A stretch of 64,000 bases of DNA from Paenibacillus humicola (GTDB lineage Bacteria; Bacillota; Bacilli; Paenibacillales; Paenibacillaceae). The stretch is from positions 2,444,501 to 2,508,500 of the forward strand of contig NZ_JAQGPL010000001.1 in NCBI RefSeq assembly GCF_028826105.1, in the 5' to 3' direction. Position numbers and translations under genes: made by a program. Under the pieces are notes generated by a model. The model had not been told where the DNA came from and searched no databases. It saw nothing but the letters and a program-made list of their open reading frames with translations. Positions 1 to 64,000 of this stretch are shown here, piece after piece. Each line of letters opens with the position of its first letter. Position 1 is the stretch's first letter.

Positions 1-429
1 CAAAACATGCGGTTCGAGCATAAAATTTCGTTCCATATCGATGTCGATGAGGAGGCGATGGCCTGCATCATCCCGAAAATTACGCTGCAGCCGATCGTCG
101 AGAACGCCATTTATCACGGCATCCTGGAACGGCCGCAGCGAACCGGCTCGATCCGCGTAAGCGGGACCAGACGGGGCCGCGAGCTCATTCTCGCCGTCGA
201 GGACGACGGTGCCGGCATGGACGAGGAACGGCTGTCGAAATTGAACGGGGGGGAAGCGTGCGTCAGCCGGGCATCGGGCAGCGGGTACGGGATCCGGAAC
301 GTGCGGCTTCGCATCGAACAATTTTTCGGCCCGCCGTACGGCCTCGTTTACCGCAGCGAACCGGGCACGGGTACGAGAGCGGAAATCCATATTCCGGCGG
401 TCCTGCCCGGAGAAATGACGGAGAGCTGA
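1..429 (+). CDS. YesM-type sensor histidine kinase, C-terminal fragment
   Basis: The reading frame is open from the first base, so only the last 142 codons are here and the start lies outside the window. The fragment is the ATP-binding (HATPase) end of a two-component sensor kinase. The N-box LQPIVENAIYHG is at about residues 29-40 of the fragment, followed by a DDGAGM G1 box and a GSGYGIRNVRLRI G2 box. LQP-VENAI-HG is typical of the LytS/YesM kinases that control carbohydrate ABC operons in Paenibacillaceae. It lies 111 bases upstream of two permeases and a binding protein, so it probably senses the sugar they import. Its response regulator would be upstream and is not visible. Confidence 0.85.
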   Translation, partial: QNMRFEHKISFHIDVDEEAMACIIPKITLQPIVENAIYHGILERPQRTGSIRVSGTRRGRELILAVEDDGAGMDEERLSKLNGGEACVSRASGSGYGIRNVRLRIEQFFGPPYGLVYRSEPGTGTRAEIHIPAVLPGEMTES

Positions 430-540
430 GATGCCGAAAGATTTTACCCCTATTCGAACAATCGTGCGATTTACCGGCGCCGGCAACGTTGCTACGATTA
501 AGTTAACCGCAAAACATTCGAACGTATGGGAGGGATAGAG

Positions 541-1527
541 GTGGAGCAAGAAGGCTCGCTCAAGCAAGCCCAAACGGGCAAATTGAAAGCGCTCGCATTC
601 TCGAATGCCAGACGCTGGAGCTTCGTCAAATCAATGATCGCGTACCGGACGCTGCTGCTCATGCTGCTGCCGGCGTCTCTTCTCATCTTCGTCTTTGCCT
701 ATATTCCGATGGCCGGCCTCGTGCTGGCGTTCAAGCAGTTCGATTACCGCATGGGCATTTTTCACAGCCCCTGGGCGGGCCTCGACAATTTCTCGTTTTT
801 CTTCTCCTCGGGGCAGGCGTGGCTTGTAACACGCAACACCGTGCTGTACAATCTGGCGTTTATGGCGACGACGACGGTGCTTCAGGTCGGCTTCGCCATC
901 GCGCTCAGCGAAATCGGCGGCAAAACGTTCAAAAAGATCACGCAGTCGGCGATGTTTTTGCCCTACTTCATTTCGTGGGTCGTGGTCGCTTCGATCGTGT
1001 ACAATCTGCTCAATTTCGAACACGGCTTTCTGAACGGCGTCCTGAAAAGCTTCGGCATGGAGCCCATCAATGTCTACAACACGCCCGGCTTGTGGAAATA
1101 CCTGCTCGTCTTCTTCAACGCCTGGAAAATCGTCGGCTACGGCACGGTCATCTACCTGGCGGCGATCGTCGGCATCGACCAGCAAATTTACGAAAGCGCG
1201 GAGATCGACGGCGCGAACGTCTTTCAGAAAACGTTCCACATTACGCTTCCGTCGATTTTCCCGACCGTCATGATCCTGCTGCTGCTGGCTATCGGCCAAA
1301 TTTTCCGCGGCGACTTCGGGCTGTTCTACAACCTGGTCGGCAACAACGGAGCGCTGTTCGACGCCACGGATATCATCGATACGTTCGTGTTCCGGGCGCT
1401 CGTGACCAACGGGGACATCGGCATGGCTTCGGCGGCGGGCTTTTTCCAGTCGGTCATGTGCTTCGCGACCATACTCATCACGAATCTCGTCGTGAAAAGA
1501 GCGAACAAAGATTACGCGCTGTTTTAG
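541..1527 (+). CDS. carbohydrate ABC transporter permease, LplB/YtpP type
   Basis: Integral membrane subunit of a carbohydrate importer, about 328 residues with roughly six hydrophobic segments. The cytoplasmic loop that contacts the ATPase is visible as EIDGANVFQKTFHITLP (EAA motif). The N-terminal hydrophilic stretch followed by FAYIPMAGLVLAFKQF is typical of LplB-type permeases. I chose GTG 541 because GGGAGGG at 528-534 is a good ribosome binding site six bases upstream; ATG 526 overlaps that site. It is followed after a few bases by the partner permease and then the binding protein. No ATPase gene is present in the cluster, so a shared ATPase is likely. Confidence 0.88.
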   Translation: MEQEGSLKQAQTGKLKALAFSNARRWSFVKSMIAYRTLLLMLLPASLLIFVFAYIPMAGLVLAFKQFDYRMGIFHSPWAGLDNFSFFFSSGQAWLVTRNTVLYNLAFMATTTVLQVGFAIALSEIGGKTFKKITQSAMFLPYFISWVVVASIVYNLLNFEHGFLNGVLKSFGMEPINVYNTPGLWKYLLVFFNAWKIVGYGTVIYLAAIVGIDQQIYESAEIDGANVFQKTFHITLPSIFPTVMILLLLAIGQIFRGDFGLFYNLVGNNGALFDATDIIDTFVFRALVTNGDIGMASAAGFFQSVMCFATILITNLVVKRANKDYALF

Positions 1528-1539
1528 GAGGTGAACACG

Positions 1540-2424
1540 TTGAAAACGATGACGAAAGACCAGCTGCTCTTTCATGCGGTAGGCTACGTTCTGGTCGCGA
1601 TTTTTTCGGTGATCTGCATCATTCCGTTCGTCATGGTTATTTCTTCCTCGTTTACGAGCGAGCATTACATTCAGACGAGCGGCTTTACGCTTTTTCCCGC
1701 CGATTTCTCGACCGAGGCTTACCGTTTCGTGTTCCGCAACCCGCTGACGATTTTCCGGGCGTACGGCGTCACGCTGCTGGTTACGGCCGTCGGCACGGCG
1801 CTGGCGGTATTTCTGAATACGATGACCGGCTACGTCCTGCACCGCAGGGATTTCAAATGGCGGAACTACTTCTCCTTCTACTTTTTCTTCACGATGCTGT
1901 TCAACGGCGGACTCGTGCCCTGGTACATTTTGTGCATCAAATACCTGGATATGAAAAATCAGCTGTTCGCGCTGTTCGTGCCGACGCTCATCTCCGTCTG
2001 GAACATCCTGCTCGTGAAGGGCTTCATGATGAGCGTGCCGCACGAAATTACGGAGTCGGCCAAAATGGACGGCGCCGGCGATTTCCGCATCTTCGTCCGG
2101 CTTATCCTCCCGCTGTCCACGCCGGTGGTCGCCACGATCGGGCTGTTCACGTCGCTGTTCTACTGGAACGACTGGTTTGCGAGCCTGATTTTCATCTCCG
2201 ATCCGAAGCTGTATACGCTCCAATATCTGCTCTACAATCTGCTGGCCAGCATCGAATCGCTGCGGATGGTGACGGCGGCCTCCGGCATCGTGGTCGACAC
2301 GTTCCCGACGGAGTCGATCAAGATGGCGCTGACGGTCATCGTGACCGGGCCGATCATTCTGCTCTATCCGTTCGTCCAGAAATATTTTGTAAAAGGGCTC
2401 ACCATCGGCGCCGTCAAAGGGTAA
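1540..2424 (+). CDS. carbohydrate ABC transporter permease, YtcP/LplC type
   Basis: Second membrane subunit of the importer, about 294 residues, MalG-like. The EAA loop is ESAKMDGAGDFRIFVRLILP and the protein ends in KGLTIGAVKG, the usual ending of this subfamily. The start is probably TTG 1540, because AGGAGGTG at 1526-1533 sits about six bases upstream; GTG 1531 lies within that site and ATG 1549 is further away. The ribosome binding site overlaps the stop of the preceding permease, so the two are translationally close. Function as a heterodimer partner of the preceding gene follows from the family. Confidence 0.87.
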   Translation: MKTMTKDQLLFHAVGYVLVAIFSVICIIPFVMVISSSFTSEHYIQTSGFTLFPADFSTEAYRFVFRNPLTIFRAYGVTLLVTAVGTALAVFLNTMTGYVLHRRDFKWRNYFSFYFFFTMLFNGGLVPWYILCIKYLDMKNQLFALFVPTLISVWNILLVKGFMMSVPHEITESAKMDGAGDFRIFVRLILPLSTPVVATIGLFTSLFYWNDWFASLIFISDPKLYTLQYLLYNLLASIESLRMVTAASGIVVDTFPTESIKMALTVIVTGPIILLYPFVQKYFVKGLTIGAVKG

Positions 2425-2478
2425 CCCCGGCTTCCCCCGGTTCGTATACCGCACATGAACAATGAGGAGGGTGTCAAC

Positions 2479-4095
2479 ATGAAAGGGTTTACAAAAACGC
2501 GCAAGGCCGGTCTCGTTTTCGTCGTCATGACGCTGTTGGTTGCGGTGCTTGCCGCCTGCTCGGGCGGCGGCCAGGATGCGGCGAATTCGCCTCCTGCAGG
2601 CAGCGGCGGCGAAAATGGCGGCGGCAATACGGCAGCCGGCAAAACGGTAAACGGCGTCGACCTGTCTAAGCACGTCAACTTGAAGATGTACCTGCTCGGC
2701 GACAAGCCGGCGGACGGCGATGCCGTGCTGGCGGAGCTGAACAAGCTGATCGGACGGGATTTGAACGCGACGCTGTCGATCGAATATTTGCCTTGGAGCG
2801 ATTGGCAGCAGAAGTACCCGCTCATCCTGGCCTCCGGCGAGAACGTGGATCTGATCTACACGTCGGACTGGGCGCTCTACCAGCAGGAAGCCGCCAAAGG
2901 CGCGTTCGTCGAAGTAACGGACGATATTTTGAAGAAGTATATGCCGCTCACGGCCGAGAAGCAGAATAAAATTTCGCTCGACCAGGGCCGGCTGAACGGC
3001 AAGCTCTACTTCGTGCCGCGCAGCGACGCGACGTACACCGGCGAATCGGCCGTGCTGATCCGGGGCGATCTGCGGGAGAAATACGGCCTGCCTCCGTTGA
3101 AGTCGACGGATGACCTGGAAAATTATTACAAGTCTGTCGCCGCGAACGAGAAAAGCATTTTCCCGCTCGCCAATTCGCTCGACAACAGCGCGAAAAGCAT
3201 TACGTTCAGCCAGCCCCGCAACAACGTCACGGTCTATACAACGATGATCGGCGTCGGCGAATTCTCGTATTTGTACGATAAGAATAAACCGTTCTCGGTC
3301 GATCAGGTCAGCTACAATTTCTTCCAGCCGGACTACCCGGCCTGGGCGAAGAAGATGAAACAATGGGCGGATGCCGGTTACTGGTCCAAAAACGCGCTCG
3401 TCAACAAGACGGAGACGCGCGACGCGTTCGAGAACGGCACGTCGGCGTCCATGGTGTGGAACATCGGAACCGTCGGCGCATCCGCGGACAAGGTGCTGAA
3501 GGAGCATCCCGAATGGAAGCCGGAAATTTACGACGTAACGCCGAATTCGATCAAGCAGCTGGGCCTGTACACGAACGACGGCATGGCGGTCGCGTATACG
3601 TCCCAGAACGTCGAGCGCAGCTTCATGCTGCTGGACAAATTGAAGTTCGACAAGGATTACAACCAGCTCTTCATCTACGGCGTCAAGGGCAAGCACTGGA
3701 TTCCGGAAGGGGACGACAAATACAAGCCGGGCCCCGATTACGACAAATATAAAGGCGGACAGAACGGCACCTGGGGCGTCAACAACCAGGAAGACTCGCT
3801 GACGCTCGTCGGCGAGAACAAGGCCGTTGCCCAGCTGCAGAAGGAATGGGAGCCGAAAACGGTACATCCGATTACGGAGGGCTTCAAGTTCGATCCGACA
3901 AAGGTCAAGTCCGAGCTCGCCACCTTCACGTCGCTGGAAGCGAAATACGGTCCGCTGCTCGACCTCGGCCTTGCCGGCGACGTCGATAAAACGCTGGCCG
4001 AATTCAAGGATCAGGCGATGAAAGCGGGCTTTGAGAAAATCGACAAGGAACTGAAGACGCAGCTGGAAGCCTATATCAAAACAAAACAACAATAA
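2479..4095 (+). CDS. extracellular carbohydrate-binding lipoprotein of ABC importer
   Basis: Solute-binding protein of about 538 residues that captures the sugar outside the cell. A lipoprotein signal peptide is visible: KTRK, a hydrophobic core and LAAC with the lipidated cysteine at residue 27. A Gly/Ser/Asn-rich spacer follows, then the mature domain. Length and ending match the large binding proteins paired with LplB/YtcP permeases. ATG 2479 is chosen because GAGGAGGG (2464-2471) is eight bases upstream; ATG 2455 has no site. The ligand cannot be read from sequence. It is followed ten bases later by a dioxygenase-like gene, which may share the operon. Confidence 0.88.
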   Translation: MKGFTKTRKAGLVFVVMTLLVAVLAACSGGGQDAANSPPAGSGGENGGGNTAAGKTVNGVDLSKHVNLKMYLLGDKPADGDAVLAELNKLIGRDLNATLSIEYLPWSDWQQKYPLILASGENVDLIYTSDWALYQQEAAKGAFVEVTDDILKKYMPLTAEKQNKISLDQGRLNGKLYFVPRSDATYTGESAVLIRGDLREKYGLPPLKSTDDLENYYKSVAANEKSIFPLANSLDNSAKSITFSQPRNNVTVYTTMIGVGEFSYLYDKNKPFSVDQVSYNFFQPDYPAWAKKMKQWADAGYWSKNALVNKTETRDAFENGTSASMVWNIGTVGASADKVLKEHPEWKPEIYDVTPNSIKQLGLYTNDGMAVAYTSQNVERSFMLLDKLKFDKDYNQLFIYGVKGKHWIPEGDDKYKPGPDYDKYKGGQNGTWGVNNQEDSLTLVGENKAVAQLQKEWEPKTVHPITEGFKFDPTKVKSELATFTSLEAKYGPLLDLGLAGDVDKTLAEFKDQAMKAGFEKIDKELKTQLEAYIKTKQQ

Positions 4096-4105
4096 AAAGG
4101 AGCGT

Positions 4106-4981
4106 GTGCAAGCCGTGATTTCGAAGGAACTGATGCTGTCGAAGGAACAGGTGGAGCAGTGGTACGAGGAAGGGTACTGCATCGTCCGGGAGGTGATCCC
4201 GCAGGAGGAGCTGCCGAAATACCGCGAGGCGTTCGAGCGGATGGTGACGAAGGTCCGCGCCAATCCGAGCCGGGAGCGCTACAATACGCGCCTCGTCAAA
4301 GCGATCGACAAGCAAAACCCGGACGCGATCAGCGAGCTCGAAAGCTGGGGCTGCGATTTCCTGCTGCACCCCGACCTGTACGAGCCGGCGTTTACGGACT
4401 ACCTGAACAACGAAAAGCTGCTGTCGGCGCTGTCGAGCATTCTCGGCGACGACCTGCGCGTATCGGGGCTCAAGGCGCTCTGGTCTCCCGAAGGCGTCGA
4501 CTACGATCTGTTCTGGCACCGCGACGGGCTGAAGGAAATTTATTCCGAGGATGGATCCCAGCGGCATGTCCAGTTCAACACGGCCCTGTACCGCGACGAC
4601 AGCTTCCGGCTTGTGCCGGGCTCGCACCGCAGGCCGCTGACGGAGACCGAGCTGGCGCAGGTACGCAAGGGCGTCGCCGATTTGCCGGGGCAGAAAATTT
4701 GCGTGCTGGAGCCGGGCGACGCGCTGTTCATGCATTCGATGGTGCTGCACCGCGGCAAAGCGCCGCGCACCGATATGCGCCGGACCTTCCACTATATCCT
4801 GGCGCAGACGAGTCTCCCCGTCGGGACGAAGCTGCTGAACCAGTACAAGGGCTGGTACGAGGAGCAGCGGCTGGGCGAGAAGCTGGCGCCGGCGGCCAAG
4901 AAGCTGTTCGACAACTTTTTTCAATGGGAGGGCAGAACGGAGAACGACGACTGGTATCCGAACCTGCCGTATAAAGAATAA
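4106..4981 (+). CDS. phytanoyl-CoA dioxygenase (PhyH) family Fe(II)/2-oxoglutarate enzyme
   Basis: About 291 residues. The metal-binding HxD...H triad is visible as FWHRD (His138, Asp140) and VLHRG (His215), with candidate 2-oxoglutarate-binding arginines at 225-226 just before TFHYILAQ. PhyH enzymes hydroxylate small molecules in the cytoplasm; bacterial members act on many substrates and this one cannot be assigned. The gene starts only ten bases after the binding protein, so it looks co-transcribed with a sugar importer, an uncommon partner. The start is uncertain: GTG 4106 is three bases from AAAAGGAG (4095-4102) and GTG 4115 is twelve bases away. A strong terminator follows the stop. Confidence 0.8.
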   Translation: MQAVISKELMLSKEQVEQWYEEGYCIVREVIPQEELPKYREAFERMVTKVRANPSRERYNTRLVKAIDKQNPDAISELESWGCDFLLHPDLYEPAFTDYLNNEKLLSALSSILGDDLRVSGLKALWSPEGVDYDLFWHRDGLKEIYSEDGSQRHVQFNTALYRDDSFRLVPGSHRRPLTETELAQVRKGVADLPGQKICVLEPGDALFMHSMVLHRGKAPRTDMRRTFHYILAQTSLPVGTKLLNQYKGWYEEQRLGEKLAPAAKKLFDNFFQWEGRTENDDWYPNLPYKE

Positions 4982-5023
4982 GCCGGAAACGGCCATTTGA
5001 AGGTTTTCCGACTTTCATACAAG

Positions 5024-5070
5024 AGCGGCTTGGCGGGAAGCGATTTCCCTGCCAAGCCGCTTTATTTTTA
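5024..5070 (+). terminator. rho-independent terminator of the first ABC operon
   Basis: AGCGGCTTGGC pairs with GCCAAGCCGCT, and an inner GGAA/TTCC pair extends the stem. A T-rich run, TTTATTTTTA, follows. It ends the operon running from the kinase/permease genes through the dioxygenase-like gene. Confidence 0.85.
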
Positions 5071-5233
5071 TCGTCTTAAGGATCCTGCTTCAAAGCGAGG
5101 CAGCCGGGATACGGATGTTTTTGGCGCAGCCTTTTATAGAACGGGGAACCGTTACGAAAGCCGTTTTCGCAATGATTAGCACCTCCGAAAGTTGGGAACG
5201 ATGGATAACAAATCCGGGCCAGGAGGTACATCC

Positions 5234-6787
5234 ATGAACGTTTTCGACAGCGTGGTTCGATTTCTTTCGTCGGACAGCCGGCAGCCGGATAACAAGCCTC
5301 CGGTAAAGCAGGAACCGGTTCCGCTCTCTTCTTTTGATGAAAATATACGGATGCTGCGCTCCGTTTACACGAATTGCCCTGACGTCGTGTTTCGCGACTT
5401 CCTTGTCGGCAGCGGCCAAAACGCGATGCTGATTTATATCCAGAACTTAGCGGGCGTCGAGCTGATCGATGAATTTGTGCTTATCCCCTTGATGAATGAA
5501 TCCGGACCGATCGCCCCGAACGAGCTGGTCAAGAAATTGCCGGTTGCCAGCATAAAGACAGTCGCGACCGTCGGCGAATGCGTGGAGGAGCTTTCGAGAG
5601 GCAATCCGCTGCTTTTTCTTGAATCCATTCCCGTTTGCTTCGTTGTGCCTTTAGCCAGAGCGGAGAGCAGGGCAATCGACGAACCGACGGCCGAAGGTAT
5701 CGTGCGCGGGCCTCGGGAAGGATTTGTCGAACAGATCGGACTCAACATATCGCTGCTTCGCCGAAAAATTAAAAGCCCCGAGCTGAAAATGGCGATGCTG
5801 ACGATCGGACGTCTCACTCGGACCCAGGTGGCCGTCGCTTATATGCAGGGAATCGCGGATGAAAAACTGGTCGAGGAAGTGATGAACCGGCTCCGGCGGA
5901 TCGATATCGACGGCGTCCTGGAGAGCAGCTATATCGAGGAAATGATCGACGACAATACATGGTCGATTTTCCCGCAGGTGCTGAATACGGAACGGCCGGA
6001 TACCGCTGCGTCGGGCCTTCTGGAAGGGCGCGTCGTGATTTTGACGGACGGCACGCCGTTTGCGCTGATTGTGCCGATTACGCTGTTTTCGCTGTTACAA
6101 TCGGCTGAAGATTATTATCAGCGCTTTTATATCAGCACGTTTACCCGCTGGCTTCGTTACCTGTTCGGCATGCTGGCGCTGCTGCTTCCTTCGTTTTACG
6201 TCGGCATACTGACCTTTCATCAAGAGATGATTCCAACGACGCTCCTGATCCGCATTGCCAGGTCACGGGAGGAGGTTCCGTTCCCGGCGCTGGTCGAGGC
6301 GCTCCTGCTGGAAGTGACGTTCGAAGCGCTTCGCGAAGCGGGCATCCGGCTTCCGAAACAGATCGGCGCCGCCGTCAGTATCGTCGGCGCGCTCGTAATC
6401 GGTCAGGCGGCGGTTTCCGCGGGGCTTGTATCCGCTCCGATGGTTATGGTCGTGGCGATTACGGGCATCGCTTCGTTCATGATGCCCCGCTACTCCGTCG
6501 CCAACGCCATCCGGCTGCTGCGGTTTCCGATCATCATGCTCGCCGGCACGCTCGGGCTGCTGGGGATCATTCTTTCGATTATCGCCATCGTCATCCATCT
6601 GTGCTCGCTTCGTTCGTTCGGAGCGCCTTATTTAGGCCCGCTGGCGCCGCTTGTCCGGCAGGACTTGAAGGATACGCTCGTCCGAACGCCTTGGTGGTCG
6701 ATGAACAAGCGGCCGATGCAATCGGGAAAGGCGAATCTGTACCGGCAGCCGGCCCGGCGGAAACCCGGCTCTGCCGGCGGCGATTAG
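5234..6787 (+). CDS. spore germinant receptor subunit A (GerA family)
   Basis: About 517 residues. The N-terminal soluble half contains DVVFRDFLVG and EGIVRGPREGFVE, and the C-terminal half has about five membrane segments with the GerA signature around FHQEMIPTTLLIRIARSREE and EVTFEALREAGIRLP. Subunit A of the nutrient germinant receptor sits in the spore inner membrane and, with B and C, triggers germination when an amino acid or sugar binds. ATG 5234 has AGGAGG seven bases upstream (5221-5226); the in-frame ATGs at 5192 and 5201 lack a site. It heads a four-gene operon. No forespore promoter (sigma-G type) was identified with confidence upstream. Confidence 0.93.
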   Translation: MNVFDSVVRFLSSDSRQPDNKPPVKQEPVPLSSFDENIRMLRSVYTNCPDVVFRDFLVGSGQNAMLIYIQNLAGVELIDEFVLIPLMNESGPIAPNELVKKLPVASIKTVATVGECVEELSRGNPLLFLESIPVCFVVPLARAESRAIDEPTAEGIVRGPREGFVEQIGLNISLLRRKIKSPELKMAMLTIGRLTRTQVAVAYMQGIADEKLVEEVMNRLRRIDIDGVLESSYIEEMIDDNTWSIFPQVLNTERPDTAASGLLEGRVVILTDGTPFALIVPITLFSLLQSAEDYYQRFYISTFTRWLRYLFGMLALLLPSFYVGILTFHQEMIPTTLLIRIARSREEVPFPALVEALLLEVTFEALREAGIRLPKQIGAAVSIVGALVIGQAAVSAGLVSAPMVMVVAITGIASFMMPRYSVANAIRLLRFPIIMLAGTLGLLGIILSIIAIVIHLCSLRSFGAPYLGPLAPLVRQDLKDTLVRTPWWSMNKRPMQSGKANLYRQPARRKPGSAGGD

Positions 6788-6838
6788 ACTCAAGAGCGAT
6801 GGCGCATGGACGAAAATCGCTGGGCAAGGAGGATGCGA

Positions 6839-7945
6839 ATGCTCGAGAAAGGCAAAATATCCGCGGCTCAGATGGGCATTATGATGTACCCGGTCGTCGT
6901 GTCCAATGCGGATCTGATGGTTCCGGCCATGACGGCGAAAGAAGCGGCCAGGGATTTGTGGATGGCGCCGATCATCGCTTCCCTCAGCGGATTTATCCTC
7001 GTCTATATCATCTTTCAGTTGAGCAAGCTGTACCCGAAGCAGACGATCGTCGAATACGCGGTTCTGATCACAGGCAAAATACCGGGCAAAATCATCGGCC
7101 TGCTTTTTCTGTTTTATTTTGCGTACAACGGCGGGAATATCCTGAAACAATACGGGGAATTCCTGGTCAGCATCTTCCTGAACCGGACGCCCGAGGTGGT
7201 CATCATAGGCACGATGGTTCTGCTGTGCGGCTTCGCCGTCCGAGGAGGTGTTGAGGTTATAGGGAGGACGGCGCAAATCTTCGTTCCCTGCGTGGTCATT
7301 CTGTGGATCACGATCATCGTGCTGCTTGTGCCCGACTTTAAGGTAAACAATATGTTTCCTATGCTTGAAAGAGGGATTGTGCCGCCGCTTCGCGGGGCCA
7401 TCCTGGTGCAGCCGTGGTTTACGCATTTCGGTCTTCTGGCGATGCTGCTGCCCTATGTTGCCGACCGCGAAAACGGATTGAAAGCGGGTACGCGCTGGCT
7501 CGCCGCCATTATGGTGACGCTGACGGTGCTCGATCTGACCGCTCTGTTCATCTTCGGCGCCATTACCGCCACGCTGTCGTTTCCAATGATGGAAGCGACC
7601 CGGTATATCTCAATCGCCGACTTTCTCGAGCATTTGGAAGCGTTCGTCATGACCATCTGGGTTGCGGGCACGTTCGTTAAAATTTCGCTGTTCTATTATG
7701 TGCTGACAATCGGCTCCGCGCAGTGGCTCCATCTGTCCGATTACCGCCCGGTCGTATGGCCGCTCGGATTTCTGCTTGTCGTGTTCGGGATGTGGGCGCC
7801 GGGCGTATCGGAGCTGGCGGCCTGGTGGACGTCGACAGCACCCTTTTTTGCCAATACGATTCATTTTGTGATTCCGCTTCTGCTTCTGCTGCTCGGGCTG
7901 CTGCGCAGGAAGCTTGCCGCAAACCGGAGGGATACCGCCCGATGA
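6839..7945 (+). CDS. spore germinant receptor subunit B (GerAB/endospore permease family)
   Basis: About 368 residues with around ten hydrophobic segments, the amino-acid-permease-like subunit that in this family binds the germinant. The family opening is visible as KGKISAAQMGIMMYP, followed by MTAKEAARDLWMAPI. ATG 6839 is preferred because AAGGAGG (6826-6832) is six bases upstream; ATG 6833 touches that site. It lies 51 bases after subunit A, and its TGA overlaps the ATG of subunit C by four bases (ATGA), so B and C are translationally coupled. Confidence 0.93.
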   Translation: MLEKGKISAAQMGIMMYPVVVSNADLMVPAMTAKEAARDLWMAPIIASLSGFILVYIIFQLSKLYPKQTIVEYAVLITGKIPGKIIGLLFLFYFAYNGGNILKQYGEFLVSIFLNRTPEVVIIGTMVLLCGFAVRGGVEVIGRTAQIFVPCVVILWITIIVLLVPDFKVNNMFPMLERGIVPPLRGAILVQPWFTHFGLLAMLLPYVADRENGLKAGTRWLAAIMVTLTVLDLTALFIFGAITATLSFPMMEATRYISIADFLEHLEAFVMTIWVAGTFVKISLFYYVLTIGSAQWLHLSDYRPVVWPLGFLLVVFGMWAPGVSELAAWWTSTAPFFANTIHFVIPLLLLLLGLLRRKLAANRRDTAR

Positions 7946-9153
7946 GCACAACTGTCGAAGCCCGCATTCTGCGGCTTCTCCGTTTGCTGATTCCGGCCGC
8001 TGCGCTCCTCGCATTGACCGGCTGCTGGAACCGCAAGGAAATTAACGATATTGCAATCATTACGGCTGCGGGCATCGATAAAAAAGCGAATCAGATCGAG
8101 CTGTCCATTCAGGTCATGATAACAAAAGGCGGGGACAGCGGCCAGCAGGAGCTCGGCTCGGACGGCAGCACCGGAGGGATGCGCTCGCTTGTGCGTTCGG
8201 CGACCGGTGTGACCGTCCCGGACGCCATGGCGAGGCTCCAGGAGCAATTTCCGCGCAGGCTGTTCTGGAGTCACTCCGACGCGTTTATTTTCAGCCAAAG
8301 CTTCGCGAAGGAAGGCTTGCGCGAGCAGATCGATTTTTTCGGCCGGCATCCGCAAATGCGAATGCGGTCTTATGTATTTGTCAGCAAAGGGTCCGCCAGG
8401 CATGCGCTGGAGATGCTTCCGCCGCTGGAGCGAACGTCAGGAGAGGCGCTGCGGGAGCTGGCCAATCTCGGGACGCTGCTGAACGTGACGACAAAGGAGC
8501 TGCTGCAGATGCTCGTCGGCGATGCGGGGACCGCCGCCGTTCCGATTATCGAGCAGCTGCCGCGGCTGCACCGCGCCGATCGCATGAATACGATGCCCTA
8601 CATCACGGGCACGGCGGTCTTTAAAGACGGCAGGATGATCGGTACGCTCAACGATAAGCTGACCCGCGGTCTGCTATGGCTGAAAAACGAAATTCGCACG
8701 ATGGTCATTACCGTCAAGCCCAAAGGGGAAGATGGTCTCATGTCGTTCGAGGTGCTGCGGGCCAAATCGGAGCTGGTGCCGGAAATCCGCGACGGCATCT
8801 GGAGCATCAAGCTGAACATTAAAGGCGACGACGACCTGATCCAGAACACGACGCCGCTCAACATGTCGAATCCCAAATTCGTCAAGATGATGGAGAAGCA
8901 GCTGAACGAGGAATTGAAACGGCGCATCGAAGCGACGCTTGATGTGCTGCAGCATCATTACAAAGCCGATATTATGGGCTTCGCCGATGCGTTCCACCGT
9001 AAGTATCCGCGCGAATGGAAGCGGAGCAAGGCGCGTTGGAACGAAATTTTTCCAGAGGTCAAGGTGGAAATCGACGCCGATTTAAAAATCAAGCGGCCGG
9101 GCATTTCAACCGTTCCGCAGGGACTGCCGAAAGAGCAGGTGAAGATGAAGTGA
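7942..9153 (+). CDS. spore germinant receptor subunit C, lipoprotein (GerAC family)
   Basis: About 403 residues. The signal peptide ends in the lipobox LTGC, lipidated at Cys28, and is followed by WNRKEINDIAII, the hallmark start of GerC proteins. The C-terminal region includes DVLQHHYKADIMGFADAFHRKYPREWK, typical of the family. The protein is a lipid-anchored component of the receptor in the spore inner membrane. The frame is open much further upstream, but ATG 7942 fits the signal peptide and the four-base overlap with subunit B. Its own stop overlaps the start of the next small gene by four bases (GTGA). Confidence 0.93.
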   Translation: MSTTVEARILRLLRLLIPAAALLALTGCWNRKEINDIAIITAAGIDKKANQIELSIQVMITKGGDSGQQELGSDGSTGGMRSLVRSATGVTVPDAMARLQEQFPRRLFWSHSDAFIFSQSFAKEGLREQIDFFGRHPQMRMRSYVFVSKGSARHALEMLPPLERTSGEALRELANLGTLLNVTTKELLQMLVGDAGTAAVPIIEQLPRLHRADRMNTMPYITGTAVFKDGRMIGTLNDKLTRGLLWLKNEIRTMVITVKPKGEDGLMSFEVLRAKSELVPEIRDGIWSIKLNIKGDDDLIQNTTPLNMSNPKFVKMMEKQLNEELKRRIEATLDVLQHHYKADIMGFADAFHRKYPREWKRSKARWNEIFPEVKVEIDADLKIKRPGISTVPQGLPKEQVKMK

Positions 9154-9380
9154 ACAGCTTCGCCGCTGTGCTTATGATTTCGCTGGTACCTCTCGGCATC
9201 TTCGTGCTCAACTGGCCGCAGGTGAAATATAATCCGGCAAGGGACAAGGCGGCTTTTCTCCTGCTGCTGGCGGCGGTGTGGGGACTTGCCATCGCCCTCG
9301 TGTTCAATCCGGAAATGCCGGGACCGACGGATTTAATCAACTTCGTCTTCAAGCCGTTCGGCAAGCTGCTGCAGTCCTGA
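9150..9380 (+). CDS. small two-helix membrane protein, likely germinant receptor D subunit
   Basis: A 76-residue protein starting at GTG 9150, overlapping the stop of subunit C in a GTGA junction. Two hydrophobic segments are visible: about residues 4-22 (AAVLMISLVPLGIFVLNW) and 34-52 (AAFLLLLAAVWGLAIALVF), with a short polar loop between and a short tail. Small two-transmembrane D proteins encoded with GerA-type operons are known to modulate receptor function. Position, size and topology fit that class; sequence identity to known D proteins could not be tested. It would be missed if the longer overlapping frame beginning at 9015 were taken as the gene. Confidence 0.75.
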   Translation: MNSFAAVLMISLVPLGIFVLNWPQVKYNPARDKAAFLLLLAAVWGLAIALVFNPEMPGPTDLINFVFKPFGKLLQS

Positions 9381-9620
9381 TCATGCATGCAAGGGCGAAA
9401 TGACCGGGCTGACGGTTTATTGGGACTGAATGCCGCATACCGCAACGATCGCAATTCGAATCCAAATCAGCTCGCATTCGGCCGAAAGGCTGGATGAGGG
9501 CTGATATTCGTTTATTCGGACGTCAGCGTTCACTGCTGCCCTAGTTCCAATCCCTCTAAAAACCAACGGGAAATCGGTTTAAACCCCCCCCATAATACCA
9601 AATTTAATCACAAAAAGTGT

Positions 9621-9649
9621 TGACCGATTAAATGAAAGCGGTTAATATT
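9621..9649 (+). promoter_or_regulatory. sigma-A-type promoter of the mannoside-type operon
   Basis: TTGACC (-35, 9621-9626) and TAATAT (-10, 9644-9649) are separated by exactly 17 bases. The binding-protein gene starts 110 bases downstream. Confidence 0.75.
9634..9647 (+). promoter_or_regulatory. cre-like (CcpA) operator overlapping the -10 box
   Basis: TGAAAGCGGTTAAT matches the cre consensus TGWAANCGNTNWCA at 12 of 14 positions, with the last two bases differing. It lies over the promoter spacer and -10 box, a position expected for catabolite repression. A local LacI-type regulator could also use it. Confidence 0.55.
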
Positions 9650-9759
9650 ACCCCATAAGCTTCAACAAACCACAAATAAAACGCATAAAAGACAACTAAT
9701 CCGTCATAATCGTTGTGGGTTGTTCGATAGCGATATGTCGATATTTAGGGGAGGATTTC

Positions 9760-11094
9760 ATGAAAGCGCTACACAAATCAACGCTTGTTCTCCTGTCGCT
9801 GGGCCTGACCATGGGCGGCGTGTTGGCCGGCTGCAGCAGCAAGGACGGCGGCACGTCCGGTAATGCCGAGTCCGCCGCGGGCGGCTCGAATGCGAAGCAG
9901 GAGAAAGTGCAGCTCGATTTTTGGACGTTCTGGGGCTCCACGACGCGCCGTCCGATTATCGAGAAAATCATCAACGATTTTAATGCCTCGCAGGACAAAA
10001 TTTTCGTTAAACATACTTATCTTCCGTTCGGCGACATTTGGACGAAGGAGCTCGCCCAGGTCGCGGCCGGCAATCCGCCGGACGTTATCGTCAACGATAT
10101 CACGACCGTCGCTCAGCGTGCGGTCAAGAACCAGAACACGAATTTGAAGGATTTGATCGGCAGCGACGACATTCAAAGCCGGTTTTTCCCGGAGCTGTGG
10201 AAAACGACGCTTTATAACAACGAACCGTATGCGCTTCCGTTCGTGACCGATACCCGGGTCATGTTTTACAACAAGAAGCTGTTCAAGGAAGCGGGCCTCG
10301 ATCCGAACAAGCCGCCGGCAACGTGGGATGAGCTGGAGGCGGACGCGAAGAAGCTGGACAAAATCGGCAGCGACGGCAAAATCGAGCGTCTCGGCTACGA
10401 GCCGACGATCGCCGGCGGCTGGGATCTGTTCCTCGCCGACTCCGACGGCCTGCCGCTTGTCGACGACCAGGGACCGCATATCAATACGCCGTCGAAAATC
10501 GAAGCGCTCGGCTGGGTGAAGAGCTGGTCCGACCGCCTCGGCAAAAAAAATCTCGACGCTTTCAAGGCCGGCTTCGGCAGCCAGCAGAATGACCCGTTCA
10601 TTGCCGGCAAGCTCGGCATCAAGATCGACGTGGCGACGTTCTGGACGCAGATCCGGGACTTCTACCCGAACAAGGAAGACATCGGCATCGCGCCGCTTCC
10701 CGAATTTAAACCGGGCACCGGACATAACAGCATCGGCGGCGGCTTCGTGCTCGAAATTCCGAAGGGAGCGAAGCATCCGAAGGAGAGCTACGAGTTCATG
10801 AAATATTTGACCGACGCTGCCGCACAAAAATATTGGGCGCAGAAAAACTTCGACAATGTCGCCAACATCCAGGCTTCGAACGATCCGGAGCTGCAGGCCG
10901 ATCCGGTGTATAAAGCCGCGGTGGATAACCTGAAAAATACGAAGGTTTCGGTCGTGCCGATTAATGCACCGGACTTCCGCAACCTGATCAACCCGGAGGT
11001 CGACGCCGTCCTGCTCGGCAAGGAGACGCCGAAGGAAGGGCTGGACAAAGCGCAGGCTGCCGTTCAGAACCTGATGGATCAAAACAAAACCTAA
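9760..11094 (+). CDS. family 1 sugar-binding lipoprotein of ABC importer
   Basis: About 444 residues with a lipoprotein signal ending LAGC (lipidated Cys25), then a Gly/Ser-rich linker and the FWTFWGS strand typical of MalE-type (family 1) binding proteins. It captures an oligosaccharide at the cell surface for the two downstream permeases. ATG 9760 has GGGGAGG (9748-9754) five bases upstream. A stable hairpin separates it from the permease genes, as is common where the binding protein is needed in excess. The downstream alpha- and beta-mannosidases suggest a mannose-containing ligand, but this is inference from context. Confidence 0.9.
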   Translation: MKALHKSTLVLLSLGLTMGGVLAGCSSKDGGTSGNAESAAGGSNAKQEKVQLDFWTFWGSTTRRPIIEKIINDFNASQDKIFVKHTYLPFGDIWTKELAQVAAGNPPDVIVNDITTVAQRAVKNQNTNLKDLIGSDDIQSRFFPELWKTTLYNNEPYALPFVTDTRVMFYNKKLFKEAGLDPNKPPATWDELEADAKKLDKIGSDGKIERLGYEPTIAGGWDLFLADSDGLPLVDDQGPHINTPSKIEALGWVKSWSDRLGKKNLDAFKAGFGSQQNDPFIAGKLGIKIDVATFWTQIRDFYPNKEDIGIAPLPEFKPGTGHNSIGGGFVLEIPKGAKHPKESYEFMKYLTDAAAQKYWAQKNFDNVANIQASNDPELQADPVYKAAVDNLKNTKVSVVPINAPDFRNLINPEVDAVLLGKETPKEGLDKAQAAVQNLMDQNKT

Positions 11095-11108
11095 CGAAAA
11101 ACCGATTT

Positions 11109-11156
11109 GAAAAGGGGTGGAGCGGTGGTTGGATCGCCGCTTCGCCCCTTTTCCTT
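11109..11156 (+). terminator. attenuating hairpin between binding protein and permease genes
   Basis: AAAAGGGG pairs with CCCCTTTT across an inner AGCGG/CCGCT stem. The run after the stem is only TTTTCC, so read-through into the permeases is likely. It probably reduces permease transcription relative to the binding protein. Confidence 0.65.
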
Positions 11157-11197
11157 CATTAATCATGTGCAATCGTTCAATACAAGGAGGGTTCGTC

Positions 11198-12160
11198 ATG
11201 AGTCGAAGCTTACCGGCGTCCGCCGGCGCCGGCGCTATGAAGCGGCGCAGCAGGAAGCTGTCGCTGGAGCGGCGCGAGAAGGCTTGGGGCTACTTGTTCG
11301 TTTCTCCGTGGGTGCTCGGTTTTCTGGCTTTTACGGCCGGGCCGCTGCTGTTCTCGCTTTACGCCAGCTTCACGAATTACGACATTACGTCGCAGATGGA
11401 CTGGGTCGGCGTCAAAAATTTTCACCGGATGTTCAAGGAAGACCCGCTGTTCTGGATTTCGCTCAAAAATACGCTGTTCTATGTCGTGCTGATGGTGCCG
11501 CTGACGACGCTATCGTCCATCCTGATCGCGATGCTGCTCAATGTGCGCATTCCGGGCATGCGGCTGTTCCGCACGATGTTTTACCTGCCGTCCGTACTGT
11601 CCGGCGTTGGGGTCTACCTGCTCTGGATGCAGCTGCTCAATCCCGAGTCGGGCCTCGTAAACCAGATTCTGTCCTTGGTCGGCATCGACGGCCCCTCCTG
11701 GCTGACCGACCCGAACTGGACGAAGCCGGCAGTCATTTTCATGAAAATGTGGAGCGTCGGGGGCGGTATGCTGATGTACTTGGCGAGCCTGCAGGGCGTG
11801 CCGGAACAGCTGTACGAGGCAGCCGAAATCGACGGGGCTGGCGCGTTCCGCCGCTTTATTACGATTACGCTGCCGATGATCAGTCCGGTGATTTTCTTCG
11901 AGATCGTGACGGGACTGATCGGCGGCTTCCAGATCTTTCAGGAAGGCTACGTCATGTCGGACAATACCGGACCCGGCGCACCGATGAACTCGCTCATGTT
12001 CTACAACCTGTACATGTACCTGAAAGCGTTTAAGGTGTTCGACATGGGCTACGCGATGGCGATGGCCTGGTTCTTGTTCCTCATCGTCATCGTCATTACG
12101 ATTGTCAACATGCTCGTATCCAAATACTGGGTCCATTATGAAGGGGGAGATCAGCGATGA
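11198..12160 (+). CDS. sugar ABC transporter permease, MalF/UgpA type
   Basis: About 320 residues, with six predicted membrane segments after a basic N-terminus (KRRSRKLSLERREKAWGYLF). The ATPase-contact EAA loop reads EAAEIDGAGAFRRFITITLP. It is the first of the two channel subunits for the preceding binding protein. ATG 11198 is supported by AAGGAGG (11184-11190); the frame is open further upstream through the hairpin, but those starts lack a site. Its TGA overlaps the start of the partner permease by four bases. No ATPase is encoded nearby. Confidence 0.9.
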   Translation: MSRSLPASAGAGAMKRRSRKLSLERREKAWGYLFVSPWVLGFLAFTAGPLLFSLYASFTNYDITSQMDWVGVKNFHRMFKEDPLFWISLKNTLFYVVLMVPLTTLSSILIAMLLNVRIPGMRLFRTMFYLPSVLSGVGVYLLWMQLLNPESGLVNQILSLVGIDGPSWLTDPNWTKPAVIFMKMWSVGGGMLMYLASLQGVPEQLYEAAEIDGAGAFRRFITITLPMISPVIFFEIVTGLIGGFQIFQEGYVMSDNTGPGAPMNSLMFYNLYMYLKAFKVFDMGYAMAMAWFLFLIVIVITIVNMLVSKYWVHYEGGDQR

Positions 12161-13047
12161 ACATGGCCGCGGCTGCCGCCGCCCGCAGCGGCTTTTTCCA
12201 CAACCGGAAAAACCGAAAAATGCTGACCCGGATAATCGTGCTCATCCTGCTGACCGCCGGCAGCGTGTTGTTCGTTTTGCCGTTCTGGTGGATGGTCTCG
12301 ACGTCGCTGAAGTCGCCGCAGGAAATCGCCCAATATCCGCCGACTTTCTTTCCGGCGCAGTGGCACTGGAAAAACTACGAGGAAGCGTGGCAATTGGCCG
12401 ATTTCACCACCTATACGATCAACACGCTGACAATTGCCGTATTCGCCGTTATCGGGCACGTGCTGTCCAATACGTTCATCGCGTACGGCTTTGCCAAAAT
12501 TCGCTTTCCCGGCCGGCAGTTCCTGTTCACCGTGCTGCTCAGCACGATGATGATTCCCGGCTTCGTCACGCTGATCCCGCAGTACATTTTGTTTGCGAAG
12601 CTTCACTGGGTCGGCACGTACCTGCCGCTCATCGTGCCCGGATTTTTCGGAGGGCCGTTTTCGGTCTTTATGCTCCGCCAGTTTTTCATGACGATTCCAA
12701 ACGACCTGATTGAAGCCGCCAAGATCGACGGGGCCAATCATTTGTATATTTGGTCGCGGATCATGGTACCGCTGGCGAAGCCCGCGGTCGCGACGATCGC
12801 GATTTTAACGTTTAACGGGGCGTGGAACGATTTTCTCGGGCCGCTCTTGTACGTGAACGACGTCTCGAAATATACGCTGCAGATTGGGCTGGAATCGTTC
12901 AAGGGCACCGTTTCTTCAGCCGGCATGCAGTGGCATTATTTGATGGCCGGCTCGCTGATCGTGCTGGCGCCTGTCGTCCTGTTGTTTTTCCTGTTCCAGC
13001 GCTATTTTATCGAAGGCATGAATATTTCCGCCGGCACGAAAGGGTAA
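12157..13047 (+). CDS. sugar ABC transporter permease, MalG/UgpE type
   Basis: About 296 residues, the second channel subunit. The EAA loop is EAAKIDGANHLYIWSRIMVP, and the C-terminus RYFIEGMNISAGTKG is typical of MalG-like permeases. ATG 12157 overlaps the preceding stop (ATGA) and has GGGGGAG upstream. It completes a CUT1-type importer with the binding protein at 9760. The next gene, an aldolase, starts 36 bases later and seems to belong to the same transcript. Confidence 0.9.
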   Translation: MNMAAAAAARSGFFHNRKNRKMLTRIIVLILLTAGSVLFVLPFWWMVSTSLKSPQEIAQYPPTFFPAQWHWKNYEEAWQLADFTTYTINTLTIAVFAVIGHVLSNTFIAYGFAKIRFPGRQFLFTVLLSTMMIPGFVTLIPQYILFAKLHWVGTYLPLIVPGFFGGPFSVFMLRQFFMTIPNDLIEAAKIDGANHLYIWSRIMVPLAKPAVATIAILTFNGAWNDFLGPLLYVNDVSKYTLQIGLESFKGTVSSAGMQWHYLMAGSLIVLAPVVLLFFLFQRYFIEGMNISAGTKG

Positions 13048-13083
13048 GCCATACAAAATTTGAACGACGAAAGAGATGATTTG

Positions 13084-13998
13084 ATGGATGCAAAGCTCAG
13101 ACCGACCAACGTCATTACGCTGAAGCAGGCGCTCGTTACAGCGGAAAAGCACGGCTATGCGACGGGATCGTTCTCGCCCCGGTATACGCCGATGATCCGG
13201 CCCGTGCTGCGCGCGGCGCAGCGGACGAACTCGCCCGTCATCGTGCAAATATCGCATAAAGAGCTGGTCCGCTACGAAATTACGACCCGGCAGTTCGGCG
13301 AGGAGTTTTACGAGGGGATCGTGTCCGAAGGCATTACCGTGCCGGTCGTCCTGCACCTGGATCATACGAAGGAGCCGGACACGATCGTGCAGGCGATTGA
13401 AGCCGGTTTCACGTCGGTCATGATCGACGCCTCCGAGAAGCCGCTGGAGGAAAATATCGCCATTTCACGCGAGATTGCCGAATACGCACATGCGCACGGC
13501 GTCTCCGTGGAAGCCGAGCTCGGCATGATCGGCACGACCGATTTCGTCGAAACCGACAAGGATGAGGAGCTGTATACCGATCCACAGGAGGCGAAGCGGT
13601 TCGCGGACGAGACGGGCGTGGATGCGCTGGCCGTTTCGTGCGGCACGGCACACGGCGTGTATATGGTAAGGGAGCCGAAAATCGACTACGCCCGCCTGCA
13701 GGCGATCCGCGCGCTGACGCCGGTCCACCTTGTGCTTCACGGCGGCTCCGGCGTGCCGGCAAGCATGATGATGCAGGCGGTCAAGCTGCCCGGAGGCGGC
13801 GTCAGCAAGGTGAATATCGCCACCGATCTGGAGCTGTCCCTGCTCGGGGCGCTCGGCCGCGAGGAGCGGATGACCGACGAAGAGTGCCGGAGCCTGCCGG
13901 CAGACCGGCTCGAAATCGGCCGCTCCGCTGTGGAAGGCACCGTCGCCGGCAAAATAACCGGCTTTCTCGGCAGCAGCGGCGCAGCCGCTTATTTTTAA
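13084..13998 (+). CDS. class II fructose-bisphosphate aldolase family protein
   Basis: About 304 residues, a zinc-dependent ketose-bisphosphate aldolase of the FbaA/GatY/KbaY family. The zinc and catalytic residues are present: HLDH (Asp93, His94), EAELG (Glu143/145), GTAHG (His190) and LHGGSG (His219), followed by VNIATDLE for the dihydroxyacetone phosphate. It would split a ketose bisphosphate, such as fructose- or tagatose-1,6-bisphosphate, into two trioses; which one cannot be decided. ATG 13084 is preferred over TTG 13060, which has no ribosome binding site, although the site before 13084 is also modest. Its position after the importer suggests it handles a product of the imported sugar. 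Confidence 0.85.
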   Translation: MDAKLRPTNVITLKQALVTAEKHGYATGSFSPRYTPMIRPVLRAAQRTNSPVIVQISHKELVRYEITTRQFGEEFYEGIVSEGITVPVVLHLDHTKEPDTIVQAIEAGFTSVMIDASEKPLEENIAISREIAEYAHAHGVSVEAELGMIGTTDFVETDKDEELYTDPQEAKRFADETGVDALAVSCGTAHGVYMVREPKIDYARLQAIRALTPVHLVLHGGSGVPASMMMQAVKLPGGGVSKVNIATDLELSLLGALGREERMTDEECRSLPADRLEIGRSAVEGTVAGKITGFLGSSGAAAYF

Positions 13999-14044
13999 GG
14001 CGCGGCGCTTGGATCAAACCAATTCGAAAGGCGGGGGCGGAGAA

Positions 14045-14770
14045 ATGGCGCACGCGGTAAAGCTGGCGGAAAATTTCTATGTTGTTGCGGGCGACAAGCT
14101 GACTCATCCTTGGGACGCCAGCGCCTATCTGTTCACAGGCGGCGAGCCTGCGCTCGTCGACTGCGGAAGCTCGGAAGGCTATCCGACGCTGAGAGAAAAT
14201 TTGGCGTCGCTCGGGGTAAAGCCGGGCGACATCCGCGCGGTTTATGCGACGCATGGCCACTGGGACCATCTGTCCGGGTTCGCGGCGCTTCGGGAAGAAA
14301 GCGGCGCAAAGCTCTTTATCCACGCGAACGACCGGCTGCAGACGGAGAACGGCGATCCGGAACGGACCGCCGCCTTCCTGTACGGCATGCCGTTTCCGCC
14401 GGCGAAGGCGGACGGTACGCTGGAAGAGGGGGACTCGGTCCGGGCCGGCTGTTATGAGCTCGAGGTCATCCATACGCCGGGTCATACGCCCGGGAGCGTT
14501 TCTTTTCGGTTCCGCTCGCCCGTCGGAACGATCCTTATCGCAGGGGATACGATGTGGGGCGGGTTTCACCCGAAGGTCGGGTCCGACCTGGACGATTGGG
14601 GCGCGTCGCTCGACAAGCTGCTGGCGCGCGATTTCGACCTGATGACGTTCGGCCATCTGCATCCGACGCTTGTGTACGACGCGAAAGCGAAGGTGGAGGA
14701 AGCGCGGCGCCAGCTCGGCACCTACTTGAACCCGTGGTTCAAGCCGTTCCATGAAACATTCCGCTATTGA
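14045..14770 (+). CDS. metallo-beta-lactamase-fold hydrolase
   Basis: About 241 residues. The signature ATHGHWDHLSG supplies His70, His72, Asp74 and His75; further ligands are in HTPGHTPG, GDTMWGG and FGHLHP. The fold hydrolyses thioesters, lactones or phosphoesters using two metal ions. The substrate here is unknown; a lactone or sugar ester from the same pathway is possible. ATG 14045 is chosen because a purine-rich GGCGGAGAA stretch precedes it. It sits between the aldolase and the alpha-mannosidase on the same strand, so co-expression is likely. Confidence 0.8.
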   Translation: MAHAVKLAENFYVVAGDKLTHPWDASAYLFTGGEPALVDCGSSEGYPTLRENLASLGVKPGDIRAVYATHGHWDHLSGFAALREESGAKLFIHANDRLQTENGDPERTAAFLYGMPFPPAKADGTLEEGDSVRAGCYELEVIHTPGHTPGSVSFRFRSPVGTILIAGDTMWGGFHPKVGSDLDDWGASLDKLLARDFDLMTFGHLHPTLVYDAKAKVEEARRQLGTYLNPWFKPFHETFRY

Positions 14771-14940
14771 ATGGCTAGCGATTCGAATGAACGGTGTGCG
14801 TGGTTGCTTGACTGTTTACACGGCTGCACCGTACATGAGCCGTTCGATCCATTCGATTGGCCGCCTTTTTGAACGATGTAGCGAGAAGCCCGCCCCGGCG
14901 GACGAAAAACCAATTGAGCGAAAAGAGGGGATTCGCGTAT

Positions 14941-17364
14941 ATGAAGCACCGCAAACTGTACATGATCGGCAACGCCCATCTCGATCCCGTCTGGCTGTGG
15001 CAGTGGCAGGAAGGGTTCCAGGAGACGAAAGCGACCTTCCGTTCCGCGCTCGACCGGATGAAGGAGTACGACGATTTTATTTTCACGAACAGCTCGGCGG
15101 CCAATTACGAATGGGTCGAGAAGAACGATCCGGCCATGTTCGAGGAGATCCGCGAGCGGATCAAGGAAGGACGCTGGCAAATCGTCGGCGGCTGGTGGGT
15201 GCAGCCGGACTGCAACATCCCGGGCGGCGAATCGTTCGTGCGGCAGGGGCTGTACGGGCAGCGGTATTTTCACGAGAAATTCGGCGTGACGGCGAAGGTC
15301 GGCTACAACGTGGACAGCTTCGGCCATCACGGCATGCTGCCGCAAATCCTGAAGAAAAGCGGCATGGACTATTACATCATGATGCGTCCGATGCCGAACG
15401 AGAAGGGGCTGCCTTCTCGTTTGTTTCATTGGGAGTCCGACGACGGCAGCCGGGTGCTGGCGTTCCGCCTTCCGTTCGAATACTGCACATGGGGCAAGGA
15501 TCTGGAGAAACACGTCCGCAGGTGTGTAAGCGAGATGAAAGAACCGTTTAACGACCTGATGGTCTTCTTCGGCGTCGGCAACCATGGCGGCGGTCCGACG
15601 AAAGAAAATATCGAAAGTCTGAAGCGGATGAACGCGCGGCCGGATTTTCCGGAAATCGTGCCGGCCGGGCCGAACGACTTTTTCGCGGACGTCGAGCGCA
15701 AAGGACTGCCGATTCCGGTCGTCCACGACGACCTGCAGCATCATGCGAGCGGCTGCTACGCGGCGCATTCCGGCATTAAGCTGTGGAACCGCCAGGCCGA
15801 GAACAAGCTGATCGCGGCGGAGAAGTGGTCCGCCATCGCGCAGCGGGTGACCGGCCAGCCGTACCCGGACGATTTTCACCGCGCGTGGAAAAACGTGCTG
15901 TTTAACCAGTTCCACGACATTTTGGCAGGGACGAGCCTGGAATCGGCTTATGAAGACGCCCGGAATATGCACGGGGAAGCGATGAGCATTGCCGACCGGA
16001 ACCTGAACTACGCGGTCCAATCGCTGTCCTGGAACATCAATATCGAACAGGCCGAGGGCATGAAGCCGATCGTCGTGTTTAATCCGCACGCGTGGAACAG
16101 CCGCGTTAACGTCGAGCTCGAAATCGGCGGCATCAAGGAAACGACGATTCTCGTCGACGAGACGGGCAAGCAGGTGCCGTACCAGACGGTGCAGCCGGAG
16201 GCGACCTCGGGCGGCCGGTTCCGGCTCAGCTTTATCGCCGATCTGCCGCCGATGGGCTACCGCGTGTACAAGGTGCTGCCGGAATCGAAGGAAGCCCGTG
16301 CCGGGGAACCGATCGCGGCGACCGACGTATCGCTCGAGAACGACTCTTTACGCGTCGAGTTCGACCCGGAAACGGGCTTCATCACGAGCCTGTTCGACAA
16401 GAAGGCGAACTACGAGGTGTTTCGCGGCCCCGGCGCGCGCCCGGTCGTCATCGAAGACCGCTCCGATACGTGGAGCCACAACGTGTTCCATTTCAACAAC
16501 GCGATCGGCGAATTTAAGGCGACCGGCGTCCGCCTCGTCGAGCACGGCCCGGTGAAATCGGTCGTCCGCGTGACGAGCGAATACGGCAGGTCGGCACTGG
16601 TGCAGGATTTTACGCTGTACCGCGAGCTCGGCTGCATCGACGTCGCCGTAACGGTCGATTGGCGCGAGCATTTCAAAATGCTGAAGCTCGTGTTCCCGGT
16701 CAATCTGGTGTTTACGAAGCAGACGTACGAAATTCCATACGGCTTCAAGGAGCGGGAGCATAACGGCGAAGAGGAGCCGGGCCAAAGCTGGGTCGACTAC
16801 GGCGGCACGCAGCGGGACGGCGGCCCCGTATACGGGCTGTCGCTGATAAACGACGCCAAATACAGCTACAGCATCATGAATAAGGAGCTGGCGATGACGG
16901 TGCTGCGCAGCCCGATTTACGCCCACCACGATCCGCTCGTGCCGGATCCCGGCGGTCATTACTCGTTTATCGACCAGGGCATTCAGCGTTTTCGCTACCG
17001 GCTGCTTCCGCACGAAGGAAGCTGGGAGGAGGCCGGAACGGTACGAAGTGCGCTCGAGCTGAATCAGCGGCCGGTGACCGTGATCGAGACGTATCATGAA
17101 GGCAGGCTCCCGCAGAAAGCGTCTTATGCCGGCGTCGAACAAAGCGGCATTATCGTGAGCGCCGTGAAAAGGGCCGAAGATAACGACGATCTGATTGTCC
17201 GCTGTTATGAAACGGACAAACGGGCGGTGCGCGCTTCGATTTCGCTACCACTTGCGGGACGCACGATCGAAGCGGATTTCGCACCGTGCGAAATCAAGAC
17301 GTTCCGCGTACCCGCCGATCCGTCGCAGCCCGTCACCGAAACAAACCTGATCGAGTGGGAGTGA
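14941..17364 (+). CDS. GH38 alpha-mannosidase
   Basis: About 807 residues, the size of bacterial GH38 enzymes. The zinc-binding GNAHLDPVW (His13, Asp15) opens the catalytic domain and YNVDSFGHHG holds the likely nucleophile Asp125. HHASGCYAAHS near 276-286 marks the helical side of the active site, and a C-terminal beta-sandwich region follows. The enzyme removes alpha-linked mannose from oligosaccharides, retaining configuration. No signal peptide is seen, so it acts inside the cell on imported material. ATG 14941 has AAAAGAGGGG ten bases upstream. It is followed six bases later by a beta-mannosidase, a pairing that points to mannose-containing glycans. Confidence 0.9.
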   Translation: MKHRKLYMIGNAHLDPVWLWQWQEGFQETKATFRSALDRMKEYDDFIFTNSSAANYEWVEKNDPAMFEEIRERIKEGRWQIVGGWWVQPDCNIPGGESFVRQGLYGQRYFHEKFGVTAKVGYNVDSFGHHGMLPQILKKSGMDYYIMMRPMPNEKGLPSRLFHWESDDGSRVLAFRLPFEYCTWGKDLEKHVRRCVSEMKEPFNDLMVFFGVGNHGGGPTKENIESLKRMNARPDFPEIVPAGPNDFFADVERKGLPIPVVHDDLQHHASGCYAAHSGIKLWNRQAENKLIAAEKWSAIAQRVTGQPYPDDFHRAWKNVLFNQFHDILAGTSLESAYEDARNMHGEAMSIADRNLNYAVQSLSWNINIEQAEGMKPIVVFNPHAWNSRVNVELEIGGIKETTILVDETGKQVPYQTVQPEATSGGRFRLSFIADLPPMGYRVYKVLPESKEARAGEPIAATDVSLENDSLRVEFDPETGFITSLFDKKANYEVFRGPGARPVVIEDRSDTWSHNVFHFNNAIGEFKATGVRLVEHGPVKSVVRVTSEYGRSALVQDFTLYRELGCIDVAVTVDWREHFKMLKLVFPVNLVFTKQTYEIPYGFKEREHNGEEEPGQSWVDYGGTQRDGGPVYGLSLINDAKYSYSIMNKELAMTVLRSPIYAHHDPLVPDPGGHYSFIDQGIQRFRYRLLPHEGSWEEAGTVRSALELNQRPVTVIETYHEGRLPQKASYAGVEQSGIIVSAVKRAEDNDDLIVRCYETDKRAVRASISLPLAGRTIEADFAPCEIKTFRVPADPSQPVTETNLIEWE

Positions 17365-17369
17365 GCGGC

Positions 17370-20123
17370 ATGACGGTGCAGCGCATCAGCTTAAACGGCA
17401 GCGATTGGCTGCTGAAGGATTTTGTCGGCGAGGACTGGATCTGGCGCAATTCGGAAAAGCCGGATACCCGCGACGTGCGCTGGTGGCGGCCGGGGACCGT
17501 TCCGGGTACGGTGCTTCACGATTTATGGGTCAACGGAGAGGTGCCTGACCCCTATTTCGAGCGTAACAGCCTGCTCGTCGAGTGGGTGCCGCAGAGGACG
17601 TGGCTGTACCGCAAAACGTTCTCGGTTCCCGAGTCCCTGCGCGGCCGTCGGGTGAAGCTGCAATTCAAGGGTGTCGATTACGCCGCGCAGTTTTTTTTAA
17701 ACGGGGTGAAGCTTGGCGAGCATGAAGGCATGTACACGCCGGCGGAATTCGAGGTCGCGGATCTGCTCCTATACGGCGGCGACAATTTGCTGGCCGTGGT
17801 GATCGGGAAAGCGCCCGACGAGCAGCCGCAGGTGAGCAAAACCGAGTACGTCCGCACGCATAAAAGCCGGATGACGTACGGCTGGGATTTTTGCCCGCGC
17901 ATGATTCATCAAGGGATTTGGGACGATGTCTGCCTCGACGTCACGGGTCCGGCCGCTATCGAGGACGTGTATGTGCGGCCGGAGCTTCGGGACGATTTTT
18001 CCGCCGCGCGGCTGTCGGTATCGGCAGCCGTCTCCTCGCCGGAGCGCGTTTGGGCGCAGGTAAAAACGGTCATCCGCTTCGGAGGCTGCGATATCGCGTC
18101 GCACGAAGCGGCGTATACGCTGGAGCCGGGCATGAACCGGCTGAACGCTGCCGTGACGCTGGACCGCCCGAAGCTGTGGCAGCCGAACGGCTCAGGTTCG
18201 GGAGCTCCTCATCTCTATGAAGCGATTGTGAACGTTTCGGTTCCGGATGAAACGGAGCCCAGCCGCGGACTGTCGCTGTCGGCATCGCGAACGACGGCGT
18301 TCGGCATCCGCAAAGTCGAGTTCATGCGCAACGATACGCCCGACCTTGAAGCGCGCCCATATACACTCGTCGTGAACGGCCGCAAAACGTATATCAAAGG
18401 CTGGAACTGGGTACCGATCGACGTCATGTACGGCGTCGAGCGTCCCGCGAAGCTGGAGCGGCTGCTGCAGCTGGCAAAGCGAGCCGGCGTCAACATGCTG
18501 CGCGTCTGGGGAGGCGGTCTAATCGAAAAAGACGCCTTCTACGAGCTGTGCGACCGGTACGGCATTATGCTCTGGCAGGAGTTCATTCAATCCAGCTCGG
18601 GCATCGCCAACAAGCCGAGCGAGAAGCCGGAATTTCTGGCGATGATGGAAGGCGAAGCCCGGCAGATCGTGCCGCGCAGGCGGAATCATCCCTCGCTCGT
18701 CATCTGGTGCGGCGGCAACGAGCTGCAGGATAAGGACGAAGCGCCGCTGGACGACCGCGAGCCGGTGCTCGGCATTTTGCGGCGCGTGGCGGAGGAGCTG
18801 CATCCGGACGCGCTGTGGCTGCCGACTTCGCCGTCGGGACGGCTGTTTCTGAACAGTCTGGACAACATCGAGCGGGATCCGGACGGGCTGCACGACGTAC
18901 ATGGTCCTTGGGAGCACCAAGGGCTTCAGGGGCAGTACGAGCTGTACAACAGGGGAACATCGCTGCTGCAAAGCGAGTTCGGCGTTGAAGGAATGACGAA
19001 TTTAAAGACGCTGCGCCGCACGATATCGGCAGCAAACGAGTGGCCCGCCAGCAAGGACAACCCCGTCTACTTCCATCGCGGCGCATGGTGGAATAACGAA
19101 CCGCTGGTAACGGCGTCGTTCGGCGGGGAAATCCGCGGCCTCGCGCAATTGATCCGCGCCAGCCAATTTCTTCAGGCCGAAGGGCTGCGTTATGCGGTCG
19201 AATCCCATCTCCGGCGCCGCTGGCGGAACAGCGGCACGCTGCCGTGGCAGTTTAACGAGCCGTTTCCGAATGCCTACTGCACGTCCGCACTCGATTATTT
19301 CGCGATGCCGAAGCCGGCGTATTACGCGGTGGCGCGGGCTTACCGCCCCGTAACCGCGACGGCGTCCTTCGCGGCGCAGGCTTGGGCCGGACGCGAAGTC
19401 TTCGCAGCCGAGCTATGGGCGGCCAGCTCGCTCGGCCGCATTTTGGAAGGCGTACGCGCCCAATGGACCATTGCCGGGGCGAGCGGGCGCGTTTATGCAT
19501 CGGGCTCCACGCCGGCGGCGAACGTTCCCGCGGACTCGTCCGTCCGTCTGGCGCATATCGAACGCCCGCTTTCCCATATCGGTGAAGAGCTGTTTTTCCT
19601 CGATCTCGAGCTGTTCGGCACGGACGGGGAGCGAATGGCAGACAACCGCTACCTCTTTACGGCCGCGGGGAATCTGGCGCCGATGCTGCATATGCCGGAG
19701 GCGGCGGTCGAGGTCAGCATGACTGAGGCGAAGCCGGAAGGAAACGGCGAAATTGCCTGCAAGCGCAGCGAAATTGCCGGCAAGCGCAGCGATATCGCCG
19801 AATGCCGCTCTGATGAAACCGCCGGCACCGAAAGCCTGGTTAACGGCAGCGGGGAAGCTGCGGAGGCGGCGGCTGCCGCCCGGGATTCCGCCTGTGCACA
19901 AATCGAAATCGTCAACACGGGCGATTGCGCCGCGCTGCTGCTTCATCTCGAACGGGCCGGCGAACCGGACGCCGCCGGCTGCGTATATTTTTTGGACAAC
20001 GATTTCACGCTGCTGCCGGGGGAGAAGCGCGTCATCGCCGCCGAGTGGCGGGACGTTCCCGAAGGGCTGCGGCAGGTCGAATTGTCCGGCTGGAACATCG
20101 CGCTCCAAACGGTTTCATGCTAG
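17370..20123 (+). CDS. GH2 beta-mannosidase
   Basis: About 917 residues, no signal peptide. The order is GH2 sugar-binding domain (RTWLYRKTFSVPE onward), immunoglobulin-like domain, TIM barrel with WNWVPID and RVWGGGLIEKD, and C-terminal beta domains. The likely acid/base is Glu451 in WCGGNE and the likely nucleophile Glu536 in QSEFGVEGM; the IWCGGNE form is typical of beta-mannosidases rather than beta-galactosidases. ATG 17370 has GGGAGTG just upstream. Around residues 793-815 there is an odd repetitive polar insert, EIACKRSEIAGKRSDIAE, between two C-terminal domains. The enzyme would release mannose from beta-mannosides such as Man-beta-1,4-GlcNAc inside the cell. Confidence 0.9.
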   Translation: MTVQRISLNGSDWLLKDFVGEDWIWRNSEKPDTRDVRWWRPGTVPGTVLHDLWVNGEVPDPYFERNSLLVEWVPQRTWLYRKTFSVPESLRGRRVKLQFKGVDYAAQFFLNGVKLGEHEGMYTPAEFEVADLLLYGGDNLLAVVIGKAPDEQPQVSKTEYVRTHKSRMTYGWDFCPRMIHQGIWDDVCLDVTGPAAIEDVYVRPELRDDFSAARLSVSAAVSSPERVWAQVKTVIRFGGCDIASHEAAYTLEPGMNRLNAAVTLDRPKLWQPNGSGSGAPHLYEAIVNVSVPDETEPSRGLSLSASRTTAFGIRKVEFMRNDTPDLEARPYTLVVNGRKTYIKGWNWVPIDVMYGVERPAKLERLLQLAKRAGVNMLRVWGGGLIEKDAFYELCDRYGIMLWQEFIQSSSGIANKPSEKPEFLAMMEGEARQIVPRRRNHPSLVIWCGGNELQDKDEAPLDDREPVLGILRRVAEELHPDALWLPTSPSGRLFLNSLDNIERDPDGLHDVHGPWEHQGLQGQYELYNRGTSLLQSEFGVEGMTNLKTLRRTISAANEWPASKDNPVYFHRGAWWNNEPLVTASFGGEIRGLAQLIRASQFLQAEGLRYAVESHLRRRWRNSGTLPWQFNEPFPNAYCTSALDYFAMPKPAYYAVARAYRPVTATASFAAQAWAGREVFAAELWAASSLGRILEGVRAQWTIAGASGRVYASGSTPAANVPADSSVRLAHIERPLSHIGEELFFLDLELFGTDGERMADNRYLFTAAGNLAPMLHMPEAAVEVSMTEAKPEGNGEIACKRSEIAGKRSDIAECRSDETAGTESLVNGSGEAAEAAAAARDSACAQIEIVNTGDCAALLLHLERAGEPDAAGCVYFLDNDFTLLPGEKRVIAAEWRDVPEGLRQVELSGWNIALQTVSC
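19744..19812 (+). repeat. short in-frame tandem repeat inside the beta-mannosidase gene
   Basis: Three imperfect copies of a 24-base unit encode E-I-A-x-K-R-S-type octapeptides, the third more degenerate. The unit is in frame, so it adds a charged linker rather than breaking the gene. Slippage or local duplication is the likely origin. Confidence 0.6.
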
Positions 20124-20135
20124 AACGGACAAAGG

Positions 20136-20166
20136 TTCGACTCGATTCGCCGCATTGCGTTATAAT
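20136..20166 (+). promoter_or_regulatory. promoter of the DeoR-family regulator
   Basis: TATAAT at 20161-20166 is a perfect -10 box. The best -35 is TTCGAC at 20136-20141, with a long spacer of 19 bases. The regulator begins 39 bases downstream of the -10 box, so it may be transcribed separately from the mannosidases. Confidence 0.5.
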
Positions 20167-20204
20167 GAAGCAAACCGATTAAAGTCCGAAGTGAGGGTTT
20201 CCCT

Positions 20205-21032
20205 ATGATCGTGATCCAGCGCCGGAATAAAATCAAAGAATTGCTTCTTCAGGAGCGCAGTGTCAAAGTCGCCGATCTTGTCAAAGAGTTCCAGGTATCC
20301 GAAGAAACGATCCGGCGGGATTTGAACCAATTGGAAAAGGAAGGCATCATTCAAAAAAATTACGGCGGCGCCATTTTGACCGAGGACCTTCAGCACGTCA
20401 TCTCCGCCATTCTCCCCGTACAGCAGCGCAAGTTCCAGTATTACGAAGAGAAGGACGCGATCGGCCGGGAAGCGGCTTCGCTTGTCGGCGAAGGCCAAAT
20501 CGTCGTGCTGGACTCGGGCTCGACCACCTGGTGCGTCGCCCGCCATTTGAAGGAAGTTTCGAACCTGGTCGTTGTGACCAACGGCATGAACGTCGCCGAA
20601 GAATGCAGCCAGAACGAAGAAGCGTCCATTTTCCTGCTCGGCGGCAAGCTGGTCAAGAAATCGATGTCGCTTGTAGGGCCGCAGGCGGTCGACGAGCTGA
20701 ACAAATACAGCGCGCATTATACGTTTCTCGGCACGTCCGGCATTACGCTCGGCAAAGGCTTCACAAGCTCGGACCTGTACGAAGCGGAAGTGAAACGGGC
20801 GATGGTCAAAGCCGGCAGCAAAATCGTCGTGGTCGCCGACCACAGCAAATTCGAGCGGCAGGCGCTTGTTTCGTTCGCGGGCTTCAAGGAAGTCGACATC
20901 GTCATCACGAGCGATCTGGCCGACGAAGGCGTGCTGAGAGCAATCAGGTCGTTCGGCGTTCAGGTGATCGTTTGTCCGGTCAGGCAGACTTTGAAAGAAA
21001 AACCGGATTCGAAGGATGGGCCGGAGCGATAA
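20205..21032 (+). CDS. DeoR family transcriptional regulator
   Basis: About 275 residues. The N-terminal winged helix is clear (RRNKIKELLLQERSVKVADL, then VSEETIRRDLNQLEKEG), followed by NYGGAIL and the DeoR sensor domain with DSGSTTWCVAR and VVTNGMN. DeoR proteins repress sugar catabolism operons and bind a phosphorylated sugar intermediate. ATG 20205 has GTGAGGG upstream. Directly behind the mannosidases, it is the best candidate for a local regulator of the 9.7-20.1 kb block, although no operator could be recognised. Confidence 0.9.
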   Translation: MIVIQRRNKIKELLLQERSVKVADLVKEFQVSEETIRRDLNQLEKEGIIQKNYGGAILTEDLQHVISAILPVQQRKFQYYEEKDAIGREAASLVGEGQIVVLDSGSTTWCVARHLKEVSNLVVVTNGMNVAEECSQNEEASIFLLGGKLVKKSMSLVGPQAVDELNKYSAHYTFLGTSGITLGKGFTSSDLYEAEVKRAMVKAGSKIVVVADHSKFERQALVSFAGFKEVDIVITSDLADEGVLRAIRSFGVQVIVCPVRQTLKEKPDSKDGPER

Positions 21033-21080
21033 AACCGATCCGCCGCATTCCGCTTAGGGAACGATTGGAGTGATGGAGCC

Positions 21081-21818
21081 ATGACCTCGAATATATACGA
21101 CGATGAGAACTTTTTCAAAGGATACAGTCAGCTGGACCGTTCCGTTAAAGGGCTGGACGGCGCTCCCGAATGGGAAACGATGCGTTCGATGCTGCCGGAT
21201 TTGAACGGAGCGGACTTGCTCGATCTGGGCTGCGGCTTCGGCTGGTTTTGCCGTTTTGCCAGGCAGAGCGGGGCGGCCAGCGTACACGGCATCGACGTCT
21301 CGGAGAAAATGCTTTCGCGGGCAAAGGCCGATACGAAGGATGCGGGTATCGCTTACTTCAAAACGGACCTGGAGTCGGTTGAACTGAGGCCGAACCGCTA
21401 CGACGCTGCATACAGTTCGCTCGTGTTTCATTATATTGCCGACTTGCGCGGGCTGTTGGCGAAAATATATGCCTCGCTGAAGCCGGAAGGCCGTCTGGTC
21501 TGCTCGGTCGAGCATCCGATCTACACGGCGTCCGCCGCGCCGCAGTGGATCCGGCATCCCGCCGGTTTCCGGACGTGGCCGGTCGACGGCTATCAGCGGG
21601 AGGAGGCGCGCACGACGAATTGGCTCGCCGAAGGCTTCACCAAGCAGCACCGGACGTTCGGCACGTATATCAATCTGCTTGTCGGAACCGGATTTACGAT
21701 CGAACGCGTGGTCGATTGGGCTCCTTCCGCCGGCCAGCTTGCCGAGCATCCCGAGTGGGAAGAGGAGCTTGACCGGCCGATGTTTCTGCTGATGTCGGCG
21801 CGGCGCTTGTCCGACTGA
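21081..21818 (+). CDS. class I SAM-dependent methyltransferase
   Basis: About 245 residues. Motif I is LLDLGCGFGWFCRFA (SAM-binding loop), followed by GIDVSEKML, and later YSSLVFHYI and SVEHPIYTA. This is the UbiE/type-11 methyltransferase layout, but the acceptor cannot be inferred. It lies 48 bases after the DeoR gene, so it may be co-transcribed with it. It ends at a shared terminator facing nagA. Confidence 0.82.
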   Translation: MTSNIYDDENFFKGYSQLDRSVKGLDGAPEWETMRSMLPDLNGADLLDLGCGFGWFCRFARQSGAASVHGIDVSEKMLSRAKADTKDAGIAYFKTDLESVELRPNRYDAAYSSLVFHYIADLRGLLAKIYASLKPEGRLVCSVEHPIYTASAAPQWIRHPAGFRTWPVDGYQREEARTTNWLAEGFTKQHRTFGTYINLLVGTGFTIERVVDWAPSAGQLAEHPEWEEELDRPMFLLMSARRLSD

Positions 21819-21892
21819 GAAAAAAGGCTTTTCCGGCCCTGCCCGCCGCCGCGGGCGGCGTCCAAGAACCATTATCTGCGCCAAGAATGTAA

Positions 21893-21931
21893 ATCGCGGG
21901 CCCGTCTTCGCTGTACGGGCCCGCGATTGTT
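21893..21931. terminator. bidirectional terminator between methyltransferase and nagA
   Basis: ATCGCGGGCCCGT and ACGGGCCCGCGAT form a perfect 13-base-pair stem with a nine-base loop, followed by TTGTTTAT on the plus strand. It lies between two convergent genes. Confidence 0.85.
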
Positions 21932-23082
21932 TATCTCCGGTAAACGATTTCCCCGCCAACCATCGTCCAGACGACCCCATACTCATCGTCCAGCAGCGCC
22001 AGATCCGCATCCGCGCCTGGGGCGATACGGCCTTTGGCCGCAAGGCCGAGCAGATCGGCCGGCGTGCGGGACGCCATCGCGACGGCGTCCCGCAGCGGTA
22101 TGCCGGCACGCACCGTTTTGGCCAGCGCTTCGTTCATCGTGACGGTGCTGGATGCCAGCGTTCCGTCGGCCAGCGTGGCGACGCCCTGCGAGACCGTCAC
22201 CCGGTGTCCGCCGAACAGGTAAGTGCCGTCGCCCATGCCCATTGCCTGCAGCGCGTCGGTAATCAGCACCATTTTGTCCGGACCCTTCTCTCTAAACAGC
22301 AGGCGCACGACCGCGGGATGCAGGTGGACGTCGTCCACGATCGCCTGCACGCTGACGTGCGGCTCCTCCATCGCGGCGACGACCATGCCGGGGTCCCGGT
22401 GGTGAATCGGGCGCATGCCGTTGAAGCAGTGGGTGACATGGCTTGCCCCGATGCGGAACGCTTCCTTCGCTTCCTCATAGGTCGCGTCGGAATGCGCGAC
22501 GGCTGCGATAATGCCGCGGTCGTGCAGGAAGCGGACCATGTCAAGCCCGCCGGGAAGCTCCGGCGCCAGCGTAACCATGCGCACAAGCGATCCGGCCGCG
22601 CGCAAAATCGTTTCCATCTCCTCCGCATCGGGATGCCGCAAAAACCGCTCGTTCTGCATCCCCTTGCGCTTCGCGTTCAAGTACGGGCCCTCCAGATGGA
22701 GCCCGGCGATGCGCGCGCCGGGTTCGCGGCCGATCGTTCGCGATACGCTGCCGATCATGGCCAGCAGGTCCTCGACCGAAGACGTGACGGAGGTGGCGAG
22801 GAAGGAGGTGCACCCGGAACGGGCGCACGCCCGGGAAACGGCTTCGACGCTCTCCGCCGTGCCGTCCATCATGTCGAAGCCGTCGGCACCGTGAATATGA
22901 ACGTCGATCATGCCCGGAATGAGCAGGCATCCGCCGCCGTCGAGCACCATGTCCGCCGTTTCGGGCAAGCCGCCTGGTCCGGTGACGGCGGCAGCAATTT
23001 TCCCGTCTTGGATCCGTACGCTTCCCGGTATCGGATCCGAATCGGAACAGAGGCGTACGTTGCGAATTACACATGCAGTCAT
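21931..23082 (-). CDS. nagA: N-acetylglucosamine-6-phosphate deacetylase
   Basis: About 383 residues of the amidohydrolase superfamily. The enzyme removes acetate from GlcNAc-6-phosphate to give glucosamine-6-phosphate. Visible features are PGMIDVHIHGADGFD, metal-ligand candidates Glu131 (LHLEGPY), His197 (VAHSDA) and His218 (VTHCFNG), and the catalytic Asp276 in LITDALQ. ATG 23082 has AGGAG upstream; GTG 23091 in the same frame overlaps that site. It follows an AraC regulator on the same strand after 60 bases, likely one operon. No nagB deaminase is nearby, so that step must be encoded elsewhere. Confidence 0.92.
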   Translation of the reverse strand: MTACVIRNVRLCSDSDPIPGSVRIQDGKIAAAVTGPGGLPETADMVLDGGGCLLIPGMIDVHIHGADGFDMMDGTAESVEAVSRACARSGCTSFLATSVTSSVEDLLAMIGSVSRTIGREPGARIAGLHLEGPYLNAKRKGMQNERFLRHPDAEEMETILRAAGSLVRMVTLAPELPGGLDMVRFLHDRGIIAAVAHSDATYEEAKEAFRIGASHVTHCFNGMRPIHHRDPGMVVAAMEEPHVSVQAIVDDVHLHPAVVRLLFREKGPDKMVLITDALQAMGMGDGTYLFGGHRVTVSQGVATLADGTLASSTVTMNEALAKTVRAGIPLRDAVAMASRTPADLLGLAAKGRIAPGADADLALLDDEYGVVWTMVGGEIVYRR

Positions 23083-23142
23083 TATTGCCACTCCTATCTC
23101 TCATTGGTTACCCGCCGCCGCGGCCGTACCTTCCCGGCGCGT

Positions 23143-23973
23143 TTATTTGCCGTTCCGGTACTCCCGCGGCGACATCCCGCAGTATGCTTTGAACTGCTTA
23201 TTGAAGGCGCTTAGCGACTGAAAGCCGCTATCGTCCGAAATCTCGATCACGGTCCGCTCGCTTGTCCGGAGAAGATCCATCGCGTGCTGCACGCGCAGCT
23301 GCACGATAAAATCGTGCGGCGACAGCCCCGTAAGCGTTCGAAACTGCTCGAAAAACCGGGTTTTGCCCATGCCCGACCGGCGGACCAGCGAGTCACCGTC
23401 CAGCGGCTCCCGGTAGTGGTCCAATATATAGCCGATGGAATCCGCGACTTCCGTCTGCGGCGGCGGCTGCGCGTCCCCGGATGCGAGCGTGTCCGCCGCA
23501 TAATCGCTAACATGCAGCAAAATGGCGATCAGCGCGGCAAACTGCCGGGTTTCCGCCGCCGCGTCTCCCCGCTGCTGCGCGGATATTGCGGCCTCGGTCA
23601 GCTCCCGGATGCGCTGTGCGTGAACGGAGGAAGCGGGGATGCGCGGAGCGACGCCGCGGCCGGCATAGAACGGCACGAGCAGCCGGCTTCCGCCGGGCAC
23701 GGCCCGAACCGCCGAAGGCGTGAACAGGATCAGGACGGCCTCGAACGGGCGGTCCGGCTGCGCGTAGCTCCAATGCGGCTCGAACGGGCGGCACAGAAAC
23801 ACGTCCCCCGGCCGTCCATGGTAGAGGCTGCCGCCGAAGCGGTAGGTCAGCTCGTGCTTTAGCAGCACCCCGATTTCCAGGCAGTCGTGCACGTGCAGAT
23901 CGTGCTCCTCGGGCGAGCCCACAATCGGGATAAAGGCAAACGATTTGGTCAACTTCAGCCGTTCCACGTACAT
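23143..23973 (-). CDS. AraC family transcriptional regulator with cupin sensor
   Basis: About 276 residues. The N-terminal half is cupin-like (EEHDLHVHDCLEIGVLL, then RPGDVFLCRPFEPHW), and the C-terminal half is a double helix-turn-helix ending ISDDSGFQSLSAFNKQFKAY and SPREYRNG, the classic AraC signature. ATG 23973 has AGAGGTGA upstream; the frame is open for a further 400 bases but those starts are unsupported. It precedes nagA and is divergent from a Gfo/Idh oxidoreductase, so it probably controls both directions from the 140-base gap. Confidence 0.88.
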   Translation of the reverse strand: MYVERLKLTKSFAFIPIVGSPEEHDLHVHDCLEIGVLLKHELTYRFGGSLYHGRPGDVFLCRPFEPHWSYAQPDRPFEAVLILFTPSAVRAVPGGSRLLVPFYAGRGVAPRIPASSVHAQRIRELTEAAISAQQRGDAAAETRQFAALIAILLHVSDYAADTLASGDAQPPPQTEVADSIGYILDHYREPLDGDSLVRRSGMGKTRFFEQFRTLTGLSPHDFIVQLRVQHAMDLLRTSERTVIEISDDSGFQSLSAFNKQFKAYCGMSPREYRNGK

Positions 23974-24114
23974 GCTTTCACCTCTAATTGCCGAATCGTC
24001 CGGCTCTGCGCGTCCGCGGACAAAATGACGCGTTTTCGGCCGGAACGAATGAGAAAACCCTGCTTTTTCATGGTACATTGAGTTTGCAGCGATTACAATA
24101 ACGGGGTGAATCTG

Positions 24115-25206
24115 ATGCGACTTTATTTGATTGGAGCGGGCGTCATTGCCCGTACGCATGCGGAAGCGGCGGCCAAGCTGCCGGAGCCGGCCGAGATCCG
24201 CGTCGCCGACCCGAGTCCGGCCGCGCTGGCGGCATTCTCCGAGAAGTTCCCGGACGCCGTTCGGTTCCCGGATGCGGCTGCCATGCTGGGTGCGGAGGAA
24301 GCCCGCGAGGACGATATCGTCATCGTGGCGACGCCGCCTTTTGCCCATTTGGAGCCGGTGAAGCTGGCGTTCCGGTCCGGCCGTCATGTGCTGTGCGAGA
24401 AGCCGCTCGCGATGAACGACAACGAGGCGGCGGAAATGCTACGAGCCGCAGAGCAAGCCGGCAGGAAGCTCGGCTGCTGCAGCGTCCGCTTTAAGGGCAT
24501 GGCCCATATGGAAGCGGTGAAAAAAGCGGTGGATTCCGGCGTATTGGGGGAGATTTACCATGTCGGCTTCGTGCATAAAAGCGCCCGCAGCCGGGCCGGG
24601 ATCGAATACCAGCCGGCAAGCCGATGGTTCCTCGACTCGTCCAAAAGCGGCGGCGGCATTCTGATCGATTGGGGACCGTACGATTTCGCGACGCTTATCG
24701 ACGTGCTGCAGCCGGCGGAAATCAAGTTCAACGCCGCATGGCTGCGCCAGCCGGAGACGGAGGCCGATCCCCGCGACGTCGTCTTCGATGTGGAAACCCA
24801 TGCAGGCGCCTTCCTGACGTTCCGGGGAGCGGGCGGTCCCGTTCACGTCAACTACGAGCGCGCGTCGTGCGCGCACGGCGAAGAATACGCCCGCGCAGAG
24901 ATCGAAGGGACGAGCGGGGCGGTGCGCTGGAGCCCGTTCGACTCCAGGCAGCCCGTGTATATCCGGTACGACAAGGACGGTCAAATTGTGGAGGAGCGGG
25001 TGGAAACGGGCCCGCCCGGACCGCTGACCGTCATGGATAACCCGCTCCATCACTTTTACCGGGAGCTGCACGGCGGTTCGGCTTATGCGAACGTCGATGC
25101 GCGCGCGGTCGATCATTTTCGCTGCTTGTCCGCGTTTTACGCCTGCGCGGAAAGCGGCCGGGAGGTCACCGTCGCGATTGCGCCTGCCAAGGAGGAATCG
25201 AAGTGA
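24115..25206 (+). CDS. Gfo/Idh/MocA family sugar oxidoreductase
   Basis: About 363 residues. The N-terminal Rossmann fold starts LYLIGAGVIARTHAEAA, and the CEKPLAMN motif carries the family's conserved lysine. The C-terminal domain contains GGGILIDWGPYDF, where the aspartate and the absence of a nearby GC-x-HD variant leave the substrate open. These enzymes oxidise or reduce sugars with NAD(P). ATG 24115 is preferred to GTG 24106, which overlaps GGGGTGA. Its stop overlaps the start of the next gene, a sugar isomerase-like protein, a common pairing in inositol- or keto-sugar pathways. Confidence 0.88.
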   Translation: MRLYLIGAGVIARTHAEAAAKLPEPAEIRVADPSPAALAAFSEKFPDAVRFPDAAAMLGAEEAREDDIVIVATPPFAHLEPVKLAFRSGRHVLCEKPLAMNDNEAAEMLRAAEQAGRKLGCCSVRFKGMAHMEAVKKAVDSGVLGEIYHVGFVHKSARSRAGIEYQPASRWFLDSSKSGGGILIDWGPYDFATLIDVLQPAEIKFNAAWLRQPETEADPRDVVFDVETHAGAFLTFRGAGGPVHVNYERASCAHGEEYARAEIEGTSGAVRWSPFDSRQPVYIRYDKDGQIVEERVETGPPGPLTVMDNPLHHFYRELHGGSAYANVDARAVDHFRCLSAFYACAESGREVTVAIAPAKEESK

Positions 25207-25994
25207 ACGTGCGGGGCTACTCATCCAATCTGTACGGCTGGACGGAACGCTGGAAAGCGGACGGCAGGGCGGAAGACGATAAGGAGATTTTCCGGGCTTG
25301 CGCCGAAGCGGGGCTGGATGCCGTCGAAATCGACGCCGATCCCGGCCGGCTTGGGCTGCTGAGGGAGTTCGGCCTGAGCGTCTCCGCCGCTTACATCGGC
25401 CTTCAGCTTCATGAGGCGTATGACCCGCTGGAGGCGGCGGTGCTTCCTGTCGCGGAAAGGCTTGCCGCCGCGGGCGGAACCGACCTGCTCGTCAATGCCG
25501 ATCCGTACGGCGGCTGGAAGCAGCCGCTCCCGAAGCCCGAGGACCTCGTCAAGCGGCAGGGGGAGAGCCTGTCCAGGCTGGCTGAACAGACAGCCCGTAT
25601 GGGACTTCGGCTCTGCCTGCACAACCACGCGGCGGACCGTCACAACGCCGAGGCCGACCTTCGCTCGGTCGTCCGGTACGCCGAGCCTGCGGTCGGCCTG
25701 TGCGTCGATACCGGCTGGGCGCACGTAGCGGGCTGCGATCCGGTCGATTGGGTGCGAACGTATCCGGAGCGGATCCGGGCGGTCCATTTGCGCAATCAGC
25801 GGGGAACGGTGCCGGCAGAAGATTTGACGGAGGGGGAAATCGACCTCCGGGCTTTCGCCGGCGCCCTCGGCGCGGCGGATTACTCGGGCTGGATGGCGCT
25901 GGAGCTGTGGCACCCGCAGGAAACCAAGCCGCTCCGGTCGATGGAGGAGGATGTGCGCCGTTCGATCGCTTATTTGAAAAGTCTGATCGGTTAG
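25203..25994 (+). CDS. sugar phosphate isomerase/epimerase family TIM-barrel protein
   Basis: About 263 residues of the xylose-isomerase-like/AP-endonuclease-2 superfamily. Metal-ligand candidates are in DAVEIDADP, LCLHNHAADRHN, CVDTGWAHVAG and IRAVHLRNQRG, and the last acidic residue in GWMALELWHP. It starts at GTG 25203, overlapping the preceding stop by four bases, with AAGGAGG at 25190-25196. The family includes keto-inositol dehydratase/isomerase and 3-keto-sugar enzymes. Coupling to a Gfo/Idh oxidoreductase suggests an oxidise-then-isomerise step, but the sugar is unknown. Confidence 0.85.
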   Translation: MNVRGYSSNLYGWTERWKADGRAEDDKEIFRACAEAGLDAVEIDADPGRLGLLREFGLSVSAAYIGLQLHEAYDPLEAAVLPVAERLAAAGGTDLLVNADPYGGWKQPLPKPEDLVKRQGESLSRLAEQTARMGLRLCLHNHAADRHNAEADLRSVVRYAEPAVGLCVDTGWAHVAGCDPVDWVRTYPERIRAVHLRNQRGTVPAEDLTEGEIDLRAFAGALGAADYSGWMALELWHPQETKPLRSMEEDVRRSIAYLKSLIG

Positions 25995-26011
25995 CCGTAC
26001 AAAACGCGAAT

Positions 26012-26060
26012 AGCCGCCCCTCGCCCGCCTAATCCGGCGCGGTCGACGGGCGGCTTTTTC
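26012..26060 (+). terminator. terminator after the Gfo/Idh-isomerase operon
   Basis: AGCCGCCC (26012-26019) pairs with GGGCGGCT (26048-26055), followed by a T run. The long loop between the arms is GC-rich and may fold further. Confidence 0.7.
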
Positions 26061-26084
26061 TGCGGCATCGTGCGTCATTCATCC

Positions 26085-27351
<1,267 letters not shown>

Positions 27352-27352
27352 A

Positions 27353-27392
27353 AAAACGGCTGAACGGGCGCCGCGCCCGTTCAGCCGTTTTT
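27353..27392. terminator. bidirectional terminator between isomerase and LTA synthase-like gene
   Basis: AAAACGGCTGAACGGGCG and CGCCCGTTCAGCCGTTTT form a near-perfect long stem with a tiny loop, flanked by A and T runs on either side. It serves both convergent genes. Confidence 0.92.
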
Positions 27393-27418
27393 ATGAGGCC
27401 GCATCTTGCGTATAACAC

Positions 27419-29314
27419 TCAATGGCCTTGCGCTGCAGCGCTCTTGCCGCCCGGCGTGTCCCATTCCGGCAGCGAGGCGACGTAGCCGTCGGACATGCTG
27501 ACCAGCTTGAGCGCCCGGTCGTACACATCCTTGGATTCAAGCGGCTTCGCGACGGTTCCGCCGTTCAGCGGGAACGTTTTGCCGTCCGTATAGCCGGCGC
27601 CCGGCTCGAAGGCGCCTTTGGCGGAAATGAACGAGCCGGAGGGCAAATAATAACGCTCCGGCAGCACGTTGCCGGTATGGTTCAGCAAATCCTCCCCGAA
27701 AATAACCTGGTCCTTGAGCGGAATCCCGACCAGATTCGCGATCGTCGGATAGATGTCCGACTGGCCGCCGATTTGCGTGAACGTTTGCGGCTTCTCGTTC
27801 GGTACGTGGATGACGAGCGGAATGTTCATCATGTCGGGAACGCCGTAGCTGCGTTTGTAAATGCCGTCCATCAGCTTTTTCTCCGTGCTGTTCAGCGAAT
27901 AGACGGGCAGGCCTTGATGGTCGCCGTACAAGACGACGACGCTGTTGTCCCAGACGCCGTTTTTCTTTAATTCGTCGATGAACTGGCCAAGCGCGAAATC
28001 GGCGTAATTTTGCGCCTGAATATAATCCCCGACCAGCGTACCCTTGAAGCGCGCCGGCAGCTCCATTTTGAATTTGCGCTCCGGAATGCGGAACGGATGA
28101 TGGCCGGACATCGAGATGAGCTGGACGTAGAACGGCTTGCCGGTTTGCTGCATTTTCGCCAGCTCGTCGGACGTCTTGGCGTACAGCACCTCGTCGGAGG
28201 AGCCGAGCATGACCTGATCGCTGTGGCCGAAAAAATGGTCGTCGTAATATTTGCCCCAGCCGAGCGCTTTGTACAGCTGGTCCCGGTTCCAGAAAATGAC
28301 GTCGTTTGTATGGAACGTCGCCGTTTGGTAGCCGTGCGCGGCAAACGTCTTCGGCATGCTGGGAAGCGCCTTGTCGGCGTATACCTCGGAAGCCGCGCCG
28401 TTCGGCGGAACGTACATCGACGTGTTGACGACGTATTCGGCGTCGGCCGTATTTCCCTGTCCGACCTGCTGGAAGAAATGGGGGAAATAAAATGAGTCGT
28501 TCACGAGCTTATTCATGTTGGGCGTAATTTCTTTGCCGTCGAGCTTCAGGTTGATCAGAAAATTTTGGAACGCCTCCAGCTGAATGATGATGACGTTCTT
28601 GCCTTTCGCCGCCTGCCAGAAGGCCGGCTGCGCCGGATCCGTAATGCCTTTCTCCTGTTTGACCATGGCCGGCGTGACCGATTCGGCGGCGATTTTCATG
28701 TCTTTGGATGGAGCGAAAGCGGCGTATGCCTCGTAGTTGAGGACGCCCATATCCTGCGCCTGCTGGAATTCGTTCATATCGTCCCGGAAAGGGAGGATGA
28801 CGAGCCCGCAGGCGACGAGCGCAAGCACCTGACCGGCCGCAAACCAGCTGCGGCCTTCGCGTACGGACAAGCTGCGCCCCCAGGCGCGAAAGCGCCGGCT
28901 GAAGATGATCAGGGCGAGCAGCAGGACGATGTCGGTAAAGATGAACAGATAATACGGGTCGAGCAGCGAAACGACGCTGCTATTGACCTCCGATACCTGG
29001 TTCACCTGGCGAAGCTCGTGGAAAGTGACGATGACGCCGAAATATTTGTAATACATGATGACCGCAAAATAAATAATCGTCACGAGCAGATCGACGGCCA
29101 GATAGACGATCAGCTTCTTGCGGTAGGCGAAGCTTTCGATCAAGCAGAACAGAAACCAGACGGACGGGATGCCGGTCAGGAACATCATGCCGAAGCCGCC
29201 CGATGTGGAATGAAAGACGACGCTCCATACGAGCAGCAGCTTCAAAGCCATCAGGATCGAGAAAAAAACGAACGGCTTCCGCAGAAGCCGGCTCCATCGA
29301 AGGTTTGTCAACAT
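27419..29314 (-). CDS. LTA synthase family protein (LtaS-like sulfatase-fold enzyme)
   Basis: About 631 residues: five N-terminal membrane helices (to about residue 180), then an extracellular sulfatase-fold domain. Catalytic features are IIIQLEAFQ (metal Glu), the likely nucleophile Thr289 in GQGNTADAE, SMSGHHPF and VVLYGDHQG. LtaS enzymes polymerise glycerol phosphate from phosphatidylglycerol onto a lipid anchor on the outer face of the membrane. ATG 29314 has AAAGGAGAGGA upstream. The gene lies 71 bases after the TIGR03943-like protein on the same strand, without a clear terminator between, so some read-through is possible. Confidence 0.9.
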   Translation of the reverse strand: MLTNLRWSRLLRKPFVFFSILMALKLLLVWSVVFHSTSGGFGMMFLTGIPSVWFLFCLIESFAYRKKLIVYLAVDLLVTIIYFAVIMYYKYFGVIVTFHELRQVNQVSEVNSSVVSLLDPYYLFIFTDIVLLLALIIFSRRFRAWGRSLSVREGRSWFAAGQVLALVACGLVILPFRDDMNEFQQAQDMGVLNYEAYAAFAPSKDMKIAAESVTPAMVKQEKGITDPAQPAFWQAAKGKNVIIIQLEAFQNFLINLKLDGKEITPNMNKLVNDSFYFPHFFQQVGQGNTADAEYVVNTSMYVPPNGAASEVYADKALPSMPKTFAAHGYQTATFHTNDVIFWNRDQLYKALGWGKYYDDHFFGHSDQVMLGSSDEVLYAKTSDELAKMQQTGKPFYVQLISMSGHHPFRIPERKFKMELPARFKGTLVGDYIQAQNYADFALGQFIDELKKNGVWDNSVVVLYGDHQGLPVYSLNSTEKKLMDGIYKRSYGVPDMMNIPLVIHVPNEKPQTFTQIGGQSDIYPTIANLVGIPLKDQVIFGEDLLNHTGNVLPERYYLPSGSFISAKGAFEPGAGYTDGKTFPLNGGTVAKPLESKDVYDRALKLVSMSDGYVASLPEWDTPGGKSAAAQGH

Positions 29315-29385
29315 AAGTCCTCTCCTTTTCCTCGTCGCTTACTGCGAGCCGGTCTCGCCGCTTTTCGCGAATCCGGCGGGGCTCG

Positions 29386-30312
29386 TTAAAAAGTTCGGTA
29401 GACATACGGATCGGACGGCGCTGCGATTTCCTTCCAAGCGGTCGTCTTCAGCACGGGAATCGTTTGTTTGAACGGCTGGTACAGCTCCGAGGTCAGCGTG
29501 CCGGAAACGTGAACCCACGTATCGTCCTTCAGCACGGTCCCCTTCGGAAATTCAACGAGCATGCCAAACACGCCGGAATCCGCGACGCAGTGGATGAACC
29601 CGAAACGGAACACGAAATAATGGTCATTGTCCACCTGCTCGCCTTTATAAATGAACCCGTCGAACCCGAGCGTTCTTCCCATAAAATCGTCCGGATAATT
29701 ATAAATCGCCTCCAGGCCGGTCAAATAATCCGTATCGTTTAAGCTGACCTGCTGCTTCCCGGTGAAGCCCGACAGCTCCTGCTGCGACACCTTGCGGTAG
29801 TTCGCTTTGCCGTAAAACACGCTCGTATCCGGCTTCAAAAACTGATGAAATCCCGGATTGTCCGACGACACGTCCAGACTCGGGAATGAGAACCCTTTGG
29901 CTTTGACGAAGCTCGAGTCCAGCGTCTGCACCGGGAGGAAGATGCCGGTCGCAATCGGAAAAATCAGGATCGAGTATGTCAGCGCCCGTTTGAGCCTGGA
30001 TTCATGATGCGAATGGCCGTGCGCATGCGCATGACCGTCATGGTGCGAATGGCTGTGCTCGCCATCGAAACCGTGCGCATGACCTTCTGAATGGCCTTGC
30101 TCTCCATCGTGCGTATGCGCGCCGGACCGTTTTTGCGCCCGTTCCTTTCGATACTGCCGCACAAATTCGAAAATGAAAAACAAAATGAGCAGCACGATAG
30201 CGCTTTCCGACAAATAGGCGAATTTCATATTAATGTATTTGTCCAGATTTCCGCTTAAATGCAGCTGCAGAATCATAAAGGCCAAGCCTGCCAAAATATA
30301 GAGCCGGATCAA
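29386..30312 (-). CDS. TIGR03943/YcgQ-like membrane protein with His-rich loop
   Basis: About 308 residues. Two N-terminal membrane helices are followed by a remarkable metal-binding segment at residues 66-103 with 15 histidines in 38 positions (HSHSHHDGHAHAHGHSHH), then another helix and an extracellular C-terminal domain. In this family the protein is the partner of a DUF318 permease, here immediately upstream with TTGA overlap of stop and start. The start is taken as TTG 30312, with GGGAGG about eight bases upstream; the frame runs open far upstream through the permease gene. A Zur-like box upstream of the permease suggests zinc control. Confidence 0.85.
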   Translation of the reverse strand: MIRLYILAGLAFMILQLHLSGNLDKYINMKFAYLSESAIVLLILFFIFEFVRQYRKERAQKRSGAHTHDGEQGHSEGHAHGFDGEHSHSHHDGHAHAHGHSHHESRLKRALTYSILIFPIATGIFLPVQTLDSSFVKAKGFSFPSLDVSSDNPGFHQFLKPDTSVFYGKANYRKVSQQELSGFTGKQQVSLNDTDYLTGLEAIYNYPDDFMGRTLGFDGFIYKGEQVDNDHYFVFRFGFIHCVADSGVFGMLVEFPKGTVLKDDTWVHVSGTLTSELYQPFKQTIPVLKTTAWKEIAAPSDPYVYRTF

Positions 30313-31220
30313 CCGAGCCACCTCCCGACAAGCAGAGATACGACCAGTGTGGCGGACGCCGTGAGCGCAATCAGTACGGCAACGAATCTTCCCTTGAAAA
30401 TGCCCAGCAGCATCAGCGTGTTTTTGATATCGATCATCGGCCCGAATACAAGAAAGGCCGTGATCGAGCCGAGCGAGAACGTGCTCCGGAACGAGGATGC
30501 GATAAAAGCGTCCGCCTCCGAGCAAAGCGACATAATGAACGCCATGACGATCATGACAAGCGACGACGTGATCGGATTGCTGCCCATATGAATGAGCGAC
30601 GAGGTCGGAATGAAGGTCTGCATCGAGGCTGCGATTAACGCGCCCAGCACGAGAAATTTGCCGACCGAGAAAAACTCCTCGACCGCATGCACCATCACCT
30701 CGTACAACTGCGTGCCCAGCGGCGGCTTCGGCGCCGCGTACGAAGGCTCGGCCGCGGCGGCGATTTCCGCTGCAGCGGTACCGGCGCCGCGAAACGGCAG
30801 TGCCGGGAACAGAACCGAGATCGCGATCGAGACGAGGAACGCGACGGCAATCGCCGCTCCGGCGCGGATCCCGGCCATCTGCCAGTCGTTGCCGAAGGCG
30901 ATATAGGTCGCGAACAGGACGATCGGATTGATGATCGGGCCGGTCAGCATAAAGGCGATGCCGGCGCCGAGCGGCACGCCTTTGCCCAGCAGCCGCCTCG
31001 TAATCGGCACGATTCCGCATTCGCAGGCCGGAAAAAAAACGCCGATGCCGCAGCCGAGCAGCGTGGAGAGCAGCCGGTTCCGCGGCATGATGCGGGCGAT
31101 GAAGCTTTCCGTCAGGAAGGTCTGAATCAGTCCGGAAACAATAACGCCGAGCAGCACGAACGGGATCGCTTCCATCACCATGCTGAGAAAAATGGTGTTC
31201 AGCTGCAGAAAGGTTTTCAC
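30309..31220 (-). CDS. DUF318/ArsP_1-type permease (YcgR-like)
   Basis: About 303 residues with eight or so membrane helices. Family hallmarks are CECGIVPITRRLLGKGVPLGAG, FMLTGPIINPIV and CSEADAFIASSF. Members transport or permit movement of metal- or arsenic-related solutes across the membrane; the substrate here is not known. The start is GTG 31220, behind AAAGGAGG; the open frame continues upstream to 31421 but passes over the promoter and the Zur-like box. It is the first gene of an operon with the His-rich partner. The combination points to a divalent metal, zinc being favoured by the operator. Confidence 0.88.
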   Translation of the reverse strand: MKTFLQLNTIFLSMVMEAIPFVLLGVIVSGLIQTFLTESFIARIMPRNRLLSTLLGCGIGVFFPACECGIVPITRRLLGKGVPLGAGIAFMLTGPIINPIVLFATYIAFGNDWQMAGIRAGAAIAVAFLVSIAISVLFPALPFRGAGTAAAEIAAAAEPSYAAPKPPLGTQLYEVMVHAVEEFFSVGKFLVLGALIAASMQTFIPTSSLIHMGSNPITSSLVMIVMAFIMSLCSEADAFIASSFRSTFSLGSITAFLVFGPMIDIKNTLMLLGIFKGRFVAVLIALTASATLVVSLLVGRWLG

Positions 31221-31277
31221 GCGGACCTCCTTTAGAACGGCACGTTCCGGCGGCGGACGAGCGGATCGCATCGAAAA

Positions 31278-31294
31278 ATAGTAATGATTACTAT
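31278..31294. promoter_or_regulatory. Zur-like operator
   Basis: ATAGTAATGATTACTAT is a perfect 8-1-8 palindrome. Over its central 15 bases it matches the Bacillus Zur consensus TCGTAATNATTACGA except at two symmetric positions. It lies just downstream of the -10 box of the leftward promoter for the permease, where a repressor would block transcription. Fur or PerR boxes share this core, so the assignment to Zur relies partly on gene context. Confidence 0.7.
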
Positions 31295-31299
31295 ATGTT

Positions 31300-31329
31300 A
31301 ATATAAGCCCACGAAAGTCGTCAGCGCAA
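31300..31329 (-). promoter_or_regulatory. leftward promoter of the DUF318 permease operon
   Basis: On the minus strand TTGCGC (-35, 31324-31329) and TATATT (-10, 31300-31305) are 18 bases apart. The Zur-like palindrome begins six bases downstream of the -10 box. Confidence 0.55.
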
Positions 31330-31491
31330 GAAATACGGACTGCCAAGTGTGCCAATTTTTTGAATGATCGGAGGACAATTCGGGATACTACCTGTTGGGC
31401 GTCTTCACCTTGGATTCCCATGTGTACCGGAAATTTTTCCGAAAATTTTGAAAGTAAAGCAAATATTCTATATTAAGGGTGGGTTCAACCA

Positions 31492-32127
31492 ATGGCAACC
31501 GTATTGTACATAACCGCACATCCGCACGATCACACGGCTTCTTACAGCATGGCTGTCGGCAAGGCGTTCATCGACAGCTACCGCGAAGCGCATCCGCAGG
31601 ACGAGGTCGTTCATCTCGACCTGTATAACGCGCACATTCCGGCGATTGACGCGGACGTGTTCAGCGGCTGGGGCAAGCTGCGCTCCGGATCGGAGTTCGA
31701 GGCGCTGTCCGATGCCGAGAAAGCCAAGGTCGGCCGCCTGAACGAGCTTGTCGATCAGTTCGCCGCCGCCGACAAATACGTGTTCGTATCGCCGATGTGG
31801 AACTTCTCGTTCCCTCCGGTGCTGAAGGCGTATGTCGATTCGTTCTGCATCGCCGGCAAAACGTTCCGCTATACCGAAAGCGGCCCCGTCGGCCTGTTGA
31901 CCGGCAAAAAGGCGCTGCACATCCAAGCGAGCGGCGGCATCTACTCCGAAGGTCCGATGACGAGCTTCGAAAGCGGGCACAGCTATTTGGCCAAAATTAT
32001 GAGCTTCATCGGCGTGCCTTCCTTCGAGGGCATCTTCGTCGAAGGCATGTCCTATACGCCGGATAAAGCCGACTCGATCAAGCAAGCGGCCATCGAGATA
32101 GCAGGGGCTGCCGCAAAACAGTTCTAA
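31492..32127 (+). CDS. azoR: FMN-dependent NADH:quinone oxidoreductase/azoreductase
   Basis: About 211 residues with the flavodoxin-like fold. The opening [11 protein letters not shown] and the FMN-binding [25 protein letters not shown] and IQASGG segments are characteristic of AzoR. The enzyme reduces quinones and azo compounds with two electrons and protects against electrophile stress. ATG 31492 has AAGGGTGGG upstream. A second copy is encoded at 33184, and a CGNR zinc-finger regulator lies between them. Confidence 0.92.
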
Positions 32128-32209
32128 ATCCGTCTTCGCCGGATTCTCCTATTCCTACGGGGGATCCGGTATTTTCATTTCCGCGTGCCCCATCGGAAGA
32201 ATTAGGCCG

Positions 32210-32237
32210 CCGGTTTCATTAGAAGCCGGTCTTTTTT
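32210..32237 (+). terminator. terminator of the first azoreductase gene
   Basis: CCGGTTTC and GAAGCCGG pair (one G-U) around an ATTA loop, followed by TCTTTTTTA. Confidence 0.8.
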
Positions 32238-32405
32238 ATCTTCGTCTCAGGCATAACGGGTGAAGCTCGCGCCGGCATGGGCTTTTACAGGGAAACACGG
32301 GAGTGGTATCATCTTTGGTAATCAAGCATCTGGTTGAAGAAACAAATGACAGCAGGCCAGCTGCTGCAGCCGGGCAAGTGGCATGCGCCGAAAGGAGACT
32401 GTAGG

Positions 32406-33023
32406 ATGCCGAAAAAGAATCCCCCGGGCTTTTGCTTTGTCGGCGATCATCCCGTCCTTGATTTTATCAACACGAAGCTGAGCTCGTACGATTTATTGAA
32501 GGATTACCCGTCCTTGCTGAATTGGCTGCACGAGGCGCATTTGCTGAGCAGGGAAGAGGCGCTCGCCTATGAACAACGATGGCCTCAAGCTCAGACCGAT
32601 GAAGCGGCCTCCACCGCGATCGAACTGCGAAGCAATCTGATGCAGTTAATCGAGAAATGCAGGAACAACCGGCCAATCGCGGATACGGACCTGAATCCGG
32701 TCAATCATTTGCTTCAGGATCGGGCGGTTGCCGACAAACTGGCGCTCATGGACAACCGGTTTATCGTTGAAAGGCGTCTGGTGATCCGCAAACCCGTCGA
32801 TCTGCTCGTTCCCATAGCGGAAGCGGCGGCCGATTTGTTGAGCGCGAACAAGCTTCATCTCGTCAAAAGATGCGAAAATCCGAAATGCATGCATTATTTT
32901 TACGATACGAGCAAAAACGGTTTGCGCAGGTGGTGCAGTCAGAAAACGTGCGGCAATCGAATGAGGGTGAACGCTTATCTGCAGAGGCACCGGGATAAAC
33001 AAGAGGCAGCGGACAAAGATTAA
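32406..33023 (+). CDS. CGNR zinc finger / ABATE domain putative transcriptional regulator
   Basis: About 205 residues. The N-terminal ABATE domain begins FCFVGDHPVLDFINTKL, the characteristic form. The C-terminal CGNR zinc finger has CENPKCMHYFYD, then RRWCSQKTCGNRMRV, giving four cysteines for zinc. Members are thought to be stress-responsive regulators. ATG 32406 is chosen from AAAGGAGAC just upstream; an earlier ATG at 32334 lacks a site. Placed between two azoreductases on the same strand, it may sense the quinone or electrophile stress that they relieve. Confidence 0.85.
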   Translation: MPKKNPPGFCFVGDHPVLDFINTKLSSYDLLKDYPSLLNWLHEAHLLSREEALAYEQRWPQAQTDEAASTAIELRSNLMQLIEKCRNNRPIADTDLNPVNHLLQDRAVADKLALMDNRFIVERRLVIRKPVDLLVPIAEAAADLLSANKLHLVKRCENPKCMHYFYDTSKNGLRRWCSQKTCGNRMRVNAYLQRHRDKQEAADKD

Positions 33024-33026
33024 TCA

Positions 33027-33057
33027 ACAAGCCTGAAGATAAGGGCTTGTTTTTTTA
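33027..33057 (+). terminator. terminator of the CGNR regulator gene
   Basis: ACAAGCC and GGCTTGT flank a ten-base loop and are followed by seven T residues. Confidence 0.85.
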
Positions 33058-33088
33058 TGCTCCTTTTTATTAATGGTTAAAAATGTTC

Positions 33089-33117
33089 TTTACACGTTAA
33101 TAAAACTGGAATATAAT
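33089..33117 (+). promoter_or_regulatory. sigma-A-type promoter of the second azoreductase gene
   Basis: TTTACA (33089-33094) and a perfect TATAAT (33112-33117) with 17 bases between. The gene starts 66 bases after the -10 box. Confidence 0.8.
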
Positions 33118-33183
33118 GCTTTTAGAATCATTTAGGATGTTAAAACCGCAATGAACCAGCTATTTCAAGGAGGAATCCATCTT

Positions 33184-33834
33184 ATGGCAATCGTTTTGTA
33201 TGTAACCGCCCATCCGTTCAATCACGATACGCACAGCTTATCTGTTTGTAGGAAATTCATGGAGACGTACCGGGAAGTCAACCCCAACGACGAAATCATT
33301 CATTTGGATCTGTATCGCGAAAATATTCCGCAATTTGACGCGGATCTGCTGCAGCGCTGGGGCCAACCGCCCGCCGGACCTTCCTTCGAGGAGCTGAGCA
33401 AGGAATCGCAGGCCAAGGCTCTTCGGGTGCATGCGCTGGCCGACCAGTTCGTTGCGGCCGATAAAGTCGTGATTGCAAATCCGGTATGGAATTTCTCGAT
33501 CCCGCCGCTTTTGAAGACGTATATCGATGCGATCAATATCCCGGGCAAAACCTTCAAACGCAGCAATAACGGCATGCGGGGCTTAGGAGGTCTTGAAGGG
33601 ACTCAGAAGGGGAAAAAAGTCGTTCATATTCAAGCCTCCGGCACGGTGCTGTCGCATGGGAAATATCAAGACGTCGAACTTAGCCATCGCTATGTGAAGG
33701 CAGTCATGAACTTCATGGGGATTGAACATGTGGAGGCGATTTATGCGGAAGGCATGCACGAGCGCCCCGACCTGGCGCAAAAGATCATCGAACTAGCGAT
33801 GGAACAAGCGCGTACGATCGCGAAACGATTCTGA
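33184..33834 (+). CDS. azoR: FMN-dependent NADH:quinone oxidoreductase/azoreductase, second copy
   Basis: About 216 residues and clearly a paralogue of the gene at 31492: both open with VLY(I/V)TAHP, share DEIIHLDLY-like and NPVWNFSIPPLLKTYIDAINIPGKTF segments, and end in the same way. It has a short insert, RSNNGMRGLGGLEG, before GKKVVHIQASG. The role is flavin-dependent reduction of quinones or azo compounds. ATG 33184 has AAGGAGG nine bases upstream; the earlier ATG 33151 does not. It has its own promoter and terminator, so the copies can be regulated independently. Confidence 0.92.
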   Translation: MAIVLYVTAHPFNHDTHSLSVCRKFMETYREVNPNDEIIHLDLYRENIPQFDADLLQRWGQPPAGPSFEELSKESQAKALRVHALADQFVAADKVVIANPVWNFSIPPLLKTYIDAINIPGKTFKRSNNGMRGLGGLEGTQKGKKVVHIQASGTVLSHGKYQDVELSHRYVKAVMNFMGIEHVEAIYAEGMHERPDLAQKIIELAMEQARTIAKRF

Positions 33835-33854
33835 TTCGGCTTTATTTCTTCGGC

Positions 33855-33891
33855 AAGCCGGCTTTCCGTATTAGGGACGGCCGGCCTTTTT
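33855..33891 (+). terminator. terminator of the second azoreductase gene
   Basis: GCCGGC arms at 33857-33862 and 33880-33885 enclose a 17-base loop and are followed by CCTTTTTGG. Confidence 0.65.
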
Positions 33892-33933
33892 GGTTTATAA
33901 TACAGATATCGCCAGCAAGGAGGGAGAATAACG

Positions 33934-35289
33934 ATGAGCTACGAAGCTTATTTTCAGACGAACCGCGAGCGGCATTTGGACGAGCTGAAGGAATGGCTGT
34001 CCATTCCGAGCATTTCCGCGCTGTCCGCGCACAAGGAAGACGTAAACCGGGCGGCGCAGTGGGCCGCGGACCGGCTTGCCGAGGCCGGACTTGAGCATGT
34101 GAAGGTCCACACGACCGGAAAGCATCCGATCGTCTACGCCGATTATTTGCATGCGCCGGGCAAGCCGACCGTGCTGATTTACGGGCATTACGACGTGCAG
34201 CCGGTCGATCCGCTGAACCTGTGGACGACGCCGCCCTTCGAGCCGGACATAAGGGACGCGAAGCTGTACGCGCGGGGGGCGACGGATGACAAAGGCCAGC
34301 TGTTCCTGCATATTAAAGCGGTTGAAGCGATCTTGAAGCAGGAGGGCGGGCTGCCCGTCAACGTCAAATTTTGCATCGAAGGCGAAGAAGAAATTTCAAG
34401 CCCGAGCCTGCCGCCGTTTCTGAACGAGAACCGGGAACTGCTGGCGGCCGACGCCGTACTGATCTCCGATACGTCGCTGATGGAGCCGGGAAAACCGGCG
34501 ATCAGCACCGGGCTGCGGGGTCTGTGTTCGCTGGAGGTGAGCGTGACCGGCGCCAATACCGACCTCCACTCCGGTACATACGGCGGCGGCGTGCCCAATG
34601 CGCTTCACGCGCTGGTTGCGCTGCTGGCTACGCTGCACGACGAGCGGGGGCGCGTCAGCGTCGAAGGCTTTTACGAGGGCGTGCCGGAGCTTTCGCCGCT
34701 CATGCGGGAGGAATTCGCCAAGCAGAAGCTGGACGAGAACCGGCTGCGCGAGAGCCTGGGGCTTGAATCGCTGTACGGGGAAGAGGGCTTCTCCTTCGTG
34801 GAGCGCGTGGGCGCGCGCCCGACGCTGGAACTGAACGGGGTGTACGGCGGCTTCCAGGGCGAAGGAACGAAGACCGTAATCCCGAAGGAAGCGCATGCGA
34901 AAATCACCTGCCGTCTGGTCGGCGATCAGGATCCGCAGGATATACTCGATAAAATCAAGCGGCACCTGCAGCGTCACATTCAGCCCGGCGCACAGCTGCA
35001 CATTCAAGAAGGCGAGAAAGCCCGCGCCTTCAACGCCGATCCGTCCGACCGCATCTTTCAGCTCGCCGCGGACGCCTACGAGCAGGTTTACGGCACGCGC
35101 GCTCTGTTTACGAAAGACGGCGGCTCGATTCCGATCGTCGCGGCGTTCAGCCGCGTGCTCAGCGCCCCGGTCGTCATGATGGGCTTCGGCCTGCCGAACG
35201 AAAATCTGCACGCGCCGAACGAGCATTTCCATCTCGAGAACTTCGATAAAGGGCTTCGAACTCTCGTTGCATTTTTGAAGCTTATGTAA
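33934..35289 (+). CDS. M20 family metallopeptidase (dipeptidase)
   Basis: About 451 residues. Zinc-binding signatures are visible: IYGHYDVQPVDP (His, Asp), ATDDKGQLF (bridging Asp), CIEGEEEISSP (catalytic Glu pair) and GFGLPNENLHAPNEHF near the end. A dimerisation domain lies in the middle. Enzymes of this group (carnosinase/CNDP-like) cleave dipeptides or related amides in the cytoplasm. ATG 33934 has AAGGAGGGAG upstream. It stands alone between terminators. Confidence 0.9.
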   Translation: MSYEAYFQTNRERHLDELKEWLSIPSISALSAHKEDVNRAAQWAADRLAEAGLEHVKVHTTGKHPIVYADYLHAPGKPTVLIYGHYDVQPVDPLNLWTTPPFEPDIRDAKLYARGATDDKGQLFLHIKAVEAILKQEGGLPVNVKFCIEGEEEISSPSLPPFLNENRELLAADAVLISDTSLMEPGKPAISTGLRGLCSLEVSVTGANTDLHSGTYGGGVPNALHALVALLATLHDERGRVSVEGFYEGVPELSPLMREEFAKQKLDENRLRESLGLESLYGEEGFSFVERVGARPTLELNGVYGGFQGEGTKTVIPKEAHAKITCRLVGDQDPQDILDKIKRHLQRHIQPGAQLHIQEGEKARAFNADPSDRIFQLAADAYEQVYGTRALFTKDGGSIPIVAAFSRVLSAPVVMMGFGLPNENLHAPNEHFHLENFDKGLRTLVAFLKLM

Positions 35290-35298
35290 TCGCACACG

Positions 35299-35331
35299 AA
35301 AATCGCGAAGCCGCCGCGCTTCGCGATTTTT
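35299..35331. terminator. bidirectional terminator after the M20 peptidase
   Basis: AAAATCGCGAAG and CTTCGCGATTTT enclose an eight-base GC-rich loop, with T and A runs outside. It also serves the convergent stalk-domain gene. Confidence 0.9.
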
Positions 35332-35391
35332 CCGTTCTTGCCGAGAGAGCGGAACGCCCTCCGGCTTGCCGGATGCTTACGTTACGCCGGC

Positions 35392-36546
35392 TTATGACTG
35401 CGAATTAGCCGGAGGCTCAGCGGTTTTGACCGGGAGCGTGTAGGAGTAAAGACGATTGTCCTTCCGGAGCGGACTATTGTTTTTAAAATAAAGAACGGCG
35501 CCTTTCCGCCCCGCATACTTCAAGTAATCCCCATAAAAGGGCACGTCGTTCGTGACGGCGTACTTTGCGTCCTCCGCGTCCAGCAGCTTGTCGTACAGCT
35601 TTACGCTCGCGCCGGTTTTTCGGTCGACCAGCGTGAGAAGACCGGACTTATTGGGGCGGATAAGCAAAAAGTCGTCGCCGGCGCCTTCGACGAAATAGTT
35701 ATCGTCTTCGCCGCCGAGCTTGACGAGATTGAGCGTATCCGTCACGTTCCCCGTGCCGTCCTCGATTACCCGCAGCGTCCTGCCGTTTGTAAGCAGCAAA
35801 CGGTTCCCGTACCGCGTCACATTTTGCTCGAACCGGTTCCAATAGAGGACGTCGGACTGGCGGATGACGGCGCCGTTTTTGAGCACCAGCGTATAAATAT
35901 GGTTGTTCAAATGCGGCTCGCCGTAATTATTCGTGATGGTCAGCAGCATAAGTCCGCCTGGTGTCTTGGCGAAATCCATCTGCGCCCCTTCATACAGCTT
36001 GGAACCCAGATTGGCAAGCTTTCTTGTGCGGCCGCTCCCGTCTTTTACGAACAGCTCGCCCGTGTTGAAATGAATGCTGTACGTCATGCCGCCGTACGTT
36101 TGGCTTGCGCCTGCAAATGTATGCAGCCCCCCGGCACTGACGATCCGGTGCTTGGCATCCCACTCGACCGGACCTCCTTCGAGCGCCGCCGCGATAAACC
36201 GTGCAGGCAGATACAGCTCGCCGTTATATAGAAACGGGGCCCCGTAGACATCGACGAGACGGCTGTCGATTACGCCGGTTCGGCTTCCGACCCGGACGGC
36301 GGCCATCCTTCCGTAGCCGTCAAACTCCGCGCGCCGATGCGATTTGTCCCACTTTGACGTCATGCCTGCCGACTCCAGCAGCGAGCTTGACAAATAGGCG
36401 GCGCCGTCTTTGATCAGCGCGCTCCCCGTCGCCTGGCCTCCGCCCTCCATGATCAGCCGGCTGTATGCAGGCACGGCAGCGCTTGCAATAGAAGGCACCG
36501 TCAGCGCCGCTGCCAGCGACGCCGTTAAGATCCATTTTCCTCTCAC
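35392..36546 (-). CDS. secreted stalk-domain (copper amine oxidase N-terminal-like) protein
   Basis: About 384 residues. A Sec signal peptide is visible (RGKWILTASLAAALTVPSIASAA, cleavage after ASA). The next 120 residues have the stalk/copper-amine-oxidase-N pattern: AYLSSSLLESAG and GELYLPARFIAAALEGGPVEWDAKHRIV. The C-terminal 220 residues look like repeated beta strands (TLVDRKTGAS, TLRVIEDGTG), perhaps a partial beta-propeller. Such proteins are common at the cell surface of Paenibacillaceae; function is unknown. GTG 36546 is chosen from AAAGGCGGA upstream, because the preceding in-frame ATG 36579 has no site. Confidence 0.78.
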   Translation of the reverse strand: MRGKWILTASLAAALTVPSIASAAVPAYSRLIMEGGGQATGSALIKDGAAYLSSSLLESAGMTSKWDKSHRRAEFDGYGRMAAVRVGSRTGVIDSRLVDVYGAPFLYNGELYLPARFIAAALEGGPVEWDAKHRIVSAGGLHTFAGASQTYGGMTYSIHFNTGELFVKDGSGRTRKLANLGSKLYEGAQMDFAKTPGGLMLLTITNNYGEPHLNNHIYTLVLKNGAVIRQSDVLYWNRFEQNVTRYGNRLLLTNGRTLRVIEDGTGNVTDTLNLVKLGGEDDNYFVEGAGDDFLLIRPNKSGLLTLVDRKTGASVKLYDKLLDAEDAKYAVTNDVPFYGDYLKYAGRKGAVLYFKNNSPLRKDNRLYSYTLPVKTAEPPANSQS

Positions 36547-36624
36547 GGCTATTCCGCCTTTCCCGCTAAAATCATTCAACCGGATAGACGGGCGAGCCGC
36601 CAGAATAGTTGCATGGCAGCGGTC

Positions 36625-36647
36625 ATTGTAATAATAAAAATTACAAT
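36625..36647. promoter_or_regulatory. perfect inverted repeat between divergent genes
   Basis: ATTGTAAT and ATTACAAT are perfect 8-base arms separated by seven A/T-rich bases. The repeat lies between the stalk-domain gene and the LTA-synthase-like gene, a likely operator for a dimeric regulator that I cannot name. Confidence 0.55.
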
Positions 36648-36682
36648 TACTTTGAAATTTTAAGATTCCGTTAAGCAGGCTG

Positions 36683-36691
36683 TGCTATACT
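36683..36691 (+). promoter_or_regulatory. extended -10 promoter of the second LTA synthase-like gene
   Basis: TGCTATACT is an extended -10 element (TGN-TATACT), 37 bases before the start codon. No good -35 hexamer is present at normal spacing, as extended -10 promoters allow. Confidence 0.5.
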
Positions 36692-36727
36692 TTCGATTTG
36701 AACGATTCGGAATGGAGAGGACAAGAC

Positions 36728-38539
36728 TTGCGAAACTATTTTTTTTCGGGTAAAAGGACCGGCTGGCCGCTGGCGGTCCTGCTGCTGATCGGCATGGCGC
36801 TGAATTTCTTCCTGCAGGCCGCAACGCTGGGGATGAACGTCTGGCAGGTGCTGGCGTGGATTTCGAATTATTATTGGATGTTTATCACCGGCGGACTCGT
36901 CCTGTTTTTTCTGCTGCTGGCGTTCGCTTCCGTGTTTAATGTTTACGCGGGAACGCTGATCGTGCTCATCATCGGCGCGCTGATCGGCATTTCGGATTAT
37001 AAAAAGCTCGGCACGACGGGCGAGCCGCTGTATCCATGGGATCTGCTGCTGCTTAAAAATGCCGGGGAAATGAGCAAAATTACAAGCGGGATGGTCTCGC
37101 CGCTGGCGATTGCCGCGGCCGTCGTCGTCCTTGCCGCGCTGATCTTCCTGATCGTCAAGCTGCCGAAGGTGAGGCTTCCGCTCGGACTGCGCATTCTCTA
37201 TGCCGCCGTCTCGATCGCCGCGGTCACCGCGTTTGTCCAGGTGCTCGGAGGCAGCCATACGAAGCTGTTCGGGGCGATCGACTATCAAAATATTTTTTGG
37301 AACCAAAAGGTCAATTATTCGCAAAACGGCTTCCTGTTTGCATTTGCCGCCAATTTGAAGCAGAACCTGATCGAGAAGCCGGAAGGCTACAGCGAGGCGG
37401 CCGTGACGGCAATTGCAAAAAAATATGCCGCGATGCCGGATCCGCAGCCGGTCCAGGAAGAGGAGCAGCCGAACATCATGTTCATGATGGACGAGGCTTT
37501 CTTCGATTCGACCCGCCTGCCGACGCTGAAATTCAGCGAGGATCCGCTCAAATTTATCCATGGCGGGGAGAAATCGACGCCTGCCGGTTACATGCTGTCG
37601 CCGGAATTCGGCGGCAATACGGCGAATATCGAGTTTGAGGCGCTGACGGGCATGTCGATGTATTTTCTGAAGGACGGCTCGATTCCGTATCAGCAAAAAA
37701 TCGTCAAGGACGCTTCGCTGCCGTCGATCGTCAGCATCTTGAAGGACCGCGGCTACCAGGCGCTGGCGCTGCATCCGTTCGACAAAACGTTTTACAACCG
37801 CAACCGGGTGTATCCGATACTCGGCTTCGACAAATTCACGTCGCAGACGGAAATGCCGGATCCGCAGCGGATTACGCCAAACGGCTATATTTCCGATTTG
37901 TCGGCCGTGAAGGAAGCGGTGCGCGAGCTGCAGGCGTCGGACAAACCAACGTTTCTGCATCTGGTGACGATGCAAAACCATTTCCCGTTCGTGAAAGGCA
38001 ACAACGGTCCCAATACGGTAACGGTGACGGGCGAGCCGGAAGGGCGCAAGGACGAGCTGGAAACGTACGTGCAGGACACGAAGCTGACGGACCAGGCGCT
38101 CGCCTATTTGGCGAATGCGATCAAAAGCATCAAACGCCCGACGATCGTCGCCTTCTGGGGCGATCATTTGCCCGCGCTGTCCGCCGATATTTATACGAAA
38201 GCCGGCTGGGACGGCAGCCCGCGGCTGAAGCACGAGACGCCGCTGCTGTACATCGCCAACTTCGATATCGGCAAAACGCCGGTCGGCACGCTCAGCCCGG
38301 CTTTCATCGGCCCGACGATTTTCGAGCTGTCAGGGCAGAAGCTGCCGCCGTATTACAAGCTGCTGGAAAAGGTGAAAGCGGAAATTCCGGGGCTGAACAA
38401 AAACGTGCTGATCGGCGGGAACAATACCGTCATCACCGGGCTGTCGAACGAGCAGAAGGCGGTGCTGGACGACTACCGCATGATCGAATACGATTTGCTT
38501 GAAGGCCGCGGCTACTCGAAGCAGCTGTTGTTTCAATAA
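36728..38539 (+). CDS. LTA synthase family protein (MdoB/LtaS-like), second copy
   Basis: About 603 residues: five N-terminal membrane helices to about residue 180, then a sulfatase-fold extracellular domain. PNIMFMMDEAFFD provides the first metal site, Thr298 in GGNTANIEFEALTG is the likely nucleophile, and TMQNHFPF and FWGDHLPAL supply further ligands. EFEALTGMS distinguishes it from the LtaS-like gene at 27419. These enzymes transfer glycerol phosphate or similar groups to surface glycans or lipids. TTG 36728 is taken because GGAGAGGAC lies just upstream; TTG 36698 is less well placed. It is monocistronic, with a terminator behind it. Confidence 0.87.
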   Translation: MRNYFFSGKRTGWPLAVLLLIGMALNFFLQAATLGMNVWQVLAWISNYYWMFITGGLVLFFLLLAFASVFNVYAGTLIVLIIGALIGISDYKKLGTTGEPLYPWDLLLLKNAGEMSKITSGMVSPLAIAAAVVVLAALIFLIVKLPKVRLPLGLRILYAAVSIAAVTAFVQVLGGSHTKLFGAIDYQNIFWNQKVNYSQNGFLFAFAANLKQNLIEKPEGYSEAAVTAIAKKYAAMPDPQPVQEEEQPNIMFMMDEAFFDSTRLPTLKFSEDPLKFIHGGEKSTPAGYMLSPEFGGNTANIEFEALTGMSMYFLKDGSIPYQQKIVKDASLPSIVSILKDRGYQALALHPFDKTFYNRNRVYPILGFDKFTSQTEMPDPQRITPNGYISDLSAVKEAVRELQASDKPTFLHLVTMQNHFPFVKGNNGPNTVTVTGEPEGRKDELETYVQDTKLTDQALAYLANAIKSIKRPTIVAFWGDHLPALSADIYTKAGWDGSPRLKHETPLLYIANFDIGKTPVGTLSPAFIGPTIFELSGQKLPPYYKLLEKVKAEIPGLNKNVLIGGNNTVITGLSNEQKAVLDDYRMIEYDLLEGRGYSKQLLFQ

Positions 38540-38567
38540 CGGTCTGCAGCGTCCGATGCGCGGGAAC

Positions 38568-38596
38568 GGCCCCTTTGTGAAGAGGGGCCTATTTTG
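38568..38596 (+). terminator. terminator of the second LTA synthase-like gene
   Basis: GGCCCCT and AGGGGCC with an eight-base loop, followed by TATTTTGTG. Confidence 0.75.
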
Positions 38597-38641
38597 TGTT
38601 ATGATAGGTTTAATTATCGGATGGATGAAGGGGAAGAGGAA

Positions 38642-38974
38642 GTGAATCTGGAACTGCAGCAGTTTAAAGCCGAATTTTTCAAAGCGCTTGCCCATCCGCT
38701 CCGCATCCGCATCCTGGAGGTGCTGTCGGAGGGGGACCGGACGGTGAACGAAATTCAATCGATCATCGGCAGCGAAGGTTCGGCGGTATCCCAGCAGCTC
38801 GCGGTGCTGCGGAACAAGAACGTGGTATCCGGCAGCAAGGACGGGACCTCCGTGACATACAGCCTGCGGGATCCGCTCGTGAAGGATCTGCTCGTCGTCG
38901 CCAAGCAGATATTCGACAATCATTTGGTCGGCACGATTACGCTGCTGGAGCACATGCGGACGAACGAACAGTAA
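38642..38974 (+). CDS. ArsR family winged-helix regulator
   Basis: About 110 residues. The fold is plain: FFKALAHPLRIRILEVLSEG, then VNEIQSIIGSEGSAVSQQLAVLRNKNVV for recognition helix and turn, then a wing with VTYSLRDP. It has no cysteines in the usual ArsR metal-binding helix (no CVC), so metal sensing by the alpha-3 site is unlikely. GTG 38642 has GGGGAAGAGG upstream; ATG 38621 in frame is an alternative that would add seven acidic residues. It precedes a SulP transporter, which it probably represses. Confidence 0.88.
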   Translation: MNLELQQFKAEFFKALAHPLRIRILEVLSEGDRTVNEIQSIIGSEGSAVSQQLAVLRNKNVVSGSKDGTSVTYSLRDPLVKDLLVVAKQIFDNHLVGTITLLEHMRTNEQ

Positions 38975-38990
38975 CGGCTCGAACGAAAGA

Positions 38991-39037
38991 CAACGCCTGA
39001 CGGCAAACGCCGTCATTTCGGGCGTTGATTTTTTTTG
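38991..39037 (+). terminator. terminator between ArsR regulator and SulP transporter
   Basis: An outer AACGCC/GGCGTT stem and an inner TGACGGC/GCCGTCA stem precede a run of eight T residues. The transporter therefore likely has its own promoter or depends on read-through. Confidence 0.85.
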
Positions 39038-39064
39038 GGCCGAGGATTATGATTATCGATATAT

Positions 39065-39080
39065 TCAAATAATCAAATAT
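39065..39080 (+). promoter_or_regulatory. tandem TCAAATA repeats upstream of the SulP gene
   Basis: TCAAATAA and TCAAATAT abut each other in an A/T-rich stretch 23 bases before the transporter start. The spacing of eight bases and the position after the ArsR gene make it a possible ArsR binding site. Confidence 0.4.
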
Positions 39081-39102
39081 TAATAAAAAAGAAGGTTTGA
39101 TC

Positions 39103-40833
39103 ATGAAATGGTCGGGGAGATTCGAAGGTTATGGCCTGCACATGCTGCGGCGGGATCTTGTATCAGGACTGATTGTCGGGATTGTCGCCATCCCGCTGGC
39201 GATGTCGTTTGCGATCGCATCCGGCGTGAAGCCGCAGTTCGGTATTTACACGACGATTATCGCAGGTTTCCTCATTTCTCTGCTCGGAGGGTCGAGGTTT
39301 CAGATCGGCGGGCCGACCGGCGCCTTCATTCCGGTTCTACTCGGCATTGTCCTGCAATTCGGGTACGGGGATTTGCTTATCGCCGGAATGCTTGCGGGCG
39401 TTCTGCTTATTCTGATGGGCGTCTTCCGGCTTGGCGCACTGATCCAGTTCATTCCCCGTCCGGTGACGGTCGGCTTCACGTCAGGCATCGCCGTCATCAT
39501 TTTCTCCGGCCAAATCGCCAATTTCCTCGGCCTGCGGGACATCAAGCGGCACGACGATTTCCTGTCCAGCATGAAAGAAATCGGCCTTCATATTTCTACG
39601 GTCAACCCGTACAGCATAACGACGGCAGCCGTATGTCTGGCCGTTATCGTCCTGATGCCGCGGCTGCTCCCCCGGATTCCGGCCTCCCTCATCGGGCTTG
39701 TCGCATCGGCGCTCGTCGCGTCGGTCTTTTTCCACGGGAAGCTCGCTACAATCGGATCCGCTTACGGCGTAATCCCGAGCACGCTTCCGACGCTCGTCAT
39801 TCCGCACTTGACGTTCGATAAAATCATTCAGCTGCTTCAGCCGGCTTTCGTCATCGCCATGCTCGGCGGCATTGAATCGCTGCTCTCGGCCGTCGTGGCG
39901 GATGGCATGTCGGGCAGCCGCCATAACAGCAACCGCGAGCTGATCGGCCAGGGCATCGCCAATCTCGCGGCTCCGTTGTTCGGCGGCATTCCCGCAACCG
40001 GCGCGATCGCCCGCACGGCGACGAACATTAAGAGCGGGGCCGCATCGCCGGTCTCAGGTATGGTTCATTCGATCGCCGTGCTGATCATCCTGATGGCGTT
40101 CGCGCCGCTCGCCTCCGCCATCCCGCTCGCCGGCATGGCGCCCATCCTGATGGTCGTCGCCTGGAATATGAGCGAGCGCAAAGAGTTCGTTCATATGCTG
40201 AAAATGAAATCGGGCGATTCGCTCGTCATGCTGCTGACGTTCCTGCTGACGGTGCTGACGACTTTGACGACGGCCGTCGAAATCGGGCTGGTCATGGCCG
40301 TCCTGATGTTCGTCATACGGATGCGGGACAGCCTGATCGTCTCCAAGGTGCTGCCGGATCCGTCTTCGCAAAGCGGGAAGGTGAGGCCTTCCGCGGTCCA
40401 TGACCGCCGCGATTGCCCGCAAATCAGCATTTATTCGATCGAAGGTCCGTTGTTCTTCGGCGCGGCTAATCAGTTCGAACGGTCGATGGCGGACACGCTT
40501 CGCCTGCGTCCGAAGGTGCTGCTGCTCCGAATGGCGAAGGTCCCTTTCATCGATGCGACCGGCGAGGCCCATTTGGCCAGCGTTGTCGGCCGTTTCCGCC
40601 GATCCGGCGGCACCGTGCTTGTTTCCGGCATTCGGCCCCAGCCGAAAGCTTATTTACACAAAACCGGTCTGGCGGAACAAATCGGCGAGGACCGATTTTA
40701 CGAGCATACCGGAGAGGCGATCGGGGAAGCGCTGGGAAGGCTCGAGCTTCACCAATGCGCCGGCTGCAAGCATAACGCGTTTCGCGAGTGCGCCGCGCTG
40801 TCATGCGCCGCGGCACAAACCGGTGCAAAGTAA
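39103..40833 (+). CDS. SulP family inorganic anion transporter with STAS domain
   Basis: About 576 residues. The membrane domain begins LVSGLIVGIVAIPLAMSFAIASG and includes GPTGAFIPVLL and GGIPATGAIARTATNI, SulP signatures; a cytoplasmic STAS domain follows (about residues 430-540: YSIEGPLFFGAANQFE, PFIDATGEAHL). SulP proteins carry sulfate, bicarbonate or other anions. Unusual is a C-terminal tail, HQCAGCKHNAFRECAALSC, with four cysteines (CxxC-x7-C-x4-C) and a nearby histidine, which could bind metal or sense redox state. ATG 39103 has AAGAAGG upstream. Probably controlled by the adjacent ArsR protein. Confidence 0.9.
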   Translation: MKWSGRFEGYGLHMLRRDLVSGLIVGIVAIPLAMSFAIASGVKPQFGIYTTIIAGFLISLLGGSRFQIGGPTGAFIPVLLGIVLQFGYGDLLIAGMLAGVLLILMGVFRLGALIQFIPRPVTVGFTSGIAVIIFSGQIANFLGLRDIKRHDDFLSSMKEIGLHISTVNPYSITTAAVCLAVIVLMPRLLPRIPASLIGLVASALVASVFFHGKLATIGSAYGVIPSTLPTLVIPHLTFDKIIQLLQPAFVIAMLGGIESLLSAVVADGMSGSRHNSNRELIGQGIANLAAPLFGGIPATGAIARTATNIKSGAASPVSGMVHSIAVLIILMAFAPLASAIPLAGMAPILMVVAWNMSERKEFVHMLKMKSGDSLVMLLTFLLTVLTTLTTAVEIGLVMAVLMFVIRMRDSLIVSKVLPDPSSQSGKVRPSAVHDRRDCPQISIYSIEGPLFFGAANQFERSMADTLRLRPKVLLLRMAKVPFIDATGEAHLASVVGRFRRSGGTVLVSGIRPQPKAYLHKTGLAEQIGEDRFYEHTGEAIGEALGRLELHQCAGCKHNAFRECAALSCAAAQTGAK

Positions 40834-41128
40834 CGGACGCCGGCACAGCGAGTGCATGGTTCCCGCTGCCTCAATGGGCAACCTGCTGATTGATTTGCGC
40901 GCCTTTATACGTCAGCGATTACGATGCTGCAATTTCGGGCTGTCGGGCCGCTCGATCTTCCTCCCGCTGGTATCGGTTTTGATGCGGCCCTCCGGCTTCA
41001 GCGGACATTTCTTGCGTATTTCATTTTTTAAAAGGAAATGAATGCGGTTTCGCGAATACGTTACGTGAAGCGTCTCCGTCGTAACGGACCAGGGGCGCAG
41101 CGAACGATCGCGTATGGGAGGAATCGAC
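40834..41128. other. intergenic region without a recognised gene
   Basis: About 295 bases between the SulP gene and the glycosidase-like gene. I see only a weak TTCATTT/AAATGAA hairpin at 41020-41042, no clear terminator, and no convincing promoter. On the minus strand it is open and continuous with a shadow frame of the next gene, which I do not consider coding. Confidence 0.5.
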
Positions 41129-43216
41129 ATGAAGCTCGTGTACGACCAGAAGGACGCCGTCATCCGATTCGGCGCAGAGCAAATCAAGAAAAGCCTGACA
41201 AGCGGCGGACAATTTGTCGTCGAGCAGTTCAGCGGGCGGGGAAAGCCGGCGGATCCGGCCAAAGGCATCGTCATCGACAAGCAGTCCGCGCGGAGGGGGC
41301 AGCCGCCCAAATATGAACCGCAGTCGTTCCGGATTGTCCGCGCGAAGGATTTGATCCGGGTCGAAGGCTCGGATTCGCGCGGCGTCATGTACGGATGCCT
41401 CGAGCTCGCCGAACGGATCGCCCGCGGGGCGGTGCCGGGAGACGGGGAAGAAATCCGCCAGCAGCCTGCGCTCGGCATCCGCGGCATCAAATACAATTTG
41501 CCGTTTGCGCCGTTTGAAGCGGGAGACCCGTTCGTGCAGAACGAGGCGACCTGCATGGATTTGGATTATTGGAAGGCTTATATCGACATGCTGGCGCTGA
41601 ACCGGTACAACTGCCTCAGCTTGTGGTCGGAGCATCCGTTTCACCTCATGGTCGTGTCGCCGAAGTTCCGGGCGGCCAACCCGTTCAGCGATATTGAGAT
41701 CGACCGCAATATCCGGTTTTTCCGCGAGGTGTTCCGGCATGCGGAAAGCCGCGGAATCGACATTTATCTGTTCACCTGGAATATTCGGCTCATTCCCGAA
41801 GCCGCCGTCGGGCTCGGTCTTCCCGAAGCGGCCGGGGATGTCGGCGATATGTACGGCGAGCTGATCCACCGCGTCGGCCAGCCGCTCAACCGGTTCCGCG
41901 CGCAGTCGGAGGTCGTGCGGGACTATTTTCGGGAGATGGTGCTGCAGCTGCTCATTACGTACCCCGAGCTGAAAGGGCTCGGAACTTCGGCCAGCGAGTG
42001 GATGGACGGAAGCGGGCACGAACGGGAGCAGTGGATCGTGGAAACCTACGTGGAGGCGATCAAGCAATCGGGCCGCGACATTCCGTTCATTCACCGGACG
42101 AACATGCAGAACGCCGGCAAGGAGATCAAGGAGATGGTGCAGAGCCGGTTCGACCCGGACCGCTTCTATATCAGCTGGAAATATTCGAACGCGCACTGCT
42201 ATTCGCACCCGGAGCCGCAGTTCGAGAAGCTGTGGGGAGCCTGGGAAGGCATCGACCTGGAGTCGACGCGAATCTACTATACGGTTCGCAACGACGACGT
42301 ATTCGCTCACCGCTGGGGGGACCCGGATTATGTGCGGGCGTACGTGAAAGGCATGCTGAAGCCGTACGTGAAAGGCTTTTATTGGGGCGCGGACGGCTAT
42401 GTGTGGGGCAAAGACTTTCAGCACGTCGACTACGGCCATCATACGTGGCGGTACGATTTTGAACGGCACCTGTTCCAGTTTCAGCTATGGGGCCGGTTAT
42501 CCTACGATCCCGACGCGAGCGAGGAGATATGGAGCCATCTGCTGAAGCCGCATTACGGTCCGCAGCATGCGACCTTGTTCCTCGAAGGACTTCGCCAGGC
42601 GTCGAAAATCATCCCGGCGGTCAACCGCCTGTTCTGGATCGATTACGATTTTCAGTGGCATCCGGAAAGCTGTTTGTCGCAGGTGAGCGGCTTCAAAACG
42701 ATCCTTGACTTCGTCGATGCCGCGCCGATGCCGGGCGTCGGCGTCATGAGCATCGCCGAATACGCCCAGGCGGAGCATAACGGAGAGCTGGAAAGCGCTG
42801 CGGCCGCTTTCGCCGAAACGCCGCCGGACATTATCCGCATCTTGTCCGAAGCCGCAGCCGGGACGAAAGCGGCCGCATCCAGGCTCGAAGAGGAGCTCGG
42901 GGAATTAAGAGGGGGCCATGCGGAATGCACCCTGTACGATTTGCTGGCCTACGTGGAAATGGGCCGGTATTACGAGCGCAAGTTTACCGCGGCGCTGTAC
43001 CTGAACCGCTACGCGGCGAGCGGCGACGCCCGTTTTAAAGAGCAGGCGGCGCAGCAGCTGGAGCAGGCGGTGCACAACTGGGAACGGCTCGGCCACTATT
43101 GGAGCCTGCACAACAAGCCGTATTACATGGCGCGCGTCAAGCAAACCTTCGGTTACCCGTATTACTTGGACGATGTAAAGCGGGATGTGGAGCTTGCCCG
43201 CGCATTCGAAGGGTAA
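41129..43216 (+). CDS. uncharacterised glycoside-hydrolase-like protein (GH20/67-type N-domain and TIM barrel)
   Basis: About 695 residues, no signal peptide. The first ~120 residues look like the zincin-like domain that precedes GH20, GH67 and GH84 barrels: SDSRGVMYGCLELAERI is its typical end. A barrel-like domain follows, with YNCLSLWSEHPF, the candidate catalytic Glu290 in GTSASEW, RWGDP (396-399), GFYWGADGYVW and LWGRLSYDPDASEEIW. The last 200 residues are helical. It is a distant paralogue of the protein at 58140, sharing Glu290/Glu303, WGDP and LWGRL-Y-PDA. The substrate is unknown; alpha-glucuronidase-like chemistry is one possibility. ATG 41129 has GGGAGG seven bases upstream. It is monocistronic. 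Confidence 0.72.
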   Translation: MKLVYDQKDAVIRFGAEQIKKSLTSGGQFVVEQFSGRGKPADPAKGIVIDKQSARRGQPPKYEPQSFRIVRAKDLIRVEGSDSRGVMYGCLELAERIARGAVPGDGEEIRQQPALGIRGIKYNLPFAPFEAGDPFVQNEATCMDLDYWKAYIDMLALNRYNCLSLWSEHPFHLMVVSPKFRAANPFSDIEIDRNIRFFREVFRHAESRGIDIYLFTWNIRLIPEAAVGLGLPEAAGDVGDMYGELIHRVGQPLNRFRAQSEVVRDYFREMVLQLLITYPELKGLGTSASEWMDGSGHEREQWIVETYVEAIKQSGRDIPFIHRTNMQNAGKEIKEMVQSRFDPDRFYISWKYSNAHCYSHPEPQFEKLWGAWEGIDLESTRIYYTVRNDDVFAHRWGDPDYVRAYVKGMLKPYVKGFYWGADGYVWGKDFQHVDYGHHTWRYDFERHLFQFQLWGRLSYDPDASEEIWSHLLKPHYGPQHATLFLEGLRQASKIIPAVNRLFWIDYDFQWHPESCLSQVSGFKTILDFVDAAPMPGVGVMSIAEYAQAEHNGELESAAAAFAETPPDIIRILSEAAAGTKAAASRLEEELGELRGGHAECTLYDLLAYVEMGRYYERKFTAALYLNRYAASGDARFKEQAAQQLEQAVHNWERLGHYWSLHNKPYYMARVKQTFGYPYYLDDVKRDVELARAFEG

Positions 43217-43234
43217 TCGGGCCTTCGTTCAACA

Positions 43235-43272
43235 AGTAAGGGGAGGACAAGCTGTCCTTCCCTTACTGTTTT
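43235..43272. terminator. terminator between glycosidase-like gene and MMPL gene
   Basis: GTAAGGGGAGGACA and TGTCCTTCCCTTAC form a perfect stem around an AGC loop with a TGTTTT tail. It lies between two convergent genes. Confidence 0.88.
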
Positions 43273-43282
43273 GCAGCGAAAC

Positions 43283-45505
43283 CTACTCATTCATCGGTTT
43301 CGCTTTTTTATTTTCCTTCCATAACGCCCCGGGCCAAAAAGCGTACCGCCCAAGTACCGTCGTAATGGCGGGAACCAATAATGGACGGACAACAAAAGTG
43401 TCAAGGAGGACCCCGATCGCCGTCACGATTCCAAACTGCAGCAGCACTTGAATGGGAAGGGTAGCCAAAACGGCGAAGGTTCCCGCAAGGATAAGTCCGG
43501 CAGAGGTGATGACGCTGCTCGTTTCGCTTACGCCGTTCGCGATGGCTTCGCGGTGCGGCTGGGTTCTCCGATTTTTCCAAATGCTCGAAACCATAAAAAT
43601 GTTATAATCTTCCCCGAGCGCGACCAGAAACACAAACGCATATAACGGGATCAGTCCCGAGATGGCCGGCATATGCAACCCGTAACGGATGAGCAGCCAG
43701 CCCGCGCCTAAAGCGGATAAAAACGAGAGGACCACGCTCAAAATCAGATAAATCATCGCGATAACCGAACGCAGATAGAGCAGCAGCAAAACGGCAATGA
43801 TGAGAATGACGACCGGAATGATGACTTTCATATCATGGCCCGTCGCTTTTTCGGTATCATACAGCTTGGAGGTTTCGCCGCCGATCCAGAAATGGCCGTC
43901 CGGCTGAATTCCCGCGTCCGCAAGTGTTCGAGACACTTGGTTTTGAATCGCGGGAATGGTTTCAACCGACTTCGAATCGTAGGGGTTTTGGTTCAGCGTG
44001 ACGCTGTACGATTCGTAATTTTCGCTTTGACCGCTTTCCGGGCCTGCGGTTTGCTCGACGAACGGAAGCTTCGATAACGCTTCTTTTAACGGCACGCTTT
44101 TGCCTTCCGTATTGACGATGACTTGGACGGGGGCCAATTCTCCTGATGAGAAATGCTCCGCCATTAAGTCAAACCCTTCCCTTGACGGCATGTCTTTCGG
44201 AAAGGACTCGATTAAATTTTGCGTGTATTGAACGCTTGGTGAAAATCCCGCCAAGCCGCCCAGGACGACCACACTCAGTAGAATGACCGTCCATGGCTTC
44301 GAGGCGACGAGCTCGCCGAGACGCTTGCTGAAGCGGCCATGGGCTTTGTACCGGCGGAGCTTCCTCTGTTTCTTTTGCTCCAAAGACAGCAGCATCTCTT
44401 CGGTCCGCGGAATAAACGGGAAAAACGATATTCGGCCCAAAATCGCAAGCAGCGCCGGAAGCAGGGTGACCGCGGCAATACCCATAATTAGAATGACCAG
44501 GCTGAAAGGAACGGCAAAGCGCCGAAAGGAGCCGTATTGCGCGAGGAGCAGAGCGCTTAAGCTGAGAACGACGGTTATCGCACTCACGCCGATCGCCCCG
44601 CCCGACTGCCGGATTGCAAGCTGCAGCGCCTTGAATTTATCCGATTCCACAAGCAGCGTTTCCCTAAATTTGGATACGAGAAACAAGCAGTAATCGGTTC
44701 CTGCGCCGAACAGCAGCACCGTCATAATGGAGATGGCCTGCGAGTCGACGGTAATAACGCCCTCCTTCGCCAACAATCCGAGGATCGGTCCGGTTACACC
44801 GTACGCAAATCCTACCCCGATCAGCGGGACAACGACTAATATCGGCGAACGGTAAAGCAGAATTAACAACAGCAGGACGAGCAGAACCGTCGAAATTAAT
44901 AAGGTCACATCCGCTTTGCCGAAAAGCGCGGCCGCATCCGTCGCAATGCCTGCCGGTCCGGTAATACGGACATGCAAACCGGGATCCGTTACCTTGCTGT
45001 CAAAAAGCGCTTTCGACTGCCGGGTTGAAATATCGTCTTCCAGCTCTTTGAGGCTGGCGGACAGCGCATCCGTACTGGCGTCCGGCTTCATGAATACCGG
45101 CGTTACGATCGACGTGCCGTCCTGCGAAGCGGAGGCTTTTAATGCTTCGGGCGGAAGCTTTGCGAGCGGCGGAATAAAACGCTGCGCAGACAGCGGATTT
45201 TTCTCTAAATGCTGATATAGATCCGTAATCGATCGGTAGTCCTGTTCGGTCAGACCGCCGCCGCGGTACCAGACGAGGAGAGCGGGGATGCCCGTGTTAT
45301 CCGGAAACTGTTCGGCGTTCACCTTGTCGGCTTGAACGGACATCGCATCCATCGGCAGGTTGGCCGCTCCGTTGTCGGTTACCTGATTGACATTGGGAAA
45401 AACGGCGGATAATCCCGCCGCCAGCAGAACCCAGACCGCGAAGGTTGCCCATCTTCCTTTGCGGCTGAATACGGCTTCCAGAAGAGAATTGAGCGGCTTT
45501 GACAT
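43283..45505 (-). CDS. MMPL family (RND-like) membrane transporter
   Basis: About 740 residues with two repeated halves of membrane helices and large extracellular loops; the first half has GAGTDYCLFLVSKFRE and the second ALGEDYNIFMVSSIWKNRR, the paired proton-relay motifs of MMPL proteins. The family exports lipids, surface compounds or drugs. ATG 45505 is preferred because GGAGG lies within the earlier in-frame ATG 45517 context. It is divergent from a TetR repressor, with a strong promoter in the gap; this arrangement suggests induced efflux. Confidence 0.9.
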   Translation of the reverse strand: MSKPLNSLLEAVFSRKGRWATFAVWVLLAAGLSAVFPNVNQVTDNGAANLPMDAMSVQADKVNAEQFPDNTGIPALLVWYRGGGLTEQDYRSITDLYQHLEKNPLSAQRFIPPLAKLPPEALKASASQDGTSIVTPVFMKPDASTDALSASLKELEDDISTRQSKALFDSKVTDPGLHVRITGPAGIATDAAALFGKADVTLLISTVLLVLLLLILLYRSPILVVVPLIGVGFAYGVTGPILGLLAKEGVITVDSQAISIMTVLLFGAGTDYCLFLVSKFRETLLVESDKFKALQLAIRQSGGAIGVSAITVVLSLSALLLAQYGSFRRFAVPFSLVILIMGIAAVTLLPALLAILGRISFFPFIPRTEEMLLSLEQKKQRKLRRYKAHGRFSKRLGELVASKPWTVILLSVVVLGGLAGFSPSVQYTQNLIESFPKDMPSREGFDLMAEHFSSGELAPVQVIVNTEGKSVPLKEALSKLPFVEQTAGPESGQSENYESYSVTLNQNPYDSKSVETIPAIQNQVSRTLADAGIQPDGHFWIGGETSKLYDTEKATGHDMKVIIPVVILIIAVLLLLYLRSVIAMIYLILSVVLSFLSALGAGWLLIRYGLHMPAISGLIPLYAFVFLVALGEDYNIFMVSSIWKNRRTQPHREAIANGVSETSSVITSAGLILAGTFAVLATLPIQVLLQFGIVTAIGVLLDTFVVRPLLVPAITTVLGRYAFWPGALWKENKKAKPMNE

Positions 45506-45559
45506 CGTATCCTCCATGGGGAAAGATTGATTTTTAATTTCCTTTTGATTACCATTAAA

Positions 45560-45588
45560 ATTATATATACCGGTTGGTTAATTTTCAA
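45560..45588 (-). promoter_or_regulatory. leftward promoter of the MMPL gene with putative TetR operator
   Basis: On the minus strand TTGAAA (-35, 45583-45588) and TATAAT (-10, 45560-45565) have a 17-base spacer. The spacer contains ACCAACCGGTATA, a partly symmetric sequence like other TetR-family operators. Confidence 0.65.
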
Positions 45589-45614
45589 TTTTTATTTTTT
45601 AGAGGAGAAGATGC

Positions 45615-46247
45615 TTGTTGTCGCAGCTGGAGGGGAAACGGTCGATCGGCCGGCCCAAAATGACGGATGGAGCAAAACCGACGAAGGAACTGCTCATGCA
45701 GTCAGCCATCGGCCTGTTTTTAAAGTATGGATTTCAAAAGGTTTCGATGGATGACGTTGCGAAGGAAGCTTCGATGACCAAGGCGACCGTTTATTATTAT
45801 TTTGAATCGAAGTCCGAGCTCTTTAAAGAATCGATGGTCGCGTTAATGGCACGGGTCCGGGAACGGATCATGGCGCTGCTGTCGTCCGACAAGCCGCTTC
45901 AGGTCAGGCTTTTCGATGTGGCGATCGCCCATTTGGAGGCAACCACCTCGTTTGATTTGGAAGGATTCATGCGGGAATCCCGAGCGTCTTTAACAGCGGA
46001 GCAGGTTCGGGAAATGGTAACCGCGGAGGAAACGATGTATGCCTGTATCGAGCAAGCGTTCGCGGAAGCGATGGAAAAAGGCGAAATTCCGGAAATTAAC
46101 GCAGCATTCGCGGCTCATTCTTATATTGCCCTGGTCAAAGTCGGAAATGTAAAACGGCCGGACGGCACTTCATTTTTTTCGGGAGCGGAGGAAGCGGCCC
46201 GAACGATCGTGCATGTTTTCTGGACAGGCTTTTTTGGAGGACGGTAA
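45615..46247 (+). CDS. TetR/AcrR family transcriptional repressor
   Basis: About 210 residues. The N-terminal helix-turn-helix is clear: AIGLFLKYGFQKVSMDDVAKEASMTKATVYYYFESKSELF. The C-terminal ligand domain is not assignable. TTG 45615 is taken because GAGGAG (45602-45607) is seven bases upstream; a shorter product from ATG 45660 is possible. An overlapping ATG at 45611 is in another frame. It is divergent from the MMPL efflux gene and most likely represses it. Confidence 0.88.
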   Translation: MLSQLEGKRSIGRPKMTDGAKPTKELLMQSAIGLFLKYGFQKVSMDDVAKEASMTKATVYYYFESKSELFKESMVALMARVRERIMALLSSDKPLQVRLFDVAIAHLEATTSFDLEGFMRESRASLTAEQVREMVTAEETMYACIEQAFAEAMEKGEIPEINAAFAAHSYIALVKVGNVKRPDGTSFFSGAEEAARTIVHVFWTGFFGGR

Positions 46248-46268
46248 GTTTTCATGGGATGAAAAAGA

Positions 46269-46315
46269 AGACTGTTGAGATTTTAACCCAGAAAGGCCTG
46301 ATTTCTCAACAGTCT
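46269..46315. terminator. terminator between TetR gene and SDR gene
   Basis: AGACTGTTGAGA and TCTCAACAGTCT are perfect 12-base arms around a 23-base loop, between convergent genes. The T run after the stem is weak in both directions. Confidence 0.65.
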
Positions 46316-46334
46316 GATTGACCGCTCGTATTCT

Positions 46335-47096
46335 TTACCAGGGCAGCGTATTGCTCTCGAACAGGAAGGAGCCTGTCGGGCCGTCGTCCGGCAGGGTAGC
46401 GGCCAGAATGCTTGTGCGCGCGCCATCGGCTTCGTCAATATCCGCCGCTCCGCCGCCGAGACGGGTGCGGACCCAGCCGGGGTGAACCGAGTTCACCTTG
46501 ATCGGCGTATCGCGAAGCTCGGCAGCCAGGTGAATCGTAAAAGCGTTGACCGCCGCTTTGGACGCGTTATAAGCGAACGTTTTTACGCTGTAGACCGGCG
46601 AGGACGGTTCGGCCTGCAGGGTAAGCGACCCCAGGACGCTGGACAGATTCACGATTCGCCCCGCCTCCGATTTGCGGATCAGCGGCAGCAGCTGCTGCGT
46701 CAGGTCGATCTGGGCGAAAAAGTTGGCGTCGAAGGTGTCGCGGACCAGCTGAAGCGGGATCGTGCTGGTTCGGTTGACCACCCCGACGGAGACATTGTCC
46801 TGGTCCAGCAAAATGCCCGCATTATTGACCAGAATGTCCAGCTTCCCGTACTTTTCGTCCAAATAGCGGAAAGCCGCCTCATTGTCTTCGTGTACGTTAA
46901 TATCCAGCTTGATGCCGGATACGTCATACCCGTCCTCGCGGAACTGCCGGGCAATCTCCGTTCCTTTTTGGGCGTCGCGGGCGCCGATAATGACCGTGGC
47001 TCCCAGTTTGGCCAAACCGCGTACCGTCTCCAATCCGATGCCGCGAGTTCCCCCGGTCACCAGAGCGATTTTGCCATTTAAGTTCGTTGTCGTCAT
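46335..47096 (-). CDS. short-chain dehydrogenase/reductase
   Basis: About 253 residues. The NAD(P)-binding TGGTRGIG lies near residues 14-21, NNAG near 90, and the catalytic Ser in SSVLGSL with YNASKAA (Tyr-x-x-x-Lys). The arginine and Asn pattern after the first strand suggests NADPH use. ATG 47096 has AAAGGAGATC upstream. The carbonyl substrate is unknown. A perfect palindrome and a divergent TetR terminator lie in its upstream region. Confidence 0.88.
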   Translation of the reverse strand: MTTTNLNGKIALVTGGTRGIGLETVRGLAKLGATVIIGARDAQKGTEIARQFREDGYDVSGIKLDINVHEDNEAAFRYLDEKYGKLDILVNNAGILLDQDNVSVGVVNRTSTIPLQLVRDTFDANFFAQIDLTQQLLPLIRKSEAGRIVNLSSVLGSLTLQAEPSSPVYSVKTFAYNASKAAVNAFTIHLAAELRDTPIKVNSVHPGWVRTRLGGGAADIDEADGARTSILAATLPDDGPTGSFLFESNTLPW

Positions 47097-47141
47097 AAGC
47101 AGGATCTCCTTTTAAATGATTGGGTATAATAATGGCTATTT

Positions 47142-47157
47142 GAGAATGATCATTCTC
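47142..47157. promoter_or_regulatory. perfect 16-base palindrome upstream of SDR gene
   Basis: GAGAATGATCATTCTC is exactly symmetric and lies 46 bases upstream of the SDR start. It resembles Fur-type boxes built from GATAAT-like hexamers, but is not a close match; a TetR/MarR-type operator is an equal alternative. Confidence 0.5.
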
Positions 47158-47165
47158 TTTTGGTG

Positions 47166-47208
47166 AAAAAAAATGAAACAAGCACTGCGGTTTAAACCGC
47201 TTTGTTTC
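47166..47208 (-). terminator. leftward terminator of the TetR gene
   Basis: Read on the minus strand, GAAACAA-GCGGTTTAAACCGC-TTGTTTC forms a stem with a small bulge and is followed by a run of eight T residues. It ends the transcript from the TetR gene at 47466. Confidence 0.75.
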
Positions 47209-47465
47209 TGCTAAACCTTTCTTTCCACCTCCTGAAACGTAGTATAGCATTATGAGAACGATCGGTAAAGAATTATTTTTTCTGCGTTCTATTTCGATCG
47301 ATATGAGCCGAAGAAGGCGGCCAGCTCCGTGACGGAGCTGCCTTCGACCCGGCCGGAACGGCAATGTGTTGCACGAGCACTCGGAAGATAGTTTCGTGTG
47401 AAGCGGCACAAGCGGCATAGTTTCCCATTCAAAACCAGCCGAAATCCGTTCTAAGGGGACGGCTC

Positions 47466-48347
47466 TTACTGCAGCATAATGAGCCTGAACTGCCGGGCGT
47501 AAGGCCGCAGCTCGGCATCGTTCTCCACAAACGCGGTCAATACGCGCAGCAGCGTCCGGTTAGGCGGCTCCGCTTCCGTCTCTCGGCGCAGCATCCCGAC
47601 CACCTCGAGCAGCTCCTGCCGAACCGGCTCCGGACCCGGATGCGCGGCGGCCTGCGCTTCGAGCGACTGCAGCAGCCGCTTCGCCGTTTCCAGGCGCGCC
47701 GCCGGGTCCGGCGGATTGAGCTGGTTGAAATATGCGCTGTCCGCGCTGAGCACGGGCTTCACGCGATTCCGGACCATATCGGACGCGACGGCGTCGAGCC
47801 GTTCGACCAGGAACAGCGCCAGCTCGGCCATTGGCAGCGCTACGATCCGCTGTACCGCGTAAGACAAATATTCCTTCATCATGCCGCGAAAAATGACGAC
47901 GGCATCCCATATATTTTCCTTTATCGACTCGCCGTATGCTTCGTAAATGCAGTCCCGCTGAAGCGTTAGCAGGTTGGACCGCTTCTTTTTCCAGGCGGCG
48001 ATAAACGCTTCGTTGTCCTTGATCGGGAGCTCTTTAAACTCGCTCGTAAAAAAATGATTCTCGAGCATGTACTGAAGCATGAATGCGACCTTCCGGCAAA
48101 AACGCTCCTTGGGGGTCAGGCCCGAATGCTCGCGGTCGAGCTCCCGCGCCTGATCGAACATCGTCCGGTGGCACGCTTCGAAAACCGAGGTGAACAATTC
48201 CTCCTTGGACGCGAATACTTTGTACAGGCTGCCTTTCGCGATGCCGCAGGCTTCCGCGATATCCTGCATGGAGGCGGCCATGTAGCCCTTTTGCTTGAAC
48301 ACATCCGCGGCAATGGCGATGATTTGACTTTTTTTCGACGCTTCCAT
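47466..48347 (-). CDS. TetR/AcrR family transcriptional regulator
   Basis: About 293 residues, long for the family. The helix-turn-helix reads IIAIAADVFKQKGYMAASMQDIAEACGIAKGSLYKVFASKEELF. The C-terminal domain is helical and ends with an extra ~70 residues after PDPAARLETAKRL. ATG 48347 has a GGGGGATCGAA site upstream. It is divergent from an MBL hydrolase and an AbrB-type membrane protein; an inverted repeat sits right after their promoter, so repression of that pair is likely. Confidence 0.88.
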   Translation of the reverse strand: MEASKKSQIIAIAADVFKQKGYMAASMQDIAEACGIAKGSLYKVFASKEELFTSVFEACHRTMFDQARELDREHSGLTPKERFCRKVAFMLQYMLENHFFTSEFKELPIKDNEAFIAAWKKKRSNLLTLQRDCIYEAYGESIKENIWDAVVIFRGMMKEYLSYAVQRIVALPMAELALFLVERLDAVASDMVRNRVKPVLSADSAYFNQLNPPDPAARLETAKRLLQSLEAQAAAHPGPEPVRQELLEVVGMLRRETEAEPPNRTLLRVLTAFVENDAELRPYARQFRLIMLQ

Positions 48348-48401
48348 TTCGATCCCCCGACTTCTTCCGATCCGCTGTCATCCGGAGGCGGACTTTTTGA
48401 A

Positions 48402-48431
48402 TTGACACGTGAAACTAATGAGTCATATAAT
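48402..48431 (+). promoter_or_regulatory. strong sigma-A-type promoter of the MBL/AbrB operon
   Basis: TTGACA (48402-48407) and TATAAT (48426-48431) are both perfect hexamers with an 18-base spacer. Such a strong promoter next to a divergent TetR gene implies repression. Confidence 0.85.
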
Positions 48432-48445
48432 GAACTCGTGAGTTC
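48432..48445. promoter_or_regulatory. TetR-type operator next to the MBL promoter
   Basis: GAACTC-GT-GAGTTC is a perfect inverted repeat that begins directly after the -10 box. A smaller ATGAGTCAT repeat lies in the promoter spacer. Both would block transcription when bound. Confidence 0.65.
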
Positions 48446-48463
48446 TCGTTCCATTATACAGCA

Positions 48464-48502
48464 AGGAGGTGACCAAAGCGAGAGGCGCTTTGGGGAAAAA
48501 TG
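48464..48502 (+). promoter_or_regulatory. ribosome binding site followed by a hairpin before the MBL start
   Basis: AGGAGGTGA (48464-48472) is 27 bases from ATG 48500, too far for normal use. CCAAAGC (48473-48479) and GCTTTGG (48487-48493) could fold and leave only six bases between the site and the start. A weak GGGG nearer the start is the alternative. Confidence 0.5.
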
Positions 48503-49237
48503 AAAATCGGTGAAGGTATTGAAATGCTTGAGGTATCGATGGATATGGGGGGCAGCAAGTTTGTCATCCATCCGATCGTCGTGCAGGACGGCGATACGAG
48601 CGTGCTGGTGGACACCGGCATGCCGGGACACGAAGCGCAGCTGATCGAGCTTATGAAGCAGGCGGGCGCAGGAGATGGGCCAGGCGCGATTATTCTCACT
48701 CATCAAGATCTCGATCATATCGGCGGATTGCCTTATTTCTTGACAAACGGCGGCCGTAAGCCGGACTTATACGCGCATGCCGACGACAAGCCTTATATCG
48801 ACGGCGAGCTTCCGCTCATTAAAATGCCGCCGGAACGGCGCGAGGCGCTTCTGCAGTCGCTGCCCGAAAAGCTGAGCCAGGCGTTCGAGCGCGTTTTTTC
48901 GCCCGAATCCGGCCCGAATGTGACGCATACGATCGCGGACGGGGAGAAGCTGCCGTTCGGCGGCGGGCTTGTCGTCATCCATACGCCGGGTCATACGCCG
49001 GGGCACGTCTGCCTCTATCACGAACCGTCGCGCACCTTGATCGCCGGAGACGCCATGATCGTGCAGAACGGCGAGCTTCAGGGGCCGAATCCGGGCGTGA
49101 CGCCCGATCTGCCGCAGGCTTTGAGGTCGCTCCGCAAATTGAACGACTACCCGATCGACACGATCGTCTGTTACCACGGCGGCATCTTTAAAGGCGACTT
49201 CGCAAAGCGGATCGAAGAGCTGGCTTCCAGCGTATGA
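48500..49237 (+). CDS. metallo-beta-lactamase-fold hydrolase
   Basis: About 245 residues. The metal motif is THQDLDHIGG (His68, Asp70, Asp72, His73), with further ligands in HTPGHTPGHV and AGDAMIV. HxDxDH is a normal variant in hydrolases of this fold such as lactonases; the substrate is unknown. The start codon lacks a good direct ribosome binding site (see the hairpin entry). Its stop overlaps the next gene's ATG by four bases, so hydrolase and membrane protein are coupled. A divergent TetR protein likely controls both. Confidence 0.85.
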   Translation: MKIGEGIEMLEVSMDMGGSKFVIHPIVVQDGDTSVLVDTGMPGHEAQLIELMKQAGAGDGPGAIILTHQDLDHIGGLPYFLTNGGRKPDLYAHADDKPYIDGELPLIKMPPERREALLQSLPEKLSQAFERVFSPESGPNVTHTIADGEKLPFGGGLVVIHTPGHTPGHVCLYHEPSRTLIAGDAMIVQNGELQGPNPGVTPDLPQALRSLRKLNDYPIDTIVCYHGGIFKGDFAKRIEELASSV

Positions 49238-50355
49238 ACGGCCTAAGACTTAAGCGTGCCGCGGATACCCGGACGGTAAGGTTTCTGGCATCCCTTGCGG
49301 CCGGAATTGCCGGCGCGCTTGTCTTCCAGCTGATCCATCTGCCGATTCCATGGCTGCTCGGCTCGATGATTTCGGTGCTGATCTGCTCGAGACTGTTCAA
49401 ACAAATCAGGCCGCACTGGCCGGCCCAAATTCGAAATGCGGGCATGATCATTATCGGCTACACGATCGGGCTGTCGTTCACGACGGAGACGCTGCTGCAA
49501 ATCGGGCGTCAGCTTCCGCTCATGGTGCTGCTGACGCTGCTGCTTATGGTTTGCACCGTCGGAATTGCGGCGATCGTTTCCTTTTTTTCCGGCATCCCGT
49601 TCCCGACGGTGCTGATGGGGAGCATACCCGGCGGCCTGTCGCAGATGGTGATGCTGGCCGAGGAAATGAGGGGCATCGACATCACCGTCGTGACCTTCCT
49701 GCAGGTTTCCAGGCTGATGATGATCATCATCACCGTTCCGCTGCTCATTTTCAGTCCTTTGTTCGAAACGGCGGCCGGCGGTCCGGCGGGAGAGGCGGCA
49801 GCCGGAACGGCGGCGGGCTGGGACGGCTTGTTTCCGAACGTGCTCGTCTTTGCGGCCGTATGTATCGTCTTCGCGCTTGTTCTGAATAAAATCAAGTTTC
49901 CGACCGCTTTCCTGCTCGGTCCGATGCTCGCTACGATCGTGCTGCATCTGTCGGGATTTCCCGGCTCGGCGCTGCCGGCTCCGTTTCTGGACGCCTCCCA
50001 GCTGATGGTCGGCGTTTATGTCGGCATGCTGCTGAAGCCCGAGCAGCTGAAGAACAAGGTGCGGATCGTGCTGCTTGCGGTCGTCAGCGGGATTCTGCTC
50101 ATCGCCTGTTCGACGGGCCTCAGCCTGCTGCTCACCGTGCTGCAGGGCGTGACGCACGGCACCTCGTTCCTGAGCCTATCGCCGGGGGGCATGGACCAGA
50201 TGGGCATTATCGCCCAGGAGGTCGGCGCCGATCTGTCGATCGTCACCTGCTATCAGCTGTTCCGGACCTTTTTTATTTTCCTGGCGGTCCCGCCGATTCT
50301 GAAAGCGATATTCCGGGCGCTGCTCCGCGGCAAGCCGACGAACGAGCCGGCGTAA
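49234..50355 (+). CDS. AbrB-family (PF05145) integral membrane protein
   Basis: About 373 residues and ten or so membrane helices in two similar halves: IPWLLGSMISVLI and GMIIIGYTIGLSFT, echoed by FPTAFLLGPMLATIVL and MVGVYVGMLLKPEQ. This family is often labelled AbrB or ammonia monooxygenase, although it is a transporter-like membrane protein unrelated to the DNA-binding AbrB. The function is unknown. ATG 49234 overlaps the hydrolase stop. A putative exporter coupled to a hydrolase and under a TetR repressor suggests detoxification of a small molecule. Confidence 0.85.
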   Translation: MNGLRLKRAADTRTVRFLASLAAGIAGALVFQLIHLPIPWLLGSMISVLICSRLFKQIRPHWPAQIRNAGMIIIGYTIGLSFTTETLLQIGRQLPLMVLLTLLLMVCTVGIAAIVSFFSGIPFPTVLMGSIPGGLSQMVMLAEEMRGIDITVVTFLQVSRLMMIIITVPLLIFSPLFETAAGGPAGEAAAGTAAGWDGLFPNVLVFAAVCIVFALVLNKIKFPTAFLLGPMLATIVLHLSGFPGSALPAPFLDASQLMVGVYVGMLLKPEQLKNKVRIVLLAVVSGILLIACSTGLSLLLTVLQGVTHGTSFLSLSPGGMDQMGIIAQEVGADLSIVTCYQLFRTFFIFLAVPPILKAIFRALLRGKPTNEPA

Positions 50356-50409
50356 CCGGGCGCAATGCTTCGAATCCGCATGTATGAACGGAAAAGGTTC
50401 ATCAAAATG

Positions 50410-50461
50410 AAAAAAGCATCGCCCTGTCGAGATACGGAATCTCGACAGGGCGATGCTTTTT
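50410..50461. terminator. bidirectional terminator between AbrB and MFS genes
   Basis: AAAAGCATCGCCCTGTCGAGAT and ATCTCGACAGGGCGATGCTTTT form a perfect stem of over twenty base pairs with a five-base loop and A and T runs at the ends. Confidence 0.95.
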
Positions 50462-50469
50462 GGAACGGA

Positions 50470-51957
50470 TTATTTTTCGACCGTCGCCCGGCCGATATCC
50501 GATAAATGACCGGCCGCCGCGGCGGCTTTTTTGCTTTTTCGAAGGTACGACAGGACCGCCGCGAACAGCAGCAGGACGCCCATCGAATAAAAGACGATAT
50601 GCAGCCCGTGAATGAAGCCGTTCATCGAAGCGTTGGCGCCGTCCAGCCCGACCATCGTGCCCGAGAAAATCGCCATCATCGCATCCTTCGGAATGTTGCT
50701 CGTAATGATCGGCATGACGAGCGCGATGCTGAAGATCATGCCGATATTCTGCAGCAGCGACATGATGCCGGAAGCTTCGCCCCGGCGAAGCGGGCCGGCC
50801 GAATTCATGACGCTGCCCGTGTTCGGCGAGTTGAACAGGCCGGAGCCGATGCTGATGACGACCATCCATACGGCCTGCAGCACATACGAGCTGTCCGCTT
50901 CCGCGTTCATCGTCAGCCCGACGATGCCGGCCATGCTGACGAGCAGCCCGAGCGTCGCCGGCAGCACCTCGCCGAAGCGATCGCCGATCCAGCCCGAGAT
51001 CGGAGCGAAGACGAGCATGCCGATGGCAAGCGGAATAAGCAGGATGCCGGCTTTGAGCGCATCGAACGACATGACGCCTTGATAATAGAAGATAAGCATG
51101 AACATGATCGCCATCCGGGCGAGCGAGTTCAGCGCGCCGGAATAAACGCCCATCGAGAACGTCCTATTCAGCAGCAGCGGGAGATGCAGCAGTGCCGCCG
51201 GGTGGCGCATCTCGATCCGGATGAAGATCGGGAAGCAGACGACAAATAACAGCGCCGACACCCAGACGACGGGCGAGCTCCACGACTGCAGCGGGCCCCA
51301 GGTCAGCGTCAGCAGCAGTCCGGTTACGGACAGCGTATACGTAATCAGGCCGCCGAGGTCGAATTTCTTGGCGGCATCCGCGGATTTCTCGCGTTTAAAG
51401 CCCATTGTCCATAAGCCCCACAGCACGGCGATGACGCCGAAGGGCACGTTGAACCAAAAGGTCCATTCCCAGCCGTACGCCGTCGTCAGCCAGCCGCCGA
51501 GCACCGGACCGACAATTTGGCCGATCGCCACGACCGTAATGTTGATGCCGAGCGCCTTGCCGAGCTCCTGCTTCGGGAAAGCGTCGGCGACGATCGCGGT
51601 ACTGATCGCAATCAGCACTGCGCCGCTGCCGCCTTGGAGGATGCGCCAGAAAATGAGCATCGTGGCGTCTCCGGCGAAGCCGCTGATGAACGATACGATC
51701 GTGAACATAATAATACCGATCAAGTAGAGCCGTTTGCGCCCGATCCGGTCCGCGATACTGCCGGCCAGCAGCACGACGACAGTTTGGGCGACCATATACG
51801 CGAGCATGATCCACATCGCCTGAAATACCGAAGCCTTCAGCCCGCGGATCAGCTCGGGGAGGGCAATAATCAACGTGCTGAAATTCAATGACGAGAGCAG
51901 CGCCCCCAGGCTGGTGACGGACAAAATCCACCATTTTCGACTACTGTCCTGATTCAA
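50470..51957 (-). CDS. MFS drug efflux transporter, DHA2 (14-TM) type
   Basis: About 495 residues with 14 predicted helices. Visible motifs are LNFSTLIIALPEL in helix 1, the loop GSIADRIGRKRLYLIG (motif A) and AIGQIVGPVLGGWL (motif C, typical of antiporters). DHA2 proteins expel drugs by proton exchange. It starts at TTG 51957, with GGAG seven bases upstream. It is divergent from an aldo/keto reductase; an inverted repeat lies between them. Confidence 0.9.
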   Translation of the reverse strand: MNQDSSRKWWILSVTSLGALLSSLNFSTLIIALPELIRGLKASVFQAMWIMLAYMVAQTVVVLLAGSIADRIGRKRLYLIGIIMFTIVSFISGFAGDATMLIFWRILQGGSGAVLIAISTAIVADAFPKQELGKALGINITVVAIGQIVGPVLGGWLTTAYGWEWTFWFNVPFGVIAVLWGLWTMGFKREKSADAAKKFDLGGLITYTLSVTGLLLTLTWGPLQSWSSPVVWVSALLFVVCFPIFIRIEMRHPAALLHLPLLLNRTFSMGVYSGALNSLARMAIMFMLIFYYQGVMSFDALKAGILLIPLAIGMLVFAPISGWIGDRFGEVLPATLGLLVSMAGIVGLTMNAEADSSYVLQAVWMVVISIGSGLFNSPNTGSVMNSAGPLRRGEASGIMSLLQNIGMIFSIALVMPIITSNIPKDAMMAIFSGTMVGLDGANASMNGFIHGLHIVFYSMGVLLLFAAVLSYLRKSKKAAAAAGHLSDIGRATVEK

Positions 51958-52012
51958 AGCTTCTCCACTTCCTTCAAATAGTTGTCTCTTTTTGAAATTC
52001 TGTATTTATAGA

Positions 52013-52036
52013 AATATCGAAATAGAACTCGATATT
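52013..52036. promoter_or_regulatory. inverted repeat between MFS and aldo/keto reductase genes
   Basis: AATATCGA and TCGATATT are perfect 8-base arms separated by eight bases. It lies 56 bases upstream of the MFS start and is a likely operator for a TetR- or MarR-type regulator not encoded next to it. Confidence 0.5.
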
Positions 52037-52212
52037 GTTTTTTCGGGGGAACACGCCTGCAGGCATTCTCCTTAATGAGCAATTATACGCCCGACCCCAA
52101 GCCGATGTCCAGACCGAAAACTCCGGCGAATAACTTACATAATCCGAAGAAATGGTTTATGATAAAAGATGGTATACGGTTAGGTCATTATTGCAACGGA
52201 GGTGCTGTTGAT

Positions 52213-53091
52213 ATGTTAAAGCGTCAAATCGGCCGTTTGGGTTACGAGGGCTCCGTCGTCATGTTCGGCGCGGCCAGTCTCGGCGGCGTTACGCAGGAGG
52301 AAGCGGACGAATCGATCCAATACGCTCTTCAGCATGGAATCAACCATTTCGATACAGCCGCGAGCTACGGCAACGCTGAAGTCCGGATGGGACCGATCAT
52401 CAGCAAGGTTCGAGGGGATATTTTCCTGGCCACCAAGACCGGGCAGCGTACGAAGAAGGAAGCGAAGGAAGAGATTTACCGCTCGCTCGAGCGGATGAAG
52501 GTCGACAATGTCGACTTGCTCCAGCTGCACGCCGTCGGCACGATCGAGGAGCTGGACAAGTGTACGGCCGCAGGCGGCGCGCTGGAGGCGGCCATCGAGG
52601 CGAAGGAAGAAGGGATCGTCAAAGCGATCGGCATTACCGGTCACGGGCACGACGCGCCGGCCACGCATTTGGAAGCGCTTCGCCGCTATCCGTTTGCAAC
52701 GGTCCTGCTTCCGCTCAACTATTATATGTACGGTTTGCCGGAATACCGCGCCGCATTCGACGCGCTGATGGAAGAAGCGGGCAGGCAAAATGTCGCCGTG
52801 CGGGTCATCAAAGCGATTGCGAAGGCACCATGGCGCGAAGGCGAGGACAGGCGGTACGCCACCTGGTACGAGCCGTTCGACCAGCAGGAAATCATCGATG
52901 CCTGCGTCCATTTCGTCCTGTCGTTCCCCGGGCTTGCTGGCTTCGCCAGCGCCGGCGACATTCACCTGTTCCCGAAAATCGTCGACGCCGTCGAGCGTTT
53001 CGGCTCGATGACGGACGAAGAGGCTTCGCGGGTTCTGAATTCCATTGCCGGCTATACATCGATCTTCGGCTCGCCGACTTCGATCGCGTGA
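52213..53091 (+). CDS. aldo/keto reductase family protein
   Basis: About 292 residues of the AKR TIM barrel. The expected pieces are [18 protein letters not shown], the catalytic region [11 protein letters not shown] (Asp, Tyr), [13 protein letters not shown] (Lys) and LLQLHAVG (His). The C-terminus [14 protein letters not shown] departs from classical NADPH-binding sequences. ATG 52213 is chosen from GGAGGTG seven bases upstream; the frame is open to 52075 without a site. It lies 43 bases before larE and is probably co-transcribed. Confidence 0.85.
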
Positions 53092-53134
53092 GTCCGGACG
53101 GACATGGCGGGCGAATGCCCCGAAAGGAGTAAAC

Positions 53135-53944
53135 ATGCTTCAGGAGAAAAGGGAAGCGCTGAACAAAATACTGCGGGAGATGGAGCGTGTCGTCGTCGCT
53201 TTTTCCGGAGGGGTGGACAGCACGTTTTTGCTTAAGGCCGCCATGGACGAGCTTGGTCCCGAGCACGTACTCGCGGTTACGGCCGATTCGGAAACGTATC
53301 CGTCGGAGGAGCTGCGGGAGGCGATCCGGCTGGCGGAGCTGATCGGGTCTCCGCACCAGGTCATCGAAACGTCGGAGCTTTCGATCCCCGGCTACAGCGA
53401 GAACACCTCCAACCGCTGCTATTTTTGCAAACAGAGCCTGTTTGAGCATTTGATTCCGATCATGAACGAGAAAGGCTATAAAAACGTCGTCTACGGGCTG
53501 ATCGCCGACGATATGAACGAGCACCGGCCCGGCATGCAGGCGGCGAAGGAGATGGGCGTTCGCGGCCCGCTCGCCGAAGCGGGCTTGACCAAGGAAGAGA
53601 TCCGCACCCTGTCGCGCAAGCTGGAGCTGCCGACTTGGGATAAGCCTTCGTTCGCCTGCTTATCCTCCCGCATTGCTTACGGCGAAATCATTACGCAGGC
53701 CAAGCTGACCAAGATCGACAAATCGGAGGCGTTCATCAAGTCGCTCGGCGTGCGGCAGGTTCGGGTCCGGACGCACGGCGAGATGGCCCGGATCGAAGTG
53801 GTGCCGGAGCAGATGCAGCTGATTCTCGACAACTACGGCAAAATCGGAGAGGCACTGCAGTCGTACGGCTATAAATACGTCACGCTCGATTTGCTCGGTT
53901 ACCGCAGCGGCAGCATGAACCGGCTCCTGACGGCGGAGGCCTGA
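53135..53944 (+). CDS. larE: LarE-type ATP-dependent sacrificial sulfur transferase
   Basis: About 269 residues of the PP-loop ATPase family. SGGVDST (residues 24-30) binds ATP, and Cys175 in PSFACLSSR corresponds in position to the cysteine of LarE that gives up its sulfur. LarE adds thiocarboxylate sulfur to a pyridinium dinucleotide to build the nickel-pincer cofactor of lactate racemase. ATG 53135 has AAAGGAG upstream. No larA, larB or larC is present in the window. The cysteine-rich CYFCKQ at residues 94-99 is extra and could affect the chemistry. A strong terminator follows. Confidence 0.83.
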   Translation: MLQEKREALNKILREMERVVVAFSGGVDSTFLLKAAMDELGPEHVLAVTADSETYPSEELREAIRLAELIGSPHQVIETSELSIPGYSENTSNRCYFCKQSLFEHLIPIMNEKGYKNVVYGLIADDMNEHRPGMQAAKEMGVRGPLAEAGLTKEEIRTLSRKLELPTWDKPSFACLSSRIAYGEIITQAKLTKIDKSEAFIKSLGVRQVRVRTHGEMARIEVVPEQMQLILDNYGKIGEALQSYGYKYVTLDLLGYRSGSMNRLLTAEA

Positions 53945-53959
53945 CCGATTTCCGACAAA

Positions 53960-53995
53960 CTCTCGTTCCCCGCCGGGAACGGGAGCTTTTCTTAT
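53960..53995 (+). terminator. terminator after larE
   Basis: CTCTCGTTCCC and GGGAACGGGAG pair (one G-U) around a CGCC loop, followed by CTTTTCTTATTTT. Confidence 0.85.
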
Positions 53996-54113
53996 TTTCC
54001 GGCTTGGAGACAAACGATGCGCGGCCGGACAAAAATTGATCTGGGAGCCGAAACGGCGCCATAAAGCAAGAATTGTCACTTACACGCTTTTGAATAAGAC
54101 GTTAAGATAAGTA

Positions 54114-54127
54114 TGAAAGCGCTGCCA
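54114..54127 (+). promoter_or_regulatory. cre-like (CcpA) operator of the glycan locus
   Basis: TGAAAGCGCTGCCA matches TGWAANCGNTNWCA at 13 of 14 positions. It lies 65 bases before the binding-protein gene. No convincing -35/-10 pair was seen around it, consistent with a promoter that needs an activator. Confidence 0.65.
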
Positions 54128-54191
54128 AAATGATCGCGTTTCAATTGTAACTGGGGGCGTTACCTTATTCAAACGGGGAGTGGTTACTCAG

Positions 54192-55769
54192 ATGTCCATC
54201 CGAAAGCGTTTCAGTATGCTCACGGCAATGGTGGTCCTGCTCGGCATGACCGCCGCTTGCAGCGGAGGCGGCGGCCAGCCGGCAAACGGCGGAGCGCCCG
54301 CGCCGGGCAATTCCGGAACGAACGCCGGAACACAGGGGAATGCGAGCGCCGATTCGGGCAAACCGCTGAATCTGCAGTTTCTCGTTCCATCCTACGCCGA
54401 TGCGCCCAACATGAACGACGAGTATTGGACGGAATGGCAGAAACGGACGAACACGAAGCTGGATGTCGAATGGGTCCCGTCCGGCGACTACGACACGAAA
54501 TTCGACCTGGTGCTTGCATCCGGCAATTTGCCGGAAATTATCGTCTCGACCAGCCTGACCCGGCCGACGCTGATCAATGCGATCAACCAGGGCGCATTTT
54601 GGGACCTTACCCCGTTCCTCGGGGACTTCAGCAAGTATCCCAACATGAAAAACAACAGCGGTCCGAACGTGTGGAATTATATGAAGCTGGACGGAAAAAT
54701 TTACGGGCTGCCGCGCAACCGGCCGCAAATCGACCTGGGGATCAAAATCCGCAAGGACTGGCTGGACAAATTCAAGCTGCCGATTCCGAAGACGCTCGAC
54801 GAATATGCCGCCGATCTGAAAACGATCGTGAACGGCGACCCGGACGGCAACGGCAAGAAGGACACGATCGGCATTATCGGCGGCGGCTTCCTATTGGCCG
54901 ACGGCGACGACACGTTCCTTAGCGCATTCGGCGGGCTGAAGCCGGTTTACGACAAAGACGGCGGCATGATCAACAGCAGGCTGACGCCGAATTATACGAG
55001 CATGGTGGAATGGTTCCGGAAGCAGTATGCGGACGGCATTCTCGCCAAGGAATTCTCGGCGATCAAGAAGACGCAGGCCGAGGAGCTGTTCTCGACCGGG
55101 CACGCGGCGTCGTACGTGCGCAACATTTGGCGCGACTACACGTGGGAGCAGGAAAACAAGAAAACGCAGCCGGGCGCGCAGATTATTACGCTTCCGCCGA
55201 TGCAGGGACCGGGCGGCGTATCGGTCAGCCTGGCCAGCCCGACCTTCGGCGCCTTCTATATTTCGAAGAAGGTTCCCGAGGAGAAGGTAAAGCAAATTCT
55301 CGATTATTTCGAGAAAACGACGACGAAAGAGTATACGGATTTTAACTATTACGGCATCGAGGGCGTGCATCATACGGTGGTGGACGGCCAGCCGCAGCTG
55401 ACCGACCTCGGCGTGAAGCAGGTGACGACGAATGCGCAGCAGGTGTTCTCGCTCGCTTTCAACAACGAGATGAAGGTCGTCAATCCCGCGGCGCCGAAGG
55501 CGTACAACGACGCCAAGCTGAAGGATGTGGCGGTTTACGGCAAGGTCGGCACGCTCAATCCGTTCGCCATCATCAGCTCGAATACGTGGAGCACGACCTG
55601 GCCGAAATACGAGAACGACTGGGAGGCTATGGTCACCAAGGCGATCGTGGGGCAGATTTCGATGGACGATTATAAGAGCTATGTGGATAAGCTGAACAAC
55701 AATCCCGATTTCAAAAAGGCGTATCAGGAATTCGCCCAGAGCTACAAGGTGTATTTCGGACAACAATAA
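54192..55769 (+). CDS. extracellular carbohydrate-binding lipoprotein of the glycan locus
   Basis: About 525 residues with a lipoprotein signal ending MTAAC, then a Gly/Pro/Asn-rich linker and a large two-lobed binding domain (NDEYWTEWQKRTN, DLVLASGNLPEIIVS). It resembles the binding protein at 2479 in size and style. It would capture the oligosaccharide for the permeases at 60870 and 61840. ATG 54192 is taken, with GGGGAG 11 bases upstream; GTG 54180 lies inside that site. A cre-like site precedes it, so expression is probably glucose-repressed. Confidence 0.88.
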   Translation: MSIRKRFSMLTAMVVLLGMTAACSGGGGQPANGGAPAPGNSGTNAGTQGNASADSGKPLNLQFLVPSYADAPNMNDEYWTEWQKRTNTKLDVEWVPSGDYDTKFDLVLASGNLPEIIVSTSLTRPTLINAINQGAFWDLTPFLGDFSKYPNMKNNSGPNVWNYMKLDGKIYGLPRNRPQIDLGIKIRKDWLDKFKLPIPKTLDEYAADLKTIVNGDPDGNGKKDTIGIIGGGFLLADGDDTFLSAFGGLKPVYDKDGGMINSRLTPNYTSMVEWFRKQYADGILAKEFSAIKKTQAEELFSTGHAASYVRNIWRDYTWEQENKKTQPGAQIITLPPMQGPGGVSVSLASPTFGAFYISKKVPEEKVKQILDYFEKTTTKEYTDFNYYGIEGVHHTVVDGQPQLTDLGVKQVTTNAQQVFSLAFNNEMKVVNPAAPKAYNDAKLKDVAVYGKVGTLNPFAIISSNTWSTTWPKYENDWEAMVTKAIVGQISMDDYKSYVDKLNNNPDFKKAYQEFAQSYKVYFGQQ

Positions 55770-55795
55770 ATGCCGCGGCGAACCGGGGGAGGTTT

Positions 55796-58114
55796 ATGGC
55801 AAATTGGAACATTCCAGGTAACGGAGGTCCGGGTCGCAAACGGGGACATGGATCGTATTTTTCCAGACTGATCGGACTCGGCTGCATCTCCTTTTGCATT
55901 CCGGTCATATTGGCCAGTGCGGTCTACTATCAGTTCTCCATGCACCGGGTCAAAGAGCAGATGCTGACCGGCAGCCAGTCGTCCCTTATCATCATGCGCG
56001 ACCGGGCGGAGCGCATGCTGCAGGACATCGAACAGGAATCCCACCATTTGGCCGTTGACCCGCTCCTGACGGGCATTTTTACGAAGCCGGAGCTTGCCGG
56101 CAATCTGTTCTGGCATCAGAAAATATTGGACCAGATCGAAGTGGTGAAAAACACCGACGGCTTCATCGATGAAATTTATTACTACAACACCGTCGACCAT
56201 GCGGTGCTGTCCAACCGGTACGGCGTCATCGCCAAAGACGCCTACCGGTACCGGGACGACATCGACCGGACGATTGCCGGAAGCGAGCCCTCAGAGTGGG
56301 CCTACTTGCCGGAAGCGCAGCGCGACGGCGATTTGACGTTCGCCCGCCTGCTTCCGGCGCCGGCCGGCGGCCGGCCGCAAGGGGCGCTTGTGTTCCAGGT
56401 CGAAACGTCCGCGATCAGCAAATTTCTGGAGTCCGACACGTACATTTTGCCCGGCCGCCAAAGCTTGTTTTTTATCAATTACGTCGGTCTTGACAAGCAG
56501 GCGGATAAAATCCTCGATGTCCATTCGGCGTTAAACCGGCTGCCGGGGATCGAGACGATCCTGAAGACCGATAAGAACGAGGACCGTTTTACGGCCGAGG
56601 GGATCGACGGAAAGCCGGCGACGTACATGTATTTGAAAACCGTATACGGCCGCACTTACGTCAATGTGGTGCCCAACAGCGCCATGGCCGGCCAGCTGAA
56701 CTGGATCCGGGGCGTCACGCTGCTGGTGCTGTTTATATTTCTTGCGTTCGGCGCGGCGATCACCTATTTCAATTCGCGGAGGGCGTACAACCCGATCGAG
56801 CAGCTGATCCGCCACAGCAAGTCGCTCAGCGCCCGCCAGCTGCAGTCGAAGGAAAACGAATTCGATTATTTGAAGGAATGTCTCGACTTTCTGAACACGG
56901 AGACCGAGAAGCTGTACGGCTACATGGCCCACATTCAGCCGACGCTGCGGGAGCTCTGCCTGCGGCAGCTTGTAACCGGCGATTACGTGCGCAAGGAGCC
57001 GCTGCTGAGGGACTGCGAGCAGTACGGCATCTCGGTACAGGCGGCGAGCGTCGTCGTCATCGTGGATACCGACAATATCGGGAAGGATAAACGGTTCCAT
57101 CCGGAGGAGCAGGGCGTCATTGCGTTCGCCATTTCCAATGTCATGGAGGAGCTGCTGCGGGAGGAAGAGGATATCCGCGGATACGTGTTCCCGTTCAAGC
57201 GCAGGGGCGTGGCGCTGCTGCAATTTTTGAACGTCAAGGATCAAGCGGTTATGCTGCGGCGCACACTGAAATACGCCCGCTCCGTATGCGAATCGCTCGG
57301 CAGCTACCTACGGATGGACGTGTCGGCCGGAATCGGCCGGCTGTACCTGCATATCGACGATGTTCCGGTATCGTACAAGGAGGCGGAGACGGCCCTGCAA
57401 TACCGAATCTTCAAGGATATGAATCCGGTATTGTATATTGAGGACCTGGAAATGGAAAAGAAACACGCGATGTTCCGCTACCCCAGAGGGCAGGAGGCGG
57501 CTATGATCGCCGCATTGGAACGGGGAGAACCGCAGGAGGCGGCAGCCAGTCTGAATGCGTTCGCCCAGCACCTGAGCAGCTCATCGTGCAGCTTCCTGCA
57601 TCAAAGCTACTATATGCTGCTGTCGGCCATTATGAGAAGCCTGGAAATGCAGGAGGTCAGCGTGCTCGATATATTGGGGCATAACCTGTACGGCCAGCTT
57701 CAAACGAAGCAGACGTTCGAAGAAATTTACGACTGGTTCGCGGAAACCCTTTTTCCGCTTTATCTGTGGATGACGGACAGACACCGCAGCGAATCGGAGC
57801 AGTCGGCGGTGCAGAAGGTATGCCGGCATATCAGGGAAAATTGCGGCAGCGACCTGTCGCTGGTGCAGTGCGCGGAGCTGGTGGGCATGAGCCCTTCACA
57901 CTTGAGCCGGCTGTTCAAAAAAGAAATGGGCGTCAATTACCTCGAGTTCGTCGTGGAATGCAAGGTGAGCGAGGCGCGAAGGCTGCTGACGGAAACCGAC
58001 CGCAGCGTCAGCGAAATCGCGAACGCGATCGGCTATTCGGAGCGAAACCTAAACCGGATTTTTCAGCGGTATTTTCATATGTCGCCGAGCCTGTTCAGGC
58101 TGAGGCAGCGATAA
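55796..58114 (+). CDS. membrane-anchored AraC family regulator (YtdP/YesS-like)
   Basis: About 772 residues. Two membrane helices (near residues 27-47 and 300-325) bracket an extracellular sensor domain of about 250 residues. The intracellular part carries a GGDEF-like or linker region and a C-terminal AraC DNA-binding domain (QCAELVGMSPSHLSRLFKKEMGVNYLEF, then EIANAIGYSERNLNRIFQRYF). Such one-protein receptors read an external sugar, often with the binding protein, and switch on the neighbouring transport genes. ATG 55796 has GGGGGAGG upstream. It lies 26 bases after the binding protein and 25 before the glycosidase-like gene. Confidence 0.88.
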   Translation: MANWNIPGNGGPGRKRGHGSYFSRLIGLGCISFCIPVILASAVYYQFSMHRVKEQMLTGSQSSLIIMRDRAERMLQDIEQESHHLAVDPLLTGIFTKPELAGNLFWHQKILDQIEVVKNTDGFIDEIYYYNTVDHAVLSNRYGVIAKDAYRYRDDIDRTIAGSEPSEWAYLPEAQRDGDLTFARLLPAPAGGRPQGALVFQVETSAISKFLESDTYILPGRQSLFFINYVGLDKQADKILDVHSALNRLPGIETILKTDKNEDRFTAEGIDGKPATYMYLKTVYGRTYVNVVPNSAMAGQLNWIRGVTLLVLFIFLAFGAAITYFNSRRAYNPIEQLIRHSKSLSARQLQSKENEFDYLKECLDFLNTETEKLYGYMAHIQPTLRELCLRQLVTGDYVRKEPLLRDCEQYGISVQAASVVVIVDTDNIGKDKRFHPEEQGVIAFAISNVMEELLREEEDIRGYVFPFKRRGVALLQFLNVKDQAVMLRRTLKYARSVCESLGSYLRMDVSAGIGRLYLHIDDVPVSYKEAETALQYRIFKDMNPVLYIEDLEMEKKHAMFRYPRGQEAAMIAALERGEPQEAAASLNAFAQHLSSSSCSFLHQSYYMLLSAIMRSLEMQEVSVLDILGHNLYGQLQTKQTFEEIYDWFAETLFPLYLWMTDRHRSESEQSAVQKVCRHIRENCGSDLSLVQCAELVGMSPSHLSRLFKKEMGVNYLEFVVECKVSEARRLLTETDRSVSEIANAIGYSERNLNRIFQRYFHMSPSLFRLRQR

Positions 58115-58139
58115 CGGCTATTTGGAAAGGGATGGTTTC

Positions 58140-60821
58140 ATGAATAAACGGCTAGACGCAATCATCGTAAGACGGAGCTCGGACGCCGTCGCCGGCAGCG
58201 AACCGGCAGGCTGGGCGGCAAGCCGGCTCGCGGCGGTCTGCGCGGAGCGTGGCATCGCCGTCCGCGAGTCGGAGTCGCCGGACGGCAGCGAGGCCGAGCG
58301 GCTGACGCTCGTCATCGCCGGACCAGAATCGGCGCATATCGCCGGCGGGATGACGGAGGAACGGATTCCGCGGGAGGCGGAATCGTTTTGCCTGCACCGG
58401 TATGCGGCGGGCGAGCGCCAAATCGTGCAGGCGGCGGCGCGGGATGCGCGCGGGCTTGTTTATGCGGTGCTGGAGCTGGCGGACCGGATTCGCCTCGCGG
58501 ACGATCCGCTGGAGGAGCTGTCCCGGATCGGATGGCTGGAGGAAAAGCCGTCATCGCCCGTGCGCAGCATAAACCGCCTGTTCGTCAGCGACGTCGAAGA
58601 CAAGCCGTGGTTTTACGACGAGCAGTTCTGGGACGATTATTTGACCGAGCTGGCGGCGCATCGCTTCAACCGGCTGCACCTTGCCCTCGGGATGGGCTAC
58701 GATTACGGGCATGACCCGGGCGTGCAGGACAACTATTTCTGTTTTGCCTATCCGTTCCTGCTCACGCTTCCGGACTATGAGGTGCGGGCGAAGGGGCTTG
58801 AGCCGGGCGAGACGGAACGAAATCTCGCGATGCTGCGGCATATTGCCCGGGAAGCGAAACGCAGAGGCATTCACTTCCAGCTCGGGCTGTGGAATCACGG
58901 CTACGATCCGAGCGAAAGCCCGCATGTCCGTTACCCGATCGAGGGCATCAAGGAGGAGACGCATGCGCGGTACTGCCGGGACGCGGTCCGGACGCTGCTG
59001 CAGGCCTGCCCGGACATCGACGGCGTCACGATCCGGACGCATTACGAGGGCGGCATCCCCGAACCGGCAGAACCGTTCTGGCAGGAGGTGTTTGCGGGCA
59101 TCGCCGAATGCGGACGCCGGGTGGAAGTGGATCTGCACGCCAAAGGCGTCGACTGGGACCGGCTGAATATGGCGATCGAGGCCGGACTGCCCGTCATCGT
59201 TTCGCCCAAATTTTGGGCGGAGCATATGGGACCGCCTTATCATCAGGCCGCCATCCGGCCGCTTGAGCTCCCTACCGAGCGGACGGACCGGCCGGATATG
59301 ATGTCCATCACCGCAACGTACCGCCGCTTCACCCGGTACGGCTACGCCGATTTCCTGCGCGAAGACCGGAAATACGGCGTCCTGTACCGGATCTGGCCCG
59401 GCACGCAGCGGGTGCTGCTGTGGGGAGACCCGGCGATGGCGGCGGGCTACGGGCGGGCCGGCACCTTCGGCGGCGCGCTCGGCGTGGAGCTGTGCGAGCC
59501 GCTTACGTTCAAGGGACGCAAAGGCTCCGGCACGGAAGGCGGCCGCGACCCATACAAGGATCCCGCGCTGCGGCTCGGCGGGCAGGAGTGGAGGAAATAC
59601 GGGTACAGCTACCGGTTATGGGGACGGCTGCTGTATAACCCGGACGCCGACCCCGAATCGTGGCGTCGGTATTTGCGGGCCGAATTCGGCGGCGGCGCGG
59701 AGGCGTGCGAGCGGGCGCTGGCCCATGCCAGCCGGATTTTGCCGCTGCTGACGGCGGCGCATCTTCCGTCTGCGGCCAACAATGCGTTCTGGCCGGAGAT
59801 GTACGCGAATATGCCGATCGTCAAAACCGGAAAAAAGACGGGCTACGATTTCGATACCCTGGAGCCGAAGACGTTCGGCGCCGTCAGTCCGCTCGATCCC
59901 GCACTGTTTTACCGGATCGACGACTTTGCGGACGACCTGTTGAAAGGCGATCTCAGCGGCAAATATTCGCCGGCCTGGGTCGCGGATCGGCTTGATGAGC
60001 TGGCGGCCGAGGCCGAACGCGGCCTGGCCGACGCGGAAGCGCTGGTGCGGGACCGCGAATCCGCCGTCTACCGCCGCTGGTCCGTCGATGCGGCCGTGCA
60101 GTCGGGACTGGGCCGTTTCTTCGCGCATAAGCTGCGAGCCGGCATCCTGTACGCGCTGTTCGAACGGACGGGCGGCAGGGAGCTGCTGGAAGAGGCGCGA
60201 AGCGAATACCGCTCCGCGCTCGGGCACTGGAAACGAATCGTCGCCATGACCGTGGACGTCTACCGGGAAAATATTACGTTCGGCTACGTGCCTTATATGC
60301 GGGGGCATTGGAGCGACCGCACGGCTGCAATCGAAGAAGATATCGCCGCGATGGAGCGGGTGCTCGAGGCCGCGGACCGTGTCTTAACGCCGCAGGTACA
60401 GGAGGCGGCTTCAGTGCAGGCGGGAACAGGAAGTACCGCTGCCGGGGTGCCCGTAACGGCGGCGGCGGTTATGAAAGCCGGCAGCCCGGACGCCGCCAGG
60501 CCGGAGATCGTCCACACGCCGCCGGTGTCGTTCCGCCGCGGAGAGCCGGTACGCCTGAGCGCTGCGCCCGATGGGGACGCCGGCGGTCTGCGGGTGCTCC
60601 TTCATTACCGGCATGCGGAGCAGTCGGAGGCTTGGAGACAGGCGGAAATGGAGCGGCAAGGGGCGGCGTTCGCCGCCGAAATCCCGGCCGAATACACCGG
60701 CGCACCCTATCCGCTCGTATATTTCTTCGAGCTCAAGGACGCTTCGGGGCGCGCCTGGCTGGCTCCCGGGTTTGACGATACGCTGTCGGGTCAGCCGTAT
60801 TATGTGCTTCGTCAGGTTTAA
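58140..60821 (+). CDS. uncharacterised glycoside-hydrolase-like protein, paralogue with C-terminal extension
   Basis: About 893 residues and no signal peptide. The first ~130 residues form a zincin-like domain (AAARDARGLVYAVLELADRI), followed by a barrel-like domain with FNRLHLALGMGYDYGHD, candidate catalytic Glu303 in RTHYEGG, WGDP (428-431) and LWGRLLYNPDADPESW. It shares these motifs in order with the protein at 41129. It then has a helical region and an additional C-terminal beta domain of about 110 residues (after PQVQEAASVQ), absent from the other. ATG 58140 is chosen over ATG 58122 because AAAGGGATGG lies before it. It sits between regulator and permeases, so it very likely processes the imported glycan; the linkage is unknown. 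Confidence 0.75.
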   Translation: MNKRLDAIIVRRSSDAVAGSEPAGWAASRLAAVCAERGIAVRESESPDGSEAERLTLVIAGPESAHIAGGMTEERIPREAESFCLHRYAAGERQIVQAAARDARGLVYAVLELADRIRLADDPLEELSRIGWLEEKPSSPVRSINRLFVSDVEDKPWFYDEQFWDDYLTELAAHRFNRLHLALGMGYDYGHDPGVQDNYFCFAYPFLLTLPDYEVRAKGLEPGETERNLAMLRHIAREAKRRGIHFQLGLWNHGYDPSESPHVRYPIEGIKEETHARYCRDAVRTLLQACPDIDGVTIRTHYEGGIPEPAEPFWQEVFAGIAECGRRVEVDLHAKGVDWDRLNMAIEAGLPVIVSPKFWAEHMGPPYHQAAIRPLELPTERTDRPDMMSITATYRRFTRYGYADFLREDRKYGVLYRIWPGTQRVLLWGDPAMAAGYGRAGTFGGALGVELCEPLTFKGRKGSGTEGGRDPYKDPALRLGGQEWRKYGYSYRLWGRLLYNPDADPESWRRYLRAEFGGGAEACERALAHASRILPLLTAAHLPSAANNAFWPEMYANMPIVKTGKKTGYDFDTLEPKTFGAVSPLDPALFYRIDDFADDLLKGDLSGKYSPAWVADRLDELAAEAERGLADAEALVRDRESAVYRRWSVDAAVQSGLGRFFAHKLRAGILYALFERTGGRELLEEARSEYRSALGHWKRIVAMTVDVYRENITFGYVPYMRGHWSDRTAAIEEDIAAMERVLEAADRVLTPQVQEAASVQAGTGSTAAGVPVTAAAVMKAGSPDAARPEIVHTPPVSFRRGEPVRLSAAPDGDAGGLRVLLHYRHAEQSEAWRQAEMERQGAAFAAEIPAEYTGAPYPLVYFFELKDASGRAWLAPGFDDTLSGQPYYVLRQV

Positions 60822-60869
60822 CCGGACAATCGAATCTGTTGCCGATTACTTTATAGGAGGTGACCGTCT

Positions 60870-61820
60870 ATGCAGGCGACGGCCGGAACGGCGGAGAACG
60901 TTCAAACGGGAACGCGGGGAGGCCTCTGGAGGCGGATCGTCCGGTACAAAGCGCTATACGCGCTTGCCGCGCCGGGCATCGTTTATTTTATCGTTTTCAA
61001 GTTTCTGCCGATGTGGGGGCTTGCGCTCGCGTTTCAGGAATACAACCCGTATGCGGGCATTTTCGGAAGCGATTGGGTCGGGCTTAAGCACTTTCGCGAG
61101 CTGTTCACCGACCACAATTTTTATCTGATGCTGCGCAACACCTTTGCAATTAACATCATCGGCCTGGTCTTTATGTTCCCGGTTCCGATCGTGCTGTCGC
61201 TCATGCTGAACGAAATCCGGCACGAGGTGTTTAAACGGTTTAACCAGTCGGTCGTGTACCTGCCGCATTTTCTGTCCTGGGTCGTCGTGGCCAGCCTGAC
61301 GTTCTTCATTCTGTCGACAGACGTCGGCATCGTGAATAAGATCATCGCCGGAACGGGGCATGAGCCGATCGCGTTCCTTTCCAATCCGAATTACTTCTGG
61401 GGGCTCATCACGCTGCAAACGATGTGGAAGGAGGCAGGCTGGGGCACGATCATTTTCCTCGCGGCGATGGCGGGCATCGACCCGACGCGCTACGAGGCGG
61501 CGGTTGTGGACGGTGCCAGCCGCTGGCGGCAAATTTGGCATATTACGCTGCCGGCGATCCGCCCGACGATTCTTATTCTGCTCATTCTGCGGCTCGGCCA
61601 GATGGCGGACGTCGGCTTCGAGCAGGTTCTGCTCATGCTCAATCCGCTCGTCACGTCGGTCGGCCAAGTGTTCGATACGTATGCGTATACGATCGGCATC
61701 CTGCAGGGCGAGATCAGCACAGGCGTAACGGTCGGCATGTTTAAAGGCGTCGTCGGCCTCGTGCTGGTGCTGGCTTCCAACTATGCGGTGAAGAAAATGG
61801 GCCACGAGGGCATTTACTAG
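60870..61820 (+). CDS. carbohydrate ABC transporter permease, LplB type
   Basis: About 316 residues, six helices. The EAA loop is EAAVVDGASRWRQIWHITLP; the opening FKFLPMWGLALAFQEYNPYAG is typical of LplB-type permeases. It is one channel subunit for the binding protein at 54192. ATG 60870 has AGGAGGTGA upstream. The next permease follows after 19 bases. An ATPase is again absent. Confidence 0.9.
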   Translation: MQATAGTAENVQTGTRGGLWRRIVRYKALYALAAPGIVYFIVFKFLPMWGLALAFQEYNPYAGIFGSDWVGLKHFRELFTDHNFYLMLRNTFAINIIGLVFMFPVPIVLSLMLNEIRHEVFKRFNQSVVYLPHFLSWVVVASLTFFILSTDVGIVNKIIAGTGHEPIAFLSNPNYFWGLITLQTMWKEAGWGTIIFLAAMAGIDPTRYEAAVVDGASRWRQIWHITLPAIRPTILILLILRLGQMADVGFEQVLLMLNPLVTSVGQVFDTYAYTIGILQGEISTGVTVGMFKGVVGLVLVLASNYAVKKMGHEGIY

Positions 61821-61839
61821 TAGAGGGAGGGAGGCCGCT

Positions 61840-62721
61840 GTGAGCTTTGTCGCCACCAAAAAATTAACGGCATTCGATTACGTCAATTACACGATTTTGA
61901 CGGTCATCTCGCTCGTTTGCATTTTCCCGTTCATTTACGTGTTCAGCGTTTCGTTCACCGACCCGAAAGTGTATGTCCCGCTGAAGTTTTATTTGTTTCC
62001 GGATCAGTGGTCGCTGAGCGCGTACCGGTATATTTTATCGACGAACAGCTTTCTGAACGCGCTGAAGAGCACGGTGTTCATTACCGTCATCGGGACCGCG
62101 CTCAATCTGGCCGTCTCGTTCACCTTCGCGTACGTGCTGACCAAGAAAGAGGTGCCCGGCCGGTCGATTTTGATGGGGGCGGTCATCTTCACCCTCGTGT
62201 TTAACGCCGGCATTTTGCCGAGCTATCTGCTGGTGAAGGAGATGCACCTGCTCAATTCGTATTGGGCGCTGATATGGCCGACGCTGACGAGCGCATGGAG
62301 CCTGATCGTCATCAAAGGCTTCCTGGAATCGCTCCCCGCCGAGCTGGAGGATTCCGCCCGAATCGACGGCTGCTCGGACTTCGGCGTCTTCTTCCGGATG
62401 GTCATCCCGCTGTCGATGCCGGCAATCGCCGCGTTTACGCTTTTTTTCGCCGTCAGCCATTGGAACACGTACTTCAACGCGCTCATTTATTTGTCCGATT
62501 CGCGCAAATGGACGCTCCAGGTGCTGATCAAGTCGCTCGTCATCGACTCCGACTCCAACGGCGTCGGCCAGGCCGGAGCGGGCGGCGACGACCGCGTGCT
62601 GCCGCAGGAAACGATCCGCATGGCGGCCATCGTGCTGTCCATGGCGCCGATTCTCGTCGTGTACCCTTTTCTGCAGAAGCATTTCGCCAAAGGCGTCATG
62701 CTGGGATCGGTCAAAGGTTAG
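61840..62721 (+). CDS. carbohydrate ABC transporter permease, YtcP type
   Basis: About 293 residues, MalG-like. The EAA loop is DSARIDGCSDFGVFFRMVIP, with a cysteine in place of the usual alanine or glycine of the EAA loop, and it ends KGVMLGSVKG. GTG 61840 is supported by GGGAGGG nine bases upstream. It ends the operon: binding protein, AraC regulator, glycosidase-like enzyme, two permeases. A strong terminator follows. Confidence 0.88.
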   Translation: MSFVATKKLTAFDYVNYTILTVISLVCIFPFIYVFSVSFTDPKVYVPLKFYLFPDQWSLSAYRYILSTNSFLNALKSTVFITVIGTALNLAVSFTFAYVLTKKEVPGRSILMGAVIFTLVFNAGILPSYLLVKEMHLLNSYWALIWPTLTSAWSLIVIKGFLESLPAELEDSARIDGCSDFGVFFRMVIPLSMPAIAAFTLFFAVSHWNTYFNALIYLSDSRKWTLQVLIKSLVIDSDSNGVGQAGAGGDDRVLPQETIRMAAIVLSMAPILVVYPFLQKHFAKGVMLGSVKG

Positions 62722-62772
62722 CGCTTCGTGCGCCGCGGAACATGCGGTAACAAGCAGCGAACCGCTTATTGA

Positions 62773-62817
62773 AAAAGCCTTCAAAATCGCGAGCCGGCTC
62801 GCAATTTTGAAGGCTTT
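62773..62817. terminator. bidirectional terminator between permease and LysM genes
   Basis: AAAGCCTTCAAAAT and ATTTTGAAGGCTTT form a long stem, with an inner GCGAGC/GCTCGC stem in the centre. A run of A residues flanks one side and TTTCCG the other. Confidence 0.88.
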
Positions 62818-62846
62818 CCGTTTCCGCTATGAACTCGCGTGTTCGC

Positions 62847-63293
62847 TTATTGCCATGGTCCCTGCTGCATCATCTGCTGCCCATGCGGCATCATTTGCTG
62901 TCCTTGAGGCATCATTTGCCCCTGTCCTTGCGGCATTGGCATCTCCGAATACGTCTTTTGGCAGAGCATGTGGGAAATACGGGGAATGGACACCATTTCC
63001 CCCGCTCTCAGCCGGTTCGGATCGGCGATATGCGGATTGGCTTCCTCCAGAATGGGATGGGGGATATTGTATTTGTGGCCGACCGAGGCTAAGGTTTCGC
63101 CGGGCTGAGCCTGGTGCTGGGCAAACAGCATATCGTCCGATTTTCCGTCCCGGAAGAAAGGGAAGAAAAACGGCGAAAAGAAGAAAAACGGGAACAAGAA
63201 ACGACGGGGAAAAAAGGGATGGGGAAACGGGCGAAAGAACGGGCGTCCAAATCCGCCGCCAAAACCGCCGCCTGGAAAAAATCCGCGCTCCAT
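62847..63293 (-). CDS. LysM domain protein with Phe/Pro-rich start and Met/Gln-rich tail
   Basis: About 148 residues. Residues 1-48 are a strongly Phe/Pro/Gly-rich stretch (FGGGFGRPFF, FPFFFFSPFFFPFF), residues 59-105 are a single LysM domain (QPGETLASVGHKYNIPHPILEEAN), and the tail is MPQGQGQMMPQGQQM-like. LysM binds peptidoglycan, and the family with short LysM modules includes spore coat and cortex proteins such as SafA. A spore envelope role fits but is inferred. ATG 63293 has GGAGG seven bases upstream. The Phe-rich part lacks a positively charged signal-peptide start, so secretion by Sec is doubtful. Confidence 0.75.
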   Translation of the reverse strand: MERGFFPGGGFGGGFGRPFFRPFPHPFFPRRFLFPFFFFSPFFFPFFRDGKSDDMLFAQHQAQPGETLASVGHKYNIPHPILEEANPHIADPNRLRAGEMVSIPRISHMLCQKTYSEMPMPQGQGQMMPQGQQMMPHGQQMMQQGPWQ

Positions 63294-63435
63294 TACACAA
63301 CCTCCGTTTGAAAAATAGTCAAATGCCTCTATACAAAGTATTGCATTGCGGTCAAAGCGTGACGGTTCGGATGAACAAAAGTTGACGATTTTTTCGTGCT
63401 TGAATGGACAACCTTTCCGGTTTTACCGGATTTCA

Positions 63436-63464
63436 TTGACCTCCGCCCGCTCCGGGAGTATAAT
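63436..63464 (+). promoter_or_regulatory. sigma-A-type promoter of the terminal SDR gene
   Basis: TTGACC (63436-63441) and TATAAT (63459-63464) are 17 bases apart; the start codon follows 57 bases after the -10 box. Confidence 0.8.
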
Positions 63465-63520
63465 TTTCTCCAATTCGGGTTTTTAGACAGCGTTTTCAAT
63501 TAAGAGAGGAGTGAGCCTTC

Positions 63521-64000
63521 ATGTATACCTTTGCCAATAAAATCGTCTGGGTGACCGGCAGCAGCACGGGCATCGGGAGGGCGGCGGCGATCGAATTCGC
63601 CCGGCATGGCGCCGACGTGATCGTGCACGGCAACCGGAGCGTGCAGCAGGCCGAGGAAGTCGCGGCGGAAATCCGGAAGCTCGGCCGGAACGCAATGCTC
63701 GTCATGGGAGACGTCGGCAGCGCTGCCGAAGTGAAGCGGATGGTCCGGGAAATCGGCACCCGCTTCGACCGGATCGATGTGCTGATGAACAATGCCGGAG
63801 CCCTGATCAAACGGGCGCGGCTGGCCGATCTGGAGGAAGAGCTGTGGGATGAGGTTATGAACGTGAACCTGAAGTCGGTTTACCTGGTGACGAAAGAGGC
63901 GCTGCCGCTGCTTCGGCAAGCCGGGAAAGGCCGCATCATCAACGTCACGTCCGTCGCCGCGCGCAACGGCGGCGGCTTCGGTTCGCTGGCCTACGCCGCA
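63521..64000 (+). CDS. short-chain dehydrogenase/reductase, N-terminal part
   Basis: 160 codons are present and the frame is still open at the end of the window, so the C-terminus is missing. The NAD(P)-binding TGSSTGIGRAAA is near residues 12-23, NNAG near 90-93, and the catalytic serine region is INVTSVAARNGGG. The final YAA before the cut is probably the beginning of the YxxxK motif. ATG 63521 has GAGAGGAGTGA upstream. FabG-like reductases and sugar dehydrogenases share this layout, and the substrate is open. Confidence 0.88.
   Translation, partial: MYTFANKIVWVTGSSTGIGRAAAIEFARHGADVIVHGNRSVQQAEEVAAEIRKLGRNAMLVMGDVGSAAEVKRMVREIGTRFDRIDVLMNNAGALIKRARLADLEEELWDEVMNVNLKSVYLVTKEALPLLRQAGKGRIINVTSVAARNGGGFGSLAYAA

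Follow-up and report, generated by a model that had tools for sequence, protein, structure and literature searches.

Two clades of putative glycosidases beside family GH138 in the genome of Paenibacillus humicola

The stretch of DNA analysed here (the window) comprises 64,000 nucleotides of Paenibacillus humicola and carries two open reading frames, A and B, which an earlier note had described as distant paralogues defining an unassigned glycosidase-like family (Table 1). Both ORFs are present and the motifs quoted for them are in place, i.e. SDSRGVMY, E290, W396 and W454 in A, and RDARGLVY, E303, W428 and W494 in B. No signal peptide was seen by eye in A. The C-terminal beta-sandwich of B (residues about 790-893) weakly matches CBM56 6a6c (E 0.018), and further matches to it lie within other large ORFs from related genomes.

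Table 1. Genes and residues of the A and B loci (positions within the window).
Feature	Positions	Strand	Remarks
A	41129..43216	+	695-aa GH138-related protein, A clade; N-domain, (beta/alpha)8 barrel, helical C-domain
A Glu290 codon	41996..41998	+	after barrel strand 4; hhalign partner is a GH67 Glu
A Ala355 codon	42191..42193	+	column of GH138 Glu361 (strand 6); Ala/Ser/Gly in 142/142 A-clade rows
A Asp389-Asp390 codons	42293..42298	+	after strand 7; candidate second catalytic carboxylate(s)
A WGDP (396-399)	42314..42325	+	loop after strand 7; common to B clade, not GH138-like proteins
Probable lipoprotein sugar-binding protein of importer	54216..55769	+	start 54180 or 54216; named from sequence and place
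AraC-type regulator	55796..58114	+	long N-terminal region
B	58140..60821	+	893-aa GH138-related protein, B clade; extra C-terminal beta-sandwich at about 790-893
B Glu303 codon	59046..59048	+	after strand 4; hhalign partner is the same GH67 Glu as for A
B Glu361 codon	59220..59222	+	column of GH138 Glu361 (strand 6)
ABC permease	60870..61820	+	BPD_transp_1
ABC permease	61840..62721	+	BPD_transp_1
Short-chain dehydrogenase (SDR)	63521..64000	+	continues beyond window end

One of the two genes had been placed in a sugar uptake operon, which is true of B, encoded together with the AraC-type regulator and two ABC permeases; we take the first permease to be LplB-like and the second LplC-like. A is instead flanked by a sulfate permease and an MMPL gene. 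The probable sugar-binding protein has no match in Pfam or NCBIfam. Beyond the window end, beside the B operon (L028 2021-7803), lie the SDR, a CdaR-type sugar-diacid regulator on the opposite strand, glycerate kinase, the permease KdgT and the lactate racemase LarA, and the third B copy of this genome is located downstream of an SDR and a lactonase. A single uronate isomerase and a single GH67 enzyme occur in the genome.

At a distance from both genes, positions 9760-20123 of the window contain sugar ABC transporter, aldolase-like and metallo-beta-lactamase-like genes, followed by a GH38 alpha-mannosidase, a GH2 enzyme and a DeoR-type regulator (GH38 and GH2 named by Pfam, the other genes by sequence). 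This region looks like a mannoside utilisation locus.

The similarity between A and B extends beyond chance, which is ruled out by BLASTP (E 7e-15, 22% identity) and by profile-profile comparison with hhalign (profiles of 54 homologues each, E 3.7e-42, 626 columns), and the two proteins have their best structural match in common. Models predicted from alignments of 54 rows, picked from the best 120 homologues of each protein (pLDDT 91.9 for A and 87.6 for B), matched the GH138 structures 6hzg, 6hze and 6hzf best, by large margins, and in these predicted models the N-domain, the barrel and the helical domain were all covered. Sequence searches of the PDB up to E 10 returned the BPa0997 sequences as the sole match (E 3.4e-12 for A, 0.23 for B). 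The corresponding profiles gave E 1.9e-42 and 8.4e-13 against BPa0997, and 2.6e-46 and 1.4e-29 in hhalign against a profile of GH138-like proteins. The latter set consists of homologues of the L011 protein, from a genome of the same order as that of the window, which scores 1021 bits to the NCBIfam model NF049878 (alpha-d-galacturonidase) and is itself under the cut-off of 1300. The same model was the single NCBIfam family found for A and B, at 106 and 35 bits respectively, which also misses the curated cut-off.

No Pfam family was found for A or B up to E 10. By Pfam, as by the curated cut-off of NCBIfam, the two proteins are indeed “unassigned”. The statement that no other catalytic domain is recognisable agrees with the Pfam result, but a characterised relative does exist, namely GH138. 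A direct match to a characterised family had been named as grounds for giving up the proposal; what we found is clear homology to GH138 but no membership in it.

The kinship of the N-domain with those of GH20, GH67 and GH84, also suggested earlier, is supported by structure, and the A profile aligns with GH84 (52-121, E 1.4e-4) and weakly with GH67 (3-121, E 0.017). In the PDB profile searches with A and B, GH84 and GH67 chains came far behind BPa0997 and matched in the N-domain only; the GH67 mutants E285N and E292A are named among the structural matches of the A model. As neither protein contains a Pfam family and the structural match favours GH138, A or B as a plain GH20, GH67 or GH84 enzyme was dropped.

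A tree of 59 rows, obtained by a quick method with the catalytic columns and BPa0997 left out, and with the long branches between B and GH138-like proteins flagged, separated the GH138-like (13 rows), A-type (31) and B-type (15) proteins with SH-aLRT values of 99, 92 and 100, respectively. A and B do not fall inside the GH138-like clade; the three groups lie on separate sides of branches. Given this split, a single family made up of A and B was dropped. Nor do the two stand alone: the genome of the window has six members, three A-type (the window gene at 41129, C1:1948378 and C1:3046094) and three B-type (the window gene at 58140, C1:2538911 and C1:3094170). The observation behind the earlier note is sound and its reading half right: there are two large clades beside GH138, with GH138-like proteins as a third and with different second carboxylates in A and B, not a lone unassigned family.

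Word-limited searches at E <= 0.001 yielded 615 A homologues and 4342 B homologues, some of which may belong to neighbouring clades. Among the best 120 of each, the names given by the source are hypothetical, uncharacterized, or taken from the N-terminal domain only. The B profile matches 17 of 398 genomes phylum-wide and 10 of 148 family-wide, most matches being partial, so the B clade appears patchy. A literature search of titles and abstract openings found nothing on either clade. In a MAG contig (L062 7534-9607) an A-family gene is broken into two ORFs.

Active-site residues were tallied over the best 120 of the 615 (A), 4342 (B) and 6092 (GH138-like) homologues together with the members from fetched loci, 428 rows in total, which were assigned by best profile. 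Removing 40 near-copies (at least 98% across the barrel) left 388 (146 A-type, 124 B-type and 118 GH138-like), and the fractions below exclude gapped rows (0 to 5 per column). The Glu following strand 4 is invariant in all three groups (141/141 A-type, 118/118 GH138-like, and 123/123 B-type, one column on in B). In the model of A, E290 lies 3 residues past the end of the strand, and counting along the A-BPa0997 sequence alignment leads to E294 of BPa0997, which is presumably catalytic. The conserved Glu and the GH138 fold of the predicted models support the proposed glycosidase-like role.

E290 and E303, listed as one landmark in the earlier note, stand one column apart in MAFFT, and separate hhalign runs pair both with one and the same Glu of GH67, which we take to be the general acid. 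This pairing is weak (probability 76% for A and 85% for B): the alignments end on the paired Glu or no more than five residues away from it, and the GH67 alignment of the GH138-like profile ends before its own strand-4 Glu. Because hhalign stops at or just after strand 4, the register with GH67 does not extend to strands 6 and 7.

The clades part at strand 6. Glu361 of GH138, replaced by Ser in 6hze and 6hzg (molecule name E361S), is conserved as Glu in all 118 GH138-like rows and all 123 covered B-type rows, and in none of the 142 A-type rows (Ala 136, Ser 4, Gly 2). After strand 7, on the other hand, the D389/D390 columns hold Asp or Glu in 143/143 A-type rows, against Gly (120), Ala (2) or Asp (1) followed by Thr (120) or Ser (3) in B-type rows, and Ala/Thr/Ser followed by Asn (108) or Asp (10) in GH138-like rows. 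It would be wrong to conclude that GH138 has no acid after strand 7, given that Glu397, located in the loop of the A-clade Asp pair but 2-3 residues further on, is invariant in the GH138-like rows (118/118); the contrast between A and GH138 concerns the exact columns only. The column of A D422, after strand 8, is likewise Asp or Glu in 143/143 A-type rows. E366 of A was considered as a substitute for the lost Glu and rejected, as it occurs in 119/142 rows and neither of the other A types in the window's genome has it.

A Lys in strand 6 is invariant throughout (142/142 A, 123/123 B, 118/118 GH138-like). The strand-5 Arg is invariant in A (142/142) and GH138-like rows (118/118), while B has His in 121 and Arg in 2 of 123 rows. 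An Arg and a Lys have roles in GH67 as well. Many further barrel residues are invariant among the 54 rows, and in the predicted models many invariant residues lie at strand ends. The WGDP motif, cited earlier as a family landmark, is indeed common to the A and B clades but does not occur in GH138-like proteins, which have R-Y/F/W-G-S/A-P there.

With the A profile, 53 loci were found in named genomes, and neighbour clusters were formed by single linkage from the 51 with the gene called, one member of each cluster being scanned; names for the permease, binding-protein and AraC clusters were taken from their sequences, and the loci are not independent, many being from Paenibacillus. The Pfam scan of neighbours covered 73 of the 111 cluster representatives and yielded mostly single-member families. 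A-type and B-type genes occur together in 10 of the 53 loci and are adjacent in some (L038, L039, L049). The clusters operon-linked to A-type genes in the 51 loci were ABC permease (24), GHL6 (10), MR_MLE (9), D-2-hydroxyacid dehydrogenase and RraA-like (7 each), GH42, GH29, xylose-isomerase-like TIM barrel and FAD oxidoreductase (5 each), and a tartronate-semialdehyde-reductase-like cluster (4). It is the distant A types, and not A itself, whose loci account for the RraA and FAD cases and for most of those with the hydroxyacid dehydrogenase.

Orthologues of a particular MR_MLE protein of the window's genome (62-72% to that copy) are found in 7 loci, all among the 10 that combine A-type and B-type genes, and in the window's genome this copy and the second B gene are about 12 kb apart; three more distant MR_MLE proteins share 26-28%. 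The best NCBIfam models for the MR_MLE protein are talarate/galactarate, arabinonate and gluconate/galactonate dehydratase, with scores far below every curated cut-off. With 15 MR_MLE matches in the genome, a certain closeness would arise by chance.

The GHL6 genes (“hypothetical glycosyl hydrolase 6”; e.g. in L029, L071, L073 and L081) likely encode another uncharacterised enzyme of the pathway of A. A small Rieske-type protein and an amidohydrolase are encoded side by side near A or B copies (L029 8417-9940, L030 8468-9988, L025 15696-17207); the Rieske protein was named by NCBIfam, and Amidohydro_2 was shown for the L025 copy. Some loci contain PhyH-like genes, named by sequence only.

Building on the homology, fold, clade structure and residue patterns observed, we suggest that A and B, as members of two large uncharacterised clades beside GH138, may be cytoplasmic exo-glycosidases. 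The terminal residue that they free would be a sugar acid, in all likelihood a uronic acid in alpha linkage. We give this reading a probability of slightly under one half. Oligosaccharides would enter through ABC importers, A and B would remove the terminal sugar acid in the cytoplasm, acting from the chain end, and the released acid would pass to a sugar-acid dehydratase, an aldolase and the glycerate pathway. The cytoplasmic location is proposed because no signal peptide was seen. The strand-4 Glu (E290 in A, E303 in B) would serve as general acid, and the strand-5 Arg (His in B) together with the strand-6 Lys would hold the substrate carboxylate. B may couple E303 with E361 in the GH138 fashion. 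As A has no strand-6 Glu, its second carboxylate must differ if A is a glycosidase; Asp389 and Asp390 are the best candidates, and Asp422 is another. It is possible, albeit with the odds somewhat against it, that in the A clade (A plus the other A types in the window's genome) the second catalytic carboxylate left strand 6 for strand 7, with the general acid and the clamp on the substrate carboxylate retained.

We favour an exo-alpha-uronidase because of the fold, the conserved acid, the Lys/Arg pair and the sugar-acid neighbourhood; the choice of uronic acids as substrate class rests on the neighbours and on homology at 15-20% identity. BT0997, which we take to be a GH138 member, points the same way: its reported target is the alpha-1,2-linked GalA of rhamnogalacturonan-II (RG-II; PMC7939467). 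The loss in A of the very Glu mutated to Ser in 6hze and 6hzg, and the weak GH67 pairing, count against the uronidase reading. Other substrates are also indicated, since some loci have Rieske, amidohydrolase, PhyH-like or GH29/GH42 genes. It is conceivable, if rather unlikely, that A and B are GH138-fold glycosidases acting on non-uronic sugars or small-molecule glycosides, with the conserved Lys/Arg in another role. The great divergence of both clades from GH138, the His in place of Arg at strand 5 in B, the GH29, GH42, GHL6, Rieske and amidohydrolase neighbours and the missing GH28 would fit such enzymes. The recurrent sugar-acid dehydratase, and the diacid regulator, glycerate kinase and KdgT past the window, do not, and the near relatives GH138, GH67 and GH115 are described as acting on uronic acids, while GH20 and GH84, near in fold, are not. 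The Ala, Ser or Gly in the Glu361 column could also mean that A-clade proteins do not catalyse glycoside hydrolysis at all, being binding or regulatory proteins or carrying out other chemistry, with B alone an enzyme. We consider this improbable, as E290 and the acidic 389/390 pair are complete in all covered A-clade rows, many other barrel residues are invariant among the 54 rows, and GH67 and GH115 are reported to combine one fold with different catalytic residues (PMC3879575).

A and B could also be true GH138 enzymes acting on chain A of RG-II, GH138 being their best structural and sequence match. Such an identity is nevertheless very improbable in view of the NCBIfam scores, the separate clades and the missing Glu361 of A. 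Moreover, no match to polygalacturonase GH28 was found in the window's genome, which makes pectin or RG-II doubtful as the source, and GH138 is reported to co-occur with GH137, GH139, GH142 and GH143 mainly in Bacteroidetes (PMC7922503). RG-II was therefore dropped as a likely substrate, and as a natural source it is unlikely for this genome.

The placement of two large unstudied clades beside GH138 points to a class of substrates and to particular residues that can be tested. If the carboxylate shift is true, at least two glycoside hydrolase families beside GH138 are missing from Pfam, and uptake loci of the ABC type in Bacillota would owe their missing uronidases to such families. So clean a division of the clades by their second carboxylate would make a compact example of how catalytic residues can change inside one fold, which is also reported for GH67 versus GH115 (PMC3879575).

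Compared with known systems, GH20 and GH84 hexosaminidases share the N-domain and the barrel fold with A and B; in sequence the N-domain alone matches, no catalytic Pfam domain of either family occurs in A or B, and the structural Z is far under that to GH138. GH115 alpha-glucuronidase is very distant, with no GH115 chain among the PDB sequence matches of A, B and their profiles. For GH67 alpha-glucuronidase, profile alignments with A, B and the GH138-like proteins take in the N-domain and the barrel's first half (probability 76-92%), but the alignment with A and B ends at strand 4 and the Glyco_hydro_67 Pfam domain is not found in them. GH138 (BPa0997, PDB 6hze/6hzf/6hzg; BT0997) resembles A and B in domain layout, barrel, strand-4 Glu and strand-6 Lys, in a WGRL/WxRYAWNPD-type motif and, for B, in Glu361. 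A and B differ from it in sharing only 15-20% identity, with scores far under the family cut-off, and in having WGDP. A lacks Glu361 and has its Asp pair after strand 7, where GH138-like proteins carry Glu397 2-3 residues on, and the C-terminal beta-sandwich is a feature of B's own.
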